A stretch of DNA of 64,000 bases from Pelagovum pacificum (GTDB lineage: Bacteria; Pseudomonadota; Alphaproteobacteria; Rhodobacterales; Rhodobacteraceae). The notes beneath the pieces are model-generated. The model did not search any database, was not told where the DNA came from, and saw only the letters and a list, made by a program, of their open reading frames with translations. This document shows positions 1-64,000 of this stretch, piece by piece. Within the stretch, counting starts at the first letter, position 1. Each line of letters opens with the position of its first letter. Location: the NCBI RefSeq assembly GCF_016134045.1, contig NZ_CP065915.1, forward strand, positions 868,001 through 932,000. The letters are read 5' to 3'. The position numbers were made by a program, and so were the translations under genes.

Positions 1-24
1 ATCACCGGGCGCGTCCAGTCGCAT
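1..24 (-). CDS. Possible start of the next gene downstream of oppA (partial, 8 codons)
   Basis: An ATG at position 24 on the minus strand opens a frame that runs off the window edge without a stop (begins MRLDAPGD). It lies 12 bases downstream of the oppA stop, so it could be the next gene of the opp operon. Eight codons are too few to recognise a family, and no strong ribosome binding site is visible. It may be chance. Confidence 0.3.
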
Positions 25-36
25 GATGTCAGCCGA

Positions 37-1611
37 TCACTCGGGCATGGTCACGTCGCGGAAGTAGGGCACGTTCAGCGAGGAGCGCCAGAAGCCTTCG
101 ACCTCGGGCGACATCATCATGTAGTTGTAACGGTGGTACATCGGCAGGATGACGTGGTCGTTCATCAGGATGGCCTCCGCCTCGCGCATCGACGCCAGGC
201 TCTCCGCCTCGTCGTCCGTGGACTTTGCCGCGGCGATCGCGTCGGCATATGCCTCGTTTTCCCAGCCGGCGAGGTTGTTGGGCGAGCCGGGCAGGAAGAT
301 GTCGAGGAACGTCATCGGGTGCGGATAGTCCGCGCCCCAGCCCATCTGGGCGATCTGGTATTCGATCTTCTGAACCTCGGGATAGTAGACCTGCCACTCG
401 GTCGCCTGGATCTCGACGTCGATGTTGAGGTTCTCCTTCCACATCTGCTGGATCGCCTCGAGCAGCTTCTCGATCGGCGGCGAGGTGTAGGTGACGAAGA
501 CCGTCTCGGGGAAGCCCTCACCGTCCGGGTAGCCGGCTTCGGCGAGCAGCTCCGCCGCCGCCTCCGGCTGCGCCTCGGTGGCGAGGCCGAAGGTGTCGGT
601 CCCATCGCGGAAATCCTCGCCCGCCAGCGTCAGCCCGTAGGGAACGAGGCCGGTCGCCGGGCGGTCGGCGGACTGGAGCACGAAGTCGACGAGATCCTGC
701 CGGTCGACGGCCATCGACAGCGCCTGGCGCACCCGCACGTCGTCGAGCGGCGCTGCGGCGGGGTTGAAGAAGGCGTAGGTGGTGCCGAGCGCGGGGATCA
801 CCATGAAGGCGTCGCTTTCGGCCATCAGGCGTGGGATTTCCGGGGCGGGCACCGCCTCGATCCCGTCGACCTGGCCCGATTCCATCGCCGTCAGCGCGGT
901 TGCCTGGTCGGGGATCAGCCGGAAGGTGAGCGTGTCGAGCGACACGGCATCGGCGTCGTAATATTCATCGTTCTTCTCGAAGACGACGGATTCACCGAAG
1001 TTGAACTCGCTGACCTTGAAGGGGCCATTTCCGACGAAGGTTTCCGGGTCGCGGGTCCAGCCGTCGGGGTCGGCCTCCACCACGTCCTGCCGGACGGGGA
1101 AGAAGTTGGTGTAGGTGAGCATCTGCAACATGTAGGGGACGCGCTGCGCCAGCGTGAAGGTGAAGGTCTTGTCGTCGGGCGCGCTGATCGCGACCTCGCC
1201 CTCGCCGTCGTTGGCATAGAAGTCCTCCGCCCCGTCGATGAGGTAGAACATCGCCGGGTTCATCGCGCCCGCCGCCGGGTCGAGCACCCGCTTCCACGCA
1301 TAGACAAAGTCCTCCGCGGTGACCGGCTGGCCGTCGGACCAGTTCGCGTCGCGCAGGGTGAAGGTGTAGGTCAGCCCGTCCTCGCTGACCTCCCAGCTCT
1401 CGGCCATTGCCGGGACGATCTCGCCCGACTCGTCGAAGCGCACGAGACCCTCGAACGTATTGCCGATGATCGGCGCGGCGAAGGTTTCGGAGGTGAGGCC
1501 CGGGTCGTAGGTGGCGCTCTCGTTGTTCACCACGTAGACGAGGTCGCCCGCGGCGAGCGCGGGGCCCGCGGCGAACGCCGCGACTGCGGCGGTCATCATC
1601 AGCTTACGCAT
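37..1611 (-). CDS. oppA: Peptide ABC transporter substrate-binding protein (OppA/DppA family)
   Basis: Periplasmic solute-binding protein of 524 residues, the normal size for the SBP_bac_5 family, which captures oligopeptides for an Opp-type importer. The N-terminus is a classic Sec signal peptide (two basic residues, an Ala-rich core, cleavage near ALAAG at about residue 21). Family features follow: an early NNESATYDPGL segment, a WSDGQPVTAEDFVYAWKR block near residues 90-110, and the C-terminal PMYHRYNY region. It is the last of five transport genes; its start overlaps the oppF frame by 8 bases, so translation is probably coupled. Substrate could be di- or oligopeptides or other molecules such as opines; the sequence does not decide. 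Confidence 0.9.
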   Translation of the reverse strand: MRKLMMTAAVAAFAAGPALAAGDLVYVVNNESATYDPGLTSETFAAPIIGNTFEGLVRFDESGEIVPAMAESWEVSEDGLTYTFTLRDANWSDGQPVTAEDFVYAWKRVLDPAAGAMNPAMFYLIDGAEDFYANDGEGEVAISAPDDKTFTFTLAQRVPYMLQMLTYTNFFPVRQDVVEADPDGWTRDPETFVGNGPFKVSEFNFGESVVFEKNDEYYDADAVSLDTLTFRLIPDQATALTAMESGQVDGIEAVPAPEIPRLMAESDAFMVIPALGTTYAFFNPAAAPLDDVRVRQALSMAVDRQDLVDFVLQSADRPATGLVPYGLTLAGEDFRDGTDTFGLATEAQPEAAAELLAEAGYPDGEGFPETVFVTYTSPPIEKLLEAIQQMWKENLNIDVEIQATEWQVYYPEVQKIEYQIAQMGWGADYPHPMTFLDIFLPGSPNNLAGWENEAYADAIAAAKSTDDEAESLASMREAEAILMNDHVILPMYHRYNYMMMSPEVEGFWRSSLNVPYFRDVTMPE

Positions 1612-2596
1612 GTGTTCTCTCCTTGTCGGACTTGGGTCCCGTCTCTTCCGGCGGGATCGGGTGGTGGCAGGCGACCATGTGGCCGTCGCCGGTTTCGTTC
1701 AGGGCGGGCTCGACTTCGGCGCAGAGCGCGCTGGCCCGGGGGCAGCGGGTGCGGAAGCGGCAGCCCGAGGGCAGGTCGAGCGGGCTCGGCACTTCGCCGG
1801 TCTCGACAGGACCGTCGGCGCGGGCGGCCGGGTCCGGTACCGGGATCGAGGACCAGAGCAGGCGCGTGTAGGGATGGCGCGGCGCGGCGTGGAGCGCATC
1901 GGAGGACGCGATCTCGACCAGCTTGCCGAGGTACATCACCCCGATCCGGTCGGCGATGTGGCGCAGCATCGACAGATCGTGCGTGATGAAGAGGTAGGCG
2001 AGCCCGCGCTCCGCCTTCAGGCGGGCAAGCATGTTGACCACCTGCGCCTGAATCGAGACGTCGAGGGCGCTGATCGGCTCGTCGCAGATCACGAGGTCGG
2101 GGTTCAGCGCGATGGCACGGGCGATGCCGATCCGCTGGCGTTGCCCGCCGGAGAAGGCATGCGGGTAGCGCGCTGCGGCGTCGGCGGGCAGGCCGACGGT
2201 CTCCAGCAGCTCGCGCACGGTGGCGGCGCGGGACTTGCGATTGCCGACCTTCGCGATCTCGAGCGGTTCGGCGATCAGTTCCGCCACCGTCATCCGTCCG
2301 TCGAGCGCGGCGACCGGGTCCTGGAAGATCATCTGCATCCGACGGCGGTGCGGCCGCAGGCGGCGCTCGTCCATCGACGTGATGTCGGTCCCGTCCAGCA
2401 GGATGCGTCCCGCGCTCGGCTGGTGCAGCCGGATCAGGGTGCGGGCGAGCGTGGACTTGCCGCAGCCGGACTCGCCGACGAGGCCGAGCGTTTCCCCTCG
2501 CGCGATGGTCAGCGAGATTCCGTCGACCGCCTTCAGCACACCGCCCCGGACGGGAAAGTGCATCGCGAGGTCGTCGAGTTCCACGAGCGGGGTCAT
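1604..2596 (-). CDS. oppF: Oligopeptide ABC transporter ATP-binding protein OppF
   Basis: Cytoplasmic ATPase subunit, 330 residues. Walker A is GESGCGKS at residues 41-48, the signature is FSGGQRQR and Walker B is LVICDEP followed by SALD. The C-terminal oligopeptide/dipeptide domain carries the usual Cys pair (CRFRTRC). It pairs with OppD to energise OppBC. The ATG overlaps the oppD stop (ATGA), and its GGGAG ribosome binding site lies immediately after the palindrome at 2610-2637. Confidence 0.93.
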   Translation of the reverse strand: MTPLVELDDLAMHFPVRGGVLKAVDGISLTIARGETLGLVGESGCGKSTLARTLIRLHQPSAGRILLDGTDITSMDERRLRPHRRRMQMIFQDPVAALDGRMTVAELIAEPLEIAKVGNRKSRAATVRELLETVGLPADAAARYPHAFSGGQRQRIGIARAIALNPDLVICDEPISALDVSIQAQVVNMLARLKAERGLAYLFITHDLSMLRHIADRIGVMYLGKLVEIASSDALHAAPRHPYTRLLWSSIPVPDPAARADGPVETGEVPSPLDLPSGCRFRTRCPRASALCAEVEPALNETGDGHMVACHHPIPPEETGPKSDKERTHA

Positions 2597-3606
2597 CGGG
2601 TCGTCTCCCGTAGGATGGGGTCTTCACCCCATCCTACCCTCGGGGCAGAGGGGTCGAGCAGCCAGCAGCGCGCACGATGCGCCGCGCTCACCTCGTAGAC
2701 CGGTGACGGGTCGAGGCACTGGCGCCGCGCCTCGGGACAGCGGGGCGCGAAGGGGCACCCCGGGGGCGGCGCGCGCATGTCCGGCGGTGTGCCGGGGATC
2801 GGGGCGAGCGCCTCGCCCGCGCGGCGCGGGTCGGGAATCGCGGCCATCAGGCCCCGCGTGTAGGGGTGGCGCGGCGCGGCAAACAGGTCGGCCACCGGCG
2901 CTTCCTCCATCACCTGCCCGCCGTAGAGCACCATCACCCGGTCCGCCGTCTCGGCGATCACGCCGAGGTCGTGGGTCACGAGGATGATCGCCATGCCAAG
3001 CCGGTCGCGCAGCTCCTTCAGCAGCGCGAGGATCTGGCGCTGGATCGTGACGTCGAGCGCGGTCGTCGGCTCGTCCGCGATCAGCAGCGCCGGCTCGCAG
3101 GCCAACGCCATCGCGATCATGACCCGCTGGCGCATCCCGCCCGAGAACTCGTGCGGGTAGCTGTCGATCCGCGCCGCGGGGGAGGGGATGCGCACCAGCC
3201 CGAACAGCTCCACCGCGCGGGCGCGCGCCTCGGCGCGGGTCATCCTGCGGTGGCGCAGCAGCACTTCGGTGATCTGGCGGCCTACGGTCATCGTCGGGTT
3301 CAGCGCCGACATCGGGTCCTGGAACACCACGCCGACCCGGTCGCCGCGCAGCCGGGCGAGCTTGCCCTCGGGCATCGCCAGCAGGTCCTCGCCCTCGAAG
3401 TAGGCTGTGCCACCTTCGATCCGGCCGCCACGCTTCAGCAGCCTGAGCAGCGACATGCAGGTCACCGACTTGCCCGATCCGCTTTCGCCGACGAGGCCCA
3501 GGATCTCGCCCCGCTCCAGCCGCAGGTCGACGCCGCGCACCGACTGCACCCGGCCGCGCCGCGTGTGATAGGCCGTGGTCAGGCCGGTGACCTCGAGCAG
3601 GCTCAT
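2593..3606 (-). CDS. oppD: Oligopeptide ABC transporter ATP-binding protein OppD
   Basis: Second ATPase of the importer, 337 residues from ATG 3606, which overlaps the oppC stop (ATGA). Walker A GESGSGKS, signature FSGGMRQR, Walker B LLIADEP and a Cys-rich C-terminal motif (PGCPFAPRC) are all present. The frame stays open well upstream, but that part encodes OppC in another frame, so MSLLEVTGL is the right start. The last 15 or so residues ([15 protein letters not shown]) are encoded by a palindromic repeat that also occurs between rhaS and rhaT, so the tail is probably acquired rather than family sequence. Confidence 0.92.
2610..2637. repeat. Palindromic repeat (GTAGGATGGGG hairpin) inside the 3' end of oppD
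   Basis: Two 12-base arms (2610-2621 and 2626-2637, GTAGGATGGGGT and its complement) around a four-base loop. A near copy of the stem lies at 11662-11688. Here it is in frame within oppD and directly precedes the oppF ribosome binding site, so it could affect OppF translation or mRNA stability. It looks like a dispersed REP-type element; genome-wide copy number cannot be judged here. Confidence 0.7.
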
Positions 3607-4754
3607 TGCGACAACCTCGGGTCCAGCGCGTCCCGAAGGCCATCGCCGAGGAAGTTGAACGCCAGCATGGTCAGCGAGATCGCGAGCGCCGGGAAGAACA
3701 GCTGGTGGGGATAGGTGCGCAGCGTCTCGACCGCTTCGGAGGTCAGCGTGCCCCAGCTGGCCTGCGGTGGTGTCACGCCAAGGCCGATGAAGGACATGAA
3801 GCTCTCGATGAAGATCGCCGAGGGGATCAGCATCGTCAGCGTCACGAGGATCGGCCCGAAGGCGTTCGGCAGCAGATGGCGGAACAGGATGCGGCTGGTC
3901 GGGGCCCCCATCGTGCGGGCGGCGGCCACGTAATCCTGCGCCTTCAGGGTCAGGATCTGGCCGCGCACGATCCGGGCCATGTCGACCCAGTAGACCGATC
4001 CGATGGCGAGGATCACCGACCAGAGGCCGGATTGCAGCACGACCATCATCAGGATCACGTAGAGCGTCAGCGGAATGGTCGCGACGATCTCGACGATGCG
4101 CATCATCACGGTATCGACCCGACCGCCGAGGTAGCCCGAGATCCCGCCGTAGAGCACGCCGATCACGAAGTTCGTCAGCACCGCCGCCGCCGCGACCATC
4201 AGCGAGATCCGCGCCCCGTAGAGCTGGCGCACCAGCACGTCCCGGCCGAGCTGGTCGGTCCCGAACGGGTGCGCGCGGTTCAGGGTGCGGCCCTCCTGCT
4301 CGGCGGGGGCGCCGTCGACGGTCAGGATCGCGGGACGGACGGAGTAGTCGAGCACGACCTCGCGCCCGTCGATCGCCCAGATCGACCGGCGGTTTATCAT
4401 GTCCCGCTCGTCCGGCCGGATCAGCGCGGTGATTGAGCCGTCCTCGCCGACTTCGTAGAGGCCGAGGTTGCCGGAATTGACGAAGACCCGCTGGTCCCCC
4501 ACGCGATAGGGGCTGTGCACTGGCGGCAGGTTCGACAGTTCGAGATCCTGCTCGAAGTACGTCCAGGGCGAGGCGGCCGGCCCGAAGATCGCCGCCGTGA
4601 TGAGCACGACGATGAAGACGAGCCCGGCCATCGCCGGCTTGTGCCGCACCAGCCGCGCCGCCGCACCGGCCCAGAAGCCCTGCACCGGGCCGCTTTCGGC
4701 AGGACGCTCGGCCTCTTTCGGGAGCGGCTCCCACATCTCTGGCGCGATGCTCAT
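3603..4754 (-). CDS. oppC: Oligopeptide ABC transporter permease OppC, with a large periplasmic insert
   Basis: Inner-membrane permease, 383 residues against about 300 for the usual OppC. TM1 is near residues 40-62. A hydrophilic stretch of about 100 residues (about 65-165) then precedes the conserved HPFGTDQLGRDVL motif and the remaining membrane segments. The EAA coupling loop is present (AARTMGAPTSRILFRHLLPN) and the C-terminus DALDPRLSQ is typical. ATG 4754 overlaps the oppB stop (ATGA). The insert must lie outside the membrane on the periplasmic side and may contact the binding protein; this is inference. Confidence 0.92.
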   Translation of the reverse strand: MSIAPEMWEPLPKEAERPAESGPVQGFWAGAAARLVRHKPAMAGLVFIVVLITAAIFGPAASPWTYFEQDLELSNLPPVHSPYRVGDQRVFVNSGNLGLYEVGEDGSITALIRPDERDMINRRSIWAIDGREVVLDYSVRPAILTVDGAPAEQEGRTLNRAHPFGTDQLGRDVLVRQLYGARISLMVAAAAVLTNFVIGVLYGGISGYLGGRVDTVMMRIVEIVATIPLTLYVILMMVVLQSGLWSVILAIGSVYWVDMARIVRGQILTLKAQDYVAAARTMGAPTSRILFRHLLPNAFGPILVTLTMLIPSAIFIESFMSFIGLGVTPPQASWGTLTSEAVETLRTYPHQLFFPALAISLTMLAFNFLGDGLRDALDPRLSQ

Positions 4755-5695
4755 CGGCGGCTCCCGTAGGAAATGCGGGGGTCGAGCCAGAGGTAGAGGA
4801 TGTCGACGATCAGGATCATCAGCATCAGGAAGGCGGCGTAGAAGATCGTGATCCCCATGATCGCGGTGTAATCCCGGTTGGTGATCGACAGCACGAAATG
4901 CCGCCCGATGCCGGGCAGGGCGAAGATCTGTTCGATCACGAAGCTGCCGGTAAGCAGGTTTGCCACCACGGGGCCCAGAACCGTGACCACAGGGATCAGC
5001 GAGTTGCGCAGCCCGTGGCGCATCAGGATCGTGCCCGGCGTCAGGCCCTTGGCGCGGGCGGTGACGATGTAGTCCTGTTCCATCGTTTCGAGCAGGCTCG
5101 ACCGGGTGAGCCGGGCGACGAAGGACAGCCAGAAGCCCGACAGCGCGAAGACCGGCAACAGGTAGCCGCGCCAGTCGTCCAGCCCGAACGCCGGCACCCA
5201 GCCGAGCCTGAGCGCGAATACATAGAGCGCGACGGTTGCCAGCACGTAGGACGGGATCGCGACGCCGAGCGTGGCGAGGAACATCACCCCGGTGTCCGGC
5301 CACCGCCCCCGGTTCAGTGCGGCGATGATGCCGGCCGGAACGCCGAGCGCGACAACGCAGATCACCGCCAGCAGCCCGGTCTGCGCGGTGACGGAAATGC
5401 CGTCGGCGATCATCTGGTTCACCGTGACGCCGGGATACTTGAATGACGGGCCGAGGTCGAAGGTCGCCACGCCGCCGAGGTAGTTGAGATATTGCCGCCA
5501 GAGCGGCTGATCGAGGCCGAACTTCGCGTTCAGCGCCGCCTCGATCTCGGGCGCGAGCATCTTCTCGGACACGAAGGGGCCGCCGGGGACCGCGTGCATC
5601 AGCAGGAAGGTCAGCGTGATGATCGCCCAGAGCGTCACCAGCATCAGGCCGAGCCGCCGCGCCAGCCAGTCGAGGGGCAGGCGGCGCTCAGCCAT
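4751..5695 (-). CDS. oppB: Oligopeptide ABC transporter permease OppB
   Basis: Permease of 314 residues with the canonical OppB/DppB N-terminus (one membrane segment near 15-33 followed by HAVPGGPF) and an EAA loop (ARAKGLTPGTILMRHGLRNS). It ends in the family-typical LDPRISYGSRR. It forms the membrane channel with OppC. Its start lies inside the end of the upstream regulator gene (8-base overlap), so regulator and transporter are one transcription unit. Confidence 0.93.
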   Translation of the reverse strand: MAERRLPLDWLARRLGLMLVTLWAIITLTFLLMHAVPGGPFVSEKMLAPEIEAALNAKFGLDQPLWRQYLNYLGGVATFDLGPSFKYPGVTVNQMIADGISVTAQTGLLAVICVVALGVPAGIIAALNRGRWPDTGVMFLATLGVAIPSYVLATVALYVFALRLGWVPAFGLDDWRGYLLPVFALSGFWLSFVARLTRSSLLETMEQDYIVTARAKGLTPGTILMRHGLRNSLIPVVTVLGPVVANLLTGSFVIEQIFALPGIGRHFVLSITNRDYTAIMGITIFYAAFLMLMILIVDILYLWLDPRISYGSRR

Positions 5696-6305
5696 TGCCG
5701 CTTTCCGCGTCGGGCCGCAGCCTGAGAGCCGGCGCGTTGCCGAGCCACGTGATGACGACTTCCTCGTCGTAGGGATTGCTCGCCTGGTGGCGCATGTCGG
5801 AGCGGAAGTGAAGCGCGTCGCCGGGGCCGAGGTCGTGTCTGGTGCCGTCGACTTCGAAGATGAAGCGGCCGGAGCGGACCTGCACGAACTCCTCGCCCTC
5901 GTGGTTGTCGACCTCGCCGACGAACCCGGGCGGCAGCGTGATGATGTAGGCGGAGAAGGTCGCGCCGGGGAACTCGGCGTGCAGCCGTTCGTAGGTCATC
6001 CCGCCCTTGCGGATCCAGGTCGTCTCCCGCTCGTGCGCCCTGCTGACGAGACCGCGCGGCCCCTCGTTCGACATGAAGTGGCCGAGTTCGAGCCCAAGCG
6101 CGTGGGCGATGCGTGTGAGGGAGCCGATGGAGGGAATCGCGATGTCGCGCTCGATCTGGCTGAGGTAACCGACTGACAGATCAACTTTATGCCCCAGCTC
6201 CTGAAGGGTCATGTTCCGTGCCCGCCGGCGTGTCCGCACGAGGGCGCCAACGGCGATACCGGGCTGGTCGGCGGGCGAGGAAGTGGATGAGTTGGCGTGC
6301 GACAT
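5688..6305 (-). CDS. XRE-family transcriptional regulator with C-terminal cupin domain
   Basis: DNA-binding regulator of 205 residues. A helix-turn-helix spans about residues 22-80 (GALVRTRRRARNMTLQELG, then LSVGYLSQIER). A small cupin barrel covers about 115-195 (NHEGEEFVQVRSG, then LGPGDALHFRSD). Proteins of this architecture usually sense a small ligand and often autoregulate. Being the first gene of the opp operon, it most likely controls peptide or amine uptake from its own promoter in 6306-6437. The ligand is unknown. Confidence 0.9.
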   Translation of the reverse strand: MSHANSSTSSPADQPGIAVGALVRTRRRARNMTLQELGHKVDLSVGYLSQIERDIAIPSIGSLTRIAHALGLELGHFMSNEGPRGLVSRAHERETTWIRKGGMTYERLHAEFPGATFSAYIITLPPGFVGEVDNHEGEEFVQVRSGRFIFEVDGTRHDLGPGDALHFRSDMRHQASNPYDEEVVITWLGNAPALRLRPDAESGNG

Positions 6306-6437
6306 GAGCGTGTCCCTTGTCCGCTCATGCTCTCATCTAAAAAATTTTACTTCAACCTTAATCGCGGCTCTGGCGGTGTCTCGCGAAGTCGCTGCCGCAT
6401 GAGTGAGCACTCCGTCGACCGGTCATGTCCGGCCCGC

Positions 6438-7817
6438 TCAACCGTCGAGCGCCGCTTTCCAGCGTGCGGCATAGGCGGTGAGTGCCTCGGCGTTGGCGGG
6501 CGTCGGAACGCGCTCCGGCTCAGGCAGAGCGGTTCCGCCGTCCGGCGCGAACAGAAGCGCTGCACCGAGGCTGGTGCCGGTGGCGGAGCGGCTCTGCTGA
6601 ACGTCCCGACCGGTCGCTGCCGCAAGCATCGCGAGGTAGCGGGCGTTTCGCGCGAAAGGCCCCTCCACGATGGTCGACCCCCGTGCCCCGGCAAGGTCCA
6701 GACAGGTGTCCGTCATCAGCGCGAGGTAGAAGGACAGCGCCGCCGCGCGCTGGCCCGACCCCTCGGGCGGTTCCACGCCCTGCCACCGCATCGCACGACC
6801 GGGGAACGGGCCGCTGGTCGGTTCGACCGCAGGCAGCAGCATCAGGCCCGAGGCGAGCACCTCGGCGACATCCTCTTCTGTCGCGGACAGGTCTTTTCCG
6901 GCGCGGACGATCTCGTACTCCCGCCCGCCCATGAAGCGGGCCGACGGCACCGCATCGCCCCGCGCGGAGACATTGATGAGCGTGTCGCGCGCGGGGTCGA
7001 GCGTGACGTCCGCGCCGCCGATGGCCATCGCGATGACCCATGTGCCGGTGGAGACGACCGAGAATGGCGGGCGCTGCGACAGCAGGTGAGGATAGAGAGA
7101 GGCGTTGGAATCGTGGATCCCGCAGACGACCGGCGTCTTCGGGGCGAGGCCGGTCGCCTCCGCGATTTCGGGCAGAACGGGGCCGAGCACGTCCGCCGAC
7201 TTGCGCACCGGGGCGACCTTTCCGGCGATGCCGAGTGCCCCGGCGAGATCGGAGAAGGTCCGCTCGCGCGGGTTCCAGAGGTCGGTGTGACAGCCCATCG
7301 AACTCACGTCGCTCGACACATCTCCCGTCAGGCGGAAGGCCCAGTATTGCGGGTAGGTGAGGACATGGGCCGTGCGCTCCAGCAGGCCGGGGTCGGTCGC
7401 GAACTGCCAGTGCAGCTGCGCGCCAAGGTTCAGCCCCATGCCGAGCCGGGGCGACCCGGTCTGCGCGAAGGGCGGCCGGATCGCGTCGTAGGCGTCGGCC
7501 ATATCATCGGGGCCGGTATGCTCGTAATCGAGGATCGGCGCGGCAAGCCTTCCGTTCGCGTCGAGCAGAACCGCCGATGCGCCGTGCGTCGTGACCGAGA
7601 TCGCGTCGATCCCGTGCTCACGGTGAAAGCGGGACAGGGCGCTCAGGAAGAAATTCCAGTGTGCCTCGGTATCGAAATGCGGCCACGGCGGTCCGCGGCG
7701 CACCTCGTTCGGGCGGGTCACCACGTCGATTTCGGTCAGCGTCTGAAGGTCGACGAGCGCGAGCTTGGCGTTCGTCTTGCCGACGTCGATGACGGCGATG
7801 TGGCGTGGCGCGGTCAT
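6438..7817 (-). CDS. rhaK: FGGY-family carbohydrate kinase (L-rhamnulose kinase, rhizobial RhaK type)
   Basis: Sugar kinase of 459 residues that should phosphorylate L-rhamnulose at C1. The N-terminal ATPase-fold phosphate loop is [18 protein letters not shown] second domain carries [10 protein letters not shown] and VVSTGTWVI, and the C-terminal region has the adenosine-site pattern [12 protein letters not shown] 7817 overlaps the mutarotase stop (ATGA); a longer open frame upstream is only that neighbouring gene read out of phase. Last gene of the rhaRSTPQ-mutarotase-K unit. In rhizobia the equivalent kinase is also needed for rhamnose transport; that is family knowledge, not seen here. Confidence 0.9.
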
Positions 7818-8131
7818 GGCATGTGAAACAGTCTGGGCAGCGTGACGGCGACCGGCTCGTTGTCCGGGGCGGTCTCCATCAGGTCGGCCATGTGCGCCCA
7901 CCAGCGCTGCATCACCGGATGCGACGGCAGGTCGTCCATGCCGTGATCCTCGGGACGCAGCAGGATGCCGATGAGCAGGCCGGTCTCCGCATCGTAGTGG
8001 ATCGAGTAATCCTGCACGCCGGCCCCGCGCAGCAGCTCGACCAGTTCGGGCCAGATCTCGTCATGGCGGCGCTGGTACTCGGCCTCCATGCCGGGGTTCA
8101 GGCGCATCCGGAAGACGTGGCGTTGCATCAT
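7814..8131 (-). CDS. rhaM: L-rhamnose mutarotase (RhaU/RhaM)
   Basis: Small cytoplasmic enzyme (105 residues) that interconverts alpha and beta anomers of L-rhamnose. The family motif [13 protein letters not shown] carries the predicted sugar-binding Tyr19 and catalytic His23, and the conserved QRWW occurs later. Two ATG codons lie in tandem (8131 and 8128); the second would restore the exact numbering of the E. coli enzyme (Tyr18, His22). The first ATG overlaps the rhaQ stop. Called rhaU in rhizobia and rhaM in enterics. Confidence 0.92.
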
Positions 8132-9138
8132 GGCGTTCTCCGTTTGGCGCGGGCCATCGCCCAGAGGCGGGGCAGGGCGATCACTCCGATGAGGAGGAGG
8201 CCGATGAAGATCGACATGACGATCCCCGGCACGTTGAGCAGGCCGAGGCCGAACGTGACGAGACCCATCACGAAGGCCGCGATGACGACGCCGGGAATGG
8301 ACCCGGACCCGCCGAGAATGCTCACGCCGCCGAGCACCACCATCGTGACGACTTCCAGCTCCATCCCGTAGGCGATGGACGGGCGCGTCGAGCCAAGCCG
8401 CGCCGTCAGGCAGATCGCCGCGACGCCGGACATCAGCCCGGTCAGCAGGAACAGGATGAACTTCACCCGTGCCACGCGGATGCCGCTGAACAGGGCGCCG
8501 GTCGGGTTGTTGCCGATGGCGTAGACTGCGCGGCCGAAGTTCGTGGTGTGCAGCAGGATGCCGAAGATCACGGCGAGCACGGTGAAGATCACCATCTCGA
8601 CCGTGATGACCCAGAAGACGTAGCCCTGTCCGAACCATGCGAAGCCCGAAGGGTAGCCCCGGAACGCCTCGTCGCCGAGGACGATATAGCTGATGCCGCG
8701 AAACAGGCTCATGGTGCCGATCGTCACCACGATGGACGGCAGGCCGAGCACGGTGACGAAGACCGCGTTGAAGGCCCCGCAGGCCAGACCGGTGCCGAGG
8801 CCGATCATCACCAGCACCGCAACGGAAGGCTCGTACGGCAGCGCGAGGCCCATGGCCGTGCTCGCCAACGCGATGATCGAGGCGACGGAGAGGTCGATCT
8901 CGCCCGCGATGATGAGCAGCGCCATGGCGAAGGCGATCATCGCCTTCTCGGTGAAGTTGAAGGTCGCGTCGCTCAGGTTCCAGGCGTTCAGGAAGTAGGG
9001 TGAGGCGAAGCTGTTGAGGACGAAAATCGCGATCGCGACGGCGAGCAGCAGCGATTCCCACGACGTCAGCACGCCGACGGTTCGGGAGCGGAGCCGGTCG
9101 GGGATGTGCCGCCCGGTTGCGGATGTCATGTCGCTCAT
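8128..9138 (-). CDS. rhaQ: L-rhamnose ABC transporter permease RhaQ
   Basis: Inner-membrane permease of the ribose/CUT2 family, 336 residues and about nine membrane segments. The conserved [19 protein letters not shown] and [18 protein letters not shown] blocks are visible, as is the [11 protein letters not shown] loop. ATG 9138 overlaps the rhaP stop (ATGA). With RhaP it forms a heterodimeric channel for RhaST. It matches the rhizobial rhaSTPQ arrangement gene for gene. Confidence 0.92.
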
Positions 9139-10124
9139 GTCCGGACCTCCGCGTCCTTGAGGATGATCCGGCCCTTCGCGCGGCCCGAGCTCGCATTGAA
9201 GGCGACGGCGATCAGGATCGCGCTGCCCGAGATGGCGAGTTGCCAGAAGGGCGAGATGTTGATGACCGGCAGCGCGTTCTTCACCACGCCGAGGAACAGC
9301 GCGCCGAGCAGCGCGCCACTGACCGAGCCAATCCCCCCGGCGATGGAAATGCCGCCGATCACGCAGGCCGCCACGACCTCCAGCTCGAAGCCACCGGCGA
9401 TGTCGACGTAGGCCACCGCGTAGCGCGCGACCCAGAGGTAGCCGGTCAGCCCGGCGAGCGCGCCCGACAGCACGAAGGCGAAGAACTGCGTCCGCCCGAC
9501 ATCGATGCCGGTGTAGACCGCCGCGTTCGGGTTTCCGCCGACCGCGAAGATCGACCGGCCGAGCGCGGTGCGCGACATCATCAGCCCGAACACCGCCACG
9601 GCGAGGATCGCCACCCACGACAGCACCGGCAGGCCGAGCAGCTCGGTCCGGGGCAGGCCGGTGAAGGCGCCGCTCATCTCGTGGCTGTTCACCCACTTGC
9701 CGCCCGAGATCAGGAAGATGATGCCCCGGTAGATCGTCATGGTGCCGAGCGTCACGACGATCGGCGGGATCCTCAGCTTCCAGACGAGGATGCCGTTGAA
9801 CGCGCCCATCACCGCACCGAGCACCAGCGCGACGGCGAGGATCACCGGGATCGGCATGCCGGGATAGGCGACGTTCAGCATGGCGCAGACCATGCCGCTC
9901 AGCGCGAGGTTCGCCGCGACGGAGAGGTCGATGCAGCGGGTCAGGATCACGACCATCTGCCCGAGGGCGAGGATGATAAGCGGCGCGGTGTCGTTGAACA
10001 CGCGGGCGAGGTTGGCCGGCTCGATGAAGCCCGGAAACCGGACCGAGATCAGGCCCAGCAGGATGACGATCGCCGCGCCGAGGATCGCCTCGCGCAGCGG
10101 GAAGGTATGGCGGAGCTGTTTCAT
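9135..10124 (-). CDS. rhaP: L-rhamnose ABC transporter permease RhaP
   Basis: Second CUT2-family permease, 329 residues. Motifs include [37 protein letters not shown] and [16 protein letters not shown], homologous to but clearly diverged from RhaQ. It starts inside the rhaT stop (ATGA) and ends inside the rhaQ start. Partner of RhaQ in the membrane. Confidence 0.92.
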
Positions 10125-11635
10125 GCGGCCTCCGTTCCGGCACCGATGCCGGCGGCGTGGCGCACCAGCGTCTCGGGGGAAAGATCGTCGCGGTCGAGCT
10201 CGGCCGCGATGCGGCCGTCGCGCATGACGATGACACGGTCGGACATGCCGATGACCTCCGGAATTTCGGAGCTGACCATGATGACCGACAGCCCCTCTGC
10301 GGCGAGTTCCGCCATGAACTCATGGACCGCCGCCTTGGAGCCGATGTCGATGCCCTTGGTCGGCTCGTCGAGGATGATGACCTGCGGCTTCGTCGCGAGC
10401 CACTTGGCGATGACGACCTTCTGCTGGTTGCCGCCCGACAGGTTCCCGACGTCCTGGTCGAGCGCGGCTGCCCGCAGGTCGAGCCGGCGGGAATAGTCGC
10501 GGGCGAGCTTGAACTCCTCCGCCATGCGCAGGAAGCCGGAGCGTGACGTCCGCGACAGCGAGGGCAGGGTGACGTTCTGCACGATCGGCAGCCCGATGAT
10601 CGCGCCCTGCCGGCCCCGGTCCTCGGGGACATAGACGATGCCCGCCCCGATCGCGTCGGCCGGCGAGCGGATCGCCTTCGCGCTGCCGCCGAGCGTCAGT
10701 GTCCCGCCCGAGGGCCGGGTGATGCCGAACAGCGCCTGCATAAGCTCCGACCGGCCAGCGCCGACGAGGCCGTAGAAGCCGAGGATCTCGCCGCGCCTGA
10801 GCGTGAAGGAGATGTCGGCGAACTCGGTCGGGTGAGCGTAGTCGCTGACGACCAGCACTTCGTCCCCGGCGGAACTGTCACGCTCGGGGAAGATCTGCTC
10901 GACCGAACGACCGACCATCATCCGCACGAGCGTGTCCTCGTCGATGTCGCCGATGCGTCCGTCTCCGACGAAGGCGCCGTCGCGGAACACGGCGTAGCGG
11001 TCGGCGATGCGGAAGATCTCGTCGAACTTGTGAGAGATGAAGAGGATCGCCTTGCCCTGCGCCTTGAGGCTCTCGATCAGCTCGTAGAGCTCGGTGATCT
11101 CCTTGTGGGACAGCGCGGCGGTGGGTTCGTCCATGATGACCACGCGGGCGTCGACCGACAGGGCGCGGGCGATCGCGACGAGGTGCTTGCTGGCGATGCC
11201 GAGCTCGCGCAGCCGGGTCTCGGGCGCGAAGGGCGCATCGACGGAGCGGAGCAGCGCGGCGGCATCGCGGTTCATGCGGGCACGGTCGATCAGGCCGAAC
11301 CGGGTCCGGGGCGCATGACCGATGTAGATGTTCTCGGCCACCGACAGCTCGTCGAAGAGCACGGTTTCCTGGTGGATGGCGGTGATGCCGGCGGCGGTGG
11401 CGGCATTGGCGCTGTCGAGCGTGACCGGCGCGCCGTCGATGCGGATCGTGCCGGCGTCGGGCTGGTAGATGCCGGTCAGGATCTTCACGGTCGTGGACTT
11501 GCCTGCGCCGTTCTCTCCCACCAGTGCGGTGACTTCGCCGGGATAGAGGTCGAGCCGGACGGAATCGAGCGCCTTCACGCCGGGGAAGACCTTGGTGATG
11601 TCGTCCATCGACAGGATCGGGGTGGGGTCCGACAT
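10121..11635 (-). CDS. rhaT: L-rhamnose ABC transporter ATP-binding protein RhaT (double ATPase domain)
   Basis: A 504-residue sugar ATPase with two tandem nucleotide-binding domains, as in RbsA and MglA. The first has Walker A GENGAGKST near residue 40 and VVIMDEPTAAL. The second has the degenerate P-loop GLVGAGRSE, LSGGNQQKV and VIILDEPTKGID. It energises RhaPQ. Its start is separated from rhaS by 63 bases containing a strong hairpin. Confidence 0.94.
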   Translation of the reverse strand: MSDPTPILSMDDITKVFPGVKALDSVRLDLYPGEVTALVGENGAGKSTTVKILTGIYQPDAGTIRIDGAPVTLDSANAATAAGITAIHQETVLFDELSVAENIYIGHAPRTRFGLIDRARMNRDAAALLRSVDAPFAPETRLRELGIASKHLVAIARALSVDARVVIMDEPTAALSHKEITELYELIESLKAQGKAILFISHKFDEIFRIADRYAVFRDGAFVGDGRIGDIDEDTLVRMMVGRSVEQIFPERDSSAGDEVLVVSDYAHPTEFADISFTLRRGEILGFYGLVGAGRSELMQALFGITRPSGGTLTLGGSAKAIRSPADAIGAGIVYVPEDRGRQGAIIGLPIVQNVTLPSLSRTSRSGFLRMAEEFKLARDYSRRLDLRAAALDQDVGNLSGGNQQKVVIAKWLATKPQVIILDEPTKGIDIGSKAAVHEFMAELAAEGLSVIMVSSEIPEVIGMSDRVIVMRDGRIAAELDRDDLSPETLVRHAAGIGAGTEAA

Positions 11636-11661
11636 GGGGCATTGTCCACTGGGAGAGGGGG

Positions 11662-11688
11662 TAGGATGGGTCGGTGACCCATCCTACG
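11662..11688. repeat. Hairpin between rhaS and rhaT
   Basis: Perfect 12-base arms (GTAGGATGGGTC at 11662-11673 and its complement at 11677-11688) with a three-base loop, in the 63-base rhaS-rhaT gap. There is no T-run, so it is not a typical terminator. The core matches the palindrome in oppD at 2610-2637. Its position after the binding-protein gene suggests 3'-end protection or partial attenuation that favours rhaS over the permease genes. Confidence 0.75.
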
Positions 11689-11698
11689 TCTGCCGACT

Positions 11699-12694
11699 TC
11701 AGAAGATGTCCTTGAAGTCGTCGATGTTGCTGGCGTCGTAGACGAACGGATCGGCCATCGCGCCTTCGTTGTTGTCGTCGAGCGTCAGCGTGCCCATCCG
11801 GCCCATCGGTATCTCCGCGCCCGGCTCCGCCTCGGCCACGTCGGTGGCGAGGTTGTAGGCGAGCATCGTGGCGGAATAGCCGAGGTCGATCGGGTTCCAG
11901 ATCGCGAAGCTCTTGGACGCACCGCTTTCGATCGCGCCGGCCATCTCGGACGGCAGGCCGAGGCCGGTGACGTTCACTTCACCCACCTTGCCGGCGTCGA
12001 CCACGGCCTGTGCGGCAGCGACGATCCCGACGGAGGTCGGCGCGATGATCGCGTCGAGGTCCGGATAGCTCTGCATCAGGCCCTGGGCTTCGCGGTAGGA
12101 CTTGTCGGCAAGGTCGTCGCCATAGACCGTCGCCACCACCTCGATGTCGGGATAGTCGCCCATCACCTTGTTCATCTCCTCGATCCAGATGTTCTGGTTC
12201 GTGGAGGTGGTGGTCGCCGACAGCACCGCCACGTCGCCGCCCTCGGGCAGTTCATCGGCGGCGAGCTTGATGATCATGTTGCCGATCAGCGCGTTGCTTG
12301 ACGGGTTGAGGTGCAGCTCCCGGCCGGCGGGTGCGACACCGCTGTCCCACGAGATCACGGTGATGCCGCGCTGCATGGCCCGCTCCAGGGCAGGAACCAG
12401 CGCGTCGGTGTCGTTGGCGGAAACCGCGATCGCGTCGACCTGCTGGGCGATCAGCGAGTTGATGACCTCGATCTGGCCCTCTGCGGTCGTGTCGGTGGGG
12501 CCGGTGTAGATGATCTCCACGTTGCCGAGTTCGGCGGCGGCTTCCTCTGCGCCCTCCGCGGCGGCCTCGAAGAAGCCGATGCCGAGCGCCTTGGCGACGA
12601 GCGCGATGCGCACTTCGTCCTGTGCCATGGCCGGTCCGGCCACCATGACGGCCGCAAGCGCTGCCGTCGTCGTCAGTCTATTTAGTGCACTCAT
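11699..12694 (-). CDS. rhaS: L-rhamnose ABC transporter substrate-binding protein RhaS
   Basis: Periplasmic sugar-binding protein of the Peripla_BP_4 (ribose/autoinducer) family, 331 residues, with a Sec signal peptide cleaved after about residue 24 (AMAQ). Core motifs include the IEVINSLIAQQVDAIAVSAND loop and VISWDSGVAP. It follows rhaR by 38 bases in the same direction. It delivers rhamnose to RhaPQT. This is the rhizobial RhaS, not the enteric activator of the same name. Confidence 0.92.
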   Translation of the reverse strand: MSALNRLTTTAALAAVMVAGPAMAQDEVRIALVAKALGIGFFEAAAEGAEEAAAELGNVEIIYTGPTDTTAEGQIEVINSLIAQQVDAIAVSANDTDALVPALERAMQRGITVISWDSGVAPAGRELHLNPSSNALIGNMIIKLAADELPEGGDVAVLSATTTSTNQNIWIEEMNKVMGDYPDIEVVATVYGDDLADKSYREAQGLMQSYPDLDAIIAPTSVGIVAAAQAVVDAGKVGEVNVTGLGLPSEMAGAIESGASKSFAIWNPIDLGYSATMLAYNLATDVAEAEPGAEIPMGRMGTLTLDDNNEGAMADPFVYDASNIDDFKDIF

Positions 12695-12732
12695 CTTGTC
12701 CTCCCTTGAGTGTACGTTTTCCTCTGGTCGTC

Positions 12733-13533
12733 TCAGGACGCGGCCTCCGCCCTCCTTCCGCCGGCTTCGGCCACGATCAGACGGATCTCCGCGGCATCGA
12801 GCATCGCGGCGGTCCGGTCGTCTATTCCGTCATCGGTGATGAGCACGTCGATCCGCGACAGCGGGCAGAGCACGAGGCTCGACCGGTTCGCGAATTTCGA
12901 GCTGTCCACCAGCACGACCAGTTCCTCCGCCTGGCCGATGAGCTTCTGTTCCGCCTGGATCAGCAGGGGGTCCTGCTCCATCAGGCCGAGCGGCCCGATC
13001 CCCTGCGCGCCCATGAACATCCGGCGGGCATAGAAATTGCGCGTCACGTCGTTCTCGAACGGCGAGAGCACGATGTTCTGTTCGCGGTAGATGATCCCGC
13101 CTGAAAGCAGCACCGTGTTGCGGCTGTTCTTCAGCAGGTGTTCGGCGATCGGGAAGGAGTTGGTGAAGACCTGCAACTGCCGCGTCGCGAGCGGGTGCAC
13201 CATCTGGAAGGTGGTCGTGCCGCCGTTAATGATGATCGGTTCGCCGTCGTCGCAGAGTTCCGCGGCCGCCGCGGCGATCGCCTGCTTTTCCGAGATGTTC
13301 ATCGTCTCGTTGACCGAGAACGGCCGCCCCGCGAGGCCCGCGAACGGCGCGGAGGCGATTGCTTCGGCCCCGCCGCGCACCCGGCGCAGCCGCTTCAGCC
13401 GGTCGAGCGTGTTGATGTCGCGCCGGATCGTTGCCTCGGACGCACCGGTGAGGGCGCAGAGGTCGACCACCGTGACGAGCCCGCGATCCTGCACGGCCGA
13501 CAGGATGATCCTCTGCCTGTCTTTCTCGTGCAT
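12733..13533 (-). CDS. rhaR: DeoR-family regulator of rhamnose catabolism
   Basis: Repressor of 266 residues. An N-terminal DeoR winged helix spans about residues 1-57 (RQRIILSAVQDRGLVTVVDL, then GASEATIRRDINTL). The C-terminal sugar-phosphate-sensing domain has INGGTTTFQMV and VLLSGGIIYREQNIVL. ATG 13533 is preferred over an upstream in-frame start because a GGAGGGGAGG ribosome binding site precedes it. It is the first gene of the uptake operon and lies opposite rhaD, the standard position for the rhamnose regulator in Rhizobium. Probable inducer: a rhamnose catabolic intermediate. Confidence 0.9.
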   Translation of the reverse strand: MHEKDRQRIILSAVQDRGLVTVVDLCALTGASEATIRRDINTLDRLKRLRRVRGGAEAIASAPFAGLAGRPFSVNETMNISEKQAIAAAAAELCDDGEPIIINGGTTTFQMVHPLATRQLQVFTNSFPIAEHLLKNSRNTVLLSGGIIYREQNIVLSPFENDVTRNFYARRMFMGAQGIGPLGLMEQDPLLIQAEQKLIGQAEELVVLVDSSKFANRSSLVLCPLSRIDVLITDDGIDDRTAAMLDAAEIRLIVAEAGGRRAEAAS

Positions 13534-13588
13534 CTGGCCTCCCCTCCAAGTTCCAGCCATCTGGTCCGAGTCGCGACAAGTTGTCAAT

Positions 13589-13634
13589 CATGTTCCGTCA
13601 TGTTCGATCGTTTGCAGGCGCAGCATGATCGAAC
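13589..13634. promoter_or_regulatory. Candidate RhaR operator in the rhaR-rhaD divergent promoter
   Basis: Within the 189-base gap between rhaR and rhaD, CATGTTC occurs twice as a direct repeat 10 bases apart (13589 and 13599). GTTCGATC at 13602-13609 is mirrored by GATCGAAC at 13627-13634. Repeated half-sites are usual for DeoR-family repressors. The shared location would let one protein control both arms. Confidence 0.45.
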
Positions 13635-13722
13635 GTGATCGGTAGTGATTGACTTCGGAGCGTGTCAGGCGCACGGTCGCGCCGACAAAGCGCCGGACCG
13701 ACGCGCCAGGAGGAGACACCCG

Positions 13723-15825
<2,103 letters not shown>

Positions 15826-15839
15826 TCGGGAGAGGGCCC

Positions 15840-16604
15840 TTGTTCTCGCTGGAAGGTCAGACGGCGCTGGTCGTCGGCATCGCGAACGAAAACTCCATCG
15901 CCTGGGGCTGCGCGAAGGCGCTCCGGGCGCAGGGGGCGCGCGTGGCGGTCACCTATCTGAACGCCAAGGCGGAGCCTCATGTCCGGCCCCTCGCCGAGGA
16001 ACTCGGGGCCGATCTGATCCTGCCGCTCGACGTGTCGAAACCCGGTGAGCTGGAGGCGGTCTTCGAGGCGGTGACGGATCACTGGGGCAAGCTCGATACG
16101 GTGCTGCACTCGATCGCCTTCGCTCCGAAGGAGGACCTGCATGGCCGGGTCGTCGATTGCTCGGCCGAGGGGTTCGGCATGGCGATGGACATCTCCGTCC
16201 ATTCGTTCCTGCGAATGATCCGGCTGGCGGAGCCGCTGATGCCCGACGGCGGCACCTGCATGACGGTGTCCTTCTACGGATCGGAGAAGGCCGTCGAACA
16301 TTACAACATCATGGGCCCGGTGAAGGCGGCGCTGGAAAGCGCCACCCGCTACGTCGCCGCCGAGCTCGGACCGAAGGGCATCTCGGTCCACGCGCTGTCG
16401 CCCGGACCGCTCGCCACCCGCGCGGCCAGCGGCATCGGCCATTTCGACGAGTTGCTGGCCCGCGCCGCGGAGCGCGCGCCGACCCGGCAGCTCGCCACCA
16501 TCGACGACGTCGGCGCCTATTGCGCCTTCCTCGCCAGCCCCGAGGCCCGGCGCGTCACCGGCACCGTGCCGGTGATCGACGGCGGCTACTCGATCGTCGG
16601 CTGA
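15840..16604 (+). CDS. Enoyl-ACP reductase-like (FabI-type) short-chain dehydrogenase in the rhamnose operon
   Basis: A 254-residue SDR from a TTG at 15840, 14 bases after rhaD and preceded by GGGAGAGG. The sequence is FabI-like: an N-terminal GIANENSIAWG cofactor loop, and Tyr146, Tyr155 and Lys162 with the FabI Y-x6-K spacing in place of the classical SDR YxxxK. FabI makes saturated acyl-ACP in fatty-acid synthesis, which has no obvious place between rhaD and rhaI. It could be a second fabI, or a paralogue recruited to reduce a rhamnose-derived intermediate. The family call is firm; the role is not. Confidence 0.8.
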   Translation: MFSLEGQTALVVGIANENSIAWGCAKALRAQGARVAVTYLNAKAEPHVRPLAEELGADLILPLDVSKPGELEAVFEAVTDHWGKLDTVLHSIAFAPKEDLHGRVVDCSAEGFGMAMDISVHSFLRMIRLAEPLMPDGGTCMTVSFYGSEKAVEHYNIMGPVKAALESATRYVAAELGPKGISVHALSPGPLATRAASGIGHFDELLARAAERAPTRQLATIDDVGAYCAFLASPEARRVTGTVPVIDGGYSIVG

Positions 16605-16659
16605 GAGGACGAAACAACACCGGCCGCCGGAGAGGGGCGGGCCGCATGGGAGGAAAGAC

Positions 16660-17934
16660 ATGATCGACAAGTCCATCATCGAGGCCGGAAACGCGGCCCG
16701 CGCCGCCGATCTCGCCGTCGATTACGACACGCTCGGAGAGCGGCTCGACCGGCGCGGGATCGACATCAACGCCATCAAGGACAAGATCGCCGCTTTCGGT
16801 GTCGCCATCCCGAGCTGGGGCGTCGGCACGGGCGGAACCCGCTTCGCCCGCTTTCCCGGACCAGGCGAGCCGCGCGACATCTTCGACAAGCTCGCCGATT
16901 GCGGCGTCATCCAGCAGCTGACCCGCGCCACGCCGTCGGTGTCGCTGCACATCCCCTGGGACATCGCCCCGGCAGAGGACCTGCTGTCCCGCGCCGAGGA
17001 GGCGGGCCTCACCTTCGACGCGATGAACTCCAACACGTTCCAGGATCACGAGGATCATCCGCTCAGCTACAAGTACGGATCCCTCTCGCACACGGACGCC
17101 GCGACCCGCAGCCAGGCGGTAGACCACAATATCGAGTGTATCGAGCTGGGCGAGAAGATCGGCTCCAAGGCACTGACGATCTGGGTCGGGGACGGCTCCA
17201 ACTTCCCGGGTCAGAGCAACTTCACTCGTCAGTTCGAGCGGTATCTCGACTCCGCCAGGGTGATCTACGACCGCCTTGCGGACGACTGGACGCTGCTAAC
17301 CGAGCACAAGATGTACGAGCCGGCGTTCTACTCGACCGTCGTGCAGGACTGGGGCACGAACCTTCTGATCGCGCAGCAGCTCGGCGAGAAGGCGAAGTGC
17401 CTCGTCGACCTCGGCCACCACGCGCCGAACGTGAACATCGAGATGATCGTCGCGCGGCTGAACCAGTTCGGCAAGCTCGGCGGCTTCCACTTCAACGACA
17501 GCAAGTACGGCGACGACGATCTCGATGCCGGCAGCATCGATCCCTACCGCCTGTTCCTCGTCTTCAACGAACTGGTCGAGGCCGAAGCCGATCCCGACTT
17601 CGACCCCATGCATATGCTGGACCAGAGCCATAACGTCACCGATCCGATCGAGAGCCTGATGATCTCGGCCACCGAGGTGCAGCGCGCGTACGCGCAGGCG
17701 CTGCTCGTGGATCGTGCCGCGCTGGGTGGCTTCCAGCAGGAGAACGACGCGCTGATGGCGACGCTGACGCTGAAGCAGGCGTTCCGGACGGATGTCGAGC
17801 CGATCCTCGCGATGGCCCGGCAGGAGACGGGCGGCGCCATCGACCCCGTCGCCGCCTACCGCGAAGCCTGCTACCGCGCCGCCGTCGCCGAAGAGCGCCC
17901 GGCCGTCAGCGGCGCGGGCGGCGGGATCGTCTGA
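16660..17934 (+). CDS. rhaI: L-rhamnose isomerase (RhaI, xylose-isomerase-like fold)
   Basis: A 424-residue TIM-barrel isomerase converting L-rhamnose to L-rhamnulose, of the type found in rhizobia and Pseudomonas stutzeri rather than the enteric RhaA. Characteristic segments are WGVGTGGTRFARFPG, the metal-site regions TEHKMYEPAFY and LVDLGHHAPN, and FHFNDSKYGDDDLD. A GGAGG site lies 8 bases before the ATG. Last gene of the rhaD operon. Confidence 0.93.
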   Translation: MIDKSIIEAGNAARAADLAVDYDTLGERLDRRGIDINAIKDKIAAFGVAIPSWGVGTGGTRFARFPGPGEPRDIFDKLADCGVIQQLTRATPSVSLHIPWDIAPAEDLLSRAEEAGLTFDAMNSNTFQDHEDHPLSYKYGSLSHTDAATRSQAVDHNIECIELGEKIGSKALTIWVGDGSNFPGQSNFTRQFERYLDSARVIYDRLADDWTLLTEHKMYEPAFYSTVVQDWGTNLLIAQQLGEKAKCLVDLGHHAPNVNIEMIVARLNQFGKLGGFHFNDSKYGDDDLDAGSIDPYRLFLVFNELVEAEADPDFDPMHMLDQSHNVTDPIESLMISATEVQRAYAQALLVDRAALGGFQQENDALMATLTLKQAFRTDVEPILAMARQETGGAIDPVAAYREACYRAAVAEERPAVSGAGGGIV

Positions 17935-17967
17935 GTCCGTTCCTCCTAAGCGATGTTGCGGAGCACA

Positions 17968-17991
17968 GGCGAAGACGGCTGCGCCTTCGCC
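17968..17991. terminator. Possible terminator hairpin after rhaI
   Basis: Arms GGCGAAG (17968-17974) and CTTCGCC (17985-17991) around a ten-base loop, 34 bases after the rhaI stop, with a short TTTT nearby at 17998-18001. A weak intrinsic terminator at best. Confidence 0.35.
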
Positions 17992-18023
17992 GGCCGATTT
18001 TGCGGCTAACGAGTAGATCGTAG

Positions 18024-18120
18024 GGTGTGGGAGCCGAAGGGCTCCCGCACCACTCTCCCGGCGCGTGGACCAAAGGCCAAAGGCCGCCGCGCCATCGCCG
18101 GGCCGCCGCCGGCGATGGCG
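18024..18120. repeat. Compound palindromic element downstream of rhaI
   Basis: Two strong hairpins in tandem. One at 18024-18051 has 12-base-pair arms, one G-U pair and a GAAG loop. The other at 18090-18120 has perfect arms of CGCCATCGCCGG and its complement around a seven-base loop. No reading frame with family resemblance crosses it. Probably a dispersed intergenic repeat, but only one copy is in view. Confidence 0.5.
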
Positions 18121-18184
18121 ATTGGTTGAGGCGCCGCGCAACGCCAAAGTCCCGCGGGCTTGCTCGAAAAAATCGAGCTGTCCA

Positions 18185-18195
18185 CCCCCCCCCCC
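18185..18195. repeat. Homopolymeric C11 tract
   Basis: Eleven consecutive C residues 50 bases upstream of the candidate Pho box of phnC. Such tracts are prone to slippage; length variation here could alter promoter geometry, or may only be a sequencing-error hotspot. Confidence 0.7.
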
Positions 18196-18245
18196 GGATC
18201 GCCGTACCGGGCCGTCGATGACTCCGCTACCGACCTCACCGCCCC

Positions 18246-18278
18246 CTGTCACGAAACCTTAACGCCACTGTCACGTGC
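18246..18278 (+). promoter_or_regulatory. Candidate Pho box upstream of phnC
   Basis: CTGTCAC occurs at 18246-18252 and 18268-18274, exactly 22 bases apart, that is two 11-base Pho-box units with a degenerate middle unit. PhoB boxes are direct repeats of CTGTCAT/C every 11 bases. A weak -10-like CTGTAG follows at 18293-18298. The site lies about 55 bases before the phnC start, as expected for phosphate-starvation control. Confidence 0.6.
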
Positions 18279-18328
18279 CAGTGGTCTGGCGACTGTAGCG
18301 AGCCACCCAGCAAGCACCGGGGGGGCGA

Positions 18329-19144
18329 ATGCTTCAGATTGATAGCCTGACCAAGCGGTTCGGGTCCGCCACGGCGGTCGACAAGGTCACCGTAAAGGTG
18401 GACCGGCCGATCATGATCGGCATCATCGGGGCTTCCGGCGCGGGCAAGTCGACGTTGCTGCGGATGCTCAACCTGCTCGAGCGGCCGACCGAAGGGGTAA
18501 TCACCTTCGAGGGTCGTCAGGTCAGCGGGCTCACCGGCAGGGCCGCGCGGGGCTGGCAGGCCGAGTGCGCGATGATCTTCCAGCAGTTCAACCTCGTGCC
18601 CCGGATGGACGTGGTCAGCAACGTGCTGCACGGCACGCTCTACCGTGCCGGCACCCTGCGTGCGCTCACCGCGATGTGGCCCGATGCCGACATCCGCCGC
18701 GCCATCGACATCCTCGCCCGGCTCGGGATCGAGGAGCAGGCCGCCAAGCGCGCCGAGGCGCTGTCGGGCGGTCAGCAGCAGCGCGTCGCCATCGCTCGCG
18801 CGCTGATGCAGAATCCGAAGATCATCCTGGCCGACGAGCCGATCGCCTCGCTCGACCCGATGAACGCGCAGATCGTGATGCAGGCGCTGCGCACGATCCA
18901 CGAGGAGGATGGCCGGACGGTCATCTGCAACCTGCACACGCTCGACACCGCGCGGCGCTACTGCGACCGCGTGATCGGGATGAAGCAGGGCCGCGTCGTG
19001 TTCGACGGCACCCCCGAACAGCTCACCACCGGCGTCGCCCGCGACATCTACGGCGCCGACGCGTCCTTCTCCGAGGACGCCACCTCCACCGAGATCCGCG
19101 ACACCACCGCCGACGCCATCCGCGAGGCGAAGGCCGCGGTCTGA
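18329..19144 (+). CDS. phnC: Phosphonate ABC transporter ATP-binding protein PhnC
   Basis: ATPase of 271 residues with Walker [10 protein letters not shown], signature [13 protein letters not shown] and Walker [13 protein letters not shown]. The sequence between them ([18 protein letters not shown], then [17 protein letters not shown]) is typical of PhnC. First gene of the phnCDE1E2 unit, downstream of the candidate Pho box. Confidence 0.94.
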
Positions 19145-19199
19145 TCCACTTACACGCCGGGACCGGGACAGGGCCGGCGCCAACCCGAAGGAGAGAAAG

Positions 19200-20114
19200 A
19201 TGACCTTCAAGACCACCATCCTGACACTCGCCGCGACCACCGCGCTGGCCTCCGGCGCGCTCGCCCAGGAGCTCGACGAGTTCAACATCGGCGTGCTTGG
19301 CGGCGAGAACGCCCAGGACCGCATGACGGCCAACCAGTGCCTCGCCGACTATGCGTCCGAGGCGCTCGGCGTGCCGGTGAACATCTTCACCCCGGCCGAC
19401 TACAACGGCGTGATCCAGGGCCTGCTCGGCGGCACGCTCGACATGGCCTGGCTCGGCGCCTCCAGCTACGCCGCGATCTACCTGCAGGACCCCGAGGCCG
19501 TGACGCCGGTGCTGGTGAAGACCAACCTCGACGGGTCCTTCTCCTACCATTCGATCGGTTTCGCCCGCGCCGACAGCGGCATCACCAGCCTCGAGGACAT
19601 GGAAGGCAAGGTCTTCGGCTTCGGCGATCCGAACTCCACCTCCGGCTACCTGATCCCCTCCGTCGAGATCCCGCAGTCGGGTGAGTCCATCACCATGGAG
19701 CCGGGCGAGTACTTCGAGGACGTCGTCTTCACCGGCGGTCACGAGCAGACCATCGTTGCGGTCAACAACGGCGACGTCGACGGCGGCGTGACCTGGGCCG
19801 ACGGCCTCGGCAACTGGGAAGACGGCTACAACTCCGGCGCGCTGCGCAAGGCGTCCGATGCCGGCATCGTGGACATGAACGACCTCGTCGAGATCTGGCG
19901 CTCCAAGCCGATCCCGGAAGGCCCGGTCGTGCTGCGCACGGCACTGCCGGAAGACGTCCAGGCGACCATGGTCGAGCTCGTCGAGACCCTGCACGAGACC
20001 GACCCCGACTGCGCCTACGGCGTCGCGGCCGGTGAGACGGCGGGCTTCCAGCCGATCAGCCACGAGGCCTACGAGACCATCGTCGAAGTGCGCCAGCGCG
20101 AGATCGGCGGCTGA
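19200..20114 (+). CDS. phnD: Phosphonate ABC transporter substrate-binding protein PhnD
   Basis: Periplasmic phosphonate-binding protein, 304 residues, Sec signal cleaved after ALAQ at about residue 23. The family motifs LGGENAQDRM and LGGTLDMAWLGASSYA, and a ligand-site region near GHEQTIVAVNNGDVDGGVTW, are present. GGAGAG precedes the ATG. A 287-base gap with three GA-rich hairpins separates it from phnE1. Confidence 0.94.
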   Translation: MTFKTTILTLAATTALASGALAQELDEFNIGVLGGENAQDRMTANQCLADYASEALGVPVNIFTPADYNGVIQGLLGGTLDMAWLGASSYAAIYLQDPEAVTPVLVKTNLDGSFSYHSIGFARADSGITSLEDMEGKVFGFGDPNSTSGYLIPSVEIPQSGESITMEPGEYFEDVVFTGGHEQTIVAVNNGDVDGGVTWADGLGNWEDGYNSGALRKASDAGIVDMNDLVEIWRSKPIPEGPVVLRTALPEDVQATMVELVETLHETDPDCAYGVAAGETAGFQPISHEAYETIVEVRQREIGG

Positions 20115-20120
20115 GGGCGA

Positions 20121-20366
20121 TCCCCTCACCCTGCCCCTCTCCCCCGAGGGGAGAGGGGAAGTCGGCCCGGTTCGGTCAGTTGTGCGGGGCAGGGACCGCA
20201 CCATCCCGCACGACCGAAACGAGGGACCGACTGACCACCCCAACCACCCCGCACCGCATGGCCCTCTCCCCCCGGGGGAGAGGGTTGGGTGAGGGGCCCT
20301 GCCACAACCCAACCACCCCGCGCCACCAAAGCCCTCTCCCCCCGGGGGAGAGGGTTGGGTGAGGGG
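20121..20366. repeat. Three GA-rich palindromic repeats between phnD and phnE1
   Basis: Copies of the palindrome CCCTCTCCCC/GGGGAGAGGG are centred near 20146, 20273 and 20343. The first hairpin (20134-20158) has 11-base arms and is preceded by CCCTCACCCTG. The second and third (20262-20284 and 20332-20354) are oppositely oriented, followed by TTGGGTGAGGGG, and are 70 bases apart within a tandem duplication. The array fills most of the 287-base gap in an otherwise compact operon. Confidence 0.85.
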
Positions 20367-20401
20367 AGCCACCCCAACCCCGCCAACCGATCAGAGGCCC
20401 G

Positions 20402-21247
20402 ATGACCACCGCCACGATCCACGACAGCTACCTCGCCGAGGTCCGCACCCGTCGCCTCTGGTCGTCGGTGGCGGCGCTGCTTTTCGTCCTGCTGTTCCTC
20501 GGCGGTTTCATGATCGCCGACGAGCGCAACGCCGGTGGCTTCTGGCCCGGTATCCCGCACATCCTCGATTTTCCCGCCGACGTTCTCGCCGAAGCGTCGG
20601 AGCAATGGCGCAGCTTGCCGGGGCTGATCGCCGAGGCGTTCCCCGCCCTGATCGAGACGGTGAACATCGCCGGCGCCTCCACGCTGATCGGCGGGCTTGC
20701 GGGCGCGGTGATCGCGCTGCTCGTCACGCGTGGCCTCGCGCCCGCGCCGTGGGCCGTCGCGCCGCTGCGCCGGCTGCTCGACATCCTGCGCGCGCTGCCG
20801 GAACTCGTCATCGCGCTGGTCCTGATCTTCGTGCTCGGCGGCGGGCCGATTCCGGCAATGATCGCCATCGCGCTGCACACCGTCGGCGCGCTCGGCAAGC
20901 TGTTCTCCGAAGTCGCCGAGAATGCCTCGCTTCGCCCGGTCGAGGGACTGCGGTCCGTCGGGGCGACCTGGAGCCAGCGGATGATGCTCGGCATCCTGCC
21001 GCAAGTCGCGCCGAACTGGCTGAGCTATGCCCTCCTGCGGTTCGAGATCAACATCCGTGCCTCCGCCATCCTCGGCTTCGTCGGGGCAGGGGGGATCGGC
21101 TACGACCTGCGCAACGCCATGTCCTTCGGCCCCGGCAAGTTCGCCGAGGCGGCGGCGATCTTCGTCCTGCTCTTCGCCACGATCGTGATCGTCGACCAGA
21201 CCGGAAGCGCCCTGCGCAACCGCCTCACGAAGGGAGCCGCGACATGA
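20402..21247 (+). CDS. phnE: Phosphonate ABC transporter permease PhnE1
   Basis: Permease of 281 residues with a membrane segment near 20-40 and a core of further segments. The EAA-type coupling loop is ENASLRPVEGLRSVGATWSQ, and RFEINIRASAILGFVGAGGIG is the strongly conserved PhnE signature. It overlaps phnE2 by four bases. Confidence 0.92.
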   Translation: MTTATIHDSYLAEVRTRRLWSSVAALLFVLLFLGGFMIADERNAGGFWPGIPHILDFPADVLAEASEQWRSLPGLIAEAFPALIETVNIAGASTLIGGLAGAVIALLVTRGLAPAPWAVAPLRRLLDILRALPELVIALVLIFVLGGGPIPAMIAIALHTVGALGKLFSEVAENASLRPVEGLRSVGATWSQRMMLGILPQVAPNWLSYALLRFEINIRASAILGFVGAGGIGYDLRNAMSFGPGKFAEAAAIFVLLFATIVIVDQTGSALRNRLTKGAAT

Positions 21248-22566
21248 CCGACACCACCGCCGCCTTCACCACCGCGCGCGCCGGTCTGCGTCGGTCGCAG
21301 CTCTGGATCTTCGGCGTTCCGGCGCTGGTGCTGGCCTATCTCGTCTATGTCTTCTTCGCCTTCGACACGCCACGCGTGCTGGCGGAGGCGGACGGTGAGA
21401 ACGGCGCGATCCTGCTTGCCGACATGGTCAGCTACAAGGTCCACGTCACCCGCGACAACGGCTCGGGCGATGTCGAGTACGCCATCGAGGGCGAGCGCAA
21501 GGGTCGCTATCCCGCCGGCGAGAGCCCGGGCTGGGTCACCCCGGCCACAGCGCCGGCGGGCGAGACGCTGATCGACCTCGGCGACAGTCACCTCGTGCGG
21601 CTTTTCGGTGAGGGCGGGCTGCGTTACGACGTGCCGGGCTACGGCGTGATCGAGGCGAAGGCCTCCCGCTCCGGCGGGGTCGAGGCCAGCTATCCCGACG
21701 GTCCGCTGCCCGACTGGATCAACGCCTCCGGCAACCGGGTCGCGATCACCACCGACGCGGGCCGGGTCAACATCACCCGCGCCCGGACCGAGGTGATGCG
21801 GTATTTCCCGGGGTGGGAGCTGTTCTTCTTCACCCTCGACAGCCCCTATTCCGGCCTGTCCTTCGGGCAGCTTGCGGCGGCGGCCTTCGGCGGAGAGGCC
21901 GGGGCGATCTGGTCGGACTTCTGGAACAACGACATGTGGCGCCACAAGGAGGTGGTCTGGGCGATCTTCGAGACGATCCTCATGGCCTTCATCGGCACCG
22001 CCGGCGCGGCGCTTATCGCGCTGCCGACCGCGTTCCTCGCGGCCCGCAACTTCGCCCCGCTCGGCATCTTCCGGCAGGCGACGCGGCGGCTCTACGATTT
22101 TCTCCGGGGTGTGGACGGTCTGATCTGGACGGTGATCCTGTCGCGCGCCTACGGGCCGGGGCCGCTGACCGGCGCGCTTGCCATCATGTTCACCGATACC
22201 GGCACCTTCGGAAAGCTGTTTTCCGAGGCGCTCGAGAACGTGGACGAGAAGCAGATCGAGGGCGTGCGCTCCACCGGCGCGGGGCCGCTCGCCCGGGCCC
22301 GCTACGGCGTGATCCCGCAGATCGTGCCGGTGCTGCTGAGCCAGGTGCTCTACTACCTCGAGTCGAATACCCGCTCGGCCACCGTGATCGGCGCAATCAC
22401 CGGAGGCGGGATCGGGCTCCTGCTGACGCAGGCGATCATCACACAGAAAGACTGGGAAGAGGTCACCTATTACATCATCCTGATCGTGCTGATGGTCTTC
22501 CTGATGGACGCGCTGTCCGGCTGGTTGCGGCGGCGGCTGATCTCGGGCGGCGGGGCCACGGACTGA
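21244..22566 (+). CDS. phnE: Phosphonate ABC transporter permease PhnE2, with a large extracytoplasmic insert
   Basis: Second permease, 440 residues against roughly 270 for ordinary PhnE. After TM1 (about 20-40) a hydrophilic stretch of about 180 residues precedes the transmembrane core. The PhnE signature reappears as YLESNTRSATVIGAITGGGIG and the coupling loop as VDEKQIEGVRSTGAGPLARAR. ATG 21244 overlaps the phnE1 stop. The insert is probably periplasmic and could contact PhnD. Confidence 0.92.
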   Translation: MTDTTAAFTTARAGLRRSQLWIFGVPALVLAYLVYVFFAFDTPRVLAEADGENGAILLADMVSYKVHVTRDNGSGDVEYAIEGERKGRYPAGESPGWVTPATAPAGETLIDLGDSHLVRLFGEGGLRYDVPGYGVIEAKASRSGGVEASYPDGPLPDWINASGNRVAITTDAGRVNITRARTEVMRYFPGWELFFFTLDSPYSGLSFGQLAAAAFGGEAGAIWSDFWNNDMWRHKEVVWAIFETILMAFIGTAGAALIALPTAFLAARNFAPLGIFRQATRRLYDFLRGVDGLIWTVILSRAYGPGPLTGALAIMFTDTGTFGKLFSEALENVDEKQIEGVRSTGAGPLARARYGVIPQIVPVLLSQVLYYLESNTRSATVIGAITGGGIGLLLTQAIITQKDWEEVTYYIILIVLMVFLMDALSGWLRRRLISGGGATD

Positions 22567-22761
22567 CATTCGAATCCGGCGGCGTGTCCGGTATCGGTGA
22601 CGAGTCGGTTGACCGACAGCTGGCCGCAACCGGGCATCGGTTCGTTCGCCGGACAATCGTCCACTGTCGGACAGGGGATGCGAAACCGTCGGTCGAGGGA
22701 CATCAGATGAACGGGAGTCCGAAAATGGACAGGTCACCACTCGCACAGGGGAGATCCTGAC

Positions 22762-23380
22762 ATGGCCCGCCTTCAGGCCGACCGGCCCCTTCTTTCATCC
22801 CGAGTGCGAGATCGATGACGACAGCCGCTTCGGCGCCTTCGTCGAGATCGGGCGCGGCTCGCGTATCTCGAACAGCCACTTCGGCGATTACTCCTACTGC
22901 GACCGCTTCGCCGATATCGCCAATGCGCGGATCGGCAAGTTCTCCAACATCGCCGCCAGTGCGCGGATCGGGGCGACGGATCACCCGATGGAGAAGGCGT
23001 CGCTCCATCACTTCCACTATCGCTCGGACGATTACTGGGACGATGCGGACCGGGACGAGGATTGGTTCGCCCGCCGCCGTGCGCGGCTCGCACATATCGG
23101 GCATGACACCTGGATCGGCGCGATGGCGATGGTGAAGCCCGGGGTAACGGTCGGTCACGGTGCGGTGGTCGCCGCCGGCGCGGTCGTCACCAGGGACGTG
23201 CCGCCCTACACCATCGTCACCGGGGTTCCCGCCGCGCCGCTTCGGCGCAGGCTGTCCGCCGATACCGAAGCCCGTCTGATGGCGCTCGCTTGGTGGGACT
23301 GGGATCACGCGACACTGCGCGAGCGGCTGGAGGATTTCCGACAGCTGTCCGCCGAGGCGTTCCTCGACCGTTACGAGTGA
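22762..23380 (+). pseudogene. Phosphonate-cluster hexapeptide-repeat transferase, apparently frameshifted
   Basis: Left-handed beta-helix acyltransferase of the type found in phn clusters (DapH/GlmU-like). The body ([67 protein letters not shown]) is intact, but its frame has no ordinary start until an internal ATG at 22988. The natural start, ATG 22762 behind GGGGAG, gives MARLQADRP and then leaves the frame. Reading the CCCC at 22786-22789 as CCC joins the two into a normal protein of about 205 residues. Either a real one-base insertion or a homopolymer error. Convergent with phnF, overlapping by 10 bases. Confidence 0.75.
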
Positions 23381-24081
23381 TCGAGGGTGAGCGTCACCCG
23401 TTCGCCCACGAAGAACGTCTGTCCGTATTCGATCGGTCGGCCGGTCGTGTCGACGTTGATGCTCTCGGAGTGGATCAGTGCCGCGCCGGGGCGGATCTCC
23501 AGCCGTGCCGCCTGCGCCGCATCGGCCGTGACGCCGCTGATGCGGGTCGAGGTCCGCACGTAGTCCGGCACACCGCAGAGGCGGAGCGCCTCGGTCACGG
23601 AATGAACGCGGGCCAGCGCGTCGGCCATGCCGGGAAGCCGGTCGGTGGGAAAGATGCTGGTGAAGAGCGCGATCGGGCTGCCGTCGGACAGGCTGATCCC
23701 GTCGGACGCGACGACGGTCTCGGTCTCGTCCAGTCCCAGGGCTGCGGCCTCGACCGGGCGGGCAGGGCGCGTCTCGATCAGGGTGAAGCGTTTCTCGGGC
23801 AGGCGTCCGGCTGCCTCGATATTGCGGTGAAACCGGACCCTGCGGCCAAGTTGATAGTCCGTCGAGCGTGGCGCGACATAGACCCCGGCCCCCCGGCGCG
23901 AGCGGACGAGACCCTCATCGGCCAGCGCCGCGAGACCGCGACGCACGGTGTGACGGTTGACGCCGAAACGATCGGCGAGTTGCGCCTCCGTCGGCAGCCG
24001 GTCACCGGGGCGTCGTGCGCCCTCGGCGATCTCGGCCCGCAGCGCCGCGGCGATGGCCGCCCAGATCGGTTGCTCTGTCAT
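23371..24081 (-). CDS. phnF: GntR/HutC-family phosphonate regulator PhnF
   Basis: Repressor of 236 residues. The N-terminal winged helix (about 1-70) has [25 protein letters not shown]. The C-terminal UTRA ligand domain has [12 protein letters not shown] and [16 protein letters not shown]. It is transcribed away from phnG, and the 72-base gap contains two 18-base direct repeats. It probably represses phnG-M, and perhaps itself, in the absence of a phosphonate or phosphate signal. Confidence 0.9.
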
Positions 24082-24110
24082 AAAGAATTCACTGGCACTT
24101 CGATGCCGTC

Positions 24111-24150
24111 TTGTCTAGTTGTTGATTCAAAATTGTCTAGTTGTTGAGTC
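24111..24150. promoter_or_regulatory. Candidate PhnF operator: two 18-base direct repeats
   Basis: TTGTCTAGTTGTTGATTC at 24111-24128 and TTGTCTAGTTGTTGAGTC at 24133-24150 differ at one base and start 22 bases apart, about two helical turns. They fill the phnF-phnG gap; the second ends three bases before the phnG ATG. Bound repressor would therefore cover both promoter and translation start. The symmetric TCTAG core fits a dimeric GntR regulator. Confidence 0.65.
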
Positions 24151-24153
24151 GCC

Positions 24154-24585
24154 ATGACACGTGCCGACGATATGGGTCTCCTGGCCCGCGCCATTCCGGA
24201 AAGCCTCGCCTCCGCACTGGAGGCAGTCGGGGATCTGCCGAGCCACGACTGGCTGCGCCCGCCCGAGAGCGGCACCGTGATGATGCGCGGTCGCACCGGC
24301 GGGACCGGCGCGCCGTTCAACCTTGGCGAAGTGACGGCGACGCGCTGTGCCCTGCTATTGGCCGACGGGACGGAGGGACATGCCTTCGTGCAGGGCCGTG
24401 ACCGGGAGCATGCGACGCGGGCCGCGCTGGTCGATGCGTTGTTGCAGGGCGCCCGCGCCGACGACGTGCGGCGCGCAGTTATCGAGCCGCTGGCCAGAGA
24501 AGAGGCTGAACGGCGGCAAAAGACCGCCGCGAAGGCCGAGGCGACACGTGTCGAGTTCGAGACACTCGTCCGGGGAGAGGACTGA
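24154..24585 (+). CDS. phnG: C-P lyase subunit PhnG
   Basis: A 143-residue subunit of the PhnGHIJ core that, with PhnI, exchanges the adenine of ATP for a methylphosphonate. Family segments are MMRGRTGGTGAPFNLGEVTATRC and DREHATRAALVDALLQ. The stop overlaps the phnH start (TGATG). Start chosen at the first ATG, with a weak TTGAG site inside the second PhnF repeat. Confidence 0.92.
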   Translation: MTRADDMGLLARAIPESLASALEAVGDLPSHDWLRPPESGTVMMRGRTGGTGAPFNLGEVTATRCALLLADGTEGHAFVQGRDREHATRAALVDALLQGARADDVRRAVIEPLAREEAERRQKTAAKAEATRVEFETLVRGED

Positions 24586-25139
24586 TGGCGCGCGCTCCCG
24601 GCTTTGCCGACCCGGCCCGAGATTCCGCCCGGGCGTTCCGCATCATCATGCAGGCGATGGCCCGACCCGGCGAAATCCACAGCCTTCCGGGTCACGCCCC
24701 TGAAGGTCTGTCGGTCGCAGCTGCGCAGGTCCTGCTAACGCTTGCCGATCCCACGACGCCGGTCTCCTTTCGCGGAGATGCGGTGACGGCGCGGGACTGG
24801 CTCCTGTTCCACACCGGAGCGCCCGAGGCCGACGCAGCCGAGGCGACTTTCGCTGTCGGAGCCTGGCCGGACCTGCTGCCGGTCGCCGACTACCCGGTCG
24901 GCACGCCGGACTATCCCGACCGGTCGGCCACGCTTGTCGTCGAAGTCGACCACCTGTCCCCTGACGGGCCCGTGTTGGTCGGCCCAGGCATTCGCGACAC
25001 CGTGCGGCTGCGCCTGCCCGACACCGACGTGCTGGCCCGCAACGCGGCGCTCTATCCGCAGGGGCTCGACCTGATCCTGACCTGCGGCGACCGCCTGGCG
25101 GCGGTGCCGCGCTCCACCCGACTGAAGGAGGCCGACTGA
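24585..25139 (+). CDS. phnH: C-P lyase subunit PhnH
   Basis: A 184-residue PhnH homologue with an N-terminal FRIIMQAMARPGEI motif and PQGLDLILTCGDRLAAVPRST near the C-terminus. A structural dimer within the PhnGHIJ complex. TGATG overlaps on both sides imply tight translational coupling. Confidence 0.92.
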   Translation: MARAPGFADPARDSARAFRIIMQAMARPGEIHSLPGHAPEGLSVAAAQVLLTLADPTTPVSFRGDAVTARDWLLFHTGAPEADAAEATFAVGAWPDLLPVADYPVGTPDYPDRSATLVVEVDHLSPDGPVLVGPGIRDTVRLRLPDTDVLARNAALYPQGLDLILTCGDRLAAVPRSTRLKEAD

Positions 25140-26203
25140 TGTATGTCGCGGCAAAAGGCGGCGAAGAGGCGATCGCGGCGGCGCATGCATGGCTTGCCGA
25201 GTGCCGGCGGGGCGACCGCTCCGTGCCCGCGCTGACCTCCGAGCAGGTCGCCGGGCAGCTCACGCTCGCCGTGGCGCGGGTGATGTCGGAAGGGTCGCTC
25301 TATGACGAAGCGCTGGCGGCGCTTGCCGTGCGGCAGGCGCGGGGCGATCTGATCGAGGCGATTTTCCTCGTGCGGGCCTATCGCACCACGCTGCCGCGTC
25401 TCGGCGCCTCTGCGCCGATCGACACCGGCGCGATGCTCTGCGAGCGGCGCGTCTCGGCCACCTTCAAGGACATTCCCGGCGGGCAGGTCCTGGGGCCGAC
25501 GTTCGACTACACGCACCGGCTGCTCGACTTCGCGCTCGCGGCCGGGGATGAGGACGCCGCGGCGCGGATGGCGGAGGCCGCTCCGGATGTGCGGCCCCGC
25601 GTGTCCGACCACCTCGGGCGGGAAGGGGTGCTGCGGGCCGAGCCCGACAGCGCTGACGAGCCGGCCGACCTGACCCGTGCCCCGATGGAGCTGCCTGCGT
25701 CGCGGCCCCTCAGGCTGCAGGCGCTGGCGCGCGCCGACGAGGGCTTCCTGCTCGGCCTCGCCTATTCGACGCAGCGCGGCTACGGGCGGACCCACGCCTT
25801 CGTCGGAGAACTTCGCGTTGGTGCGGTCGAGGTCGAAGTGGATATCCCCGAGCTCGGCTTCTCCGTCGCCTTTGCCGAGATCGTCGTGACCGAATGCGAG
25901 ACGGTGAACCAGTTCACCGGCTCCCGGCAGGAGCCCGCGCAGTTCACGCGCGGCTACGGGCTGGTGCTGGGCCGATGCGAGCGGAAGTCGATTTCGATGT
26001 CGCTGGTCGACCGGGCGCTGCAATGGCGCGAGCTCGGCGAGGACAATGTCGGTGCCCCCGCGCAGGACGAGGAATTCGTGCTGATGCACGGAGACAATAT
26101 CCAGGCGACGGGATTTCTCGAACATATCAAGCTGCCGCATTACGTGGATTTCCAGGCGGAGCTGGAGCTGATCCGGCGTATCCGGCGGGAGGCTGGGGCG
26201 TGA
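25139..26203 (+). CDS. phnI: C-P lyase subunit PhnI
   Basis: A 354-residue catalytic subunit of the nucleosidase step. Motifs GGEEAIAAAHAWLAE near the N-terminus, RRVSATFKDIPGGQVLGPTFDYTHRLLDF and FVLMHGDNIQATGFLEHIKLPHYVDF near the C-terminus are diagnostic. The following 760 bases to phnJ hold a repeat array and a DUF559 gene, so the operon is split exactly here. Confidence 0.94.
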   Translation: MYVAAKGGEEAIAAAHAWLAECRRGDRSVPALTSEQVAGQLTLAVARVMSEGSLYDEALAALAVRQARGDLIEAIFLVRAYRTTLPRLGASAPIDTGAMLCERRVSATFKDIPGGQVLGPTFDYTHRLLDFALAAGDEDAAARMAEAAPDVRPRVSDHLGREGVLRAEPDSADEPADLTRAPMELPASRPLRLQALARADEGFLLGLAYSTQRGYGRTHAFVGELRVGAVEVEVDIPELGFSVAFAEIVVTECETVNQFTGSRQEPAQFTRGYGLVLGRCERKSISMSLVDRALQWRELGEDNVGAPAQDEEFVLMHGDNIQATGFLEHIKLPHYVDFQAELELIRRIRREAGA

Positions 26204-26215
26204 GCGGGTCGCTGG

Positions 26216-26469
26216 CCCCTCACCCAACCCTCTCCCCCGAGGGGAGAGGACTTTTGTTGCGCCTTGGTGATTGGGGGTGGGGTGCTGGCCCTCACCCAAC
26301 CCTCTCCCCCGGGGGGAGAGGGCTTTTGTTGCGCTTTGGTGATTGGGGGTGGGGTGCTGCCCCTCACCCAACCCTCTCCCCCGGGGGGAGGGGGCTTTTG
26401 TTGCGCTTTGGTGATTGGGGGGCGGGTGCTGCCCCTCACCCAACCCTCTCCCCCAAGGGGAGAGGGCTA
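26216..26469. repeat. Tandem array of GA-rich palindromes, 72-base period, four copies
   Basis: CTCACCC landmarks recur at 26219, 26291, 26363 and 26435, exactly 72 bases apart. Each unit has CCCTCACCCAA, the palindrome CCCTCTCCCCC/GGGGGAGAGGG, then CTTTTGTTGCGC and TGATTGGGGG. Copies differ by a few substitutions, mostly within the palindrome; the last is partial. The same palindrome occurs at 20121-20366 and 39922-40210. It is not a CRISPR array: the whole unit repeats and there are no unique spacers. Confidence 0.9.
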
Positions 26470-26530
26470 TGTCGCGCGGCTTGCGTAGGTACGGTCAGCC
26501 GGGGCGACCGTATCGAACCGAGCGCCGGAA

Positions 26531-26566
26531 CCCTCTCCCCCCGGGGGAGAGGGCAGGGTGAGGGGG
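26531..26566. repeat. Inverted single copy of the GA-rich palindrome
   Basis: CCCTCTCCCC/GGGGGAGAGGG followed by CAGGGTGAGGGGG, opposite in orientation to the tandem array at 26216-26469. It ends 42 bases before the DUF559 start. The 26204-26608 interval contains no other gene candidate. Confidence 0.8.
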
Positions 26567-26608
26567 TCGTTCATCACTCCGAAACCCGGCTCGCCCTAGA
26601 AGAGGGCG

Positions 26609-26953
26609 ATGCGGCAGACCGACCTCTCAACCTCGCGCGCGCGACAAATGCGGCAGGACATGACGCCGGCGGAGCGCCTGCTCTGGTATCACCTCCGCAA
26701 CCGTCGGCTCTTGGGGCTGAAGTTCCGCCGACAGACGCCGCTCGGACCCTTCATCGCGGATTTCTACTGTGCCGAGGCCCGGTTGGTGGTCGAAGCGGAC
26801 GGGGGCGGTCACGGCACGCCGCGGGACGGGTGGCGGGACGCATGGCTCGGCCAGCAGGGGATCGCCACGCTGCGGCTCTGGAACAACGACATATTGCCCG
26901 ATCCGGGCCCGGCGCTGACCCGTATCGCGGAGGTCGCGCGCGCCCGGATCTGA
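26609..26953 (+). CDS. DUF559 (Vsr/PD-(D/E)xK-like endonuclease fold) protein inserted in the phn operon
   Basis: A 114-residue DUF559 protein. The order MTPAERLLWYHLRNRRL, FRRQTPLGPFIADFYC, LVVEADGG and LRLWNNDIL is characteristic. The acidic residues in ADFYC and VEADG correspond to the likely metal site of the endonuclease-like fold. The segment between GGGH and RDAWL is a few residues shorter than I would expect for the family. An AGAGGG site precedes the ATG. It has no known role in C-P lyase and sits between phnI and phnJ directly beside the GA-rich repeat array, suggesting it arrived with the repeats. Confidence 0.85.
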   Translation: MRQTDLSTSRARQMRQDMTPAERLLWYHLRNRRLLGLKFRRQTPLGPFIADFYCAEARLVVEADGGGHGTPRDGWRDAWLGQQGIATLRLWNNDILPDPGPALTRIAEVARARI

Positions 26954-26963
26954 GAGGTGCGCC

Positions 26964-27785
26964 ATGACCGACTACAACTTCGCCTACCTCGATGAAGCAA
27001 CCAAGAAGATGATCCGGCGTGCGATCCTCAAGGGGCTCGCGATTCCCGGCTACCAGGTGCCTTTCGCGAGCCGCGAGATGCCCATGCCCTACGGCTGGGG
27101 CACCGGCGGCGTGCAGGTCACCGCGGCCTGCCTCACGCCCGAGGACCGGCTCAAGGTCATCGACCAGGGGGCCGACGATACGACGAACGCGGTCTCGATC
27201 CGCTCGTTCTTCGCGAAGGTCGCAGAGGTCGAGACGACGACGCGCACGCGGGATGCGACGGTGATCCAGACGCGCCACCGCATTCCCGAGACGCCGTTGA
27301 GCGAGGACCAGATCCTCGTCTACCAGGTGCCGATCCCCGAGCCGCTGCGCTTTCTGGAGCCGCGCGAGGCGGAGACCCGGCGCATGCATGCGCTCGAGGA
27401 ATACGGGCTGATGCATGTGAAGCTCTACGAGGACATCGCGCGCCATGGCAACATCGCCACCGCCTACGCCTACCCCGCGCTGGTGAACGGGCGGCATGTC
27501 TTCGACCCCTCGCCGATCCCGCGCTTCGACAATCCCAAGCTCGAAAGCCCGGCGATCCAGCTGTTCGGCGCTGGCCGGGAGCAGCGCATCTACGCGCTGC
27601 CGCCCTGGACCCGGGTGGAGAGCCTCGATTTCGAGGATCACCCGTTCGAGGCGTCGCGGGCCGACGGGACCTGCGCCCTCTGCGGGGCGACGGACAGTTA
27701 CCTGGACGAGATCGTGGCCGACGACCGTGGCACCCGGCGGTTCCAGTGCTCGGACACCGACTACTGCATGGAGCGCCGCCAATGA
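26964..27785 (+). CDS. phnJ: Alpha-D-ribose 1-methylphosphonate 5-phosphate C-P lyase PhnJ
   Basis: Radical-SAM-type enzyme of 273 residues that cleaves the C-P bond. The unusual cysteine arrangement is intact: Cys237 and Cys240 (CALC), Cys262 after 21 residues, and Cys268 (CX5C). The N-terminal IPGYQVPFASREMPMPYGWG segment is also conserved. TGA overlaps the phnK ATG. Confidence 0.95.
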   Translation: MTDYNFAYLDEATKKMIRRAILKGLAIPGYQVPFASREMPMPYGWGTGGVQVTAACLTPEDRLKVIDQGADDTTNAVSIRSFFAKVAEVETTTRTRDATVIQTRHRIPETPLSEDQILVYQVPIPEPLRFLEPREAETRRMHALEEYGLMHVKLYEDIARHGNIATAYAYPALVNGRHVFDPSPIPRFDNPKLESPAIQLFGAGREQRIYALPPWTRVESLDFEDHPFEASRADGTCALCGATDSYLDEIVADDRGTRRFQCSDTDYCMERRQ

Positions 27786-28561
27786 CCGCCCTGGCCATGA
27801 CCGAAGAAAGCCCGCTGCTGCAGGTGCGGGGGCTGACGAAGTCCTACGGTGGCCGGACCGGCTGCCGGGACATCGCCATGGAGGTCTATCCGGGCGAAGT
27901 GCTCGGCATCGTGGGTGAGAGCGGGTCGGGCAAGTCCACGCTGTTGTCCTGCATCGCCGGTCACCTCGCGCCGGACGCCGGTATCATCGGCTATGAGGGG
28001 CGGGACGTGCTGGCGCTGTCCGAGCCGGAGCGGCGGCGGCTGATGCGCACCGACTGGGCCTTCATTCACCAGCACGCGCGGGACGGTCTGCGGATGAACG
28101 TCTCGGCCGGCGGCAATGTCGGCGAACGGCTGATGGCGGGCGGGGCGCGGCATTACGGGCAGATCCGGCAGTCTGCGGAGGATTGGCTCGACCGGGTCGA
28201 GATCGACGCGGCCCGGATCGACGACCGTCCGACGGCCTTCTCGGGGGGCATGCAGCAGCGGTTGCAGATCGCGCGGGGTCTCGTCACAGGGCCGCGGCTC
28301 GTGCTGATGGACGAGCCGACGGGCGGGCTCGACGTCAGCGTGCAGGCGCGGCTGCTGGACCTGTTGCGCGGGCTGGTGCGGCGGATGGGGCTGGCGGTCG
28401 TGATCGTCACTCACGACATCGGCGTGGTGCGGCTGCTGGCCGACCGGTTGATGGTGATGCGCCACGGCAGCGTCGTCGAGGCGGGGCTGACCGACCGGGT
28501 GCTCGACGATCCGCAACATGAATATACCCAGCTGCTGGTCAGCTCGGTGCTGCCGACATGA
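27782..28561 (+). CDS. phnK: C-P lyase ATP-binding protein PhnK
   Basis: ABC-type ATPase of 259 residues from ATG 27782, overlapping the phnJ stop; a longer in-frame start lies inside phnJ and is unlikely. Walker [10 protein letters not shown], signature [13 protein letters not shown] and Walker [13 protein letters not shown] are present. PhnK docks on the PhnGHIJ core rather than on a transporter. Confidence 0.93.
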
Positions 28562-29250
28562 GGGACGCGATGATCCGAGTCGACAATGTCTCGAAAGACT
28601 TCGTGCTCCATGCGCAGGGCGGGGCGGTCATCCCAGTGCTGCGCGGCGCGCAGCTGTTGGTTGCGGCGGGTGAATGCGTCGCCCTGACCGGCGCGTCGGG
28701 GTCGGGGAAGTCCACGCTGCTCCGGTTGATCCAGGGCAACTACGCGCCGGGGGCGGGGATGATCGAAGTCGCGGGGCTCGACCTTGCGACCGCGTCGCCG
28801 CGCCAGGTCTCTGCCCTGCGGCGGGACCGGATGGGCTACGTCTCGCAGTTCCTGCGGGTCGTCCCTAGGGTGCCGGCGCTCGACGTGGTGGCCGAACCGC
28901 TGCTGACGCTCGGCACGGACGAGGCGGAGGCGCGCGACAAGGCGGCGGACCTGCTCGGACGGCTGAACCTGCCGGAGCGGCTCTGGTCGCTGTCGCCCAC
29001 GACCTTTTCGGGTGGGGAGCAGCAGCGGGTGAACATCGCGCGCGGCTTCGTCCATCCCTACCCGGTGCTGCTGCTGGATGAGCCGACGGCCTCGCTCGAC
29101 CCGGTGAATCGCGCGGTTGTGATTGCCATGATGCAGGAGGCGAAGGCCAGGGGCGCGGCGCTGGTCGGCATCTTCCACGATGCCGAGGCGCGGTCGGCGA
29201 TCGCCGACCGCGAGGTCGACGTCTCCGTCTTCGCGCCGGAGGCGGCATGA
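28558..29250 (+). CDS. phnL: C-P lyase ATP-binding protein PhnL
   Basis: Second ABC-type ATPase, 230 residues. Walker [10 protein letters not shown], signature [15 protein letters not shown], Walker [12 protein letters not shown] and a [20 protein letters not shown] segment typical of PhnL. An internal ATG at 28570 ([11 protein letters not shown]) is an alternative start. Overlaps phnK and phnN by four bases each. Confidence 0.93.
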
Positions 29251-29801
29251 GCGGCTGGCTGATCGGAGTGGTCGGGCCGTCGGGTGTCGGCAAGGACAGC
29301 CTGATCGCTGCGCTGGCCGAGGCGCGGCCCCGCTGGCAGGTGGTGCGTCGCGCGGTGACGCGGGAGGCGGACGAGACCGAACCGTTCGAGCCGATGAGCC
29401 GGGCGACATTCGACCGGCGCGCAGCCGCTGGGAACTTCGCCCTGCAGTGGGAGGCGCACGGGCTCTGCTACGGCATACCGTCCGATGTGCCGGCCCGGGT
29501 GCGGGCGGGCGACGTGGTCATCGCGAACCTCTCTCGTGGCATCCTTGAAGACGCCCTCGCCACGGTGCCGTCGCTGATCGTGCTGTCGGTCACGGCGCCG
29601 GCGGACGTGCTGGCCAAACGCCTCGGCGCGCGGGGCCGGGAAACAGCGGAGGACATCGCGGCCCGCCTGTCGCGCCCCGCGCCGCCGCTGCCCGAGGGCT
29701 TACGGCTGGTGGAGGTCGACAACGGCGGCCCGTTGGAGCGGAGTTTGGCTGCCGCGCTCGACGGGCTGGAGAGAGCAATGACGGAAGGACATGTTCAATG
29801 A
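29247..29801 (+). CDS. phnN: Ribose 1,5-bisphosphate phosphokinase PhnN
   Basis: Guanylate-kinase-like enzyme of 184 residues that makes PRPP from ribose 1,5-bisphosphate at the end of the C-P lyase pathway. P-loop GPSGVGKDS near residue 10, [10 protein letters not shown], and the [15 protein letters not shown] block are diagnostic. Confidence 0.92.
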
Positions 29802-30943
29802 GCGGTGAGACGGTACTGGCCAACGCGCGGCTCGTCCTCGCGGACGAGATCGTGACCGGGTCGCTGGTCCTGCGGGACGACCGGATCGTCGAGGTCGGGC
29901 AGGGGCGTAGCGTTCCCGTCGGCGCGACCGACTGCGAAGGGGACCTGCTCTCGCCGGGACTGGTCGAACTGCATACCGACAACCTCGAGCGGCACCTGTC
30001 GCCGCGACCGGCGGTGGCCTGGCCGCACGACGCCGCGATCCTCGCGCATGATGCGGAACTGGCCGGCTGCGGGATCACCACCGTGTTCGACGCGCTGCGG
30101 GTCGGTGCGCTGCGTGACGCGGAGGGCGTGCGCGAAACGGCCTATGCAAGGGGTCTGGCCACCGAGCTGCAGGCGCTCTGGCGGGCGGGGGCGCTGCGCA
30201 TCTCGCACCACGTTCACCTGCGGGCGGAGGTCTGTTCGCATACGCTGATCGAGGAGCTCGAAAGCTTCGGGCCGGATGACCGTGTCGGGCTGCTCAGCCT
30301 CATGGATCACACGCCGGGGCAGCGGCAATTCGCGGATGTCTCGAAGTACCGGCAGTACATGATGGGCAAGCACGCGATGGACGAAGCGATGTTCGAGCGC
30401 TTCGCGGCCCGGCTGGTCGACTTGCAGGCGGAGGTCGGGGCCGTCCACGAAGCGGCGGCAGTCGCGGCGGCGGGGCGGCTCGGCGCAACGCTGGCGAGCC
30501 ACGACGATACGACGCCGGAGCACGTGATGGCGAGCGCCGGACAGGGCGCGCGGGTGGCGGAGTTCCCGACCACGCTCGCCGCGGCGGAGGCCTGCCGCGC
30601 GGCAGGCATCGCGGTGATGATGGGGGCGCCCAACATCGTGCGGGGCGGCTCGCACTCGGGCAACGTGGCCGCGGCGGAGCTGGCGCAGGCGGGGCTGCTC
30701 GACATTCTCAGCTCGGACTACGTGCCGGCGGCGCTGCTGACCGGCGCGATGATGTTGGCGCAACTGACCGGGGACCTGCCGGGGGCGCTGGCGACGGTGA
30801 CCTCCGCCCCGGCGCGGGCGGTCGGGCTCGATGACCGGGGAGAGTTGGCCGGCGGCAAACGGGCCGACCTCGTACGGTTGCGGCTGGTCGGTGACATCGC
30901 GCGCCCGGTCTCGGTCTGGTCGGCGGGCCGGCGGGTCGCCTGA
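29798..30943 (+). CDS. phnM: Alpha-D-ribose 1-methylphosphonate 5-triphosphate diphosphatase PhnM
   Basis: Amidohydrolase-superfamily enzyme of 381 residues that removes pyrophosphate before PhnJ acts. Metal-site motifs ELHTDNLERH, SLMDHTPGQRQF and ASHDDTTPEHV are present, with SSDYVP near the C-terminus. Last gene of the unit. No phnP phosphodiesterase or phnO follows, so that step must be encoded elsewhere. Confidence 0.93.
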   Translation: MSGETVLANARLVLADEIVTGSLVLRDDRIVEVGQGRSVPVGATDCEGDLLSPGLVELHTDNLERHLSPRPAVAWPHDAAILAHDAELAGCGITTVFDALRVGALRDAEGVRETAYARGLATELQALWRAGALRISHHVHLRAEVCSHTLIEELESFGPDDRVGLLSLMDHTPGQRQFADVSKYRQYMMGKHAMDEAMFERFAARLVDLQAEVGAVHEAAAVAAAGRLGATLASHDDTTPEHVMASAGQGARVAEFPTTLAAAEACRAAGIAVMMGAPNIVRGGSHSGNVAAAELAQAGLLDILSSDYVPAALLTGAMMLAQLTGDLPGALATVTSAPARAVGLDDRGELAGGKRADLVRLRLVGDIARPVSVWSAGRRVA

Positions 30944-30989
30944 GAACAGACTTCTCCGGCGGTCGAACACCTGAGACTGTGGATCGACT

Positions 30990-32053
<1,064 letters not shown>

Positions 32054-32057
<4 letters not shown>

Positions 32058-34252
32058 GGCACGTCCTCCGCTGTCAGGGTGATGGTCTGCGTGCCGAGCG
32101 CCGCCTGCGTGACGGTGAGCGTGATCTGGCCCGGACCGGTGGCCTTGATCCAGGCGCCCGTGCTGCCGCCGCGCATCGGCGGCGTGGCAGGGCCCACCAG
32201 TCTGGCGGGGCCGTCGAGCGAGATCTCGACCGGGTCGAAGAAGAAGGGCAGCTTGTTGCCCGCCTGGTCGAGCGCGCGGATCATCACGCGCACTTCGTCG
32301 TGCACCGCGAGGGTGTCCGCGTCCGCCTCGACCTCGAGCGTGGTCGGAAGGGGATCGGGCACGAACTCCCGGTGCATCACCGCCTTGCCGTCGACGTAGC
32401 CGGTGAGCTTGCCGGTCAGCCAGGACATGCCCCAGGTGCCGCCCGCGCCGCCGAAGTGCTGCTTGTCGGCGATCACCGGCGGGTGGGGCAGGTGGGGGAA
32501 GCGCTCGCGGTCGGGCTTGATGCGGGTCTTGTAGCCGCCGAACTCTACCTCGATCTCGTCGCAGTTGGTGAGGATGATCAGCGGCAGCACGCCACCGATG
32601 TTACGCTCGCCCCGGCTCCAGAAGGTCACCGGCTCCAGCACCGCGCCGCCGTCGGGATCGCCCTGGCTGGCATAGACGTGGGCCGCGAACTTCGGCTCGC
32701 GGAACATGTCCATCACGCCGTGGTAGCAGATGCGGTCGCCCGAGCCGAAATCCTTGTGGGTGTTGTAGTCGAAGGCGCACCAGCCGATGCAGCCCGAAAC
32801 CTGCGGATCGCCGTAGGCGGCATCCAGCACCTCCAGGTGGCGGGTCACGTGCTCGGCCTGCCGCTGTTCCTGGTCGAATATCTTGGTCGGGTACATGTGG
32901 CCGTTGAACTCGGTCACGAGGTAGGGAACCGGCTGGTCGAGTCCGGTCGTCTCGGCAATGGAGCGCAGGCCCATGCGGGTGCGGTTTCCGTTCACTTCGA
33001 ACTCGCCCATGATGAAGTCGTTCATCGTGTAGACGTCTTCGAGGAACTCGCTGTCGGTGTGGCAGCGCACGCCCCCGGTCTGGCGCGTGGTGTCGAGCTC
33101 GCGCGCGGCCTTGTTGGTCGCAACGTAGAAGTCGTGATCGTCGGGGCTTTCGTTGATCCGCACGCCCCAGAGGATGATCGACGGGTGGTTCCAGTCGCGG
33201 CGGATCATCCGGCGGACGTTCTCGACGCTCTCCGCCTTCCAGCCCTCGCCACCGATGTGCTGCCAGCCGGGGATTTCCTCGAACACCAGCAGGCCGATTT
33301 CGTCGCAGCGGTCGAGGAAGGCGACGGACTGCGGGTAGTGCGAGGTCCGCACGAGGTTCAGCCGCAGGTCGTTCTTGAGGATGTCGGCGTCGGCCCGCTG
33401 TGCCGCGTTGCCGAGCGCATAGCCCGCGTAGGGGAAGGACTGGTGCCGGTTCAGGCCCCGGATCTTCAGGTGGCGACCGTTGAGGAAGAAGCCCTCGGTC
33501 GTAAATTCCGCCGTGCGGAAGCCGAAGCGCGTCTCGGTCACGTCCTCGCCCGCGCCCGTCGTCAGCGTCAGGCGCAGCGTGTAGAGCGTCGGCTGATGCA
33601 GGTCCCAGAGCTCCAGCCCGGTGAGCTGTTCGAAATTCAGATTCACCGTCGCGGCGGCGTCGGCCTGTGTTTCGGCCACGGGGGCGCCGGTGGCGTCCAG
33701 CAGCTCCGCCTTCAGCGTACCGTCGAGCGGCAGGCCCTGCGGGTTGTCGAGCTCGACACGGGCGGTGACCGTCTTGGCATCGGCCAGCGCATCGGGCGTC
33801 TCGATCTTGGTCGGGCCGATAGCGACGGGGCTCGTGATCCTGAGCCAGACGTCGCGGTAGATGCCGGCATAGGTGAGGTAGTCGATCTGGCCGCCGAAGG
33901 GCGGGATCTCCGGGTTCTCGGAGCCGTCGATCACGACGGTCAGGACATTCTCACCGTCGGTGAGCCGATCCGTCAGGCGCAGCTCGAACGGGGTGTAGCC
34001 GTCGGGGTGGGTGAGCAGCTCTTCTCCGTTCAACGAGACCTTGGCGTTGGCCATCGCGCCTTCGAAGTGGACCGCGACCTCCTTGCCGTCCCAATCGGCC
34101 GATTTCTTGAACCGCTTCTCGTAGGTGAAGGGGCGCTGGTAGCTCGTCTCGTCGAGGTAGTTGAAGGGCAGGTCTACGGCGGTGTGGGGAAGGCGGACCT
34201 CCTCTTTCCCCTCGAAGATCCAGCCGTCGTTGAAGTCAGTCTTGAAGCGCAT
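32054..34252 (-). CDS. Glycoside hydrolase family 2 protein (beta-galactosidase/beta-glucuronidase-like), cassette 1
   Basis: Cytoplasmic 732-residue GH2 enzyme without a signal peptide. N-terminal sugar-binding domain (about 1-140), Ig-like domain, TIM barrel (about 250-540) and C-terminal beta domains. Predicted acid/base Glu368 in GVRINES and nucleophile Glu448 in VTEFNG. The neighbouring importer implies it cleaves an imported beta-linked oligosaccharide. Exact specificity (galactoside, glucuronide, mannoside) is not readable from sequence alone. Confidence 0.9.
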
Positions 34253-34261
34253 GTACGAGCC

Positions 34262-35134
34262 TTATTTCACGGAGCCCAGCATGCCCTGCACGAAGAGCCG
34301 CTGGAGAACGAAGAAGATGATGAGGGTGGGCAGCGTCGTGATGACCGTGGCCACCATGATGACGCCGAAATCGGGCGTGTAGGCCGAGTTCAGGGACGAG
34401 ATCGTCAGCACCATCGTTTTCATGTCGTTGGTCTGCAGGACGATCAGCGGCCAGAGGTAGTTGTTCCAGTTCAGCATGAACACGATGATCGTGGCCGCCG
34501 CGTAGGTCGACTGCATCACCGGCATGTAGACGCGCAGGAAGATCTGCCACTCCTTCAGCCCGTCGATTTTGGCGGCATCACGCAGTTCGTGGGGGAAGGC
34601 CTTGGTGGCCTGCCGGAAGTAGAAGATGACGAAGATGTTCGCCACGGTCGGCAGGATGATCGCCCAGTACGTGTTGATGAGGCCGGCCCCCGACATCATC
34701 ATGAACAGCGGCACCATGAACGCCGCGAACGGGATCGAGAGCATCAGCAGCAGCACGGCGAAGATGCGTTCCCGCGCCTTGGAGCGGAAGATTTCGAACG
34801 CGTAGCCCGCCATCGACGCGATGAGCAGCGTCAGCAGGGTGCCGACGATCGAGATATAGAACGAGTTGAACAGCACCCGCAGGATGTTCACCTGGTCGAA
34901 TAGGGTGGTGACGTTCTGCCAGAAGTAGGTGCCGAAGCTCGCCTTGCCCTGCTGGATGTCGATGGAGGAGTTCGTCGTCCCCACGATCATCCAGAAGAAC
35001 GGGAAGATCGACACGAAGGCCGCGATCGACAGCACCGTGTAGGTGACGATCGACTTCAGCCGGTCCGGCGCGGGGCGGCGGGGCGTGGCGGTGCGGGCGC
35101 CGGTGCGGCGCATGGGGGTGCCTGCGACGGTCAT
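34262..35134 (-). CDS. Sugar ABC transporter permease (MalG/UgpE type), cassette 1
   Basis: CUT1 permease of 290 residues, six membrane segments. EAA loop ELRDAAKIDGLKEWQIFLRVYMPV and the typical LPTLIIFFVLQRLFVQGMLGSVK C-terminus. ATGA overlap with the upstream permease; 10 bases before the GH2 gene. Confidence 0.91.
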   Translation of the reverse strand: MTVAGTPMRRTGARTATPRRPAPDRLKSIVTYTVLSIAAFVSIFPFFWMIVGTTNSSIDIQQGKASFGTYFWQNVTTLFDQVNILRVLFNSFYISIVGTLLTLLIASMAGYAFEIFRSKARERIFAVLLLMLSIPFAAFMVPLFMMMSGAGLINTYWAIILPTVANIFVIFYFRQATKAFPHELRDAAKIDGLKEWQIFLRVYMPVMQSTYAAATIIVFMLNWNNYLWPLIVLQTNDMKTMVLTISSLNSAYTPDFGVIMVATVITTLPTLIIFFVLQRLFVQGMLGSVK

Positions 35135-36012
35135 TTGCGGTCCCTCGCGACGTAGAATTGCACGAGGCTCAGCAGCGCAACGAGGATCACGATGACGTAG
35201 CTTACCGTGGCCGCGTAGCCGAAGCTCGGCATGAACTTAAAGGTCAGGTTGTAGATGTACTGCGAGAGGGTCAGCGTCGCGTTCGACGGCCCGCCCTGCG
35301 TGATGTTCTGCACCTCGTCGAACAATTGCAGCGTGCCGATGGTCGAGATGATCGTGGTGAACAGGATCACCGGTTTCAACATCGGGATCGTGATCCGGAA
35401 GAACTGTGCATAAGCCGGCACGCCGTCGATCTTCGCGGCCTCGTAGATCGAGCGGTCCACGTTCTGGAGCGCGGCGAGGTAGAAGATCATGTTGTAGCCG
35501 GTCCAGCGCCATGTGATCGCGGAGATGATGACGACCTTGGCCCAGAAGGGATCGGACAGCCACGGGATCGGGCTGTCGACGAGACCGAGGCCGAGAACGA
35601 CTTCGTTCATAAGCCCGTCGGTGGCGAACATCGACTTGAACAGGATGGAATAGGCGACGAGCGCGGTGACGCTCGGCAGGAAGATCGCGGTGCGGAAGAA
35701 GGCGCGGCCCTTCAGCTTGGGCGAATTCAGCATTACCGCGAAGACCAGCGCCAGCATGATCATCACCGGCACCTGGATGGCGAGGTAGGTCAGCGTGTTG
35801 GTCAGCGCCTTGAGGAAGATCGGGTCCGCCGCCAGCCGCTTGATGTTGGACAGCCCGCCGAAGCTCAGCGCCATGCCGCGCCCGGTCTGGAAGCTCATCC
35901 AGAGCGACCACAGGATCGGCCAGATCATGAAAATCCCGATGAGCGTCAGCGCGGGCGCGATGAAGCCCCAACCGTTGATGCTCTCGTTGCGCCCCAGTCT
36001 CGTCTTGGCCAA
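35131..36012 (-). CDS. Sugar ABC transporter permease (MalF/UgpA type), cassette 1
   Basis: CUT1 permease of 293 residues. EAA loop YEAAKIDGVPAYAQFFRITIPML and a TQGGPSNATLTLSQYIYN segment typical of MalF-like subunits. Separated from the binding-protein gene by 67 bases with a stable GC-rich hairpin. Confidence 0.91.
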   Translation of the reverse strand: MAKTRLGRNESINGWGFIAPALTLIGIFMIWPILWSLWMSFQTGRGMALSFGGLSNIKRLAADPIFLKALTNTLTYLAIQVPVMIMLALVFAVMLNSPKLKGRAFFRTAIFLPSVTALVAYSILFKSMFATDGLMNEVVLGLGLVDSPIPWLSDPFWAKVVIISAITWRWTGYNMIFYLAALQNVDRSIYEAAKIDGVPAYAQFFRITIPMLKPVILFTTIISTIGTLQLFDEVQNITQGGPSNATLTLSQYIYNLTFKFMPSFGYAATVSYVIVILVALLSLVQFYVARDRK

Positions 36013-36043
36013 GCCGGTGCCTCCCCCGCAATCGGTGAGCGAA

Positions 36044-36069
36044 GGGCCCGCGCGCGACGGCGCGGGCCC
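36044..36069. repeat. GC-rich hairpin between binding-protein and permease genes, cassette 1
   Basis: Arms GGGCCCGCGC (36044-36053) and its complement (36060-36069) with a six-base loop, 11 bases past the binding-protein stop on the minus strand. No U-run follows. Likely mRNA stabiliser or partial terminator within the operon. Confidence 0.7.
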
Positions 36070-36079
36070 CGGTCGCAGG

Positions 36080-37345
36080 TTACTGCGTCAGAACGGCCGC
36101 CTCGGCGGCGATGTTCTCGATCACGGTGTCGACGTCGGCGCCGTCGGCCATGGCCGGGACGTTGGACGTGATGGCCGAGCGCACTTCGTAGGTGAAGATG
36201 CCGTAGTTCACGCCGGGGATCTCGGCGAGCCATTCGGAGAACATCTGCCACACGGGCTGACCGCCGAAGTAGTCGTCGGAGGACTGGTAGGCTTCGCCCT
36301 CACGCACTTCGAGCAGCGAGCCGACGGCCCCCTGGTTCACCAGGATCTCCTGGTAGAACTCGACGTCGTTGCCCCAGATCGTCGACAGGAAGTCCTTGGT
36401 TTCCTCCATGTTGTCGGAGGAGGCGAGGACGTACCAGCTCGACCCGCCGAGGTTCGAGGCGTTGATGCTGCTGTCGATGTCGAGGCGCGGAGTCGGCGCG
36501 ACGGCCCACTGGCCGGGCATCTCGGCAGCCTTGATGGTGCCGGTGATCCAGACGCCGGTGATGGTCGAGGCGACGTCGCCGCCGGTCAGGGCGCCAGTGT
36601 ATTCCGACCAGCCATTGATCGTCTTGTAGATTTCCGGGTTCTGGACGATCTCGGTGTAGGCCTCGACCGCGGCACGGAAGTTCTCGTTGCCGACCAGGTT
36701 GAGCGAGCCGTCCTCGTTGAAGAACCAGTCGCCCGCGGATTGCATCATCAGCGAGAACAGGCCGGTGTCGTTGTAGTCGATCGTCAGCATCGGCATGCCG
36801 GTCTCTTCCGCGACGACCTTGGCGATCTCGACATACTCGCTCCAGGTGATGTCCTGAAGATCCTCTTCGCCGAAGCCGGCTTCTTCGAGGATGTCGGAGC
36901 GGTAGAAGAGCCCCGAGACGCCCGAGTCGAACGGCACCGAGTAGGTCTCGCCGTTCACGGTGGCGAGCTCGACCTTGTAGTCGGCGAAGCGGCTGTAATC
37001 GAGCGTGTCGCCCAGCGGCTCGAACGCGCCGGGGAACGACAGAAGGAACTTCTGTGCCGAGTAGTCCTCGATCAGGACGATGTCGGGCAGGCCTTCGGTG
37101 GTGCCGGCGGCAAGCTGCGTCTGGAGTTTCGCCTCGATCTCCTCCCGGGCGAATTCCTCGTAGACCATATTGAAGTCCGGATGGTCGGCCTTGTAGCGCT
37201 CGGCGGCGAGCTCCATCGCGGCGCCGTTGAAGTTCGGGTCCCAGGCCCAGACGGTGACGTCGTCCGCGCTGGCTGCAGTTGCCGCCAGCAGACTGCCCCC
37301 GAGGACAGCGATAATGCCGCGCGAATGCGCGTGACGGTTGTTCAT
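36080..37345 (-). CDS. Sugar ABC transporter substrate-binding protein, cassette 1
   Basis: Periplasmic CUT1 binding protein, 421 residues from ATG 37345, which has an AGGAGG site. Signal peptide cleaved near TAASADD (about residue 28). The mature protein starts VTVWAWDPNFNGAAMELA, as in family-1 extracellular sugar-binding proteins, and carries many acidic residues. First transport gene after the LacI gene. Confidence 0.92.
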   Translation of the reverse strand: MNNRHAHSRGIIAVLGGSLLAATAASADDVTVWAWDPNFNGAAMELAAERYKADHPDFNMVYEEFAREEIEAKLQTQLAAGTTEGLPDIVLIEDYSAQKFLLSFPGAFEPLGDTLDYSRFADYKVELATVNGETYSVPFDSGVSGLFYRSDILEEAGFGEEDLQDITWSEYVEIAKVVAEETGMPMLTIDYNDTGLFSLMMQSAGDWFFNEDGSLNLVGNENFRAAVEAYTEIVQNPEIYKTINGWSEYTGALTGGDVASTITGVWITGTIKAAEMPGQWAVAPTPRLDIDSSINASNLGGSSWYVLASSDNMEETKDFLSTIWGNDVEFYQEILVNQGAVGSLLEVREGEAYQSSDDYFGGQPVWQMFSEWLAEIPGVNYGIFTYEVRSAITSNVPAMADGADVDTVIENIAAEAAVLTQ

Positions 37346-37417
37346 GATTTCCTCCCTACGTGTCGCCGACAGGGTCGGCTGGAGAGGAGCGTAGCGAGGC
37401 AAATTCCACCCCGCAAC

Positions 37418-37435
37418 AAATTTAGTAAATTTTAC
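37418..37435. promoter_or_regulatory. Candidate LacI operator between the regulator and cassette 1
   Basis: Overlapping AT-rich palindromes AAATTTAGTAAATTT (37418-37432) and GTAAATTTTAC (37425-37435) in the 90-base gap between the LacI stop and the binding-protein ATG. They stand out sharply from the GC-rich surroundings. Plausible binding site for the adjacent LacI protein and probably also the promoter core. Confidence 0.45.
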
Positions 37436-38506
37436 CTAGTCGCGCGACTGGCTGCTATCGGCGCCCGGTTTGCGGGTGCTCCGACGCCAGACGATCTTCG
37501 TTTCGAGCCGCACCTGCTTTCCCAGATCGCGGCGGCCGCTTATGCGCTCCATCAGCAGATCCACCGCCGTCTCGCCGATCGCTTCGGCGGGCAGGCGCAC
37601 GGTGGTCAGGGGCGGCGACATGAAGCGGGCGGTCGAGATGTCGTTGAAGCTCGCCACCGCGATGTCGTCGGGGATTCGCAGCCCGGCGCTGCCGATCGCG
37701 CGGTAGGCCCCGACGGCCATGTTGTCGTTGCCGGTGACGATCAGGTCGGGGCGGTCATCGAGCGCGAGCAGGCGCTGCGCGAGGCGGTGGCCGCTTTCCT
37801 CGGTGTTGTTTCCCGTTTCCATCAGCCGGGGGTCGAACCGGCCACGGGCGCGCATCCACCGCTCGTAGGCCCGGACCCGGAATTCCGCGGGTTCACCGGC
37901 GCCCGGGACATGGCGGGAGTTCCACCCCGCGACCGCGATGCGCCGGTAGCCGAGCCCGTCGAGCGCGTCGAGCAGCTTCACGGTCGCCGCCTCGAGGTCG
38001 CTGTCCACGCAGTCCACGGAATCGTCGTCGGGGCGGAAGTCGGCGAAGACCACGTTTCGGTTGTGCCTGAGGATCCAGTCGATCATCTCCTGCGAGTGGA
38101 AGCCGATCGCGATCAGGCCCGGCACGCCCTTCAGCACCGACGCCTCGGGCAGCTCGTCGGTCTGGTAGAGCTTCGCCGGTTCCTGGTGCAGCGCCGCGCA
38201 ACGCGCCTCAATCCCGAGCCGCAGGGCGACGTAGTAGGGATCCACCAGCTCCTCCTGCGGTCGCAGGAAGTGCAGCAGCGCGACGCGGCCCTTCGGCTCG
38301 GCGCTCTTGCGGCGGCGACGGGGCGGGGCGTAATTCATCGCCTCGGCGGTCTCGATGATGGTCTGGCGCGTGGCCTCGCCGACCGAGAGCGTGTTGTCGA
38401 AGTTCAGCACGCGCGACACGGTTGCCGAGGACACGCCGACGCGGTCCGCAATCTGCTTGAGCGTCACCGTCGGACGGCGCGCCGGAATTCGAGTGACCTC
38501 AGCCAT
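37436..38506 (-). CDS. LacI-family transcriptional regulator, cassette 1
   Basis: A 356-residue repressor. Helix-turn-helix TLKQIADRVGVSSATVSRVLN near residues 15-35, then a periplasmic-binding-like effector domain (ASFNDISTARFMSPPLTTVRLP at the C-terminal side). An in-frame GTG at 38524 would add six residues; neither start has an ideal ribosome site and ATG 38506 was chosen by family alignment. Sits directly upstream of, and co-directional with, the uptake genes. Confidence 0.9.
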   Translation of the reverse strand: MAEVTRIPARRPTVTLKQIADRVGVSSATVSRVLNFDNTLSVGEATRQTIIETAEAMNYAPPRRRRKSAEPKGRVALLHFLRPQEELVDPYYVALRLGIEARCAALHQEPAKLYQTDELPEASVLKGVPGLIAIGFHSQEMIDWILRHNRNVVFADFRPDDDSVDCVDSDLEAATVKLLDALDGLGYRRIAVAGWNSRHVPGAGEPAEFRVRAYERWMRARGRFDPRLMETGNNTEESGHRLAQRLLALDDRPDLIVTGNDNMAVGAYRAIGSAGLRIPDDIAVASFNDISTARFMSPPLTTVRLPAEAIGETAVDLLMERISGRRDLGKQVRLETKIVWRRSTRKPGADSSQSRD

Positions 38507-38568
38507 GGGGCATCTTATTCGCACAGCCTTCCCGTTCCGGCAATTGGCCGCGACGGGACGGACCGTCT

Positions 38569-39807
38569 TCAGTTGCCGAGCTGCCCGCGCATCGCGGCGT
38601 CCGGGAAACAGGTTGCCGGCTGGCCGGTCGCTTCCTGCCAGCGCCCGATCGAGCGGCGGGTCTTGAACCCGGCAAGCCCGTCGGCACCGCCGACATCGTG
38701 CCCCATCCCTTCAAGCGCGCGCTGCATGGCAGCAACGTCGGAGCGCATCAGCCCGCCGACCGCGCTCCATCCGGCCGAGAAGTCGCCGACGCCATAGTCG
38801 ATCCGGTCCCCGACATGGCCTACGAACAGGGCGTAGAGGTCGCTCATGTTGTAGTCCTTCAGGACGTAGAAGTTCGGCGTCACGATGAAGGCCGGCCCAT
38901 GACGCCCGGCGGGCATGAGCAGGAAGCCCTGCAACGGGCGCTCCGCCTCGGGGAACGGACGGCCGGAGACGCGCGTGATGCCCATCTGCTCCCAGGCGCT
39001 GATGGGGCGGCCCTGATCGGGACCTTCGAGCGTGCAGGAGACGGACCCCGGTACGGTCACTTCGAACCCCCAGTCGCGGCCCGCGACCCAGCCGTGCCGG
39101 GCAAGGAAACTGGCGATCGAGGCGATGGTATCCGCCTCCGAGGTCCAGATGTCGGCGCGTCCGTCGCCGCTGCCGTCCGCCGCGAAGCGCAGGAAGCTCG
39201 ACGGCATGAACTGTGGCTGGCCGAGCGCCCCGGCCCAGGAACTGCGCATCGTGCGCGGGTCGGCATGACCGGCCTCGGCGATGCGCAGGGCGGCGATCAG
39301 CTCATCCGTGAAGTATGGCGCGCGGGTGCTCATGAAGCCTTTCGTGCCAAGCACGCGGAAGGCGTCATGCGGGATGTCGACCCGTCCGTAGCCGCTCTCC
39401 CGGCCCCAGATCGCGAGCACGATGCGGCCAGGCACGCCGGTCGCCCGCTCGGCGGCGGCGAGCGCCTGTGCATGGCGGCTCGCCATCTCGCGCCCGACGC
39501 TGGTCGACCAGTCCAGCGTGCCACGCCCGAAATAGGCGCCGGGAGAGCCGAATTCCGCCTGGCTCTGACGCTCGGGCACGCTGGTGGCGCTGCCCGGCGG
39601 AACCAGGTCGGGCAGGTCCCAGTCGAGCGTGACGCCCTCGAACGCCGCATCGAAGGTCGCGCGGGAGATGCCCTCGCCGCGGGCGCGCGGCCAGATTGTC
39701 TGTTCAAGCCAACCCTTGAATTGCCGTTCGACCGCCGCGCGGTCCTGCGCGGTTGCGGGTAAGGCGATCAGGATCGACAGGGCGATGAGCAGGGCGCGTA
39801 GGGGCAA
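38569..39807 (-). CDS. Lytic murein transglycosylase (MltB type) with C-terminal peptidoglycan-binding domain
   Basis: A 412-residue periplasmic enzyme that cleaves glycan strands of peptidoglycan. No ATG fits; TTG 39807 has a GGAG site eight bases upstream and yields a good signal peptide (RALLIALSILIALPATAQ). Catalytic Glu137 lies in GRESGYGR, and SWAGALGQPQFMPSSFLRFA is the MltB motif. Residues about 350-412 form a PG_binding_1-type domain (AMQRALEGMGHDVGGADG). Unrelated to the flanking sugar cassettes. Confidence 0.9.
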   Translation of the reverse strand: MPLRALLIALSILIALPATAQDRAAVERQFKGWLEQTIWPRARGEGISRATFDAAFEGVTLDWDLPDLVPPGSATSVPERQSQAEFGSPGAYFGRGTLDWSTSVGREMASRHAQALAAAERATGVPGRIVLAIWGRESGYGRVDIPHDAFRVLGTKGFMSTRAPYFTDELIAALRIAEAGHADPRTMRSSWAGALGQPQFMPSSFLRFAADGSGDGRADIWTSEADTIASIASFLARHGWVAGRDWGFEVTVPGSVSCTLEGPDQGRPISAWEQMGITRVSGRPFPEAERPLQGFLLMPAGRHGPAFIVTPNFYVLKDYNMSDLYALFVGHVGDRIDYGVGDFSAGWSAVGGLMRSDVAAMQRALEGMGHDVGGADGLAGFKTRRSIGRWQEATGQPATCFPDAAMRGQLGN

Positions 39808-39921
39808 GCTGGGGCTCCGGCTGGGGTGGCGTCGCGGGCAGCATAGCGGCGCGCTGCCAGGAACCCAAATCGCGATGACGTTTGGCAAGGGCGGTGTGCG
39901 GTGGGCGGCGCGCAGAAGGGG

Positions 39922-40210
39922 GTGCGCATCGAGCGCGCACCCTACGTGATACGCTTCAATCAGTGTGCCAGACCCTCTCCCCCTAGGGGAGAGGGTAGGG
40001 TGAGGGGACGGCGCGCAAGGGTGCGCATCGAGCGCGCACCCTACGTGATACGCTTCAACCAGCGCGCCAAAACCCTCTCCCCCTGGGGGAGAGGGCAGGG
40101 TGAGGGGACAGCGGACAAGCGTGCGCATCGAGCGCGCACCCTACGAGATAGGCTTCAACCAGCGCGCCGGAACCCTCTCCCCTTGGGGGAGAGGGCAGGG
40201 TGAGGGGGCG
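39922..40210. repeat. Composite tandem repeat, about 100-base period, three copies
   Basis: GTGCGCATCG landmarks recur at 39922, 40021 and 40121. Each unit joins a first palindrome (GTGCGC, ATCGA, GCGCGCAC), a CCCTACGTGATACGCTTCAA segment and the GA-rich palindrome CCCTCTCCCC/GGGGGAGAGGG ending in CAGGGTGAGGGG. The array occupies most of the 426-base interval between the transglycosylase start and the second GH2 gene; I see no gene in that interval. Confidence 0.9.
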
Positions 40211-40233
40211 GCGAAACACGCCGCCCCCAGTCG

Positions 40234-42078
40234 TCACTCTTCTTCGCCGCGCGTCCGCGCCAGCGCCCGGCGGCGCTCGGCATCCACTTCCTCGCCCGGG
40301 ATCGCGGCGGCGGGCTTGGTCAGGATGTGACGGAGCGTTTCCATCGGCAGCTTCGGCTCGCGCGTCTCGGTCAGCAGGCCGTTCACCTCCTGCATCGTGT
40401 CGGTGAGCTGAGTATAGCAGTAGCCCATCAGGTACGGCGTCTCGGAGATCGCGTCGAAATAGTCGTCGAGACGCGCCTCGAAGGCAGCCTCGTCGGGCAC
40501 CGTCGCGTAGCCGACCCAGTGATCGCCCTCTTTCGGCGTGAAGCTGAGCCCACCGAACTCGGTCAGCATGACCGGCCGGCCACCGGCCTCGGGATCGTCG
40601 AGCAGCATCCGACGGCCCGGTGCGCCGAAGCCCTTCAGCACCTCGGCCAGAGCGTCCGGGTCATTGTAGCGCTTGCGCAGCCCGTCGCCGGTCGGAGCGT
40701 AGTCGTGGACGGAGACGATATCCGTCTCGACCAGCTCCCAGCCGTCGTTCGACACGGCGGGACGGCTCGGGTCGATGGCCTTGGTCAGGTGATAGAGCCC
40801 GCGGGCGTAGGACGCCTGCGCCGGCTGCTCGGCCATGTCAGTGATGCCCCAGCTTTCGTTGAAGGGCACCCAGGCGACGATGCAGGGATGACCCTTGTCG
40901 CGGCGGATGGCTTCGGTCCATTCGCGCGTCAGCCGCTCGATGGCGGAGTTGGCGAAGACGTAGTGGCTCGGCATTTCTTCCCAGACCATCACGCCCAGGC
41001 GGTCGCACCAGTAGAGGAACCGGGGGTCCTCGATCTTCTGGTGGATGCGCACGCCGTTGAAGCCGAGCTCCTTGATGAGCTCCACCTCGCGCTTCAGCTC
41101 ATCGCCGGACGCGGACAGGTGGCTGTCGGGCCAGTAGTTCTGGCCAAGTACCATGCGCAGGAACACCGGGTGTTCGTTCAGCAGGAAGCGGCCGTGATCG
41201 GTGCCGACGGAGCGGAAGCCGAGGTACGTGTCGAGCGTGTCGCCGCTCTCCCCGCCCAGTTCCACCGTGGCATCGATCAGCGTCGGCGAATGCGGCGACC
41301 AGAGCAGGGGCGAGCGCGCGGTGCTGTGGCGCAGGATCGGGATCGCCACGTCGAACTCGGCCTCGCGCTCGGAGACGGTCACCGTCTGCTCGGCCAGCAA
41401 CTTGCCCTCGTGGCTGATCCGCACGGTCACCGGAACCGGCGAGGCCGGCAGTGCGGAGAGACGCAGCTCGCAGCGCACTTTCGCCTCGGTGATCGAGGGG
41501 ACGAGGTGCAGGTCGGTCATGTGGAGCGCGGGCACCACGGTCAGCCAGACCGGCTGCCAGATTCCGGAGGTCCGGTTGTACCAGATGCCGTGGGCGTCCT
41601 CTTCCCAGTCCTGCTTGCCGCGCGGGATGCGGTTGTCCTCCGGCGGGTCCTCGGCGCGGACGACGATCGTCTGCGCACCGGAGCCGGTGAGGGCGGGGGT
41701 GATGTCGGCCTCGAACGGCGTGTGGCCGCCCTCGTGCGTCGCGACCAGCGCGCCGTTCACCCAGACGCGGGCGCGGTAGTCGACCGCCCCGAAGCGCAGG
41801 ATGAGCCGCTCGCCGTCAGCCATCTCGGGCGTCTCGAAGGTGCGGCGATACCAGAGCACCGGGTGGAAGCCCGTCTCGGACAGGCCGGATGCCTTGGACT
41901 CGGGCGGATAGGGCACCGTGATCTTGCGATCAAAGGCGGTGTCGCCCGCGCTCCAGCCGGCGTCGAGGCCTTCGTTGGCGTCGTCGTGTGCAAAGTCCCA
42001 GGTGCCGCAGAGGTCGGTCCACCGGGGACGGTACATTCGGGGATGGGGATGGAGGGCGGCCGCGCTTGCGTCGGTCAT
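40234..42078 (-). CDS. Glycoside hydrolase family 2 protein, cassette 2
   Basis: Cytoplasmic GH2 enzyme of 614 residues, no signal peptide. Sugar-binding domain (about 15-185) with WYRRTFETP and WVNGALVATHEGGHTPFEAD, Ig-like domain, then a TIM barrel from about 300. Predicted acid/base Glu408 in WVPFNESW and nucleophile Glu507 in MLTEFGG. Only distantly like the cassette 1 enzyme. With a sulfatase in the same operon, it probably acts on desulfated oligosaccharide. Last gene of its operon. Confidence 0.9.
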   Translation of the reverse strand: MTDASAAALHPHPRMYRPRWTDLCGTWDFAHDDANEGLDAGWSAGDTAFDRKITVPYPPESKASGLSETGFHPVLWYRRTFETPEMADGERLILRFGAVDYRARVWVNGALVATHEGGHTPFEADITPALTGSGAQTIVVRAEDPPEDNRIPRGKQDWEEDAHGIWYNRTSGIWQPVWLTVVPALHMTDLHLVPSITEAKVRCELRLSALPASPVPVTVRISHEGKLLAEQTVTVSEREAEFDVAIPILRHSTARSPLLWSPHSPTLIDATVELGGESGDTLDTYLGFRSVGTDHGRFLLNEHPVFLRMVLGQNYWPDSHLSASGDELKREVELIKELGFNGVRIHQKIEDPRFLYWCDRLGVMVWEEMPSHYVFANSAIERLTREWTEAIRRDKGHPCIVAWVPFNESWGITDMAEQPAQASYARGLYHLTKAIDPSRPAVSNDGWELVETDIVSVHDYAPTGDGLRKRYNDPDALAEVLKGFGAPGRRMLLDDPEAGGRPVMLTEFGGLSFTPKEGDHWVGYATVPDEAAFEARLDDYFDAISETPYLMGYCYTQLTDTMQEVNGLLTETREPKLPMETLRHILTKPAAAIPGEEVDAERRRALARTRGEEE

Positions 42079-42118
42079 CGTGAATCCTCGTGATGTGTTT
42101 TGGTTATGGCTTAGGGGG

Positions 42119-43135
<1,017 letters not shown>

Positions 43136-43144
43136 CGGTTCGCC

Positions 43145-44611
43145 TCAGAATTCCGCGCGGCGGACGGGGAGGGGGTCTACGGTCCAAGCCATCCGGTCAC
43201 AGACCCTCTGGAGCAGCTTCACTTTGAGCGCGTCGTTGCCCGTATCGTGCCAGATGTTGGTGCGCTCCTTCGGGTCGGTCTCGAGGTCGTAGAGCTCCAC
43301 CTCGCCGTCGGTGTGGTACAGCGAGATCTTGTAGCGCCCGTCGAAGACCATCGTCGCCTGCGGGTTCACGTCGGCCGGGTGCCACGGCATCGCGTTGTAA
43401 TATTCGCAGTAGACGTCCTGCTTGTCGGACTCTGCGTCGGTGGTCAGCTGGGGCAGGATCGACTGCCCCTGCATTCCCTCGTAGATCGGCAGGCCGGCAG
43501 CCTCGAGCAGCGTGGGGGCGAGGTCGATCAGCTCCGCCAGCCCTTTCACCCGCTTTCCCTTTTGGAACCCGGGGCCGGAAATGATGAGCGGCACGTGCAC
43601 CGCTTCCTCGTAGAAGTAGGGACCTTTCAGATAGATGCCGTGGTCGCCCAGCATCTCGCCGTGGTCGGACATGAAAATGACAATGGTATCATCGCGTTGC
43701 CCGGTGCGGTCGAGCGCCTCCAGCATGCGGCCGACCTGCGAGTCGATCAGGTCGCACATCGCCCAGTAGGCGGCGCGGACCAGCTTGTGCTCCCGCTCGG
43801 TCATCTTGTCATAATCGAACCCGGCGCGTCCGCCGTAGGCGCCGGCGTGGTCGAGCTTCTGCAGCAGCGTCTTCGTCTCGAGTTCGCCGTCCTCGTAGTT
43901 CGGCAGTTCGATCTCGTCGAGCCGGTCGAGGTAGGGTTTCAGGTACTCCTCGGGCGGATCGAACGGGTGGTGCGGGTCGAAGATGTTGACCGAGAACATC
44001 CAGGGCCGGTCGAGCTCCTCGTGCGCCTCGATGAAGGTGATCGCCTTCTGCGCGCACCAGGTTGTCTGGTGGTCCTCCTCGGGCATGCCGTATGTGACGT
44101 GGCTGCCCTCTTCCACCGGGGTGGAGGTGACGCCCTTGCCGCGTTCGCGCAGCCAGAGGTCGTACTCGTTCGTCGCCCAGTTGTTGCCCGTCGCGCCGCG
44201 CTTCATCAGCGGCACCGGGTGGTGCGACCAGTGGAAGGCAGCGTAGCCGTCGTCGATCCGTCGTTCGTGGTCGGGCGCGACCGACGGGTGGCAGGCGGAC
44301 AGGTGCAGCTTGCCGGACAGTCCGCAGGTGTAACCGCCGTCGGCGAGCAGGCGGGAGATCAGCCGTTCGTCCTCGGGGATGTCCTGCCCGTTCTGGCGGG
44401 TGCGCGTGGTGCGCGGATAGCGCCCGGTGAGGAAGCTGGCACGCGAGGGCGTGCAGACAGGGCTCTGGGAGTAAGTGTTCTCAAAGAGCACGCCTTCTTC
44501 GGCGAGGCGGTCGATGTTCGGCGTCTTGACGAACGTGTTGCCATAGCAGCCGAGCGTGTCGAAACGTTGCTGGTCGGTGCAGATCCACAGGATGTTGGGG
44601 CGGTCGGTCAT
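43145..44611 (-). CDS. Sulfatase (formylglycine-dependent), cassette 2
   Basis: Alkaline-phosphatase-superfamily sulfatase of 488 residues. Cys53 in C-T-P-S-R (residues 53-57) is the residue converted to formylglycine; Asp13, Asp316 and His317 (MSDHGEMLGDHG) are likely calcium ligands, and Lys101/His103 lie in the active site. No signal peptide, so it acts in the cytoplasm on imported substrate. Its place between permease and ATPase genes points to a sulfated glycan such as algal galactan, ulvan or fucoidan fragments; substrate class is inference. No sulfatase-maturing enzyme is in the window. Confidence 0.92.
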   Translation of the reverse strand: MTDRPNILWICTDQQRFDTLGCYGNTFVKTPNIDRLAEEGVLFENTYSQSPVCTPSRASFLTGRYPRTTRTRQNGQDIPEDERLISRLLADGGYTCGLSGKLHLSACHPSVAPDHERRIDDGYAAFHWSHHPVPLMKRGATGNNWATNEYDLWLRERGKGVTSTPVEEGSHVTYGMPEEDHQTTWCAQKAITFIEAHEELDRPWMFSVNIFDPHHPFDPPEEYLKPYLDRLDEIELPNYEDGELETKTLLQKLDHAGAYGGRAGFDYDKMTEREHKLVRAAYWAMCDLIDSQVGRMLEALDRTGQRDDTIVIFMSDHGEMLGDHGIYLKGPYFYEEAVHVPLIISGPGFQKGKRVKGLAELIDLAPTLLEAAGLPIYEGMQGQSILPQLTTDAESDKQDVYCEYYNAMPWHPADVNPQATMVFDGRYKISLYHTDGEVELYDLETDPKERTNIWHDTGNDALKVKLLQRVCDRMAWTVDPLPVRRAEF

Positions 44612-44628
44612 GGGTCAGGTCCTATCGG

Positions 44629-45483
44629 TCAGGATTTCACCGCGCCGGCGACACCTTCGACGAAGTATCGCTGCACGAAGAAGAAGAATGTGATGACGGG
44701 GAGCAGGGCGATCATTGCGGCGGCGGCCATGCCGGGCCAGTCGGTCTCGTTCGTGCCGACGAAGGCGAGCATACCGACCGCGAGGGTCCGCTTGTCCGGC
44801 GACCCGAAGGTCAGCACCAGCGGAAGCAGGAAGCTGTTCCACGCTGCGAGGAACGTCAGCACCGCGACGGTGGCCGTCACGGGCCCGGCGAGCGGCAGCA
44901 TGATCGTGCGGAAGACTTCGAAGACGCCGGCGCCGTCGATGATCGCCGCTTCCTCCAGCTCTTTCGGGAGTTGCCGGAAAAAGCCGGTGTAGAGCAGGAT
45001 CGCTGCGGCGTGGCCGCTCCCGGCGAGCGCAAGCGTCACGCCGATGCGCGAATTGAGCAGGCCCATGCGCTGGGTCAGGTCGACCACGGGGATCAGGCCC
45101 ATGCCGATCGGGATCACGAAGGTTCCGACGATCACGCCGATCACGAACCGCCGCCCGATGAAGTCGTAGCGGCCCAGCACGTAGCCCGAGAGCGAGGTGT
45201 GGAAGATCACCAGGGCCACAGTCCCGACGGTGATGAGCGCCGTGTTCAACAGGTAGATGCCGAAGCCCGCCGTACCCCACGCGCGCTGGTAGTTCTGCCA
45301 GTTCAGCGCGTCGGGAACGAGGTTGAGGCCCTTGGAGAAGATCTCGAGCGGCGACTTCAGCGAGGCGGAGGCGAGCCACAGGAACGGGTAGATCCAGAGC
45401 GCGCAGATCAGCGTGAGGATCACGATGCCAAGCACCGTCCACGCGCGGCGGCTGAAGCGGGTGGGGCCAGCGGCGCGTCTCAT
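44629..45483 (-). CDS. Sugar ABC transporter permease (MalG/UgpE type), cassette 2
   Basis: CUT1 permease of 284 residues from ATG 45483, overlapping the upstream permease stop (ATGA). EAA loop ELEEAAIIDGAGVFEVFRTIMLPL; C-terminus FFFVQRYFVEGVAGAVKS is typical. Six membrane segments predicted by eye. Confidence 0.91.
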   Translation of the reverse strand: MRRAAGPTRFSRRAWTVLGIVILTLICALWIYPFLWLASASLKSPLEIFSKGLNLVPDALNWQNYQRAWGTAGFGIYLLNTALITVGTVALVIFHTSLSGYVLGRYDFIGRRFVIGVIVGTFVIPIGMGLIPVVDLTQRMGLLNSRIGVTLALAGSGHAAAILLYTGFFRQLPKELEEAAIIDGAGVFEVFRTIMLPLAGPVTATVAVLTFLAAWNSFLLPLVLTFGSPDKRTLAVGMLAFVGTNETDWPGMAAAAMIALLPVITFFFFVQRYFVEGVAGAVKS

Positions 45484-46412
45484 TCGGACCTCCGTCCGCG
45501 CAGGCCGCGCCGCACGATCATGTTGAGCAGGGCGAGGCCGATGATGCAGACCCCGAAGGACAGCGCCGCGGCGGAGGCATAGCCGAGCCGCGGCACGTTC
45601 GCCGCGAAGGCCTGCCGGTAGACGAAGATGTCGATCACCTCGGACGAGTAGAACGGTCCGCCGTTGGTCAGTGTCAGCAGCAGGTCGAAGACGTTGGTCG
45701 CCTCCACCAGCGTGATGAGCGTGATGATGATCGTGAAGGGCATCAGAAGCGGAAAGGTGATGTCGCGGAACCGCGCCCATGCCCCCGCGCCGTCGATGCG
45801 GGCGGCCTCGTAGAGGTCCTGCGGAATGGTCTGGAGCGCCGCCATCCAGTAGATCAGCGTGATGCCGAGCCACTTCCAGACCCAGATGACGATCGCGGTA
45901 TAGAGTGCGAGTCCAGTGGTGCCGAGGAAGTTCACCGGCTGGTCGATCAGCCCGGTCTGCAGCAACACGAGGTTCACCGGCCCCCGCGTCGGGTCGAGGA
46001 TGAAGCGCATCACCACGCCGAGGATCGCTGCCGTCGACACGACGGGCAGGAAGATCGCGGTCCGGAACACCCGGCTGAAGGGCAGGGCAGAGTTCAGGAT
46101 CAACGCGACGAACAATGCGAGAGCGACCCGCAGGGGCACCGCCAGCACCATGAAGACGAAGGTGTTCTTCAGGGCGTTGCGGTAGAGGTTGTCGTTCCAG
46201 AGCTCGCGGTAGTTCTCGAAGCCGACGAACTGGCCGGAGGCTTCGAAGCCGCTCCAGTCCAGCATCGAGAAATAGATGCCGGCGAGCACCGGCCAGACGG
46301 AATAGGCCGCGACGAACGTCGTCGTCGGCAGGAGGAACAGGTAGATCCACCTGTCCCCCCAGAGCCGTTTGCCGAGCGGACGGGCCGCCGGCGCCTCTGA
46401 GAACCTGCGCAT
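45480..46412 (-). CDS. Sugar ABC transporter permease (MalF/UgpA type), cassette 2
   Basis: CUT1 permease of 310 residues. EAA loop YEAARIDGAGAWARFRDITFPLL and TLTNGGPFYSSEVIDIFVYRQAF. Follows the binding-protein gene by only 22 bases, with no hairpin, unlike the other sugar operons in the window. Confidence 0.91.
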   Translation of the reverse strand: MRRFSEAPAARPLGKRLWGDRWIYLFLLPTTTFVAAYSVWPVLAGIYFSMLDWSGFEASGQFVGFENYRELWNDNLYRNALKNTFVFMVLAVPLRVALALFVALILNSALPFSRVFRTAIFLPVVSTAAILGVVMRFILDPTRGPVNLVLLQTGLIDQPVNFLGTTGLALYTAIVIWVWKWLGITLIYWMAALQTIPQDLYEAARIDGAGAWARFRDITFPLLMPFTIIITLITLVEATNVFDLLLTLTNGGPFYSSEVIDIFVYRQAFAANVPRLGYASAAALSFGVCIIGLALLNMIVRRGLRGRRSE

Positions 46413-46434
46413 AGGGTCGCTCTCGTCTTTGGTC

Positions 46435-47835
46435 TCAGTAGCGGTCGGCGGTGAAGTCTTCGCCGGGCGTCCAGCTGTCGAAGACCCAGTCGTCCACGCT
46501 GACGCTACCGCCCTCGCTGTTGACCTTCTCGATGGCGCGGTCGCGCTCGGCCATTATCTGGTCGTTGTATTGCTGGAGCATCGGCGCGGGATCGTCGAAG
46601 GCCCCGGCGAAGGCGCCCTGCACGATCTCGCCCAGCGTCGGCGTCACGTCCCGCATCTCGGCGTAGACGCGGCCGATGTCGGGGTTGCGGATCACCGGTT
46701 CCGGCGCGAGGCGGACGGACTTGGCGAAGCCGTCGATCACCTTGGTGTAGGTCGGATCGACGTCCGCCTGTGCTACCGCGTCGAGGTTCAGCGGCGGCTG
46801 GTCCATCCGCTCGGCGAGCGCGACGTAGAACTCGTCCGTCGTCAGCAGGGACAGCAGCGCGGCCGCGGCCTCCTGCTGGTCGGACTGGGCGGAAACGAAG
46901 AAGGTGCCGGGGGCGGGGCCCTGATGGACCGAACCGTTGCCGATCGGGTTTGCGACCACGTCCACCATCGGCAGCACGTCGGACATGCTGTTGGCAAGCA
47001 CGCCGCTGTTCCATGGCCCGTCGAAGAACATCACCGCCTCGCCAGAGGCCCAGCGCGTGCGGCCCTGCCGCGCGTCGAGCGAGCCCGACGCGGGGTGAAG
47101 AGAGCCGTCCGACTGGAACGCCAGAAGCTGCGCGATCGTCTCGGCGAACTCGGGCGAGGTGAAGTTGTAGTCGCCGGTGGCCCAGTCGATCTCGCCCTTG
47201 CCGCCGATCATCTGGGACAGGTTGACGACCATGTCTTCCATACGACCGGTGAATTGCAGCGGCAGCAGGAGGCCGTAGGTCGATCCTTCCGTCGTCGCGC
47301 GGGCGAAGTCGCGGATCGCCTCCCAGTCCTTGCCGGGCGCACCGTCGTAGCCCGCGGCTTCGGCGGCGTCCTTCATGTACCAGAGCGCGGAGGTGTGCCA
47401 CCGGAACGAGAAGATCGGGAAGGAATAGAGCTCTCCGCCCCAGTTCGTCAGACCGTCGAACAGCACCTCCTGCTGGAACGGCTTGTCGAGCGTGACCTGG
47501 TCGCCGATCGGGGCGAACCAGCCGTTGTTCTGCACCTGGCTGATGACGGCGAGCGAGGTCGGCATCGACATCACGTCGGGAGCTTCCTCGCTGCGGAAGG
47601 CCAGTTGCAGCGACTGCATCATGTCGGCCGGGTTCATCACCGAATGTTCGACCTCGGCGCCGTCCTCGGACCAGAGCGACTCGAGCAGCGGCGCGAGCGG
47701 CGAGAAGTGGTCCCACCAGGTGATCGGCCCGGACCCCTGGGCGAAGGCCGGACGACCCGAAGCGACGATGCCGGCGGCCGCGAGCCCCGACAGGAAGCCA
47801 CGGCGGTCGGGCCGTAGAATCGTTGAATTACGCAT
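46435..47835 (-). CDS. Sugar ABC transporter substrate-binding protein with Tat-type signal, cassette 2
   Basis: Family-1 extracellular binding protein, 466 residues. The N-terminus has a twin-arginine motif (DRRGFLSG) followed by a short hydrophobic stretch ending AFAQ, so export through Tat is likely. The mature protein begins ITWWDHFSP. First gene of the sulfatase operon, divergent from a LacI gene. Confidence 0.92.
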   Translation of the reverse strand: MRNSTILRPDRRGFLSGLAAAGIVASGRPAFAQGSGPITWWDHFSPLAPLLESLWSEDGAEVEHSVMNPADMMQSLQLAFRSEEAPDVMSMPTSLAVISQVQNNGWFAPIGDQVTLDKPFQQEVLFDGLTNWGGELYSFPIFSFRWHTSALWYMKDAAEAAGYDGAPGKDWEAIRDFARATTEGSTYGLLLPLQFTGRMEDMVVNLSQMIGGKGEIDWATGDYNFTSPEFAETIAQLLAFQSDGSLHPASGSLDARQGRTRWASGEAVMFFDGPWNSGVLANSMSDVLPMVDVVANPIGNGSVHQGPAPGTFFVSAQSDQQEAAAALLSLLTTDEFYVALAERMDQPPLNLDAVAQADVDPTYTKVIDGFAKSVRLAPEPVIRNPDIGRVYAEMRDVTPTLGEIVQGAFAGAFDDPAPMLQQYNDQIMAERDRAIEKVNSEGGSVSVDDWVFDSWTPGEDFTADRY

Positions 47836-47913
47836 GTTGTTCTCCTCCCTTTCCTCGCTGGCAGGATCGGGTTATTTATTACTACAAGTCAACAGACAGC
47901 TTCGATGGCGGAG

Positions 47914-47944
47914 CAGTTTCCGGCCTAGATCGCTGTTGAAACTG
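47914..47944. promoter_or_regulatory. Possible operator in the cassette 2 divergent promoter
   Basis: Inverted arms CAGTTTC (47914-47920) and GAAACTG (47938-47944) lie 17 bases apart in the 190-base gap between the binding-protein and LacI genes. Spacing is wide for a LacI site, so this is tentative. Confidence 0.3.
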
Positions 47945-48025
47945 GAAATTTCGTTGGTTTGGCCGACGGTTCTGGCTTTAGGTCAGTTTTTTCTTTATCA
48001 CCGGGCAGGGATAACGGACGGGCCG

Positions 48026-49090
48026 ATGCAGAGCGGACGCAAGACACGAGACAAGAAACCGACCATGGCCGAGGTCGCCGCTGCGGCGGGCGTGTCCCAG
48101 ACGACCGTATCCCTTGTTCTCAACAACACCGGTGGGGTGCGGGTCTCCGAGGAAACGCGGGACAAGGTGCGCTCCGCCGCGCAGGAGCTCGGCTATTTCG
48201 TCTGGCAGCGCAACAACGTCGGCAGCGGCTCGATCCGCTGCATCGGACTGCTGGTGGACGATATCGAATCGAACCCGCTGTCGCTGACGGCGATCGACAT
48301 GGCGCGCAAACGGGCCTGGGCGAATGACTGCGTGCTGAACGTCCTGCCGTTCAACAGCAACCGCAAGCTCGAGAAGGCGGCGATCGACCTTCTGCTGTCG
48401 CTGCGGCTCGTCGGGGTCATCTATCAGTCGTTCTACACCCGGAAGGTCGAACTGCCGAAGGCGCTGCGCACCCAGCCCATCGTGCTGGTGAATTGCTATT
48501 CGGCGGACCAGAATGTGCCTTACGTGGTGCCAGGGCACCGGGCCGGGGCCTATGTGGCGGTCGAGAAGCTGATCGCCGCCGGGCATCGCCGGATCGGCTG
48601 CATCACCGGCGCGATGGAGAAGGAGGCCTCGGGCGATCGCTTGCAGGGCTACCTGTCCGCGCTGCGCGACGCCGGGCTGCCGCACGATCCGACAATGGTG
48701 CGGGTCGGCGACTGGAACATGGGTCTCGCGGAGCGCGAGACGGTCGCGCTGATGCAGGAAGACAATCCGCCGACGGCCATCTTCTGTGCCTCCGACCGCA
48801 TGGCGATCGGTTGTTACGAAGCGCTGAAGGGGATGGGCTACAAGGTGCCGCAGGACGTGTCGGTCGTCGGTTTCGACGGGGACCCTGTCGGCCAGCACCT
48901 GACCCCGCCCCTGTCGAGCGTCCATGTCCCGCACGGGGCGATGGGGGCGTCGGCGGTCGACTACCTGATCGCCCGCGCCAACCACACCGACTATGCGCTG
49001 CGCAACGAGTTGCCCTGCGATTTCATCGAGCGCGAGTCGATCGCGCCCGTCGCCGCCGGACGCCTCCAGAAAGTGGCGCGCGGCGGCTGA
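48026..49090 (+). CDS. LacI-family transcriptional regulator, cassette 2
   Basis: A 354-residue regulator from ATG 48026 (the frame is open far upstream through the binding-protein gene, which is not coding in that direction). Helix-turn-helix TMAEVAAAAGVSQTTVSLVLN near residues 13-33, then an effector domain with FCASDRMAIGCYEALKGMGYK and VGFDGDPVGQHLTPPLSSV. Divergent from the sulfatase/GH2 uptake operon, which it probably controls. Confidence 0.92.
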   Translation: MQSGRKTRDKKPTMAEVAAAAGVSQTTVSLVLNNTGGVRVSEETRDKVRSAAQELGYFVWQRNNVGSGSIRCIGLLVDDIESNPLSLTAIDMARKRAWANDCVLNVLPFNSNRKLEKAAIDLLLSLRLVGVIYQSFYTRKVELPKALRTQPIVLVNCYSADQNVPYVVPGHRAGAYVAVEKLIAAGHRRIGCITGAMEKEASGDRLQGYLSALRDAGLPHDPTMVRVGDWNMGLAERETVALMQEDNPPTAIFCASDRMAIGCYEALKGMGYKVPQDVSVVGFDGDPVGQHLTPPLSSVHVPHGAMGASAVDYLIARANHTDYALRNELPCDFIERESIAPVAAGRLQKVARGG

Positions 49091-49103
49091 CGACGGGCGG
49101 GGC

Positions 49104-49733
49104 TCAGACCTGCTCCAGCTCGCTCTTGATCATCTGGCGGATGCGCTTGCGTTCCGAGCGGCTCGAGATCTGGCGCGTCTGGGGCGATACGGGCACGACC
49201 TGCCACGGGTCGGACGACCGGTCGACGCGGAATTCGCGCTGGGCCGCGACTTCGAGGTCATCGCCCCCGAAGGCCCCCACGACCATGATCTGAAAGCGCT
49301 CCACGTCGTCGGGGATGCCGGAGCCGTCGTAGTCCTCCGCCTGCTCGGCGGTGATGTCGAGCAGGTTGCGGAACGAGCCGAGCGTCATGAACTCGCCCCG
49401 GTTCAGCGGGCCGTTCGCCGTGACGCCGTCGGGGCGGTCGCCCTCGGCGGAGCGCTGCAGGATTTCGCGGTCGGTGATCGTGGCGGACAAATCGCCCGAA
49501 GCACGATGGATCGTGCAGTAGACGTTCTGTGCGTAAACCGGCTCTTGGCTCATGTTGGACAGCAGGCAGAGACCGTTCAGGTCGCTGCCCGACACCCGGT
49601 TGATGATGATGCGGGGCCTGCGCGCGCGCATGTAGGTCACAAGGAACAGGTGCAGGTAGGCCACCCAAGCCAGCAACATGCCCAGGTTGACGAAGAAGTT
49701 CAGCGCGGAGCTGTATTCGGAAATCCACTGCAT
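49104..49733 (-). CDS. Membrane-anchored protein of unknown function
   Basis: A 209-residue protein with one membrane segment near residues 12-35 (LNFFVNLGMLLAWVAYLHLF), a basic RARRPRI stop-transfer, and a soluble C-terminal domain. The C-terminus is rich in charged residues (RSERKRIRQMIKSELEQV). ATG 49733 is preferred to an ATG eight codons upstream because GAGGG precedes it at good spacing. I do not recognise the family with certainty. It converges with the LacI gene and shows no link to the sugar operon. Confidence 0.75.
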   Translation of the reverse strand: MQWISEYSSALNFFVNLGMLLAWVAYLHLFLVTYMRARRPRIIINRVSGSDLNGLCLLSNMSQEPVYAQNVYCTIHRASGDLSATITDREILQRSAEGDRPDGVTANGPLNRGEFMTLGSFRNLLDITAEQAEDYDGSGIPDDVERFQIMVVGAFGGDDLEVAAQREFRVDRSSDPWQVVPVSPQTRQISSRSERKRIRQMIKSELEQV

Positions 49734-49839
49734 CGGGTCACCCTCGTTTGAAACCATCGTCTGGCTTGCGAACGTGCTATGTCGGGCGACGTTCCTTGGT
49801 GTCCGGCCAAACCTTTGTTTCCCTCTCCCCGATCAAATA

Positions 49840-49855
49840 TTGCATTCGTATGCAA
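49840..49855. promoter_or_regulatory. LacI-type operator copy 1 (HisD-like gene promoter)
   Basis: TTGCATTCGTATGCAA: 6-base arms TTGCAT/ATGCAA around a central CG, a typical LacI-family architecture. It ends 39 bases before the HisD-like ATG. Near-identical sites lie at 52715-52730 and 62326-62341. Confidence 0.75.
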
Positions 49856-49894
49856 AACTGCTAACGAAGGGAAAATCACACCGGAAGTGAGGCC

Positions 49895-51181
49895 ATGACC
49901 AGCGAGACCACCAGCCCGAAGGCTCCCGTTTTCATCAAGGCGCCGTCGCGCAACGCGACCGCCGACAACGCCCCCGTCGAGACGCTCGTCACCGAGGTGA
50001 TCGCCCGCGTCCGTGCCGAGGGCGACGCCGCCGTGCGCGACTATTCCAGGCAGTTCGACAAGGCCGAGCTCGAGGTCTTTGAAGTGAGCGAGGCCGATCG
50101 GCTCGCGGCGCTGGAAGAGCTCGATCCGCAGACCCGTGCCGATACCGAGTTCGCGATCACCAACGTGACCAACTTCGCAAAAGCGCAGCTCGGCACGCTG
50201 TCGGCCCTCGATGTCGAGATCCTGCCGGGCGTCCATCTCGGTCACCGCAACATCCCGCTCGACCGGGTGGGGTGCTACGTGCCGGGCGGTCGCTTCCCGC
50301 TTCTGTCAGCGCCGATCATGACCATCGTTCCGGCCAAGGTTGCCGGAGTGAAAGAAGTCGTCGCCTGTCTGCCGCCGAACGCACATCGCGCGATGATTGC
50401 CGGCTGCCACCTTGCCGGAGCCGACCGCATCTTCAGGATCGGCGGCGCGCAGGCGATCGCGGCGATGGCGCTCGGCACGGAGAGTGTGCCGAAGGTCGAC
50501 AAGATCGTCGGACCCGGCAATGCCTTCGTCAACGAGGCGAAGCGGCAGGTCTTCGGCCCTGTCGGTATCGACCAGCTTGCCGGACCGTCCGAGATCTTCG
50601 TCCTCGCCGACGAGACGGGCGATGCAGAGATGATCGCGACCGACCTTCTCGCGCAGGCCGAGCATGACGTGCGCACCCGAGTGGGCCTCATCACCACGCA
50701 CAAGCCGCTGGCCGACGCGGTGCTGGCCGAGGTGGAGCGTCAGCTGTCCGACCTGTCCACCGCCGAGATCGCCGCCCGCTCCTGGGAGGATTACGGTGAG
50801 ATCGCGCTGGTCGAGGACGAGGCCGCGATGATCGCCTATTCCGACCACGTCGCCGCCGAACACCTGCAGGTCCACACCGTCGATCCGCAGGGGTTCGCGA
50901 AGAAGCTGAGCCACTACGGCTCGCTCTTCATCGGCGAGCTGTCGAGTGTCGTCTATTCCGACAAATGTTCGGGAACGAACCACACGCTGCCGACGATGGC
51001 CGCCGGCCGTTACACCGGCGGGCTGTGGGTCGGAGCCTACATCAAGACCGCGACGCACCAGTGGCTCACCGAGGAAGGCGTGAAGCAGGTCGCCCCGCCC
51101 GCCGCGCGTCAGGCGGCGAGCGAGGGTCTCGAAGGGCACCGCCGCGCCGCGCAGCTGCGGCTCGACCGGCTTCAGGCGTAA
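49895..51181 (+). CDS. HisD-family (histidinol-dehydrogenase-like) NAD-dependent dehydrogenase
   Basis: A 428-residue zinc dehydrogenase. All six active-site positions of HisD are kept: zinc ligands Gln254, His257, Asp356 and His415 and the catalytic pair Glu322-His323, with SGTNHTLPT close to the family form. The gene is not with other his genes; it has a LacI operator and faces an amidase unit. HisD paralogues of this kind can oxidise other amino- or hydroxy-alcohols, for example HpsN with sulfopropanediol. The reaction is likely a four-electron alcohol-to-acid oxidation; the substrate is unknown. Confidence 0.85.
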   Translation: MTSETTSPKAPVFIKAPSRNATADNAPVETLVTEVIARVRAEGDAAVRDYSRQFDKAELEVFEVSEADRLAALEELDPQTRADTEFAITNVTNFAKAQLGTLSALDVEILPGVHLGHRNIPLDRVGCYVPGGRFPLLSAPIMTIVPAKVAGVKEVVACLPPNAHRAMIAGCHLAGADRIFRIGGAQAIAAMALGTESVPKVDKIVGPGNAFVNEAKRQVFGPVGIDQLAGPSEIFVLADETGDAEMIATDLLAQAEHDVRTRVGLITTHKPLADAVLAEVERQLSDLSTAEIAARSWEDYGEIALVEDEAAMIAYSDHVAAEHLQVHTVDPQGFAKKLSHYGSLFIGELSSVVYSDKCSGTNHTLPTMAAGRYTGGLWVGAYIKTATHQWLTEEGVKQVAPPAARQAASEGLEGHRRAAQLRLDRLQA

Positions 51182-51182
51182 G

Positions 51183-52529
51183 TCAGACGGGCGGGCGGTG
51201 GACCGAGTGGTCCGTCGCCCGCTCGAAGGCATCGGCGATACGGCAGATGCGGGCCTCGGCCCCGTGCCGCCCGATGATCTGCAGGCCGAGCGGAAGGCCG
51301 TCGGCCATCCCGCAGGGCACGCTGATCGCCGGGTGGCCGGTGACATTGAACGGGAATGTCCGCATCGGCGTCCAGACCGCACCGTTCTCGAACGCCTTGA
51401 ACGCGGGTGCGGGGCCGAGGGTCGTCGCGGTGACGATCGCGTCGAACCCGTCGAGCGCCGCATCGACCTGCCGGGCAAGGCGGGCGGCATGGGCGCGGGC
51501 GGCGGCGAAGTCCTCCGCCGTCAGGGCAGCGCCGCTGACGAGGTTGATCCGCGCGTCTCGACCGTAGTCGCCATAGCGGCTGGCGAGGCGTTCGGCGTGA
51601 ACCTCGAGCGCCTCCGCCTGGATGATTACCGAGCCGGCAGCCTCCGCGAGCGCGTAGTCCGGCATCTCGATCAAGTCGACGCCGATACCGAGCCGCGACA
51701 GCCCGCCGACCGCGTCGTCGAGCGCCGGCAGAAGGGCGGGGTGGGCCGCCTCGTCCTCCGCCCAGTGCCGCGCGAAACCGATGCGCAGGCCCTCTGGCGA
51801 GAGGCCGAGCTCGCGGCTCGCCGGGTCCATGCCCTCGCCCGAGATCGCGTCGAGCATCAGCGCGGCGTCCGAGACGCAGGCGGCGAGCGGGCCGACCGTG
51901 TCGAGCGTGCGCGACAGCGGGTAGACCCCGCCATCGGGCACGCGGCCCCGCGTCGGCTTCAGCCCGACGATCCCGCAGTAGGACGCCGGGCTGCGCACGG
52001 AGCCGCCGGTGTCGGTGCCGAGTGCAGCGCGCACCATGCCTGCGGAGACGGCGGCCGCCGAACCCGAGGACGAGCCGCCGGTGATGTGCGCGACGTTCCA
52101 CGGGTTCTTCGCGGGCGGGTAGGGCTGGTCCCATGCCGGGCCGGTCAGCGCGAACTCGTAGGTCGCGACCTTGGCCACCGGGATCGCCCCGGCGCGGCGC
52201 AGGGCGGCGACGGGGGCGCTGTCGGTCGCGGCGATCGTCGGATCGACGGCGGTCGAGCCGCAGAAGCCGGGCAGGCCGGCGACGTCCATCAGGTCCTTCA
52301 CGGCGAAGGGCAGGCCGTGCAGCGGCCCGGCTTCGTCCCCGTCGGTCAGCGCCGCCTGTGCCGCGCGTGCGGCCTCCATCGCGTCGCCCGCGACGGCGGT
52401 CACTGCATCAAGCCCGCGCCGCGCCTCGATGCGGGCAAGCGTCGCTTCCATCAGCGCTTCGCACGTGAGCGTTCCGGCCCTCAGAGCGGCCGCCTGTTCC
52501 GCCATCGGGCGGTCGATCCACTCACGCAT
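51183..52529 (-). CDS. Amidase (amidase-signature family, AtzE/GatA-like)
   Basis: A 448-residue amide hydrolase. The Ser-cisSer-Lys triad is present: Lys78 in AVKDLMDV, the Ser run at 153-155 in GGSSSGS, and nucleophile Ser177 in DTGGSVRS. ATG 52529 overlaps the end of a 54-codon GatC/AtzG-like gene by eight bases, the arrangement seen for AtzG-AtzE biuret-type hydrolases. Ends two bases from the convergent HisD-like gene. Substrate unknown; cytoplasmic. Confidence 0.88.
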   Translation of the reverse strand: MREWIDRPMAEQAAALRAGTLTCEALMEATLARIEARRGLDAVTAVAGDAMEAARAAQAALTDGDEAGPLHGLPFAVKDLMDVAGLPGFCGSTAVDPTIAATDSAPVAALRRAGAIPVAKVATYEFALTGPAWDQPYPPAKNPWNVAHITGGSSSGSAAAVSAGMVRAALGTDTGGSVRSPASYCGIVGLKPTRGRVPDGGVYPLSRTLDTVGPLAACVSDAALMLDAISGEGMDPASRELGLSPEGLRIGFARHWAEDEAAHPALLPALDDAVGGLSRLGIGVDLIEMPDYALAEAAGSVIIQAEALEVHAERLASRYGDYGRDARINLVSGAALTAEDFAAARAHAARLARQVDAALDGFDAIVTATTLGPAPAFKAFENGAVWTPMRTFPFNVTGHPAISVPCGMADGLPLGLQIIGRHGAEARICRIADAFERATDHSVHRPPV

Positions 52530-52686
52530 CGTCGGCCTCAGGCAGCGACAGACGCACGGACCGTGCAAGATCGGAAAGCTTGCGGGCCGCGTCCAGCGCG
52601 CGGTCCTCGTCCTCGGACGGCAGGGTGATGCCGAGCGCGGCAAGGCGCTGGCGGATGGTTTCGAGCGACAGGGGCTCTTCGGTCAT
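52522..52686 (-). CDS. Small GatC/AtzG-like amidase partner (54 residues)
   Basis: A short gene from ATG 52686: SLETIRQRLAALGITLPSEDEDRALDAARKLSDLARSVR. Two amphipathic helices and the position directly upstream of, and overlapping, an amidase gene suggest an AtzG/DUF4089 or GatC-like subunit that wraps around the amidase. Longer in-frame starts upstream would cross the operator at 52715-52730, so the short form is chosen. Similarity is by eye and the family name is tentative. Confidence 0.7.
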   Translation of the reverse strand: MTEEPLSLETIRQRLAALGITLPSEDEDRALDAARKLSDLARSVRLSLPEADDA

Positions 52687-52714
52687 CGGGGATGGCTCCG
52701 GACTTCGAGAGGTA

Positions 52715-52730
52715 TTGCATACGTATTCAA
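52715..52730. promoter_or_regulatory. LacI-type operator copy 2 (divergent amidase/SnoaL promoter)
   Basis: TTGCATACGTATTCAA, one mismatch from perfect symmetry, midway in the 100-base gap between the small amidase-partner gene and the SnoaL gene. It can therefore control both directions. Matches the copies at 49840 and 62326. Confidence 0.75.
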
Positions 52731-52786
52731 CATGGGGCAGAAGGCTTGGCAAGAGGCTCGCGCCCGACCGACAGCAGGAGACGACG

Positions 52787-53956
52787 ATGGCGACCACGAC
52801 CGACAAAACCGAAGACGCGCCGAAGGCGAAGACCCCGGCGCAGCCGAAGGACGACGTGCTTCAGTGCGAACGGCTGGATTTCGTCGATCTCGTGCCCGAG
52901 AACCGGCCGCGCGGCCAGTCGATGAAGGGATTCGACGACTGCTACACGGACATCGTCGACTACATCGTGCGCTGTACCCACAAGATCTGGGACGAGCGCG
53001 ACGTCGGACTGATCTACACCCACTACACCCATAACTGCGTCCTCTACGGAACGATGGGCACCATGTACAACCGCGAGGACGTCGTCCGCGACACGATCCA
53101 GCGGCTCGTCTCGCTGCCCGAACGCCGGGGCATGGCGACCCAGGTGATCTGGAAGGGCAACGACGTCGATGGCTTCTACACCAGCCACCTCGTCACCGGC
53201 TCCGGGCGGCACAGCCAGAACGGCCATTACGGCCCTGCGACTGGCCGTCCCTTCGTGTCGCGCACCGTCGCCGACTGTATGGTCTACGAGAACAAGATCT
53301 ACCGCGAGTGGGTCGTCGCCGACCAGATGGCGATCGTCCGCCAACTCGGCCTCGACCCGCACGCCTTCGCCGAGAAGGTCGCCGCGACCAAGCTGGCGCA
53401 GGGCCTGAAGAGCCTCGATATCGGTGAGACCGGCCTGATGATGGGTCAATACCCGCCGTCCGAACTGCCGCTCGACACCTCCATCGCGTCGACCGACCTC
53501 GAACGGAGCACGCTACAGTGGCTGCACGCGGCCTATAACCGCAAGATGTTCGGCATCCTGCGCGACGTCTATGCGCCGACCGTGATGTACCACGGGCCGC
53601 TGATGAAAGAGCTCTACGGCATCACCGCCGTCAGCCACCAGATGATCGGCCTCGTCGGCGCGATCCCCGACGCCGTCTTCATGCCGCAGCATGTCTGTTC
53701 GGTCGATTGCGTCGAGGGTGGCACCAAGGTCGCGGTCCGCTGGGTCATGGAAGGCCATCACCTCGGCTTCGGCGGGCTCGAGTCGCTGGGCGATCCGACA
53801 GGCAAGCGGGTGCAGGTGATGGGCATGTCCCACTTCCACTACAAGGACGGCAAGATCGTCGACGACTGGACGGTCTACGACGAACTCTCCATGCTGGTGC
53901 AGGTGAAGCTCGCGCAGCTCGCCGACCGCCCGGCGGCGATCGAGGCCGCTGAGTAA
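52787..53956 (+). CDS. Tandem SnoaL/NTF2-like domain protein
   Basis: A 389-residue cytoplasmic protein with two related NTF2-like (SnoaL) halves: about 60-200 (YTHNCVLYGTMGTMYNREDVV, then HYGPATGRPFVSRTVADCMVYENKIYREWVV) and about 240-380 (YAPTVMYHGPLMKELYGITAV, then FHYKDGKIVDDWTVYDELSML). ATG 52787 has an AGGAG site. SnoaL folds serve as cyclases, isomerases, hydratases or binding proteins. With the dehydrogenase and amidase it is probably catabolic; the activity is unknown. Followed by the LacI gene. Confidence 0.8.
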   Translation: MATTTDKTEDAPKAKTPAQPKDDVLQCERLDFVDLVPENRPRGQSMKGFDDCYTDIVDYIVRCTHKIWDERDVGLIYTHYTHNCVLYGTMGTMYNREDVVRDTIQRLVSLPERRGMATQVIWKGNDVDGFYTSHLVTGSGRHSQNGHYGPATGRPFVSRTVADCMVYENKIYREWVVADQMAIVRQLGLDPHAFAEKVAATKLAQGLKSLDIGETGLMMGQYPPSELPLDTSIASTDLERSTLQWLHAAYNRKMFGILRDVYAPTVMYHGPLMKELYGITAVSHQMIGLVGAIPDAVFMPQHVCSVDCVEGGTKVAVRWVMEGHHLGFGGLESLGDPTGKRVQVMGMSHFHYKDGKIVDDWTVYDELSMLVQVKLAQLADRPAAIEAAE

Positions 53957-53976
53957 TCAGAAGGAGCAGCCCGAGA

Positions 53977-54987
53977 GTGGGGGACAAGCCGGTCACATCC
54001 GTGGACGTCGCGCGCAAGGCCGGCGTCAGCCAGTCCGCCGTGTCCCGCTTCTTCACCCCGGGCGCGTCCGTCTCCAAGAAGATGGCCGAGCGGATCCGCG
54101 TCGCCGCGGAAGAGCTCGGCTATCGGCCGAACGTGCTGGCCCGGTCGCTGATCACCGGCAAGAGCCGGATCGTCGGGCTCGTCGTCCATTACCTCGAGAA
54201 CCAGTTCTATCCCGAGGTGGTCGAACGGCTGTCGATCGCGCTTCAGGATCAGGGCTATCACGTGCTGCTCTTCATGGCGCAGCGCACCGTCGGCGATGTC
54301 GAGGATGTCGTGCAGCGCATCCTCGACTACCGGGTCGACGCGCTGGTGCTGGTGTCCGTCTCCATGTCCTCGACCCTGACCGAGCGCTGCGTCGGGTTGT
54401 CGATCCCGGTGATGCTGTTCAACCGCGACCAGCCCGGCAGCGGTCTGCGCGCCGTCACAAGCGACAACCGGGCGGGCGGGCGTCTGGCGGCCGAGGCGCT
54501 GCTGGCCGGTGGGCTGCGCCGGATTGCACACCTGCGCGGGTTCGAGGACGCCTCGACCGACCGCGACCGCGCCGACGGCTTTTGCGCCGCGCTGGCCGAG
54601 GCAGGCGTCGACGTGGCGATCACGGAGTTCGGCGACTACCATTATGACACCGCCTGCGAGGCGACCCGGCGCATCTTCGACCGCACCGACCGGCCCGACG
54701 CGCTCTTCGTGGCGGACGATCACATGGCCTTCGCCGCGCTCGACGTGATCCGCACGGAGTTCGGACTGTCGGTGCCGGGCGATGTGGCCGTGGTCGGGTT
54801 CGACGACGCGCCGGCTGCCGCCTGGCCGAGCTTCGATCTCACCACCGTTCGGCAGGACCGTGCGGCGATGGTGGCAGCGGCCGTTGCCGCGACCATCGGC
54901 GCGATCGAGGGCGACGAGACGGGCGGCGACCGGCAGCTCGCGCTGCCGGTGACGCTCGTCACTCGTGGGTCGACTCGGCGAGGCTAG
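53977..54987 (+). CDS. LacI-family regulator of the HisD/amidase/SnoaL island
   Basis: A 336-residue repressor from GTG 53977 with an AAGGAG site. Helix-turn-helix TSVDVARKAGVSQSAVSRFF and hinge NVLARSLITGKS, then an effector domain (VVGFDDAPAAAWPSFDLTTVRQ). The recognition helix and hinge closely match those of the LacI protein at 62424-63443. In an operon with the SnoaL gene behind operator copy 2, so autoregulated if it binds there. Its 3' end overlaps the convergent MFS gene by 29 bases. Confidence 0.92.
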   Translation: MGDKPVTSVDVARKAGVSQSAVSRFFTPGASVSKKMAERIRVAAEELGYRPNVLARSLITGKSRIVGLVVHYLENQFYPEVVERLSIALQDQGYHVLLFMAQRTVGDVEDVVQRILDYRVDALVLVSVSMSSTLTERCVGLSIPVMLFNRDQPGSGLRAVTSDNRAGGRLAAEALLAGGLRRIAHLRGFEDASTDRDRADGFCAALAEAGVDVAITEFGDYHYDTACEATRRIFDRTDRPDALFVADDHMAFAALDVIRTEFGLSVPGDVAVVGFDDAPAAAWPSFDLTTVRQDRAAMVAAAVAATIGAIEGDETGGDRQLALPVTLVTRGSTRRG

Positions 54988-56167
54988 CCGCGAAGCGCAG
55001 CCCGGCGAGCGCGATCAGCGCCGCGCCGAACATCGCCACCACACTCCACCCCGCCATGACGTAGATCCACGCGCCGAGGGCCGACCCGACGGCCCCGCCG
55101 GCGGTGAAGCAGGCCATGAAGACGCCGTTCAGTCGTGCCCGGTTGCCGGGCGCGAGGCCGAAGATCGTGCGTTGCCCGATCACGAAGCTCATCGAGACAC
55201 CGAGGTCGAGCAGCAACGCGGCGAGGATCAGCAGACAGGTCCCCGTCATCCCGCCTGCAGGCGCGATCCCCGCGATCGCGAAGGCGACGAACCCGGTGAA
55301 CAGCGCGAAGCCGGTGCCCTGCCGTGACAGGCCCCGGTCGGCGAGCGTGCCGGCGACGGGGGCGGCGATGGCGCTCATCGCACCGGCGAGGGCGAAGATG
55401 CCGATCTCCGCGTGGCTCCAGCCCCAGCGGGGGCCGGCGAGCCAGAGCGGCACCGTCGTCCAGAACAGCGAGAAGCCCGAGAACAGCGCGACCTGGTAGA
55501 GGATGCGCTGCCGCAGCACCGGCATGGAGGCGAGCGCGCGGCCCATGGAACGCAGGACTGCGGTATAGGGTTCTGACACGGCTGGGCGGCGTTGTGGCAG
55601 GCGCGCGGCCAGCGCGGCCAGCAGGCCGGCCATCAGTGCCGCGCTGATCCAGAACATCGCGCGCCAGCCGAGGGCCTCCGCGACGAAGCCCGCGACGGGC
55701 CTTGCCAGCATGATGCCAAGCATCAGCCCCGAGGTGACGAAGCCGACCGTGCGGCCCCGCCGCTCTTCCGGGGCGAGGTGAGTGGCATAGGGCACCAGCA
55801 CCTGCACGCAGACGGACCCGAGTCCGATGGACAGGCACGCGGCGAGGAACAGTGGCGCGAAGGTCGTCGCGCCGGCCAGCATCAGCGCCAGTCCGGCGAG
55901 CGTGGTCAGCCCGAGGATCAGGCGGCGGTTCTCCAGCCGGTCGGCCAGTGGCACGACAAGCAGCAGCCCGGCGCCGTAGCCGATCTGGGTCAGAGTGACG
56001 ACGAAGCCGGCGGCCCGCTCGGACAGGCCGAGGTCGGCGGCGATCGGACCGGCGAGGGGCTGGGCGTAGTAGACGTTCGCCGCGAGCAGCCCGCAGGCGA
56101 CGGCGAGCAGCGGCATCAGGTAGTCCGGTGCGGTCCGGGGGCTCGATACGGCGGGGGAGGGGGTCAT
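54959..56167 (-). CDS. MFS transporter, last gene of the alpha-glucoside operon
   Basis: A 402-residue major facilitator protein with 12 hydrophobic segments, starting at ATG 56167 (ATGA overlap with the alpha-glucosidase gene). Motifs LADRLENRR after TM2 and YATHLAPEERRGRTVGFVTSG after TM4 are typical of YnfM/AraJ-like exporters. Presence in a sugar-uptake operon hints at sugar or sugar-product efflux, which guards against sugar stress; this is inference. Confidence 0.87.
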   Translation of the reverse strand: MTPSPAVSSPRTAPDYLMPLLAVACGLLAANVYYAQPLAGPIAADLGLSERAAGFVVTLTQIGYGAGLLLVVPLADRLENRRLILGLTTLAGLALMLAGATTFAPLFLAACLSIGLGSVCVQVLVPYATHLAPEERRGRTVGFVTSGLMLGIMLARPVAGFVAEALGWRAMFWISAALMAGLLAALAARLPQRRPAVSEPYTAVLRSMGRALASMPVLRQRILYQVALFSGFSLFWTTVPLWLAGPRWGWSHAEIGIFALAGAMSAIAAPVAGTLADRGLSRQGTGFALFTGFVAFAIAGIAPAGGMTGTCLLILAALLLDLGVSMSFVIGQRTIFGLAPGNRARLNGVFMACFTAGGAVGSALGAWIYVMAGWSVVAMFGAALIALAGLRFAASLAESTHE

Positions 56168-57867
56168 CGGTCGCCCCACGCGCAGATCATCACCGACCAG
56201 CCGCCGAGCATTACGTCCGAACCGATCAGGCTGGCGTCCGAGGCCAGAAGCTCGCGCACCGGGCCGGGCCTGTCGGGCAAGGCGAAGGTCTGAGGCGACG
56301 CGCCGAAGTTCAGGACGACGGCGATGCCGTCTGCGCCGATTTCGCGGGCGAAGGCGAAGACCTGCGGGTGATCGGGGGCGAGGTCGCGGTAGTCGCCGTA
56401 GACCAGCAACTCCTGCGCCTTGCGCAGCTCTATCAGGGCGCGGGTGAAGGCCCACGCGCCGTTCGGGTCCGCCATCGCGGAGGTGGCGTTGATTTCGGCG
56501 GAGTTCGGGTTGACCGGCAGCCACGGGGTGCCGCTGGTGAAGCCGCCCTCGGCGGAGGCGTCCCATTGCATCGGCGTGCGGGTGTGGTCGCGGCTCGTCC
56601 GGTTCAGGCGGGTCAGGAACGTGGCCTCGTCGGCTGTTCCGGTAGCCTGGGCTGCGGCCCAGGCGTTGCGCACGGCGATGTCCTGGAACTGGCCGATCGC
56701 GGTGAAGGGGAAGTTGGTCATCCCGAACTCGTCGCCCTGGTAGAGAAACGGCGTGCCCTTCTGGGTCAGCAGCAGCGCGTTCAGCACCTTGGTCGAGGCG
56801 ACGCGCCACTCGGCGCTGTCATCGCCGTAGCGGCTGACCGGCCGGGTCGTGTCGTGGTTGGCGAGGTAGACCGTCGTCCAGCCGTGCGCGTCCATGCTGT
56901 CGGCCTGCCGGGCGAAGATCTCCTTGAACTCGGGCAAGGTCCAGTCGCGGGGATTGCCGGCCGCATCGCGGTCGAACTCCACCACGTCGAACTGGAAGAT
57001 CATGTCGAGCTCTTCGCGCCGCTCGTCCACGACGCGGCGCATCTGGTCCTGGTCGAGGCCGTTGCCTTCACCCACCGTGGCGCAGTCGTAGTGCGAGAGC
57101 ACCTCGCGGCGCATCTCCCGAAGGTAGTCGTGCAGGCGCGGACCCTCGGCGTAGTGCTTCTGCGGCTTGATTCCGGCCGGCAGGTCGGGCAGGGCGGGGT
57201 CCTTCGAGATGAAGGGGATCACGTCCATCCGGAAGCCGTCGACGCCCTTGTCGAGCCAGAAGCGCATGAGGTCCCAGACCTCGCCGCGCACCGCGGGGTT
57301 ATCCCAGTTCAGGTCGGGCTGCTTTGCCGCGAAGAGGTGGAGGTAATATTGCCCCGAGGCCTCATCCAGCGTCCAGGCGGGGCCGGAGAAGAAGCTCGGC
57401 CAGTTGTTCGGCGGGCTGCCGTCGGGGGCGGGGTCGCGCCAGATGTAGTAGTCGCGCGTGGCGGCGTCCTTGCCCTGACGCGCCTCGGCGAACCATGCGT
57501 GCTCATTGCTTGTGTGGTTGACGACGAGGTCGACGATCAGCCGGATGCCGCGCGCATGCAGCCCGTCGAGAAGCGCGTCGAAATCGTCCATGGTGCCGAA
57601 TTGGGACATCACCGCGCGGTAGTCGCGGATGTCATAGCCGTTGTCGGCGTTCGGGCTGTCGTAATGCGGCGAGAGCCAGACCATCGTGACGCCAAGGTCC
57701 GAGAGGTAGTCCAGCTTGCTCACGATCCCGGCGAGGTCGCCGACTCCGTCGCCGTCGCTGTCCATGAAGCTGCGCGGGTAGATCTGGTAGGCGACCGCCT
57801 CCTTCCACCACCGCCGCGCGATGCCGTTCACCCGCTCCGGGGTGGTCTCTGTCTTGTCCTTGGGCAT
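56164..57867 (-). CDS. aglA: Alpha-glucosidase, GH13 family
   Basis: Cytoplasmic 567-residue GH13 enzyme (oligo-1,6-glucosidase/alpha-glucosidase subfamily). Conserved regions: DLVVNHTS near 113-120, GFRMDV with nucleophile Asp215, VGEGNG with acid/base Glu267, and ANHDTTRP with the transition-state Asp339. Splits imported maltose-, sucrose- or trehalose-like alpha-glucosides. Lies 14 bases after the ATPase gene. Confidence 0.92.
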   Translation of the reverse strand: MPKDKTETTPERVNGIARRWWKEAVAYQIYPRSFMDSDGDGVGDLAGIVSKLDYLSDLGVTMVWLSPHYDSPNADNGYDIRDYRAVMSQFGTMDDFDALLDGLHARGIRLIVDLVVNHTSNEHAWFAEARQGKDAATRDYYIWRDPAPDGSPPNNWPSFFSGPAWTLDEASGQYYLHLFAAKQPDLNWDNPAVRGEVWDLMRFWLDKGVDGFRMDVIPFISKDPALPDLPAGIKPQKHYAEGPRLHDYLREMRREVLSHYDCATVGEGNGLDQDQMRRVVDERREELDMIFQFDVVEFDRDAAGNPRDWTLPEFKEIFARQADSMDAHGWTTVYLANHDTTRPVSRYGDDSAEWRVASTKVLNALLLTQKGTPFLYQGDEFGMTNFPFTAIGQFQDIAVRNAWAAAQATGTADEATFLTRLNRTSRDHTRTPMQWDASAEGGFTSGTPWLPVNPNSAEINATSAMADPNGAWAFTRALIELRKAQELLVYGDYRDLAPDHPQVFAFAREIGADGIAVVLNFGASPQTFALPDRPGPVRELLASDASLIGSDVMLGGWSVMICAWGDR

Positions 57868-57881
57868 GTCTTGGTCTTTCG

Positions 57882-58949
57882 TCAGGCGGCCGTCAGCGCG
57901 GGTTCGATCCGCTGTCCCGTGGTGCCGTCGAAGATGTGGCTGACCTCGGGCGTGACCTTTGCGCGGACGGTCTCACCGATCTCGAGGCTCGCCGACTTGT
58001 CGGCCTTGAGCGAGATCAGATCCTCGCGCGCGCGGATCGCGAACATGGTGGAATCGCCGAGCCGCTCGACCGAGTAGACCGGCGCGGCGAGATTGCCGCC
58101 TTCGCTGACGACTTCCACGTCCTCCGCCCGGAAGCCGAGCGTCGCGGGTCCACTGTGGCGGTGGGCCAGCCCCTCGACCGTGAGGACCGGAGAGCGGAAG
58201 GTGCCGCCCGACATCTCGCCCTCGATCAGGTTCATCGCCGGGGCGCCGATGAAGCCCGCGACGAAGGTGTTGGCGGGCTTGTTGTAGATCTCCATCGGCG
58301 GCGCGATCTGCTGGGCGATGCCGTGGCGCATCACGACGACACGGTCGGCCAAGGTCATCGCCTCGACCTGGTCGTGGGTGACGTAGACCGTCGTCGTCTT
58401 CAGCTCGTGGTGGAGGTTGGCGATCTGGGCCCGCGTGGACACGCGCAGCTTGGCGTCGAGGTTCGACAGTGGCTCGTCCATCAGGAAGGCGTTCGGCGCA
58501 CGCACGATGGCGCGGGCGAGCGCGACCCGCTGGCGCTGGCCGCCGGAGAGCGCGGCGGGACGGCGGTCGAGGAACTGGGTCAGCTCGACCATCTCGGCCG
58601 CCTTCATCACGCGGGCCTTGTGCTCCGCCTTCGGGACCTTCCGGATGCGCAGCGGGAAGCGGATGTTCTCGTAGACCGACATGGTGGGGTATAGCCCGTA
58701 GCTCTGGAACACCATCGAGATGTCGCGGTCCTTCGGCTCCAGCTTGTTGACCATCCGGTCACCGAGCCAGATCTCGCCTTCGGTCACGTCTTCGAGGCCC
58801 GCGATCATCCGCATCGTGGTGGACTTGCCGCACCCCGAGGGGCCGAGCAGGACGAGGAATTCGCGGTCGGGAATGTCGAGGTTCAGGTTGTCGACGCCGA
58901 CGAAGTCGTTCCAGCGGCGGGTGATGCCCTTCAGCTTGATTTCGGCCAT
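57882..58949 (-). CDS. aglK: Alpha-glucoside ABC transporter ATP-binding protein
   Basis: CUT1 ATPase of 355 residues from ATG 58949; the open frame continues upstream only as out-of-phase permease sequence. Walker A GPSGCGKST, LSGGQRQRVALARAI, AFLMDEPLSNLD, THDQVEAMTLADR and a TOBE domain (LGFRAEDVEVV). Confidence 0.91.
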   Translation of the reverse strand: MAEIKLKGITRRWNDFVGVDNLNLDIPDREFLVLLGPSGCGKSTTMRMIAGLEDVTEGEIWLGDRMVNKLEPKDRDISMVFQSYGLYPTMSVYENIRFPLRIRKVPKAEHKARVMKAAEMVELTQFLDRRPAALSGGQRQRVALARAIVRAPNAFLMDEPLSNLDAKLRVSTRAQIANLHHELKTTTVYVTHDQVEAMTLADRVVVMRHGIAQQIAPPMEIYNKPANTFVAGFIGAPAMNLIEGEMSGGTFRSPVLTVEGLAHRHSGPATLGFRAEDVEVVSEGGNLAAPVYSVERLGDSTMFAIRAREDLISLKADKSASLEIGETVRAKVTPEVSHIFDGTTGQRIEPALTAA

Positions 58950-58954
58950 CGGGA

Positions 58955-59842
58955 TTATCCTTTCACGGCGCCGGCGGTCAGGCCGCCCACGATCTGGCGT
59001 TGGAAGAACATGATGAGGATGAACAGCGGCACCGTGGCCGAGACCACCGAGGAGACCGCGAACATCACGTTGCCCTCGCTCTCGATCGAGCCGAGGAAGG
59101 ACGCGATCTTCGGGATCATCGTCTGGTTCTCCTGGCTCAGCAGCATCGCGGTCACCGCGAAGTCGTTGTAGGCGAGCAGGAAGCTGAACAGCCCCGTGGT
59201 GATGATGCCCGGCCACATGACCGGCACGATCACCTCGCGGAATGCCTGGAAGCGGGTGCAGCCGTCGACCATCGCGCTTTCGTCGAGGTCCTTGGGGATC
59301 GACAAGAAGAAGCTGTGCAGCATCCAGAGCGTGAAGGGCTGGTTGATCGCCACCAGTACGATGATCGCGGTCGGCAGAGTGCCCCAGATGTTCAGCTCGA
59401 AGAACGGGACGAGGTAGCCCGACACCAGCGTGATGTGTGGCATGGCGCGGAAGATCAGGGCGAGGATCAGGATCCAGAAGGCGTAGCGGTAGCCCGACCG
59501 GGCCAGCGCATAGCCCCCGAGCGTTCCGACCACCAGCGACAGGATCGTCACGGTCACGGTCACGAAGGCGGTGTTGAGTACGGCGCGCCAGAACTCGTTC
59601 TGGATCCACGCGCCCTCGTAGCCGTCCATCGTGAACGCGTCGCCGGTCTGGCGGATCGTGTTCACGCCGGTGATCGCGTTCGTCCAGTCGGTGCGCGAGA
59701 AGAAGTCGGGTTCGACCTTGAACGAGCCCCACGTGGTCCAGAGGAACGGGAAGCCTGCGACGACCAGCCAGATCAGAACGAATGCGGTGGCCAGTATGGT
59801 CAACGTGCGGTTGGGGCGGTGTGGGGTCGTGGTAGCGGACAT
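58955..59842 (-). CDS. aglG: Alpha-glucoside ABC transporter permease (AglG/MalG type)
   Basis: CUT1 permease of 295 residues with EAA loop DLDESAMVDGCTRFQAFREVIVPV and C-terminus FFQRQIVGGLTAGAVKG. It has a long first periplasmic loop (about residues 40-100), as in Agl-type permeases. Five bases before the ATPase gene. Confidence 0.9.
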   Translation of the reverse strand: MSATTTPHRPNRTLTILATAFVLIWLVVAGFPFLWTTWGSFKVEPDFFSRTDWTNAITGVNTIRQTGDAFTMDGYEGAWIQNEFWRAVLNTAFVTVTVTILSLVVGTLGGYALARSGYRYAFWILILALIFRAMPHITLVSGYLVPFFELNIWGTLPTAIIVLVAINQPFTLWMLHSFFLSIPKDLDESAMVDGCTRFQAFREVIVPVMWPGIITTGLFSFLLAYNDFAVTAMLLSQENQTMIPKIASFLGSIESEGNVMFAVSSVVSATVPLFILIMFFQRQIVGGLTAGAVKG

Positions 59843-59855
59843 GACGCGGCCCTCC

Positions 59856-60893
59856 TTAGTGGGCGCCCTTGCGCGAGAAGTCGCGCCAGGTGCGGATGAG
59901 GACGGGGAAGAGCAGGATGATGACGAAGAAGATCGTCAGCATCGACGTCGCGGCGGCGGAGCCGAACAACTGTCCGTTCTGCGCCTGCAAGTCGTTGTAG
60001 ATGCTGAAACTCAGCGACGTGGCCCGGGCCTGCGCGTTGAAGCCGATGATCGGTTCAAGCACGCGGAAGTTGTCCATCAGCTGCACCAGCGACACGAAGG
60101 TGGCGAGCGGGATCAGGTGCGGGATGATGACGAAGCGCACGCGCTCCCACCGGTTCGCCCCGTCGATCATCGCCGACTCCAGCGTGTCCTGTGGAACGGT
60201 CTGAAGCCCTGCGTAGAAGACGACGAAGCTGAAGGGGGCCGCGATCCAGATGCCGTAGAGGAACAGCATCACCCATGTCAGCGGGCCGGAGGCGGCGATC
60301 GACAGCGTCGGGTCCTGCGCCAGCCATTGCAGCAGGCTGCCGAGGATTCCCCGGCTGTTAACCATCCAGAAGATCACCAGCGAGCCGATCAGCGGCGTGA
60401 TGATCATCGGCAGCAGCGATACGAAGATCACCGGCCCCTTCAGCATGTTCGGGATGCGGTTCACCGCGAGGGCGATCCAGAAGCCGAGGAACATGCCGCA
60501 GGGCGTGACCAGGAACGTGTAGCAGATCGTGAAGAACAGGGCCCGGTAGAAGGGCAGCTGGTAAATCCGGTTGATCGCCTCACCGAAGCTGTCGGCATTC
60601 TCGAGGATCGCACCGATCTCGGCGAAGGCGAGGTGGTTGCGGTTCAGGTAGGTGCCGAGGCCGTTGAACCGGCCGAGCGGCTCGGCCTCGCGAAGCGCGG
60701 CGGTCGCCTGGGCGTCGACCCGGGTCTCCTGCGTGCAGCCACCGAAGGGGGAGCAGCTCTCGACCTCGACCAGCACCTGCTGGTGCTCGACGAACAGCGA
60801 CTGGATCACGATGGAGACGAGCGGCAGGGCGATGAACAGCAGCATCGCGACGGCGGAGGGGAGGATGAACCATGCGAAGGCCTTGTGGGGCAC
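59856..60893 (-). CDS. aglF: Alpha-glucoside ABC transporter permease (AglF/MalF type)
   Basis: CUT1 permease of 345 residues. A periplasmic insert after TM1 contains two Cys residues (ESCSPFGGCTQ, about 47-57), which could form a disulfide. EAA loop TLESAMIDGANRWERVRFVIIPHL. The 132-base gap to the binding-protein gene holds a very stable hairpin. Confidence 0.9.
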   Translation of the reverse strand: MPHKAFAWFILPSAVAMLLFIALPLVSIVIQSLFVEHQQVLVEVESCSPFGGCTQETRVDAQATAALREAEPLGRFNGLGTYLNRNHLAFAEIGAILENADSFGEAINRIYQLPFYRALFFTICYTFLVTPCGMFLGFWIALAVNRIPNMLKGPVIFVSLLPMIITPLIGSLVIFWMVNSRGILGSLLQWLAQDPTLSIAASGPLTWVMLFLYGIWIAAPFSFVVFYAGLQTVPQDTLESAMIDGANRWERVRFVIIPHLIPLATFVSLVQLMDNFRVLEPIIGFNAQARATSLSFSIYNDLQAQNGQLFGSAAATSMLTIFFVIILLFPVLIRTWRDFSRKGAH

Positions 60894-60965
60894 GGCGCGC
60901 TCCTTCGTTCTGGGGGCTGGCGTCAGGGTCGCGCTTGCGACGGTCCGGTCCGATTGGGACCATGT

Positions 60966-61010
60966 CGGGCCCGGCCGCCCAAGGGGGAGGAGGAGGGGCG
61001 GCCGGGCCCG
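60966..61010. repeat. 15-bp GC-rich hairpin between binding-protein and permease genes of the alpha-glucoside operon
   Basis: Arms CGGGCCCGGCCGCCC (60966-60980) and its perfect complement (60996-61010) around a 15-base purine-rich loop (GGGGGAGGAGGAG). It begins 15 bases past the binding-protein stop on the minus strand. No T-run follows. Likely mRNA stabiliser or partial terminator that raises binding-protein expression over the permeases. Confidence 0.75.
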
Positions 61011-61025
61011 GTATCAGGACGGGCT

Positions 61026-62267
61026 TCAGTTCATGAAGCCGCGTTCCTGAGCTGCGGCGGTGTAGGCGGCTTCGACACCTTCGAGCGCCTGTTCGGCGGT
61101 CTCGTTGCCCTGCAGGAAGTCGACCAGTTCGGTGCCGAGGGCCGAGTGCATCAGGTCCATGTAGGGCAGCGTCGGGTAGGCGAGGCCACCCTCGGCGACG
61201 TTGGCCATGATGCCGACGGCGTTGTCGGTCGGCTCGTAGCCGTCGATCATCCAGCTCGCGCCGGTCGGGTGCTCGCCGGCGAGCTCCGGGGCGATCGCAT
61301 TCATCATCACCTGGAACGACGCGGCCGCATCTTCGTCGGAGATGTTGGCGGAGATCGAGAAGCCGTCCCAGAACAGCGCGCCGCTCGGGATACTGTTCTC
61401 CCCGAGCGTCGGCGCGGCGGTCAGCACAGTGTTCGGCGCCACCTCGGGGAAGTCGCCCTCCACGTCGATCAGCGGACCGGCCTGGCTGGCCCAGAGGTTC
61501 ATGATCGCGGCTTCACCCGCGCCCCACTTCTTGGAGGCTTCGAGCGAGCCGACCGACAGGTAGTCGGGGTCCATGTACTCGGTCAGCGCCTTCATGGTCT
61601 CGAGAACCTCGATCCCGGCTTCGCCGTTGATCGCCGGCTCGGCCGAGCCAGGCTCGAAGAAGGGCTCGCCGGTCGCGGTGTACATGTTGATGAACTCTTC
61701 CGCGAGCTCCCAGCCCGGAGCGTAGGCACCGGTCAGCGGGTACTCGAGGATGCCGGCGGCGCGGATCGCTTCGGCGGCGTCGATCACTTCGGCCCACGTG
61801 GTCGGCGTCTCGGTGATGCCGGCCTCTTCGAGGATGTCGGAGCGCGTGAACAGGTGCATGCCGTTCACCATGAAGGCGATCGCCATGATCTGGCCGTCGA
61901 TGCGGATGATCTGCGCATCGGACAGTTGCTCGCCATATTGCTCGACGAGGTCGTCCATCGGGCGGACGAGGTCAGCGTTCAGCAGCGGCGGCAGGGAGTT
62001 GTTGGCGATGACCGCGACCGTGTATTCCGCCGGATTGATGGAGAGGGCGGGAACCTGAAGGTTCTTGTGCTCTTCCGTCTGGTTGATCGACACCGTCAGG
62101 TCGTCCGTGGCGCAGGAGCTTGCGCGCTCCATGACGAGATCAAGCGCGCCGAAATCGTTGGCAAGGATGCGGACGGAGCCGCTGTCGGTGATGCCGCAAT
62201 CGGCGCTTGCGACTGCCGGAAACATGCCCAAAAGGGCAGCAGCGGAGACACTGGTCAGCTTGTTCAT
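61026..62267 (-). CDS. aglE: Alpha-glucoside ABC transporter substrate-binding protein
   Basis: Periplasmic binding protein, 413 residues from ATG 62267 with a signal peptide (AALLGMFPAVASADC). Later motifs include MVNGMHLFTRSDILEEAGITETPTTW, standard for family-1 sugar-binding proteins. An in-frame ATG further upstream would run through the operator at 62326, so the shorter start is used. First gene of the operon. Confidence 0.9.
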   Translation of the reverse strand: MNKLTSVSAAALLGMFPAVASADCGITDSGSVRILANDFGALDLVMERASSCATDDLTVSINQTEEHKNLQVPALSINPAEYTVAVIANNSLPPLLNADLVRPMDDLVEQYGEQLSDAQIIRIDGQIMAIAFMVNGMHLFTRSDILEEAGITETPTTWAEVIDAAEAIRAAGILEYPLTGAYAPGWELAEEFINMYTATGEPFFEPGSAEPAINGEAGIEVLETMKALTEYMDPDYLSVGSLEASKKWGAGEAAIMNLWASQAGPLIDVEGDFPEVAPNTVLTAAPTLGENSIPSGALFWDGFSISANISDEDAAASFQVMMNAIAPELAGEHPTGASWMIDGYEPTDNAVGIMANVAEGGLAYPTLPYMDLMHSALGTELVDFLQGNETAEQALEGVEAAYTAAAQERGFMN

Positions 62268-62325
62268 GTAGAGGTCCTCTCTGCGGTGCGAACGTTTTTC
62301 GAGTTCTTGTTGTCTTTTTGCTGTT

Positions 62326-62341
62326 TTGCATTCGTATGCAC
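62326..62341. promoter_or_regulatory. LacI-type operator copy 3 (alpha-glucoside operon promoter)
   Basis: TTGCATTCGTATGCAC, identical to operator copy 1 except the last base. About 60 bases upstream of the binding-protein ATG, between it and the LacI gene. Shared motif with 49840-49855 and 52715-52730. Confidence 0.75.
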
Positions 62342-62423
62342 AAACCATTTCACCGTGCAATGCGGATAATCCGGCGAACCCCTGATTGCCGGTGTAACTG
62401 CTTAATAATTAATCGGTGGCTGC

Positions 62424-63443
62424 TTAGAAACGTGCGCTCTGGCGTTCGACGAGCTCTCCGCGGACGTCGAGATCGCGCAATGGCGAATCGGGCGCGCGGC
62501 TTCGATCATCGAGGAGCGACGCCGCATTCTCGGCCAGCGCTCCGAGATCCTGCCGCACGGTTGTGAGCAGGTAAGAGGGGCGCGCGGCCTCGGGAACATC
62601 GTCGAAGCCTACGACGGAGACGTCCTGCGGCACCGCGAGGCCGAGGTCGTAGCGCAGGGCGTCGGTGGCGCCCATCGCGAGCTGGTCATTGACACAGAAG
62701 ACGGCGTCGGGGGCAGGGGACGCGCCCAACGCGTCAAGCATCGCCGCGCGCCCGCCGGCATAGGAGAAGTCGGTGACGACCGACCGGGGGCGGACGGCGC
62801 CGAGTTCTTCCAGCCGGGCGGAGAACCCCTCCGCCCGCTCATGCCCGACGGGCGCGTCGGCGGGACCGGCGAGGCACAGGAACGACCGGTGCCCCGCCTC
62901 CCAGAGCCGGTCGGCGAGCCGGGCGGCGGCGGCGTGATGCTCCGTGCAGACGGAATCCGCGAGCCCGCGCGCCCGGCGATTATAGAGAACGACGGGAATG
63001 CGGTTCATCCGGAAGCCGTCCAGATGCTCCGCTGTCAGCGTCACGCAGGAGATCGCTCCCTCAAGCGGATAGCTCCATGCTTCGCTAACCGCGTTCTGGA
63101 CGTCGCTCTCGTCCGCGGGGGAGAACAGCAACATTCGCTGGCCCCGCCGGCCCAGCGCCTGGCTTATCGCGGTCAGCATCTCGGGCATGGCGAGGATGGA
63201 TTGACGGGTGACGATCACGGCCACCATGCCGGAGCGACTGGTGATGAGCGACCGCGCCAGCGCGTTCGGCGTGTAGCCCATCCGCGTGGCCACGTCGCGC
63301 ACATGCTCGCGCGTCGCGGCGGAAATCCGGCTGTCGTCGCTGAAGCTACGGGAGACGGTCGATTGCGAGACCCCGGCCTCGCGCGCGACATCGGATGCGG
63401 TGACCCGCTTGCCGATCGCCGTCTGCGGTCCCGCGTTGCCCAT
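62424..63443 (-). CDS. LacI-family regulator of the alpha-glucoside operon (AglR-like)
   Basis: A 339-residue repressor. Helix-turn-helix TASDVAREAGVSQSTVSRSF, hinge NALARSLITSRS, effector domain with FCVNDQLAMGATDALRYDLGLA and VGFDDVPEAARPSYLLTTVRQD. ATG 63443 is taken; an in-frame ATG at 63479 would add 12 residues and cannot be excluded. Upstream of the binding-protein gene in the same direction, as aglR is in Sinorhizobium. Confidence 0.9.
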   Translation of the reverse strand: MGNAGPQTAIGKRVTASDVAREAGVSQSTVSRSFSDDSRISAATREHVRDVATRMGYTPNALARSLITSRSGMVAVIVTRQSILAMPEMLTAISQALGRRGQRMLLFSPADESDVQNAVSEAWSYPLEGAISCVTLTAEHLDGFRMNRIPVVLYNRRARGLADSVCTEHHAAAARLADRLWEAGHRSFLCLAGPADAPVGHERAEGFSARLEELGAVRPRSVVTDFSYAGGRAAMLDALGASPAPDAVFCVNDQLAMGATDALRYDLGLAVPQDVSVVGFDDVPEAARPSYLLTTVRQDLGALAENAASLLDDRSRAPDSPLRDLDVRGELVERQSARF

Positions 63444-63601
63444 CGACCTGGCCTCTCCCGTGTCGTTTGTCCCTGTCATCCAAGGATTTTTCCCGGCGCT
63501 TGCGAAGTCAAGCCGCTCCCGGACGTCACCCGGCTTACGTGAGGTCGCAACTTTCGTCCCGCACCGGCGTTGGCGACTCGTTCTCGCAGAAGGATCACAC
63601 C

Positions 63602-64000
63602 ATGGCATCGCGCGCGATCTGGAAAGGACAGCTTCGGCTCTCGCTTGTTTCGATCCCGATCGAAATCCACTCCGCCCGCAACTCCGGCGCCCGCGTCTCG
63701 TTCCGACAGATCCACGGGCCCTCGGGCAAGCCGGTCCACTATGAAAAGGTCGTCCAGGGCGTCGGTCCGGTCGAGAACGACGACATCATGAAAGGCTACG
63801 AGACGGACGACGGCGAATATGTCCTGCTGGAACCGGACGAGATCGACGCGATCCGGCTGGAGACGAAGAAGACGCTGGAGCTCGTCCAGTTCGTCGAGGC
63901 TTCCGAGATCGCGCCGATCTGGTTCGATCGGCCCTATTACGTGGTGCCGACCGACGATCTCGCCGAAGACGCCTATCGCGTGGTCCGCGATGCGCTGCGC
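63602..64000 (+). CDS. ku: Non-homologous end-joining protein Ku (5' part, cut by the window end)
   Basis: First 133 codons of a bacterial Ku protein: MASRAIWKGQLRLSLVSIPIEIHSA, then ISFRQIH-like VSFRQIHGPSGKPVHYEK and YETDDGEYVLLEPDEIDAI. Ku forms a ring dimer on DNA ends and recruits ligase LigD, normally encoded nearby, which here would lie beyond the window. AAGGA precedes ATG 63602. Divergent from the LacI gene and functionally unrelated to it. Confidence 0.93.
   Translation, partial: MASRAIWKGQLRLSLVSIPIEIHSARNSGARVSFRQIHGPSGKPVHYEKVVQGVGPVENDDIMKGYETDDGEYVLLEPDEIDAIRLETKKTLELVQFVEASEIAPIWFDRPYYVVPTDDLAEDAYRVVRDALR

Follow-up and report, generated by a model that had tools for sequence, protein, structure and literature searches.

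The window, i.e. the 64,000-nucleotide stretch of the Pelagovum pacificum genome analysed here, carries a group of catabolic genes, two genes for LacI-family regulators and an ABC importer operon with a GH13 enzyme, together with three short palindromic sites of closely similar sequence (Table 1).

Table 1. Genes and candidate operator sites of the island, with positions in the window.
Feature	Position	Strand	Basis and remarks
Operator O1	49840..49855	.	TTGCATTCGTATGCAA, exact match to TTGCATNCGTATNCAA; 39 bp upstream of the hisD-like gene
HisD-family dehydrogenase (HisD2)	49895..51181	+	Pfam PF00815; NCBIfam hisD model above cut-off; PDB matches
Amidase-signature hydrolase	51183..52529	-	Pfam PF01425; AtzE family as best NCBIfam hit, below cut-off
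54-aa ORF preceding the amidase gene and overlapping its start	52522..52686	-	ORF list
Operator O2	52715..52730	.	TTGCATACGTATTCAA, exact match; divergent gap between amidase unit and snoaL-lacI unit; 56 bp to snoaL start, 28 bp to the small ORF
SnoaL/NTF2-like protein ('ester cyclase')	52787..53956	+	Pfam PF07366, two matched stretches
LacI-family regulator, island type (LacI1)	53977..54987	+	Pfam, tree
MFS transporter	54959..56161	-	Pfam PF07690; same place in loci L035 and L136
GH13 alpha-glucosidase-type enzyme	56164..57867	-	best solved relatives sucrose isomerases and oligo-1,6-glucosidase
UgpC/MalK-type ABC ATPase	57882..58949	-	NCBIfam NF008653 above cut-off
ABC permease (second)	58955..59842	-	Pfam PF00528; island clade in tree
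ABC permease (first)	59856..60893	-	identities to island permeases
Extracellular solute-binding protein	61026..62267	-	Pfam PF01547
Operator O3	62326..62341	.	TTGCATTCGTATGCAC, last base mismatched; 58 bp upstream of the solute-binding-protein gene
LacI-family regulator, second rare lineage (LacI3; 'AglR' in the first-pass annotation)	62424..63608	-	real start uncertain

HisD2 scored 452.2 bits on the NCBIfam hisD model TIGR00069 (cut-off 243.8), and the four solved proteins closest to it are (R)-DHPS and sulfopropanediol dehydrogenases, including PDB 8wwe and 8v35. A biosynthetic HisD would have histidinol dehydrogenase as its closest solved relative and be the sole HisD-family gene of its genome; HisD2 shows neither feature, and another HisD-family gene lies at C1:1020505. 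The 54-aa ORF, at whose place two related loci (L128 and L130) have annotated hypothetical proteins 50 and 47 aa long, gave no Pfam match above cut-off, so that Pfam lent no support to the guess, made from its position, that it is AtzG-like. A search at E up to 0.001 gave 1682 homologues of the SnoaL protein; its gene is followed after 20 bp, on the same strand, by lacI1, and O2 lies in front of the pair, so that LacI1 may control its own gene if both are co-transcribed.

The operator was scanned as the 16-bp pattern TTGCATNCGTATNCAA. Three copies of one LacI operator had been reported in the first-pass annotation; O1 and O2 are indeed exact, whereas O3 deviates at its last base and hence does not count as a third exact copy. 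The accompanying statement that the window holds no further copy holds even at 3 mismatches, where all six strand-rows stem from the places of O1, O2 and O3, compared with a mean of 1.01 rows and a largest value of 4 in 100 window shuffles. Each site had also been placed at a promoter: all of them do lie shortly upstream of start codons, but a sigma-70 consensus scan of the three operator gaps found no promoter in any, so that the promoters are presumed from start-codon proximity. When up to 2 mismatches are allowed, the 4.09-Mb genome adds a single place to these three, TTGCACTCGTGTGCAA at C1:2640475, the reversed-pattern control giving 1 row; the site is thus rare, not a random copy repeated across the genome, and the regulon reading stands. 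The additional place was rejected as a fourth regulon member, as it carries 2 mismatches and is flanked by a different LacI gene and a different solute-binding-protein-like gene. In being palindromic, preceding its proposed targets and hardly occurring in the remainder of the genome, the operator agrees with a local LacI-family regulon.

Comparison of three genomes showed footprints at the sites. All 16 columns of O1 and all 16 of O2 are identical, as against 49 of 125 and 41 of 135 columns in the remainder of the respective gaps, while for O3 the values are 13 of 16 and 49 of 153; the counterparts of O3, ATGCATACGTATGCAT in L035 and ATGCATACGTATGCAC in L136, have changed outer bases, and O1 and O2 are unchanged. 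L035 stems from Pseudooceanicola antarcticus, which shares the three-site arrangement.

For a wider survey, the best 80 of the 110 loci found with the island SnoaL protein were taken, mostly from Rhodobacterales, Rhizobiales and Enterobacterales. With up to 2 mismatches allowed, 79 of these 80 loci contain the operator; the loci are related and therefore not independent counts. Together they hold 216 sites (mean of 8.2 in 10 shuffles; 4 for the reversed pattern), and by plain count 214 of them fall near the estimated start of an island-type gene, in the range from about 70 bp inside the gene to 450 bp ahead of it. The sole locus without an operator, L095, has 107 bases before its match and a distant LacI match (38%). 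A LacI gene at least 30% identical to LacI1 or LacI2 is present in 72 of the 80 loci, and the other eight all end at contig ends. The order hisD, amidase, snoaL, solute-binding protein, permease, permease, ATPase, LacI recurs in L036, L038, L040, L041, L043 and L045 and is annotated likewise in L128; in L039 a GH13 operon is situated between snoaL-LacI1 and hisD1-SDR-cupin, again with operators. The comparison of related genomes proposed in the first-pass annotation thus finds the sites conserved at orthologous genes, and kept there together with the regulator, as in a local regulon; absence from orthologous promoters, which would have spoken against the idea, was not seen. Among 27 further LacI2-type loci (L008 to L034), taken from among the best LacI matches with 1.5-kb flanks and scanned at up to 1 half-site mismatch, the operator was found in 0, which counts against the regulon; since many of them carry SDR or snoaL-type genes directly beside LacI, their promoter may lie beyond the stretch. 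Base preferences per regulator class come from sites picked by similarity score and are biased at positions 1-6.

That the three sites are chance or repeat-element copies devoid of regulatory meaning is next to impossible in view of the window shuffles, the rarity in the genome, the excess over shuffled counts in relatives, the placement at island gene starts and the footprints, and this explanation was rejected. The island itself occurs in some genomes but is lacking in close relatives of theirs. For HisD1 and RraA, which are partners in the full island, the P. pacificum genome offers distant matches only, from which it follows that the pathway is reduced here and may do something else.

According to Pfam, LacI1 and LacI3 each combine a LacI DNA-binding domain with a periplasmic-binding-like domain. 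Their recognition helices (GVSQSAVSR and GVSQSTVSR, respectively) and near-identical hinges (NVLARSLITGKS and NALARSLITSRS) are as described earlier, and so is the differing helix GVSQTTVSL of the LacI protein near 48.07 kb. LacI1, encoded downstream of snoaL behind O2, is the likely reader of the operators; LacI3 may share the sites or read O3 alone. Relatives of LacI3 are encoded in variant islands whose operator is almost identical: L137 encodes a 48% relative, and two gaps of the island there contain ATGCATTCGAATGCAT; in L150, a protein 40% identical to the one from L137 adjoins TTGCATTCGAATGCAA. As both lineages thus occur in such islands and the operators there are nearly identical, the earlier suggestion of paralogues sharing a site is plausible for LacI1 and LacI3.

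One might accordingly assign two jobs to the two regulators, LacI1 reading O1 and O2 and LacI3 alone reading O3, with the likeness of the sites explained by common descent of the regulators instead of shared control. The outer-base changes confined to the O3 counterparts and the LacI3 relatives beside similar sites in L137 and L150 speak for such a division. On the other hand, the same GH13-importer operon in L039 also has a site with a changed outer base, TTGCAATCGTATGCAC, and no LacI3-type regulator was found there in the stretches read; furthermore, the recognition helices of the two lineages differ by one residue, T for A in LacI3. The division is an appreciable but clearly minor possibility, and as it departs from a single regulon solely at O3, the confidences in the two readings overlap.

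The importer had been named an alpha-glucoside operon, and GH13 enzyme plus CUT1-type importer in one operon do invite this annotation. The AglR alpha-glucoside regulon has been published for Rhizobiales and Rhodobacterales with the core motif AAAGCGCTTT (PMC4052901). Judged by this account, the AglR operator nnntcAAAGCGCTTTgannn is absent from the window, where no match to the AglR 14-mer TCAAAGCGCTTTGA exists at 3 mismatches or fewer. A separate locus of the same genome, L141, comprises a LacI gene, two permeases, a GH13 enzyme and an ATPase along with two sites that have the exact 10-base AglR core and 2 mismatches to the 14-mer. An ABC importer with a GH13 enzyme is present in the window operon as in AglR systems, but the regulator is not divergent from it, LacI3 and the solute-binding-protein operon being on the same strand. 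LacI3 belongs to a rare lineage, met in just 2 of 149 genomes of the family (E up to 1e-70) and 2 of 390 of the order (E up to 1e-62), its own included in both, and was therefore rejected as a canonical AglR, given also the missing motif and the AglR-core locus elsewhere.

The importer, for its part, groups with island importers in the tree. Against island permeases from loci that do not have the window's own layout, the first permease shows 61-72% identity, and against those of L137 and L042, 41-42%; no other permease of its own genome exceeds 29% over a length above 100 residues. The solute-binding protein reaches 49-60% with island counterparts outside that layout, and a homologue of it is found in the same stretch in 31 of the best 80 of 110 loci. 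A canonical alpha-glucoside importer was consequently rejected, and the earlier label is withdrawn: the importer goes with another gene set. That an ordinary agl operon under AglR has been joined to an unrelated catabolic island is improbable in the face of the absent motif, the AglR-core sites of L141, the importer clade and the rarity of LacI3. Instead, the island clade, the AglR-core locus elsewhere and the non-AglR character of LacI3 indicate that the link stays inside a single island and does not bridge two unrelated systems.

O1, O2 and O3 are therefore regarded, with good confidence, as candidate operators of one local LacI-family regulon controlling the catabolic island, with LacI1 as its proposed reader. 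The regulon that the first-pass annotation had offered as an option thereby gains ground, in that a single operator class, rare in the genome and conserved at orthologues, joins the HisD, amidase and SnoaL genes with the ABC importer operon. By binding O2, LacI1 would control the snoaL-lacI unit that encodes it together with the divergent amidase unit; by binding O1, the HisD-family dehydrogenase; and by binding O3, the ABC importer, the GH13 enzyme and the MFS protein. At O3, LacI3, as a second island-type regulator, probably overlaps with it. O3 may even belong to LacI3, since its outer base is off consensus in all three cases in which this regulator accompanies it, namely the window and two orthologous loci. 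Repression is suggested by the sites near start codons and the usual mode of the LacI family: LacI1 would keep all units silent until the imported compound, or a product made from it, releases it. In outline, a sugar-like compound might be imported and its alcohol oxidised by the HisD-type enzyme, followed by SnoaL-type and amidase steps; the addition of a GH13 enzyme, whose gene occurs in 2 of the best 80 of 110 relative loci and in G042, hints that the compound may be glucosylated.

Neither the island gene set as a described pathway nor the operator letters TTGCATACGTATGCAA were found in the full text of open-licence literature. It is conceivable, though tentative, that one LacI operator marks an undescribed, widely spread catabolic pathway across several proteobacterial orders, composed of HisD-type oxidations, SnoaL-type enzymes, a cupin, an RraA or HpcH aldolase and a sugar-type importer, and that it has here been cut down and joined to a sucrose-isomerase-like GH13 enzyme and to two LacI repressors which, sensing different compounds through one operator class, could form a two-input switch. 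The operator in any case provides a search handle for a catabolic island, so far uncharacterised, of Rhodobacterales, of Devosia and other Rhizobiales, and of Enterobacterales; as it marks island genes, pathway members can be listed by regulon, beyond neighbourhood alone. Should two regulators be at work, the window would offer a natural case of how LacI relatives with one operator class split their work.

Among known systems, HpsN-type sulfopropanediol 3-dehydrogenase, represented by PDB 8wwe and 8v35, is by sequence the best solved relative of HisD2, which is here accompanied by a sugar-type importer and LacI. The GH13 protein resembles sucrose isomerase and oligo-1,6-glucosidase (PDB 4how and 9u7v) among solved structures, and scored 541.6 bits on the NCBIfam phosphotrehalase subfamily model, just above the cut-off of 535. 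The AglR regulon as described in PMC4052901 shares with the window the neighbourhood of a LacI regulator, an ABC importer and a GH13 enzyme, but operator, regulator lineage, orientation and importer clade all differ. Local regulons of the LacI family, according to the same source, have a CG-centred palindrome at the target genes and the regulator next to them, and the island follows this scheme with its LacI helix-turn-helix and sugar-binding-type domain, its CG-centred palindrome and its adjoining regulator. It differs from these regulons in its targets, namely HisD-family enzymes, SnoaL, cupin, RraA or HpcH aldolase and amidase, and in that a single operator class is accompanied by regulators of more than one lineage.

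The first-pass annotation had described three copies of one 16-bp LacI-type operator (O1, O2 and O3), each at a promoter. The pattern is exact at O1 and O2 and deviates at the last base at O3; the sites do lie 28-58 bp ahead of start codons, but a sigma-70-type promoter was searched for at all three and none was found. The statement that the window holds no other copy is borne out even at 3 mismatches. The proposed genome-wide scan shows the site to be rare, since the whole 4.09-Mb genome adds just one place at up to 2 mismatches. The recognition helices and hinges of both regulators, LacI1 and LacI3, are as originally described.

Coordinates of features in the window and on contig C1 of the same genome
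Feature	Position	Remark
Adjoining region	42119-49090
217-aa protein	49104-49757	divergent from hisD
O1	49840-49855
O2	52715-52730
SnoaL-type protein	52787-53956
LacI1 gene	53977
O3	62326-62341
LacI3 gene	62424
Putative agl locus	~C1:2.002-2.010 Mb	LacI gene, two permeases, GH13, ATPase
Additional operator place	C1:2640475	between another LacI gene and another solute-binding protein (SBP)-like gene

Relatives were fetched with the SnoaL-type protein, one genome per species, and the best 80 of 110 were used, by record title chiefly from Rhodobacterales, Rhizobiales (Devosia among them) and Enterobacterales, together with one metagenome bin of Halomonas and a few bins that are unplaced. At up to 2 mismatches, 216 operator sites occur in 79 of these 80 mutually related loci (1.57 Mb; counts not independent), as compared with an average of 8.2 (at most 13) in ten dinucleotide shuffles, and with 4 sites in 3 loci for the reversed pattern; at up to 1 mismatch, the same related loci hold 159 sites in 76 loci versus 0.8 in shuffles. 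By raw count, 214 of the 216 lie between ~70 bp inside and 450 bp upstream of the point where an island-type gene (hisD, hisD1, snoaL, LacI, SBP, cupin, alpha/beta hydrolase, amidase or SDR) is estimated to start, such that the site is kept at the island genes of related genomes, a comparison that the first-pass annotation had called for. The sole locus without a site (L095) begins 107 bases ahead of the match. Sixteen genomes scanned whole with WTGCATNCGNATGCAW at up to 1 mismatch gave 1-9 places each, the reversed control one place in 3 of the 16. In the genomes of Pseudooceanicola antarcticus (L035) and G042 all three places fall inside the island; in others, for example G590, which holds L041, additional places are scattered. 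A further contig of G590 (C60, loci L146-L147, distinct from that of L041) carries more operator-like sites and a hisD1-LacI pair, possibly a second island. Paired operators were also seen, 20 pairs at 89-90 bp spacing in Enterobacterales-type loci (among L092-L114) while another 11, spaced 54-57 bp apart, come for the most part from Rhodobacterales (among L038-L046); the window carries single sites.

The gene order hisD, amidase (reverse), snoaL, SBP, permease, permease, ATPase, LacI is found in six loci (L036, L038, L040, L041, L043 and L045) and differs beyond these. An annotated example is plasmid plas2 of Alloyangia pacifica, with an extra SDR, alpha/beta hydrolase, RraA-family protein, second hisD, second LacI and cupin protein, which the island of Martelella mediterranea pMM170 resembles. 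An SBP homologue (at least 45%) is present in 31 of the 80 loci, the GH13 enzyme in two (L035 and L039, Pseudoroseicyclus aestuarii) and additionally in G042. A search of four further genomes of the genus (E up to 1e-20) recovered no full-length relative of the SnoaL protein, G601 giving a partial match of 34%; another of the four, G065, carries a hisD1-SDR-LacI2 unit with the operator ~40 bp upstream. Because these genomes differ, and because the own genome has only distant matches to HisD1 (48%, the window's own HisD2) and to the RraA partner (29%), the island varies, and the window holds a reduced version to which a GH13 enzyme has been added. Seven proteins of 639-650 aa among the 120 listed homologues (P0060, P0066, P0073, P0086, P0097, P0106 and P0111) carry alpha/beta-hydrolase Pfam domains beside SnoaL, fusions that connect those two island steps. 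In L110/L111, a record labelled Chryseobacterium and one labelled Citrobacter carry island LacI proteins that hardly differ, and the Chryseobacterium label is therefore probably wrong. The region adjoining the window's island, with an importer, a sulfatase-like enzyme (ORF read by eye) and a LacI gene with the helix GVSQTTVSL, showed no island operator in the window scan and is apparently a separate locus. None of the 80 relative loci matched the 217-aa protein at E up to 1e-8.

Window, L035 and L136 (from G042) have in common hisD, amidase, snoaL, LacI1, MFS, GH13, ATPase, two permeases, SBP and a LacI3-type regulator. When their gaps are aligned, the operator columns are identical at 16/16 positions for O1 (49/125 elsewhere in the gap), 16/16 for O2 (41/135) and 13/16 for O3 (49/153); the outer bases of O3 vary (TTGCATTCGTATGCAC, ATGCATACGTATGCAT, ATGCATACGTATGCAC), O1 and O2 being unchanged throughout. 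In L039 the GH13-importer operon is flanked by snoaL-LacI1 on one side and hisD1-SDR-cupin on the other, with alpha/beta hydrolase and RraA genes coming next; operator-like sites stand at hisD, at snoaL and in the SBP/hisD1 gap, and no LacI3-type gene was seen in the stretches read, ~44 kb in all.

The label 'alpha-glucoside operon' has to be abandoned. According to PMC4052901, the AglR motif of Rhizobiales and Rhodobacterales is nnntcAAAGCGCTTTgannn, and the regulator is divergent from its operon; TCAAAGCGCTTTGA found no match in the window at 3 mismatches. In a separate locus of the own genome the exact core AAAGCGCTTT occurs at two sites, each of which departs from the 14-mer at 2 positions; by gene content and motif this is the putative canonical agl locus. 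The window permeases share 61-72% (first) and 73-82% (second) identity with importers of other islands, 80-92% with the similarly arranged L035, L136 and L039, and 41-42% and 56% with variant loci L042 and L137. In the second-permease tree a 25-row clade (96/92) unites window and island permeases, the own genome's other permeases that were put in falling outside; judged from sequence, the nearest relatives of the window importer are the island importers.

As to the regulators, a tree of 118 LacI rows places LacI1 in a 16-row clade (100/100; the L040 and L138 rows are one gene) and LacI3 in a separate 5-row set including the L035 and G042 orthologues (two rows are one G416 gene). With lineage groups assigned by us from the tree and 10 more rows set aside as other LacI proteins, the helix AGVSQSAVSR occurs in 98 of the 103 rows that make up the two main lineages (AGVSRSAVSR in the other 5) and AGVSQSTVSR in 5/5 rows of the LacI3 lineage. 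The latter is rare: it turned up in 2/149 family genomes (E up to 1e-70), 2/390 order genomes (1e-62) and 2/385 class genomes searched with the G416 protein (1e-75), all three counts including the own genome. More distant relatives of this lineage are found in variant islands: that of G416 (L137 539-13223) holds ATGCATTCGAATGCAT twice and encodes a SnoaL-type protein, HpcH-type aldolase, alpha/beta hydrolase, cupin, importer and a 3-oxo-tetronate kinase passing its NCBIfam cut-off; in that of G774, which has hisD1, SDR, SnoaL, cupin and aldolase-type genes, the gap between hisD1 and SDR holds TTGCATTCGAATGCAA, and the helix of the regulator reads NVSQSSVSR. These islands and their similar operators indicate that both window regulators stem from one kind of island and one operator class. 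A class II aldolase-like ORF, read by eye, adjoins the kinase in L137; together with the kinase, HpcH-type aldolase and SnoaL-type protein there, it suggests four-carbon sugar acids as a possible end point of the island chemistry.

Most likely LacI1 would repress from O1, O2 and O3, with the imported compound or a product acting as inducer. O2, lying in a divergent gap, would act on the amidase unit as well as on snoaL-lacI, and hence autoregulation is proposed. The HisD-type enzyme passes the NCBIfam hisD model, and its nearest solved structures are sulfopropanediol dehydrogenases, which suggests oxidation of an alcohol, with SnoaL-type and amidase steps; the best solved relatives of the GH13 enzyme are sucrose isomerases and an oligo-1,6-glucosidase. 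The idea of a shared regulon thus stands, with one operator class at the HisD/amidase/SnoaL genes and the importer operon; the regulon around the window's predicted catabolic pathway is new, and its kind is already known.
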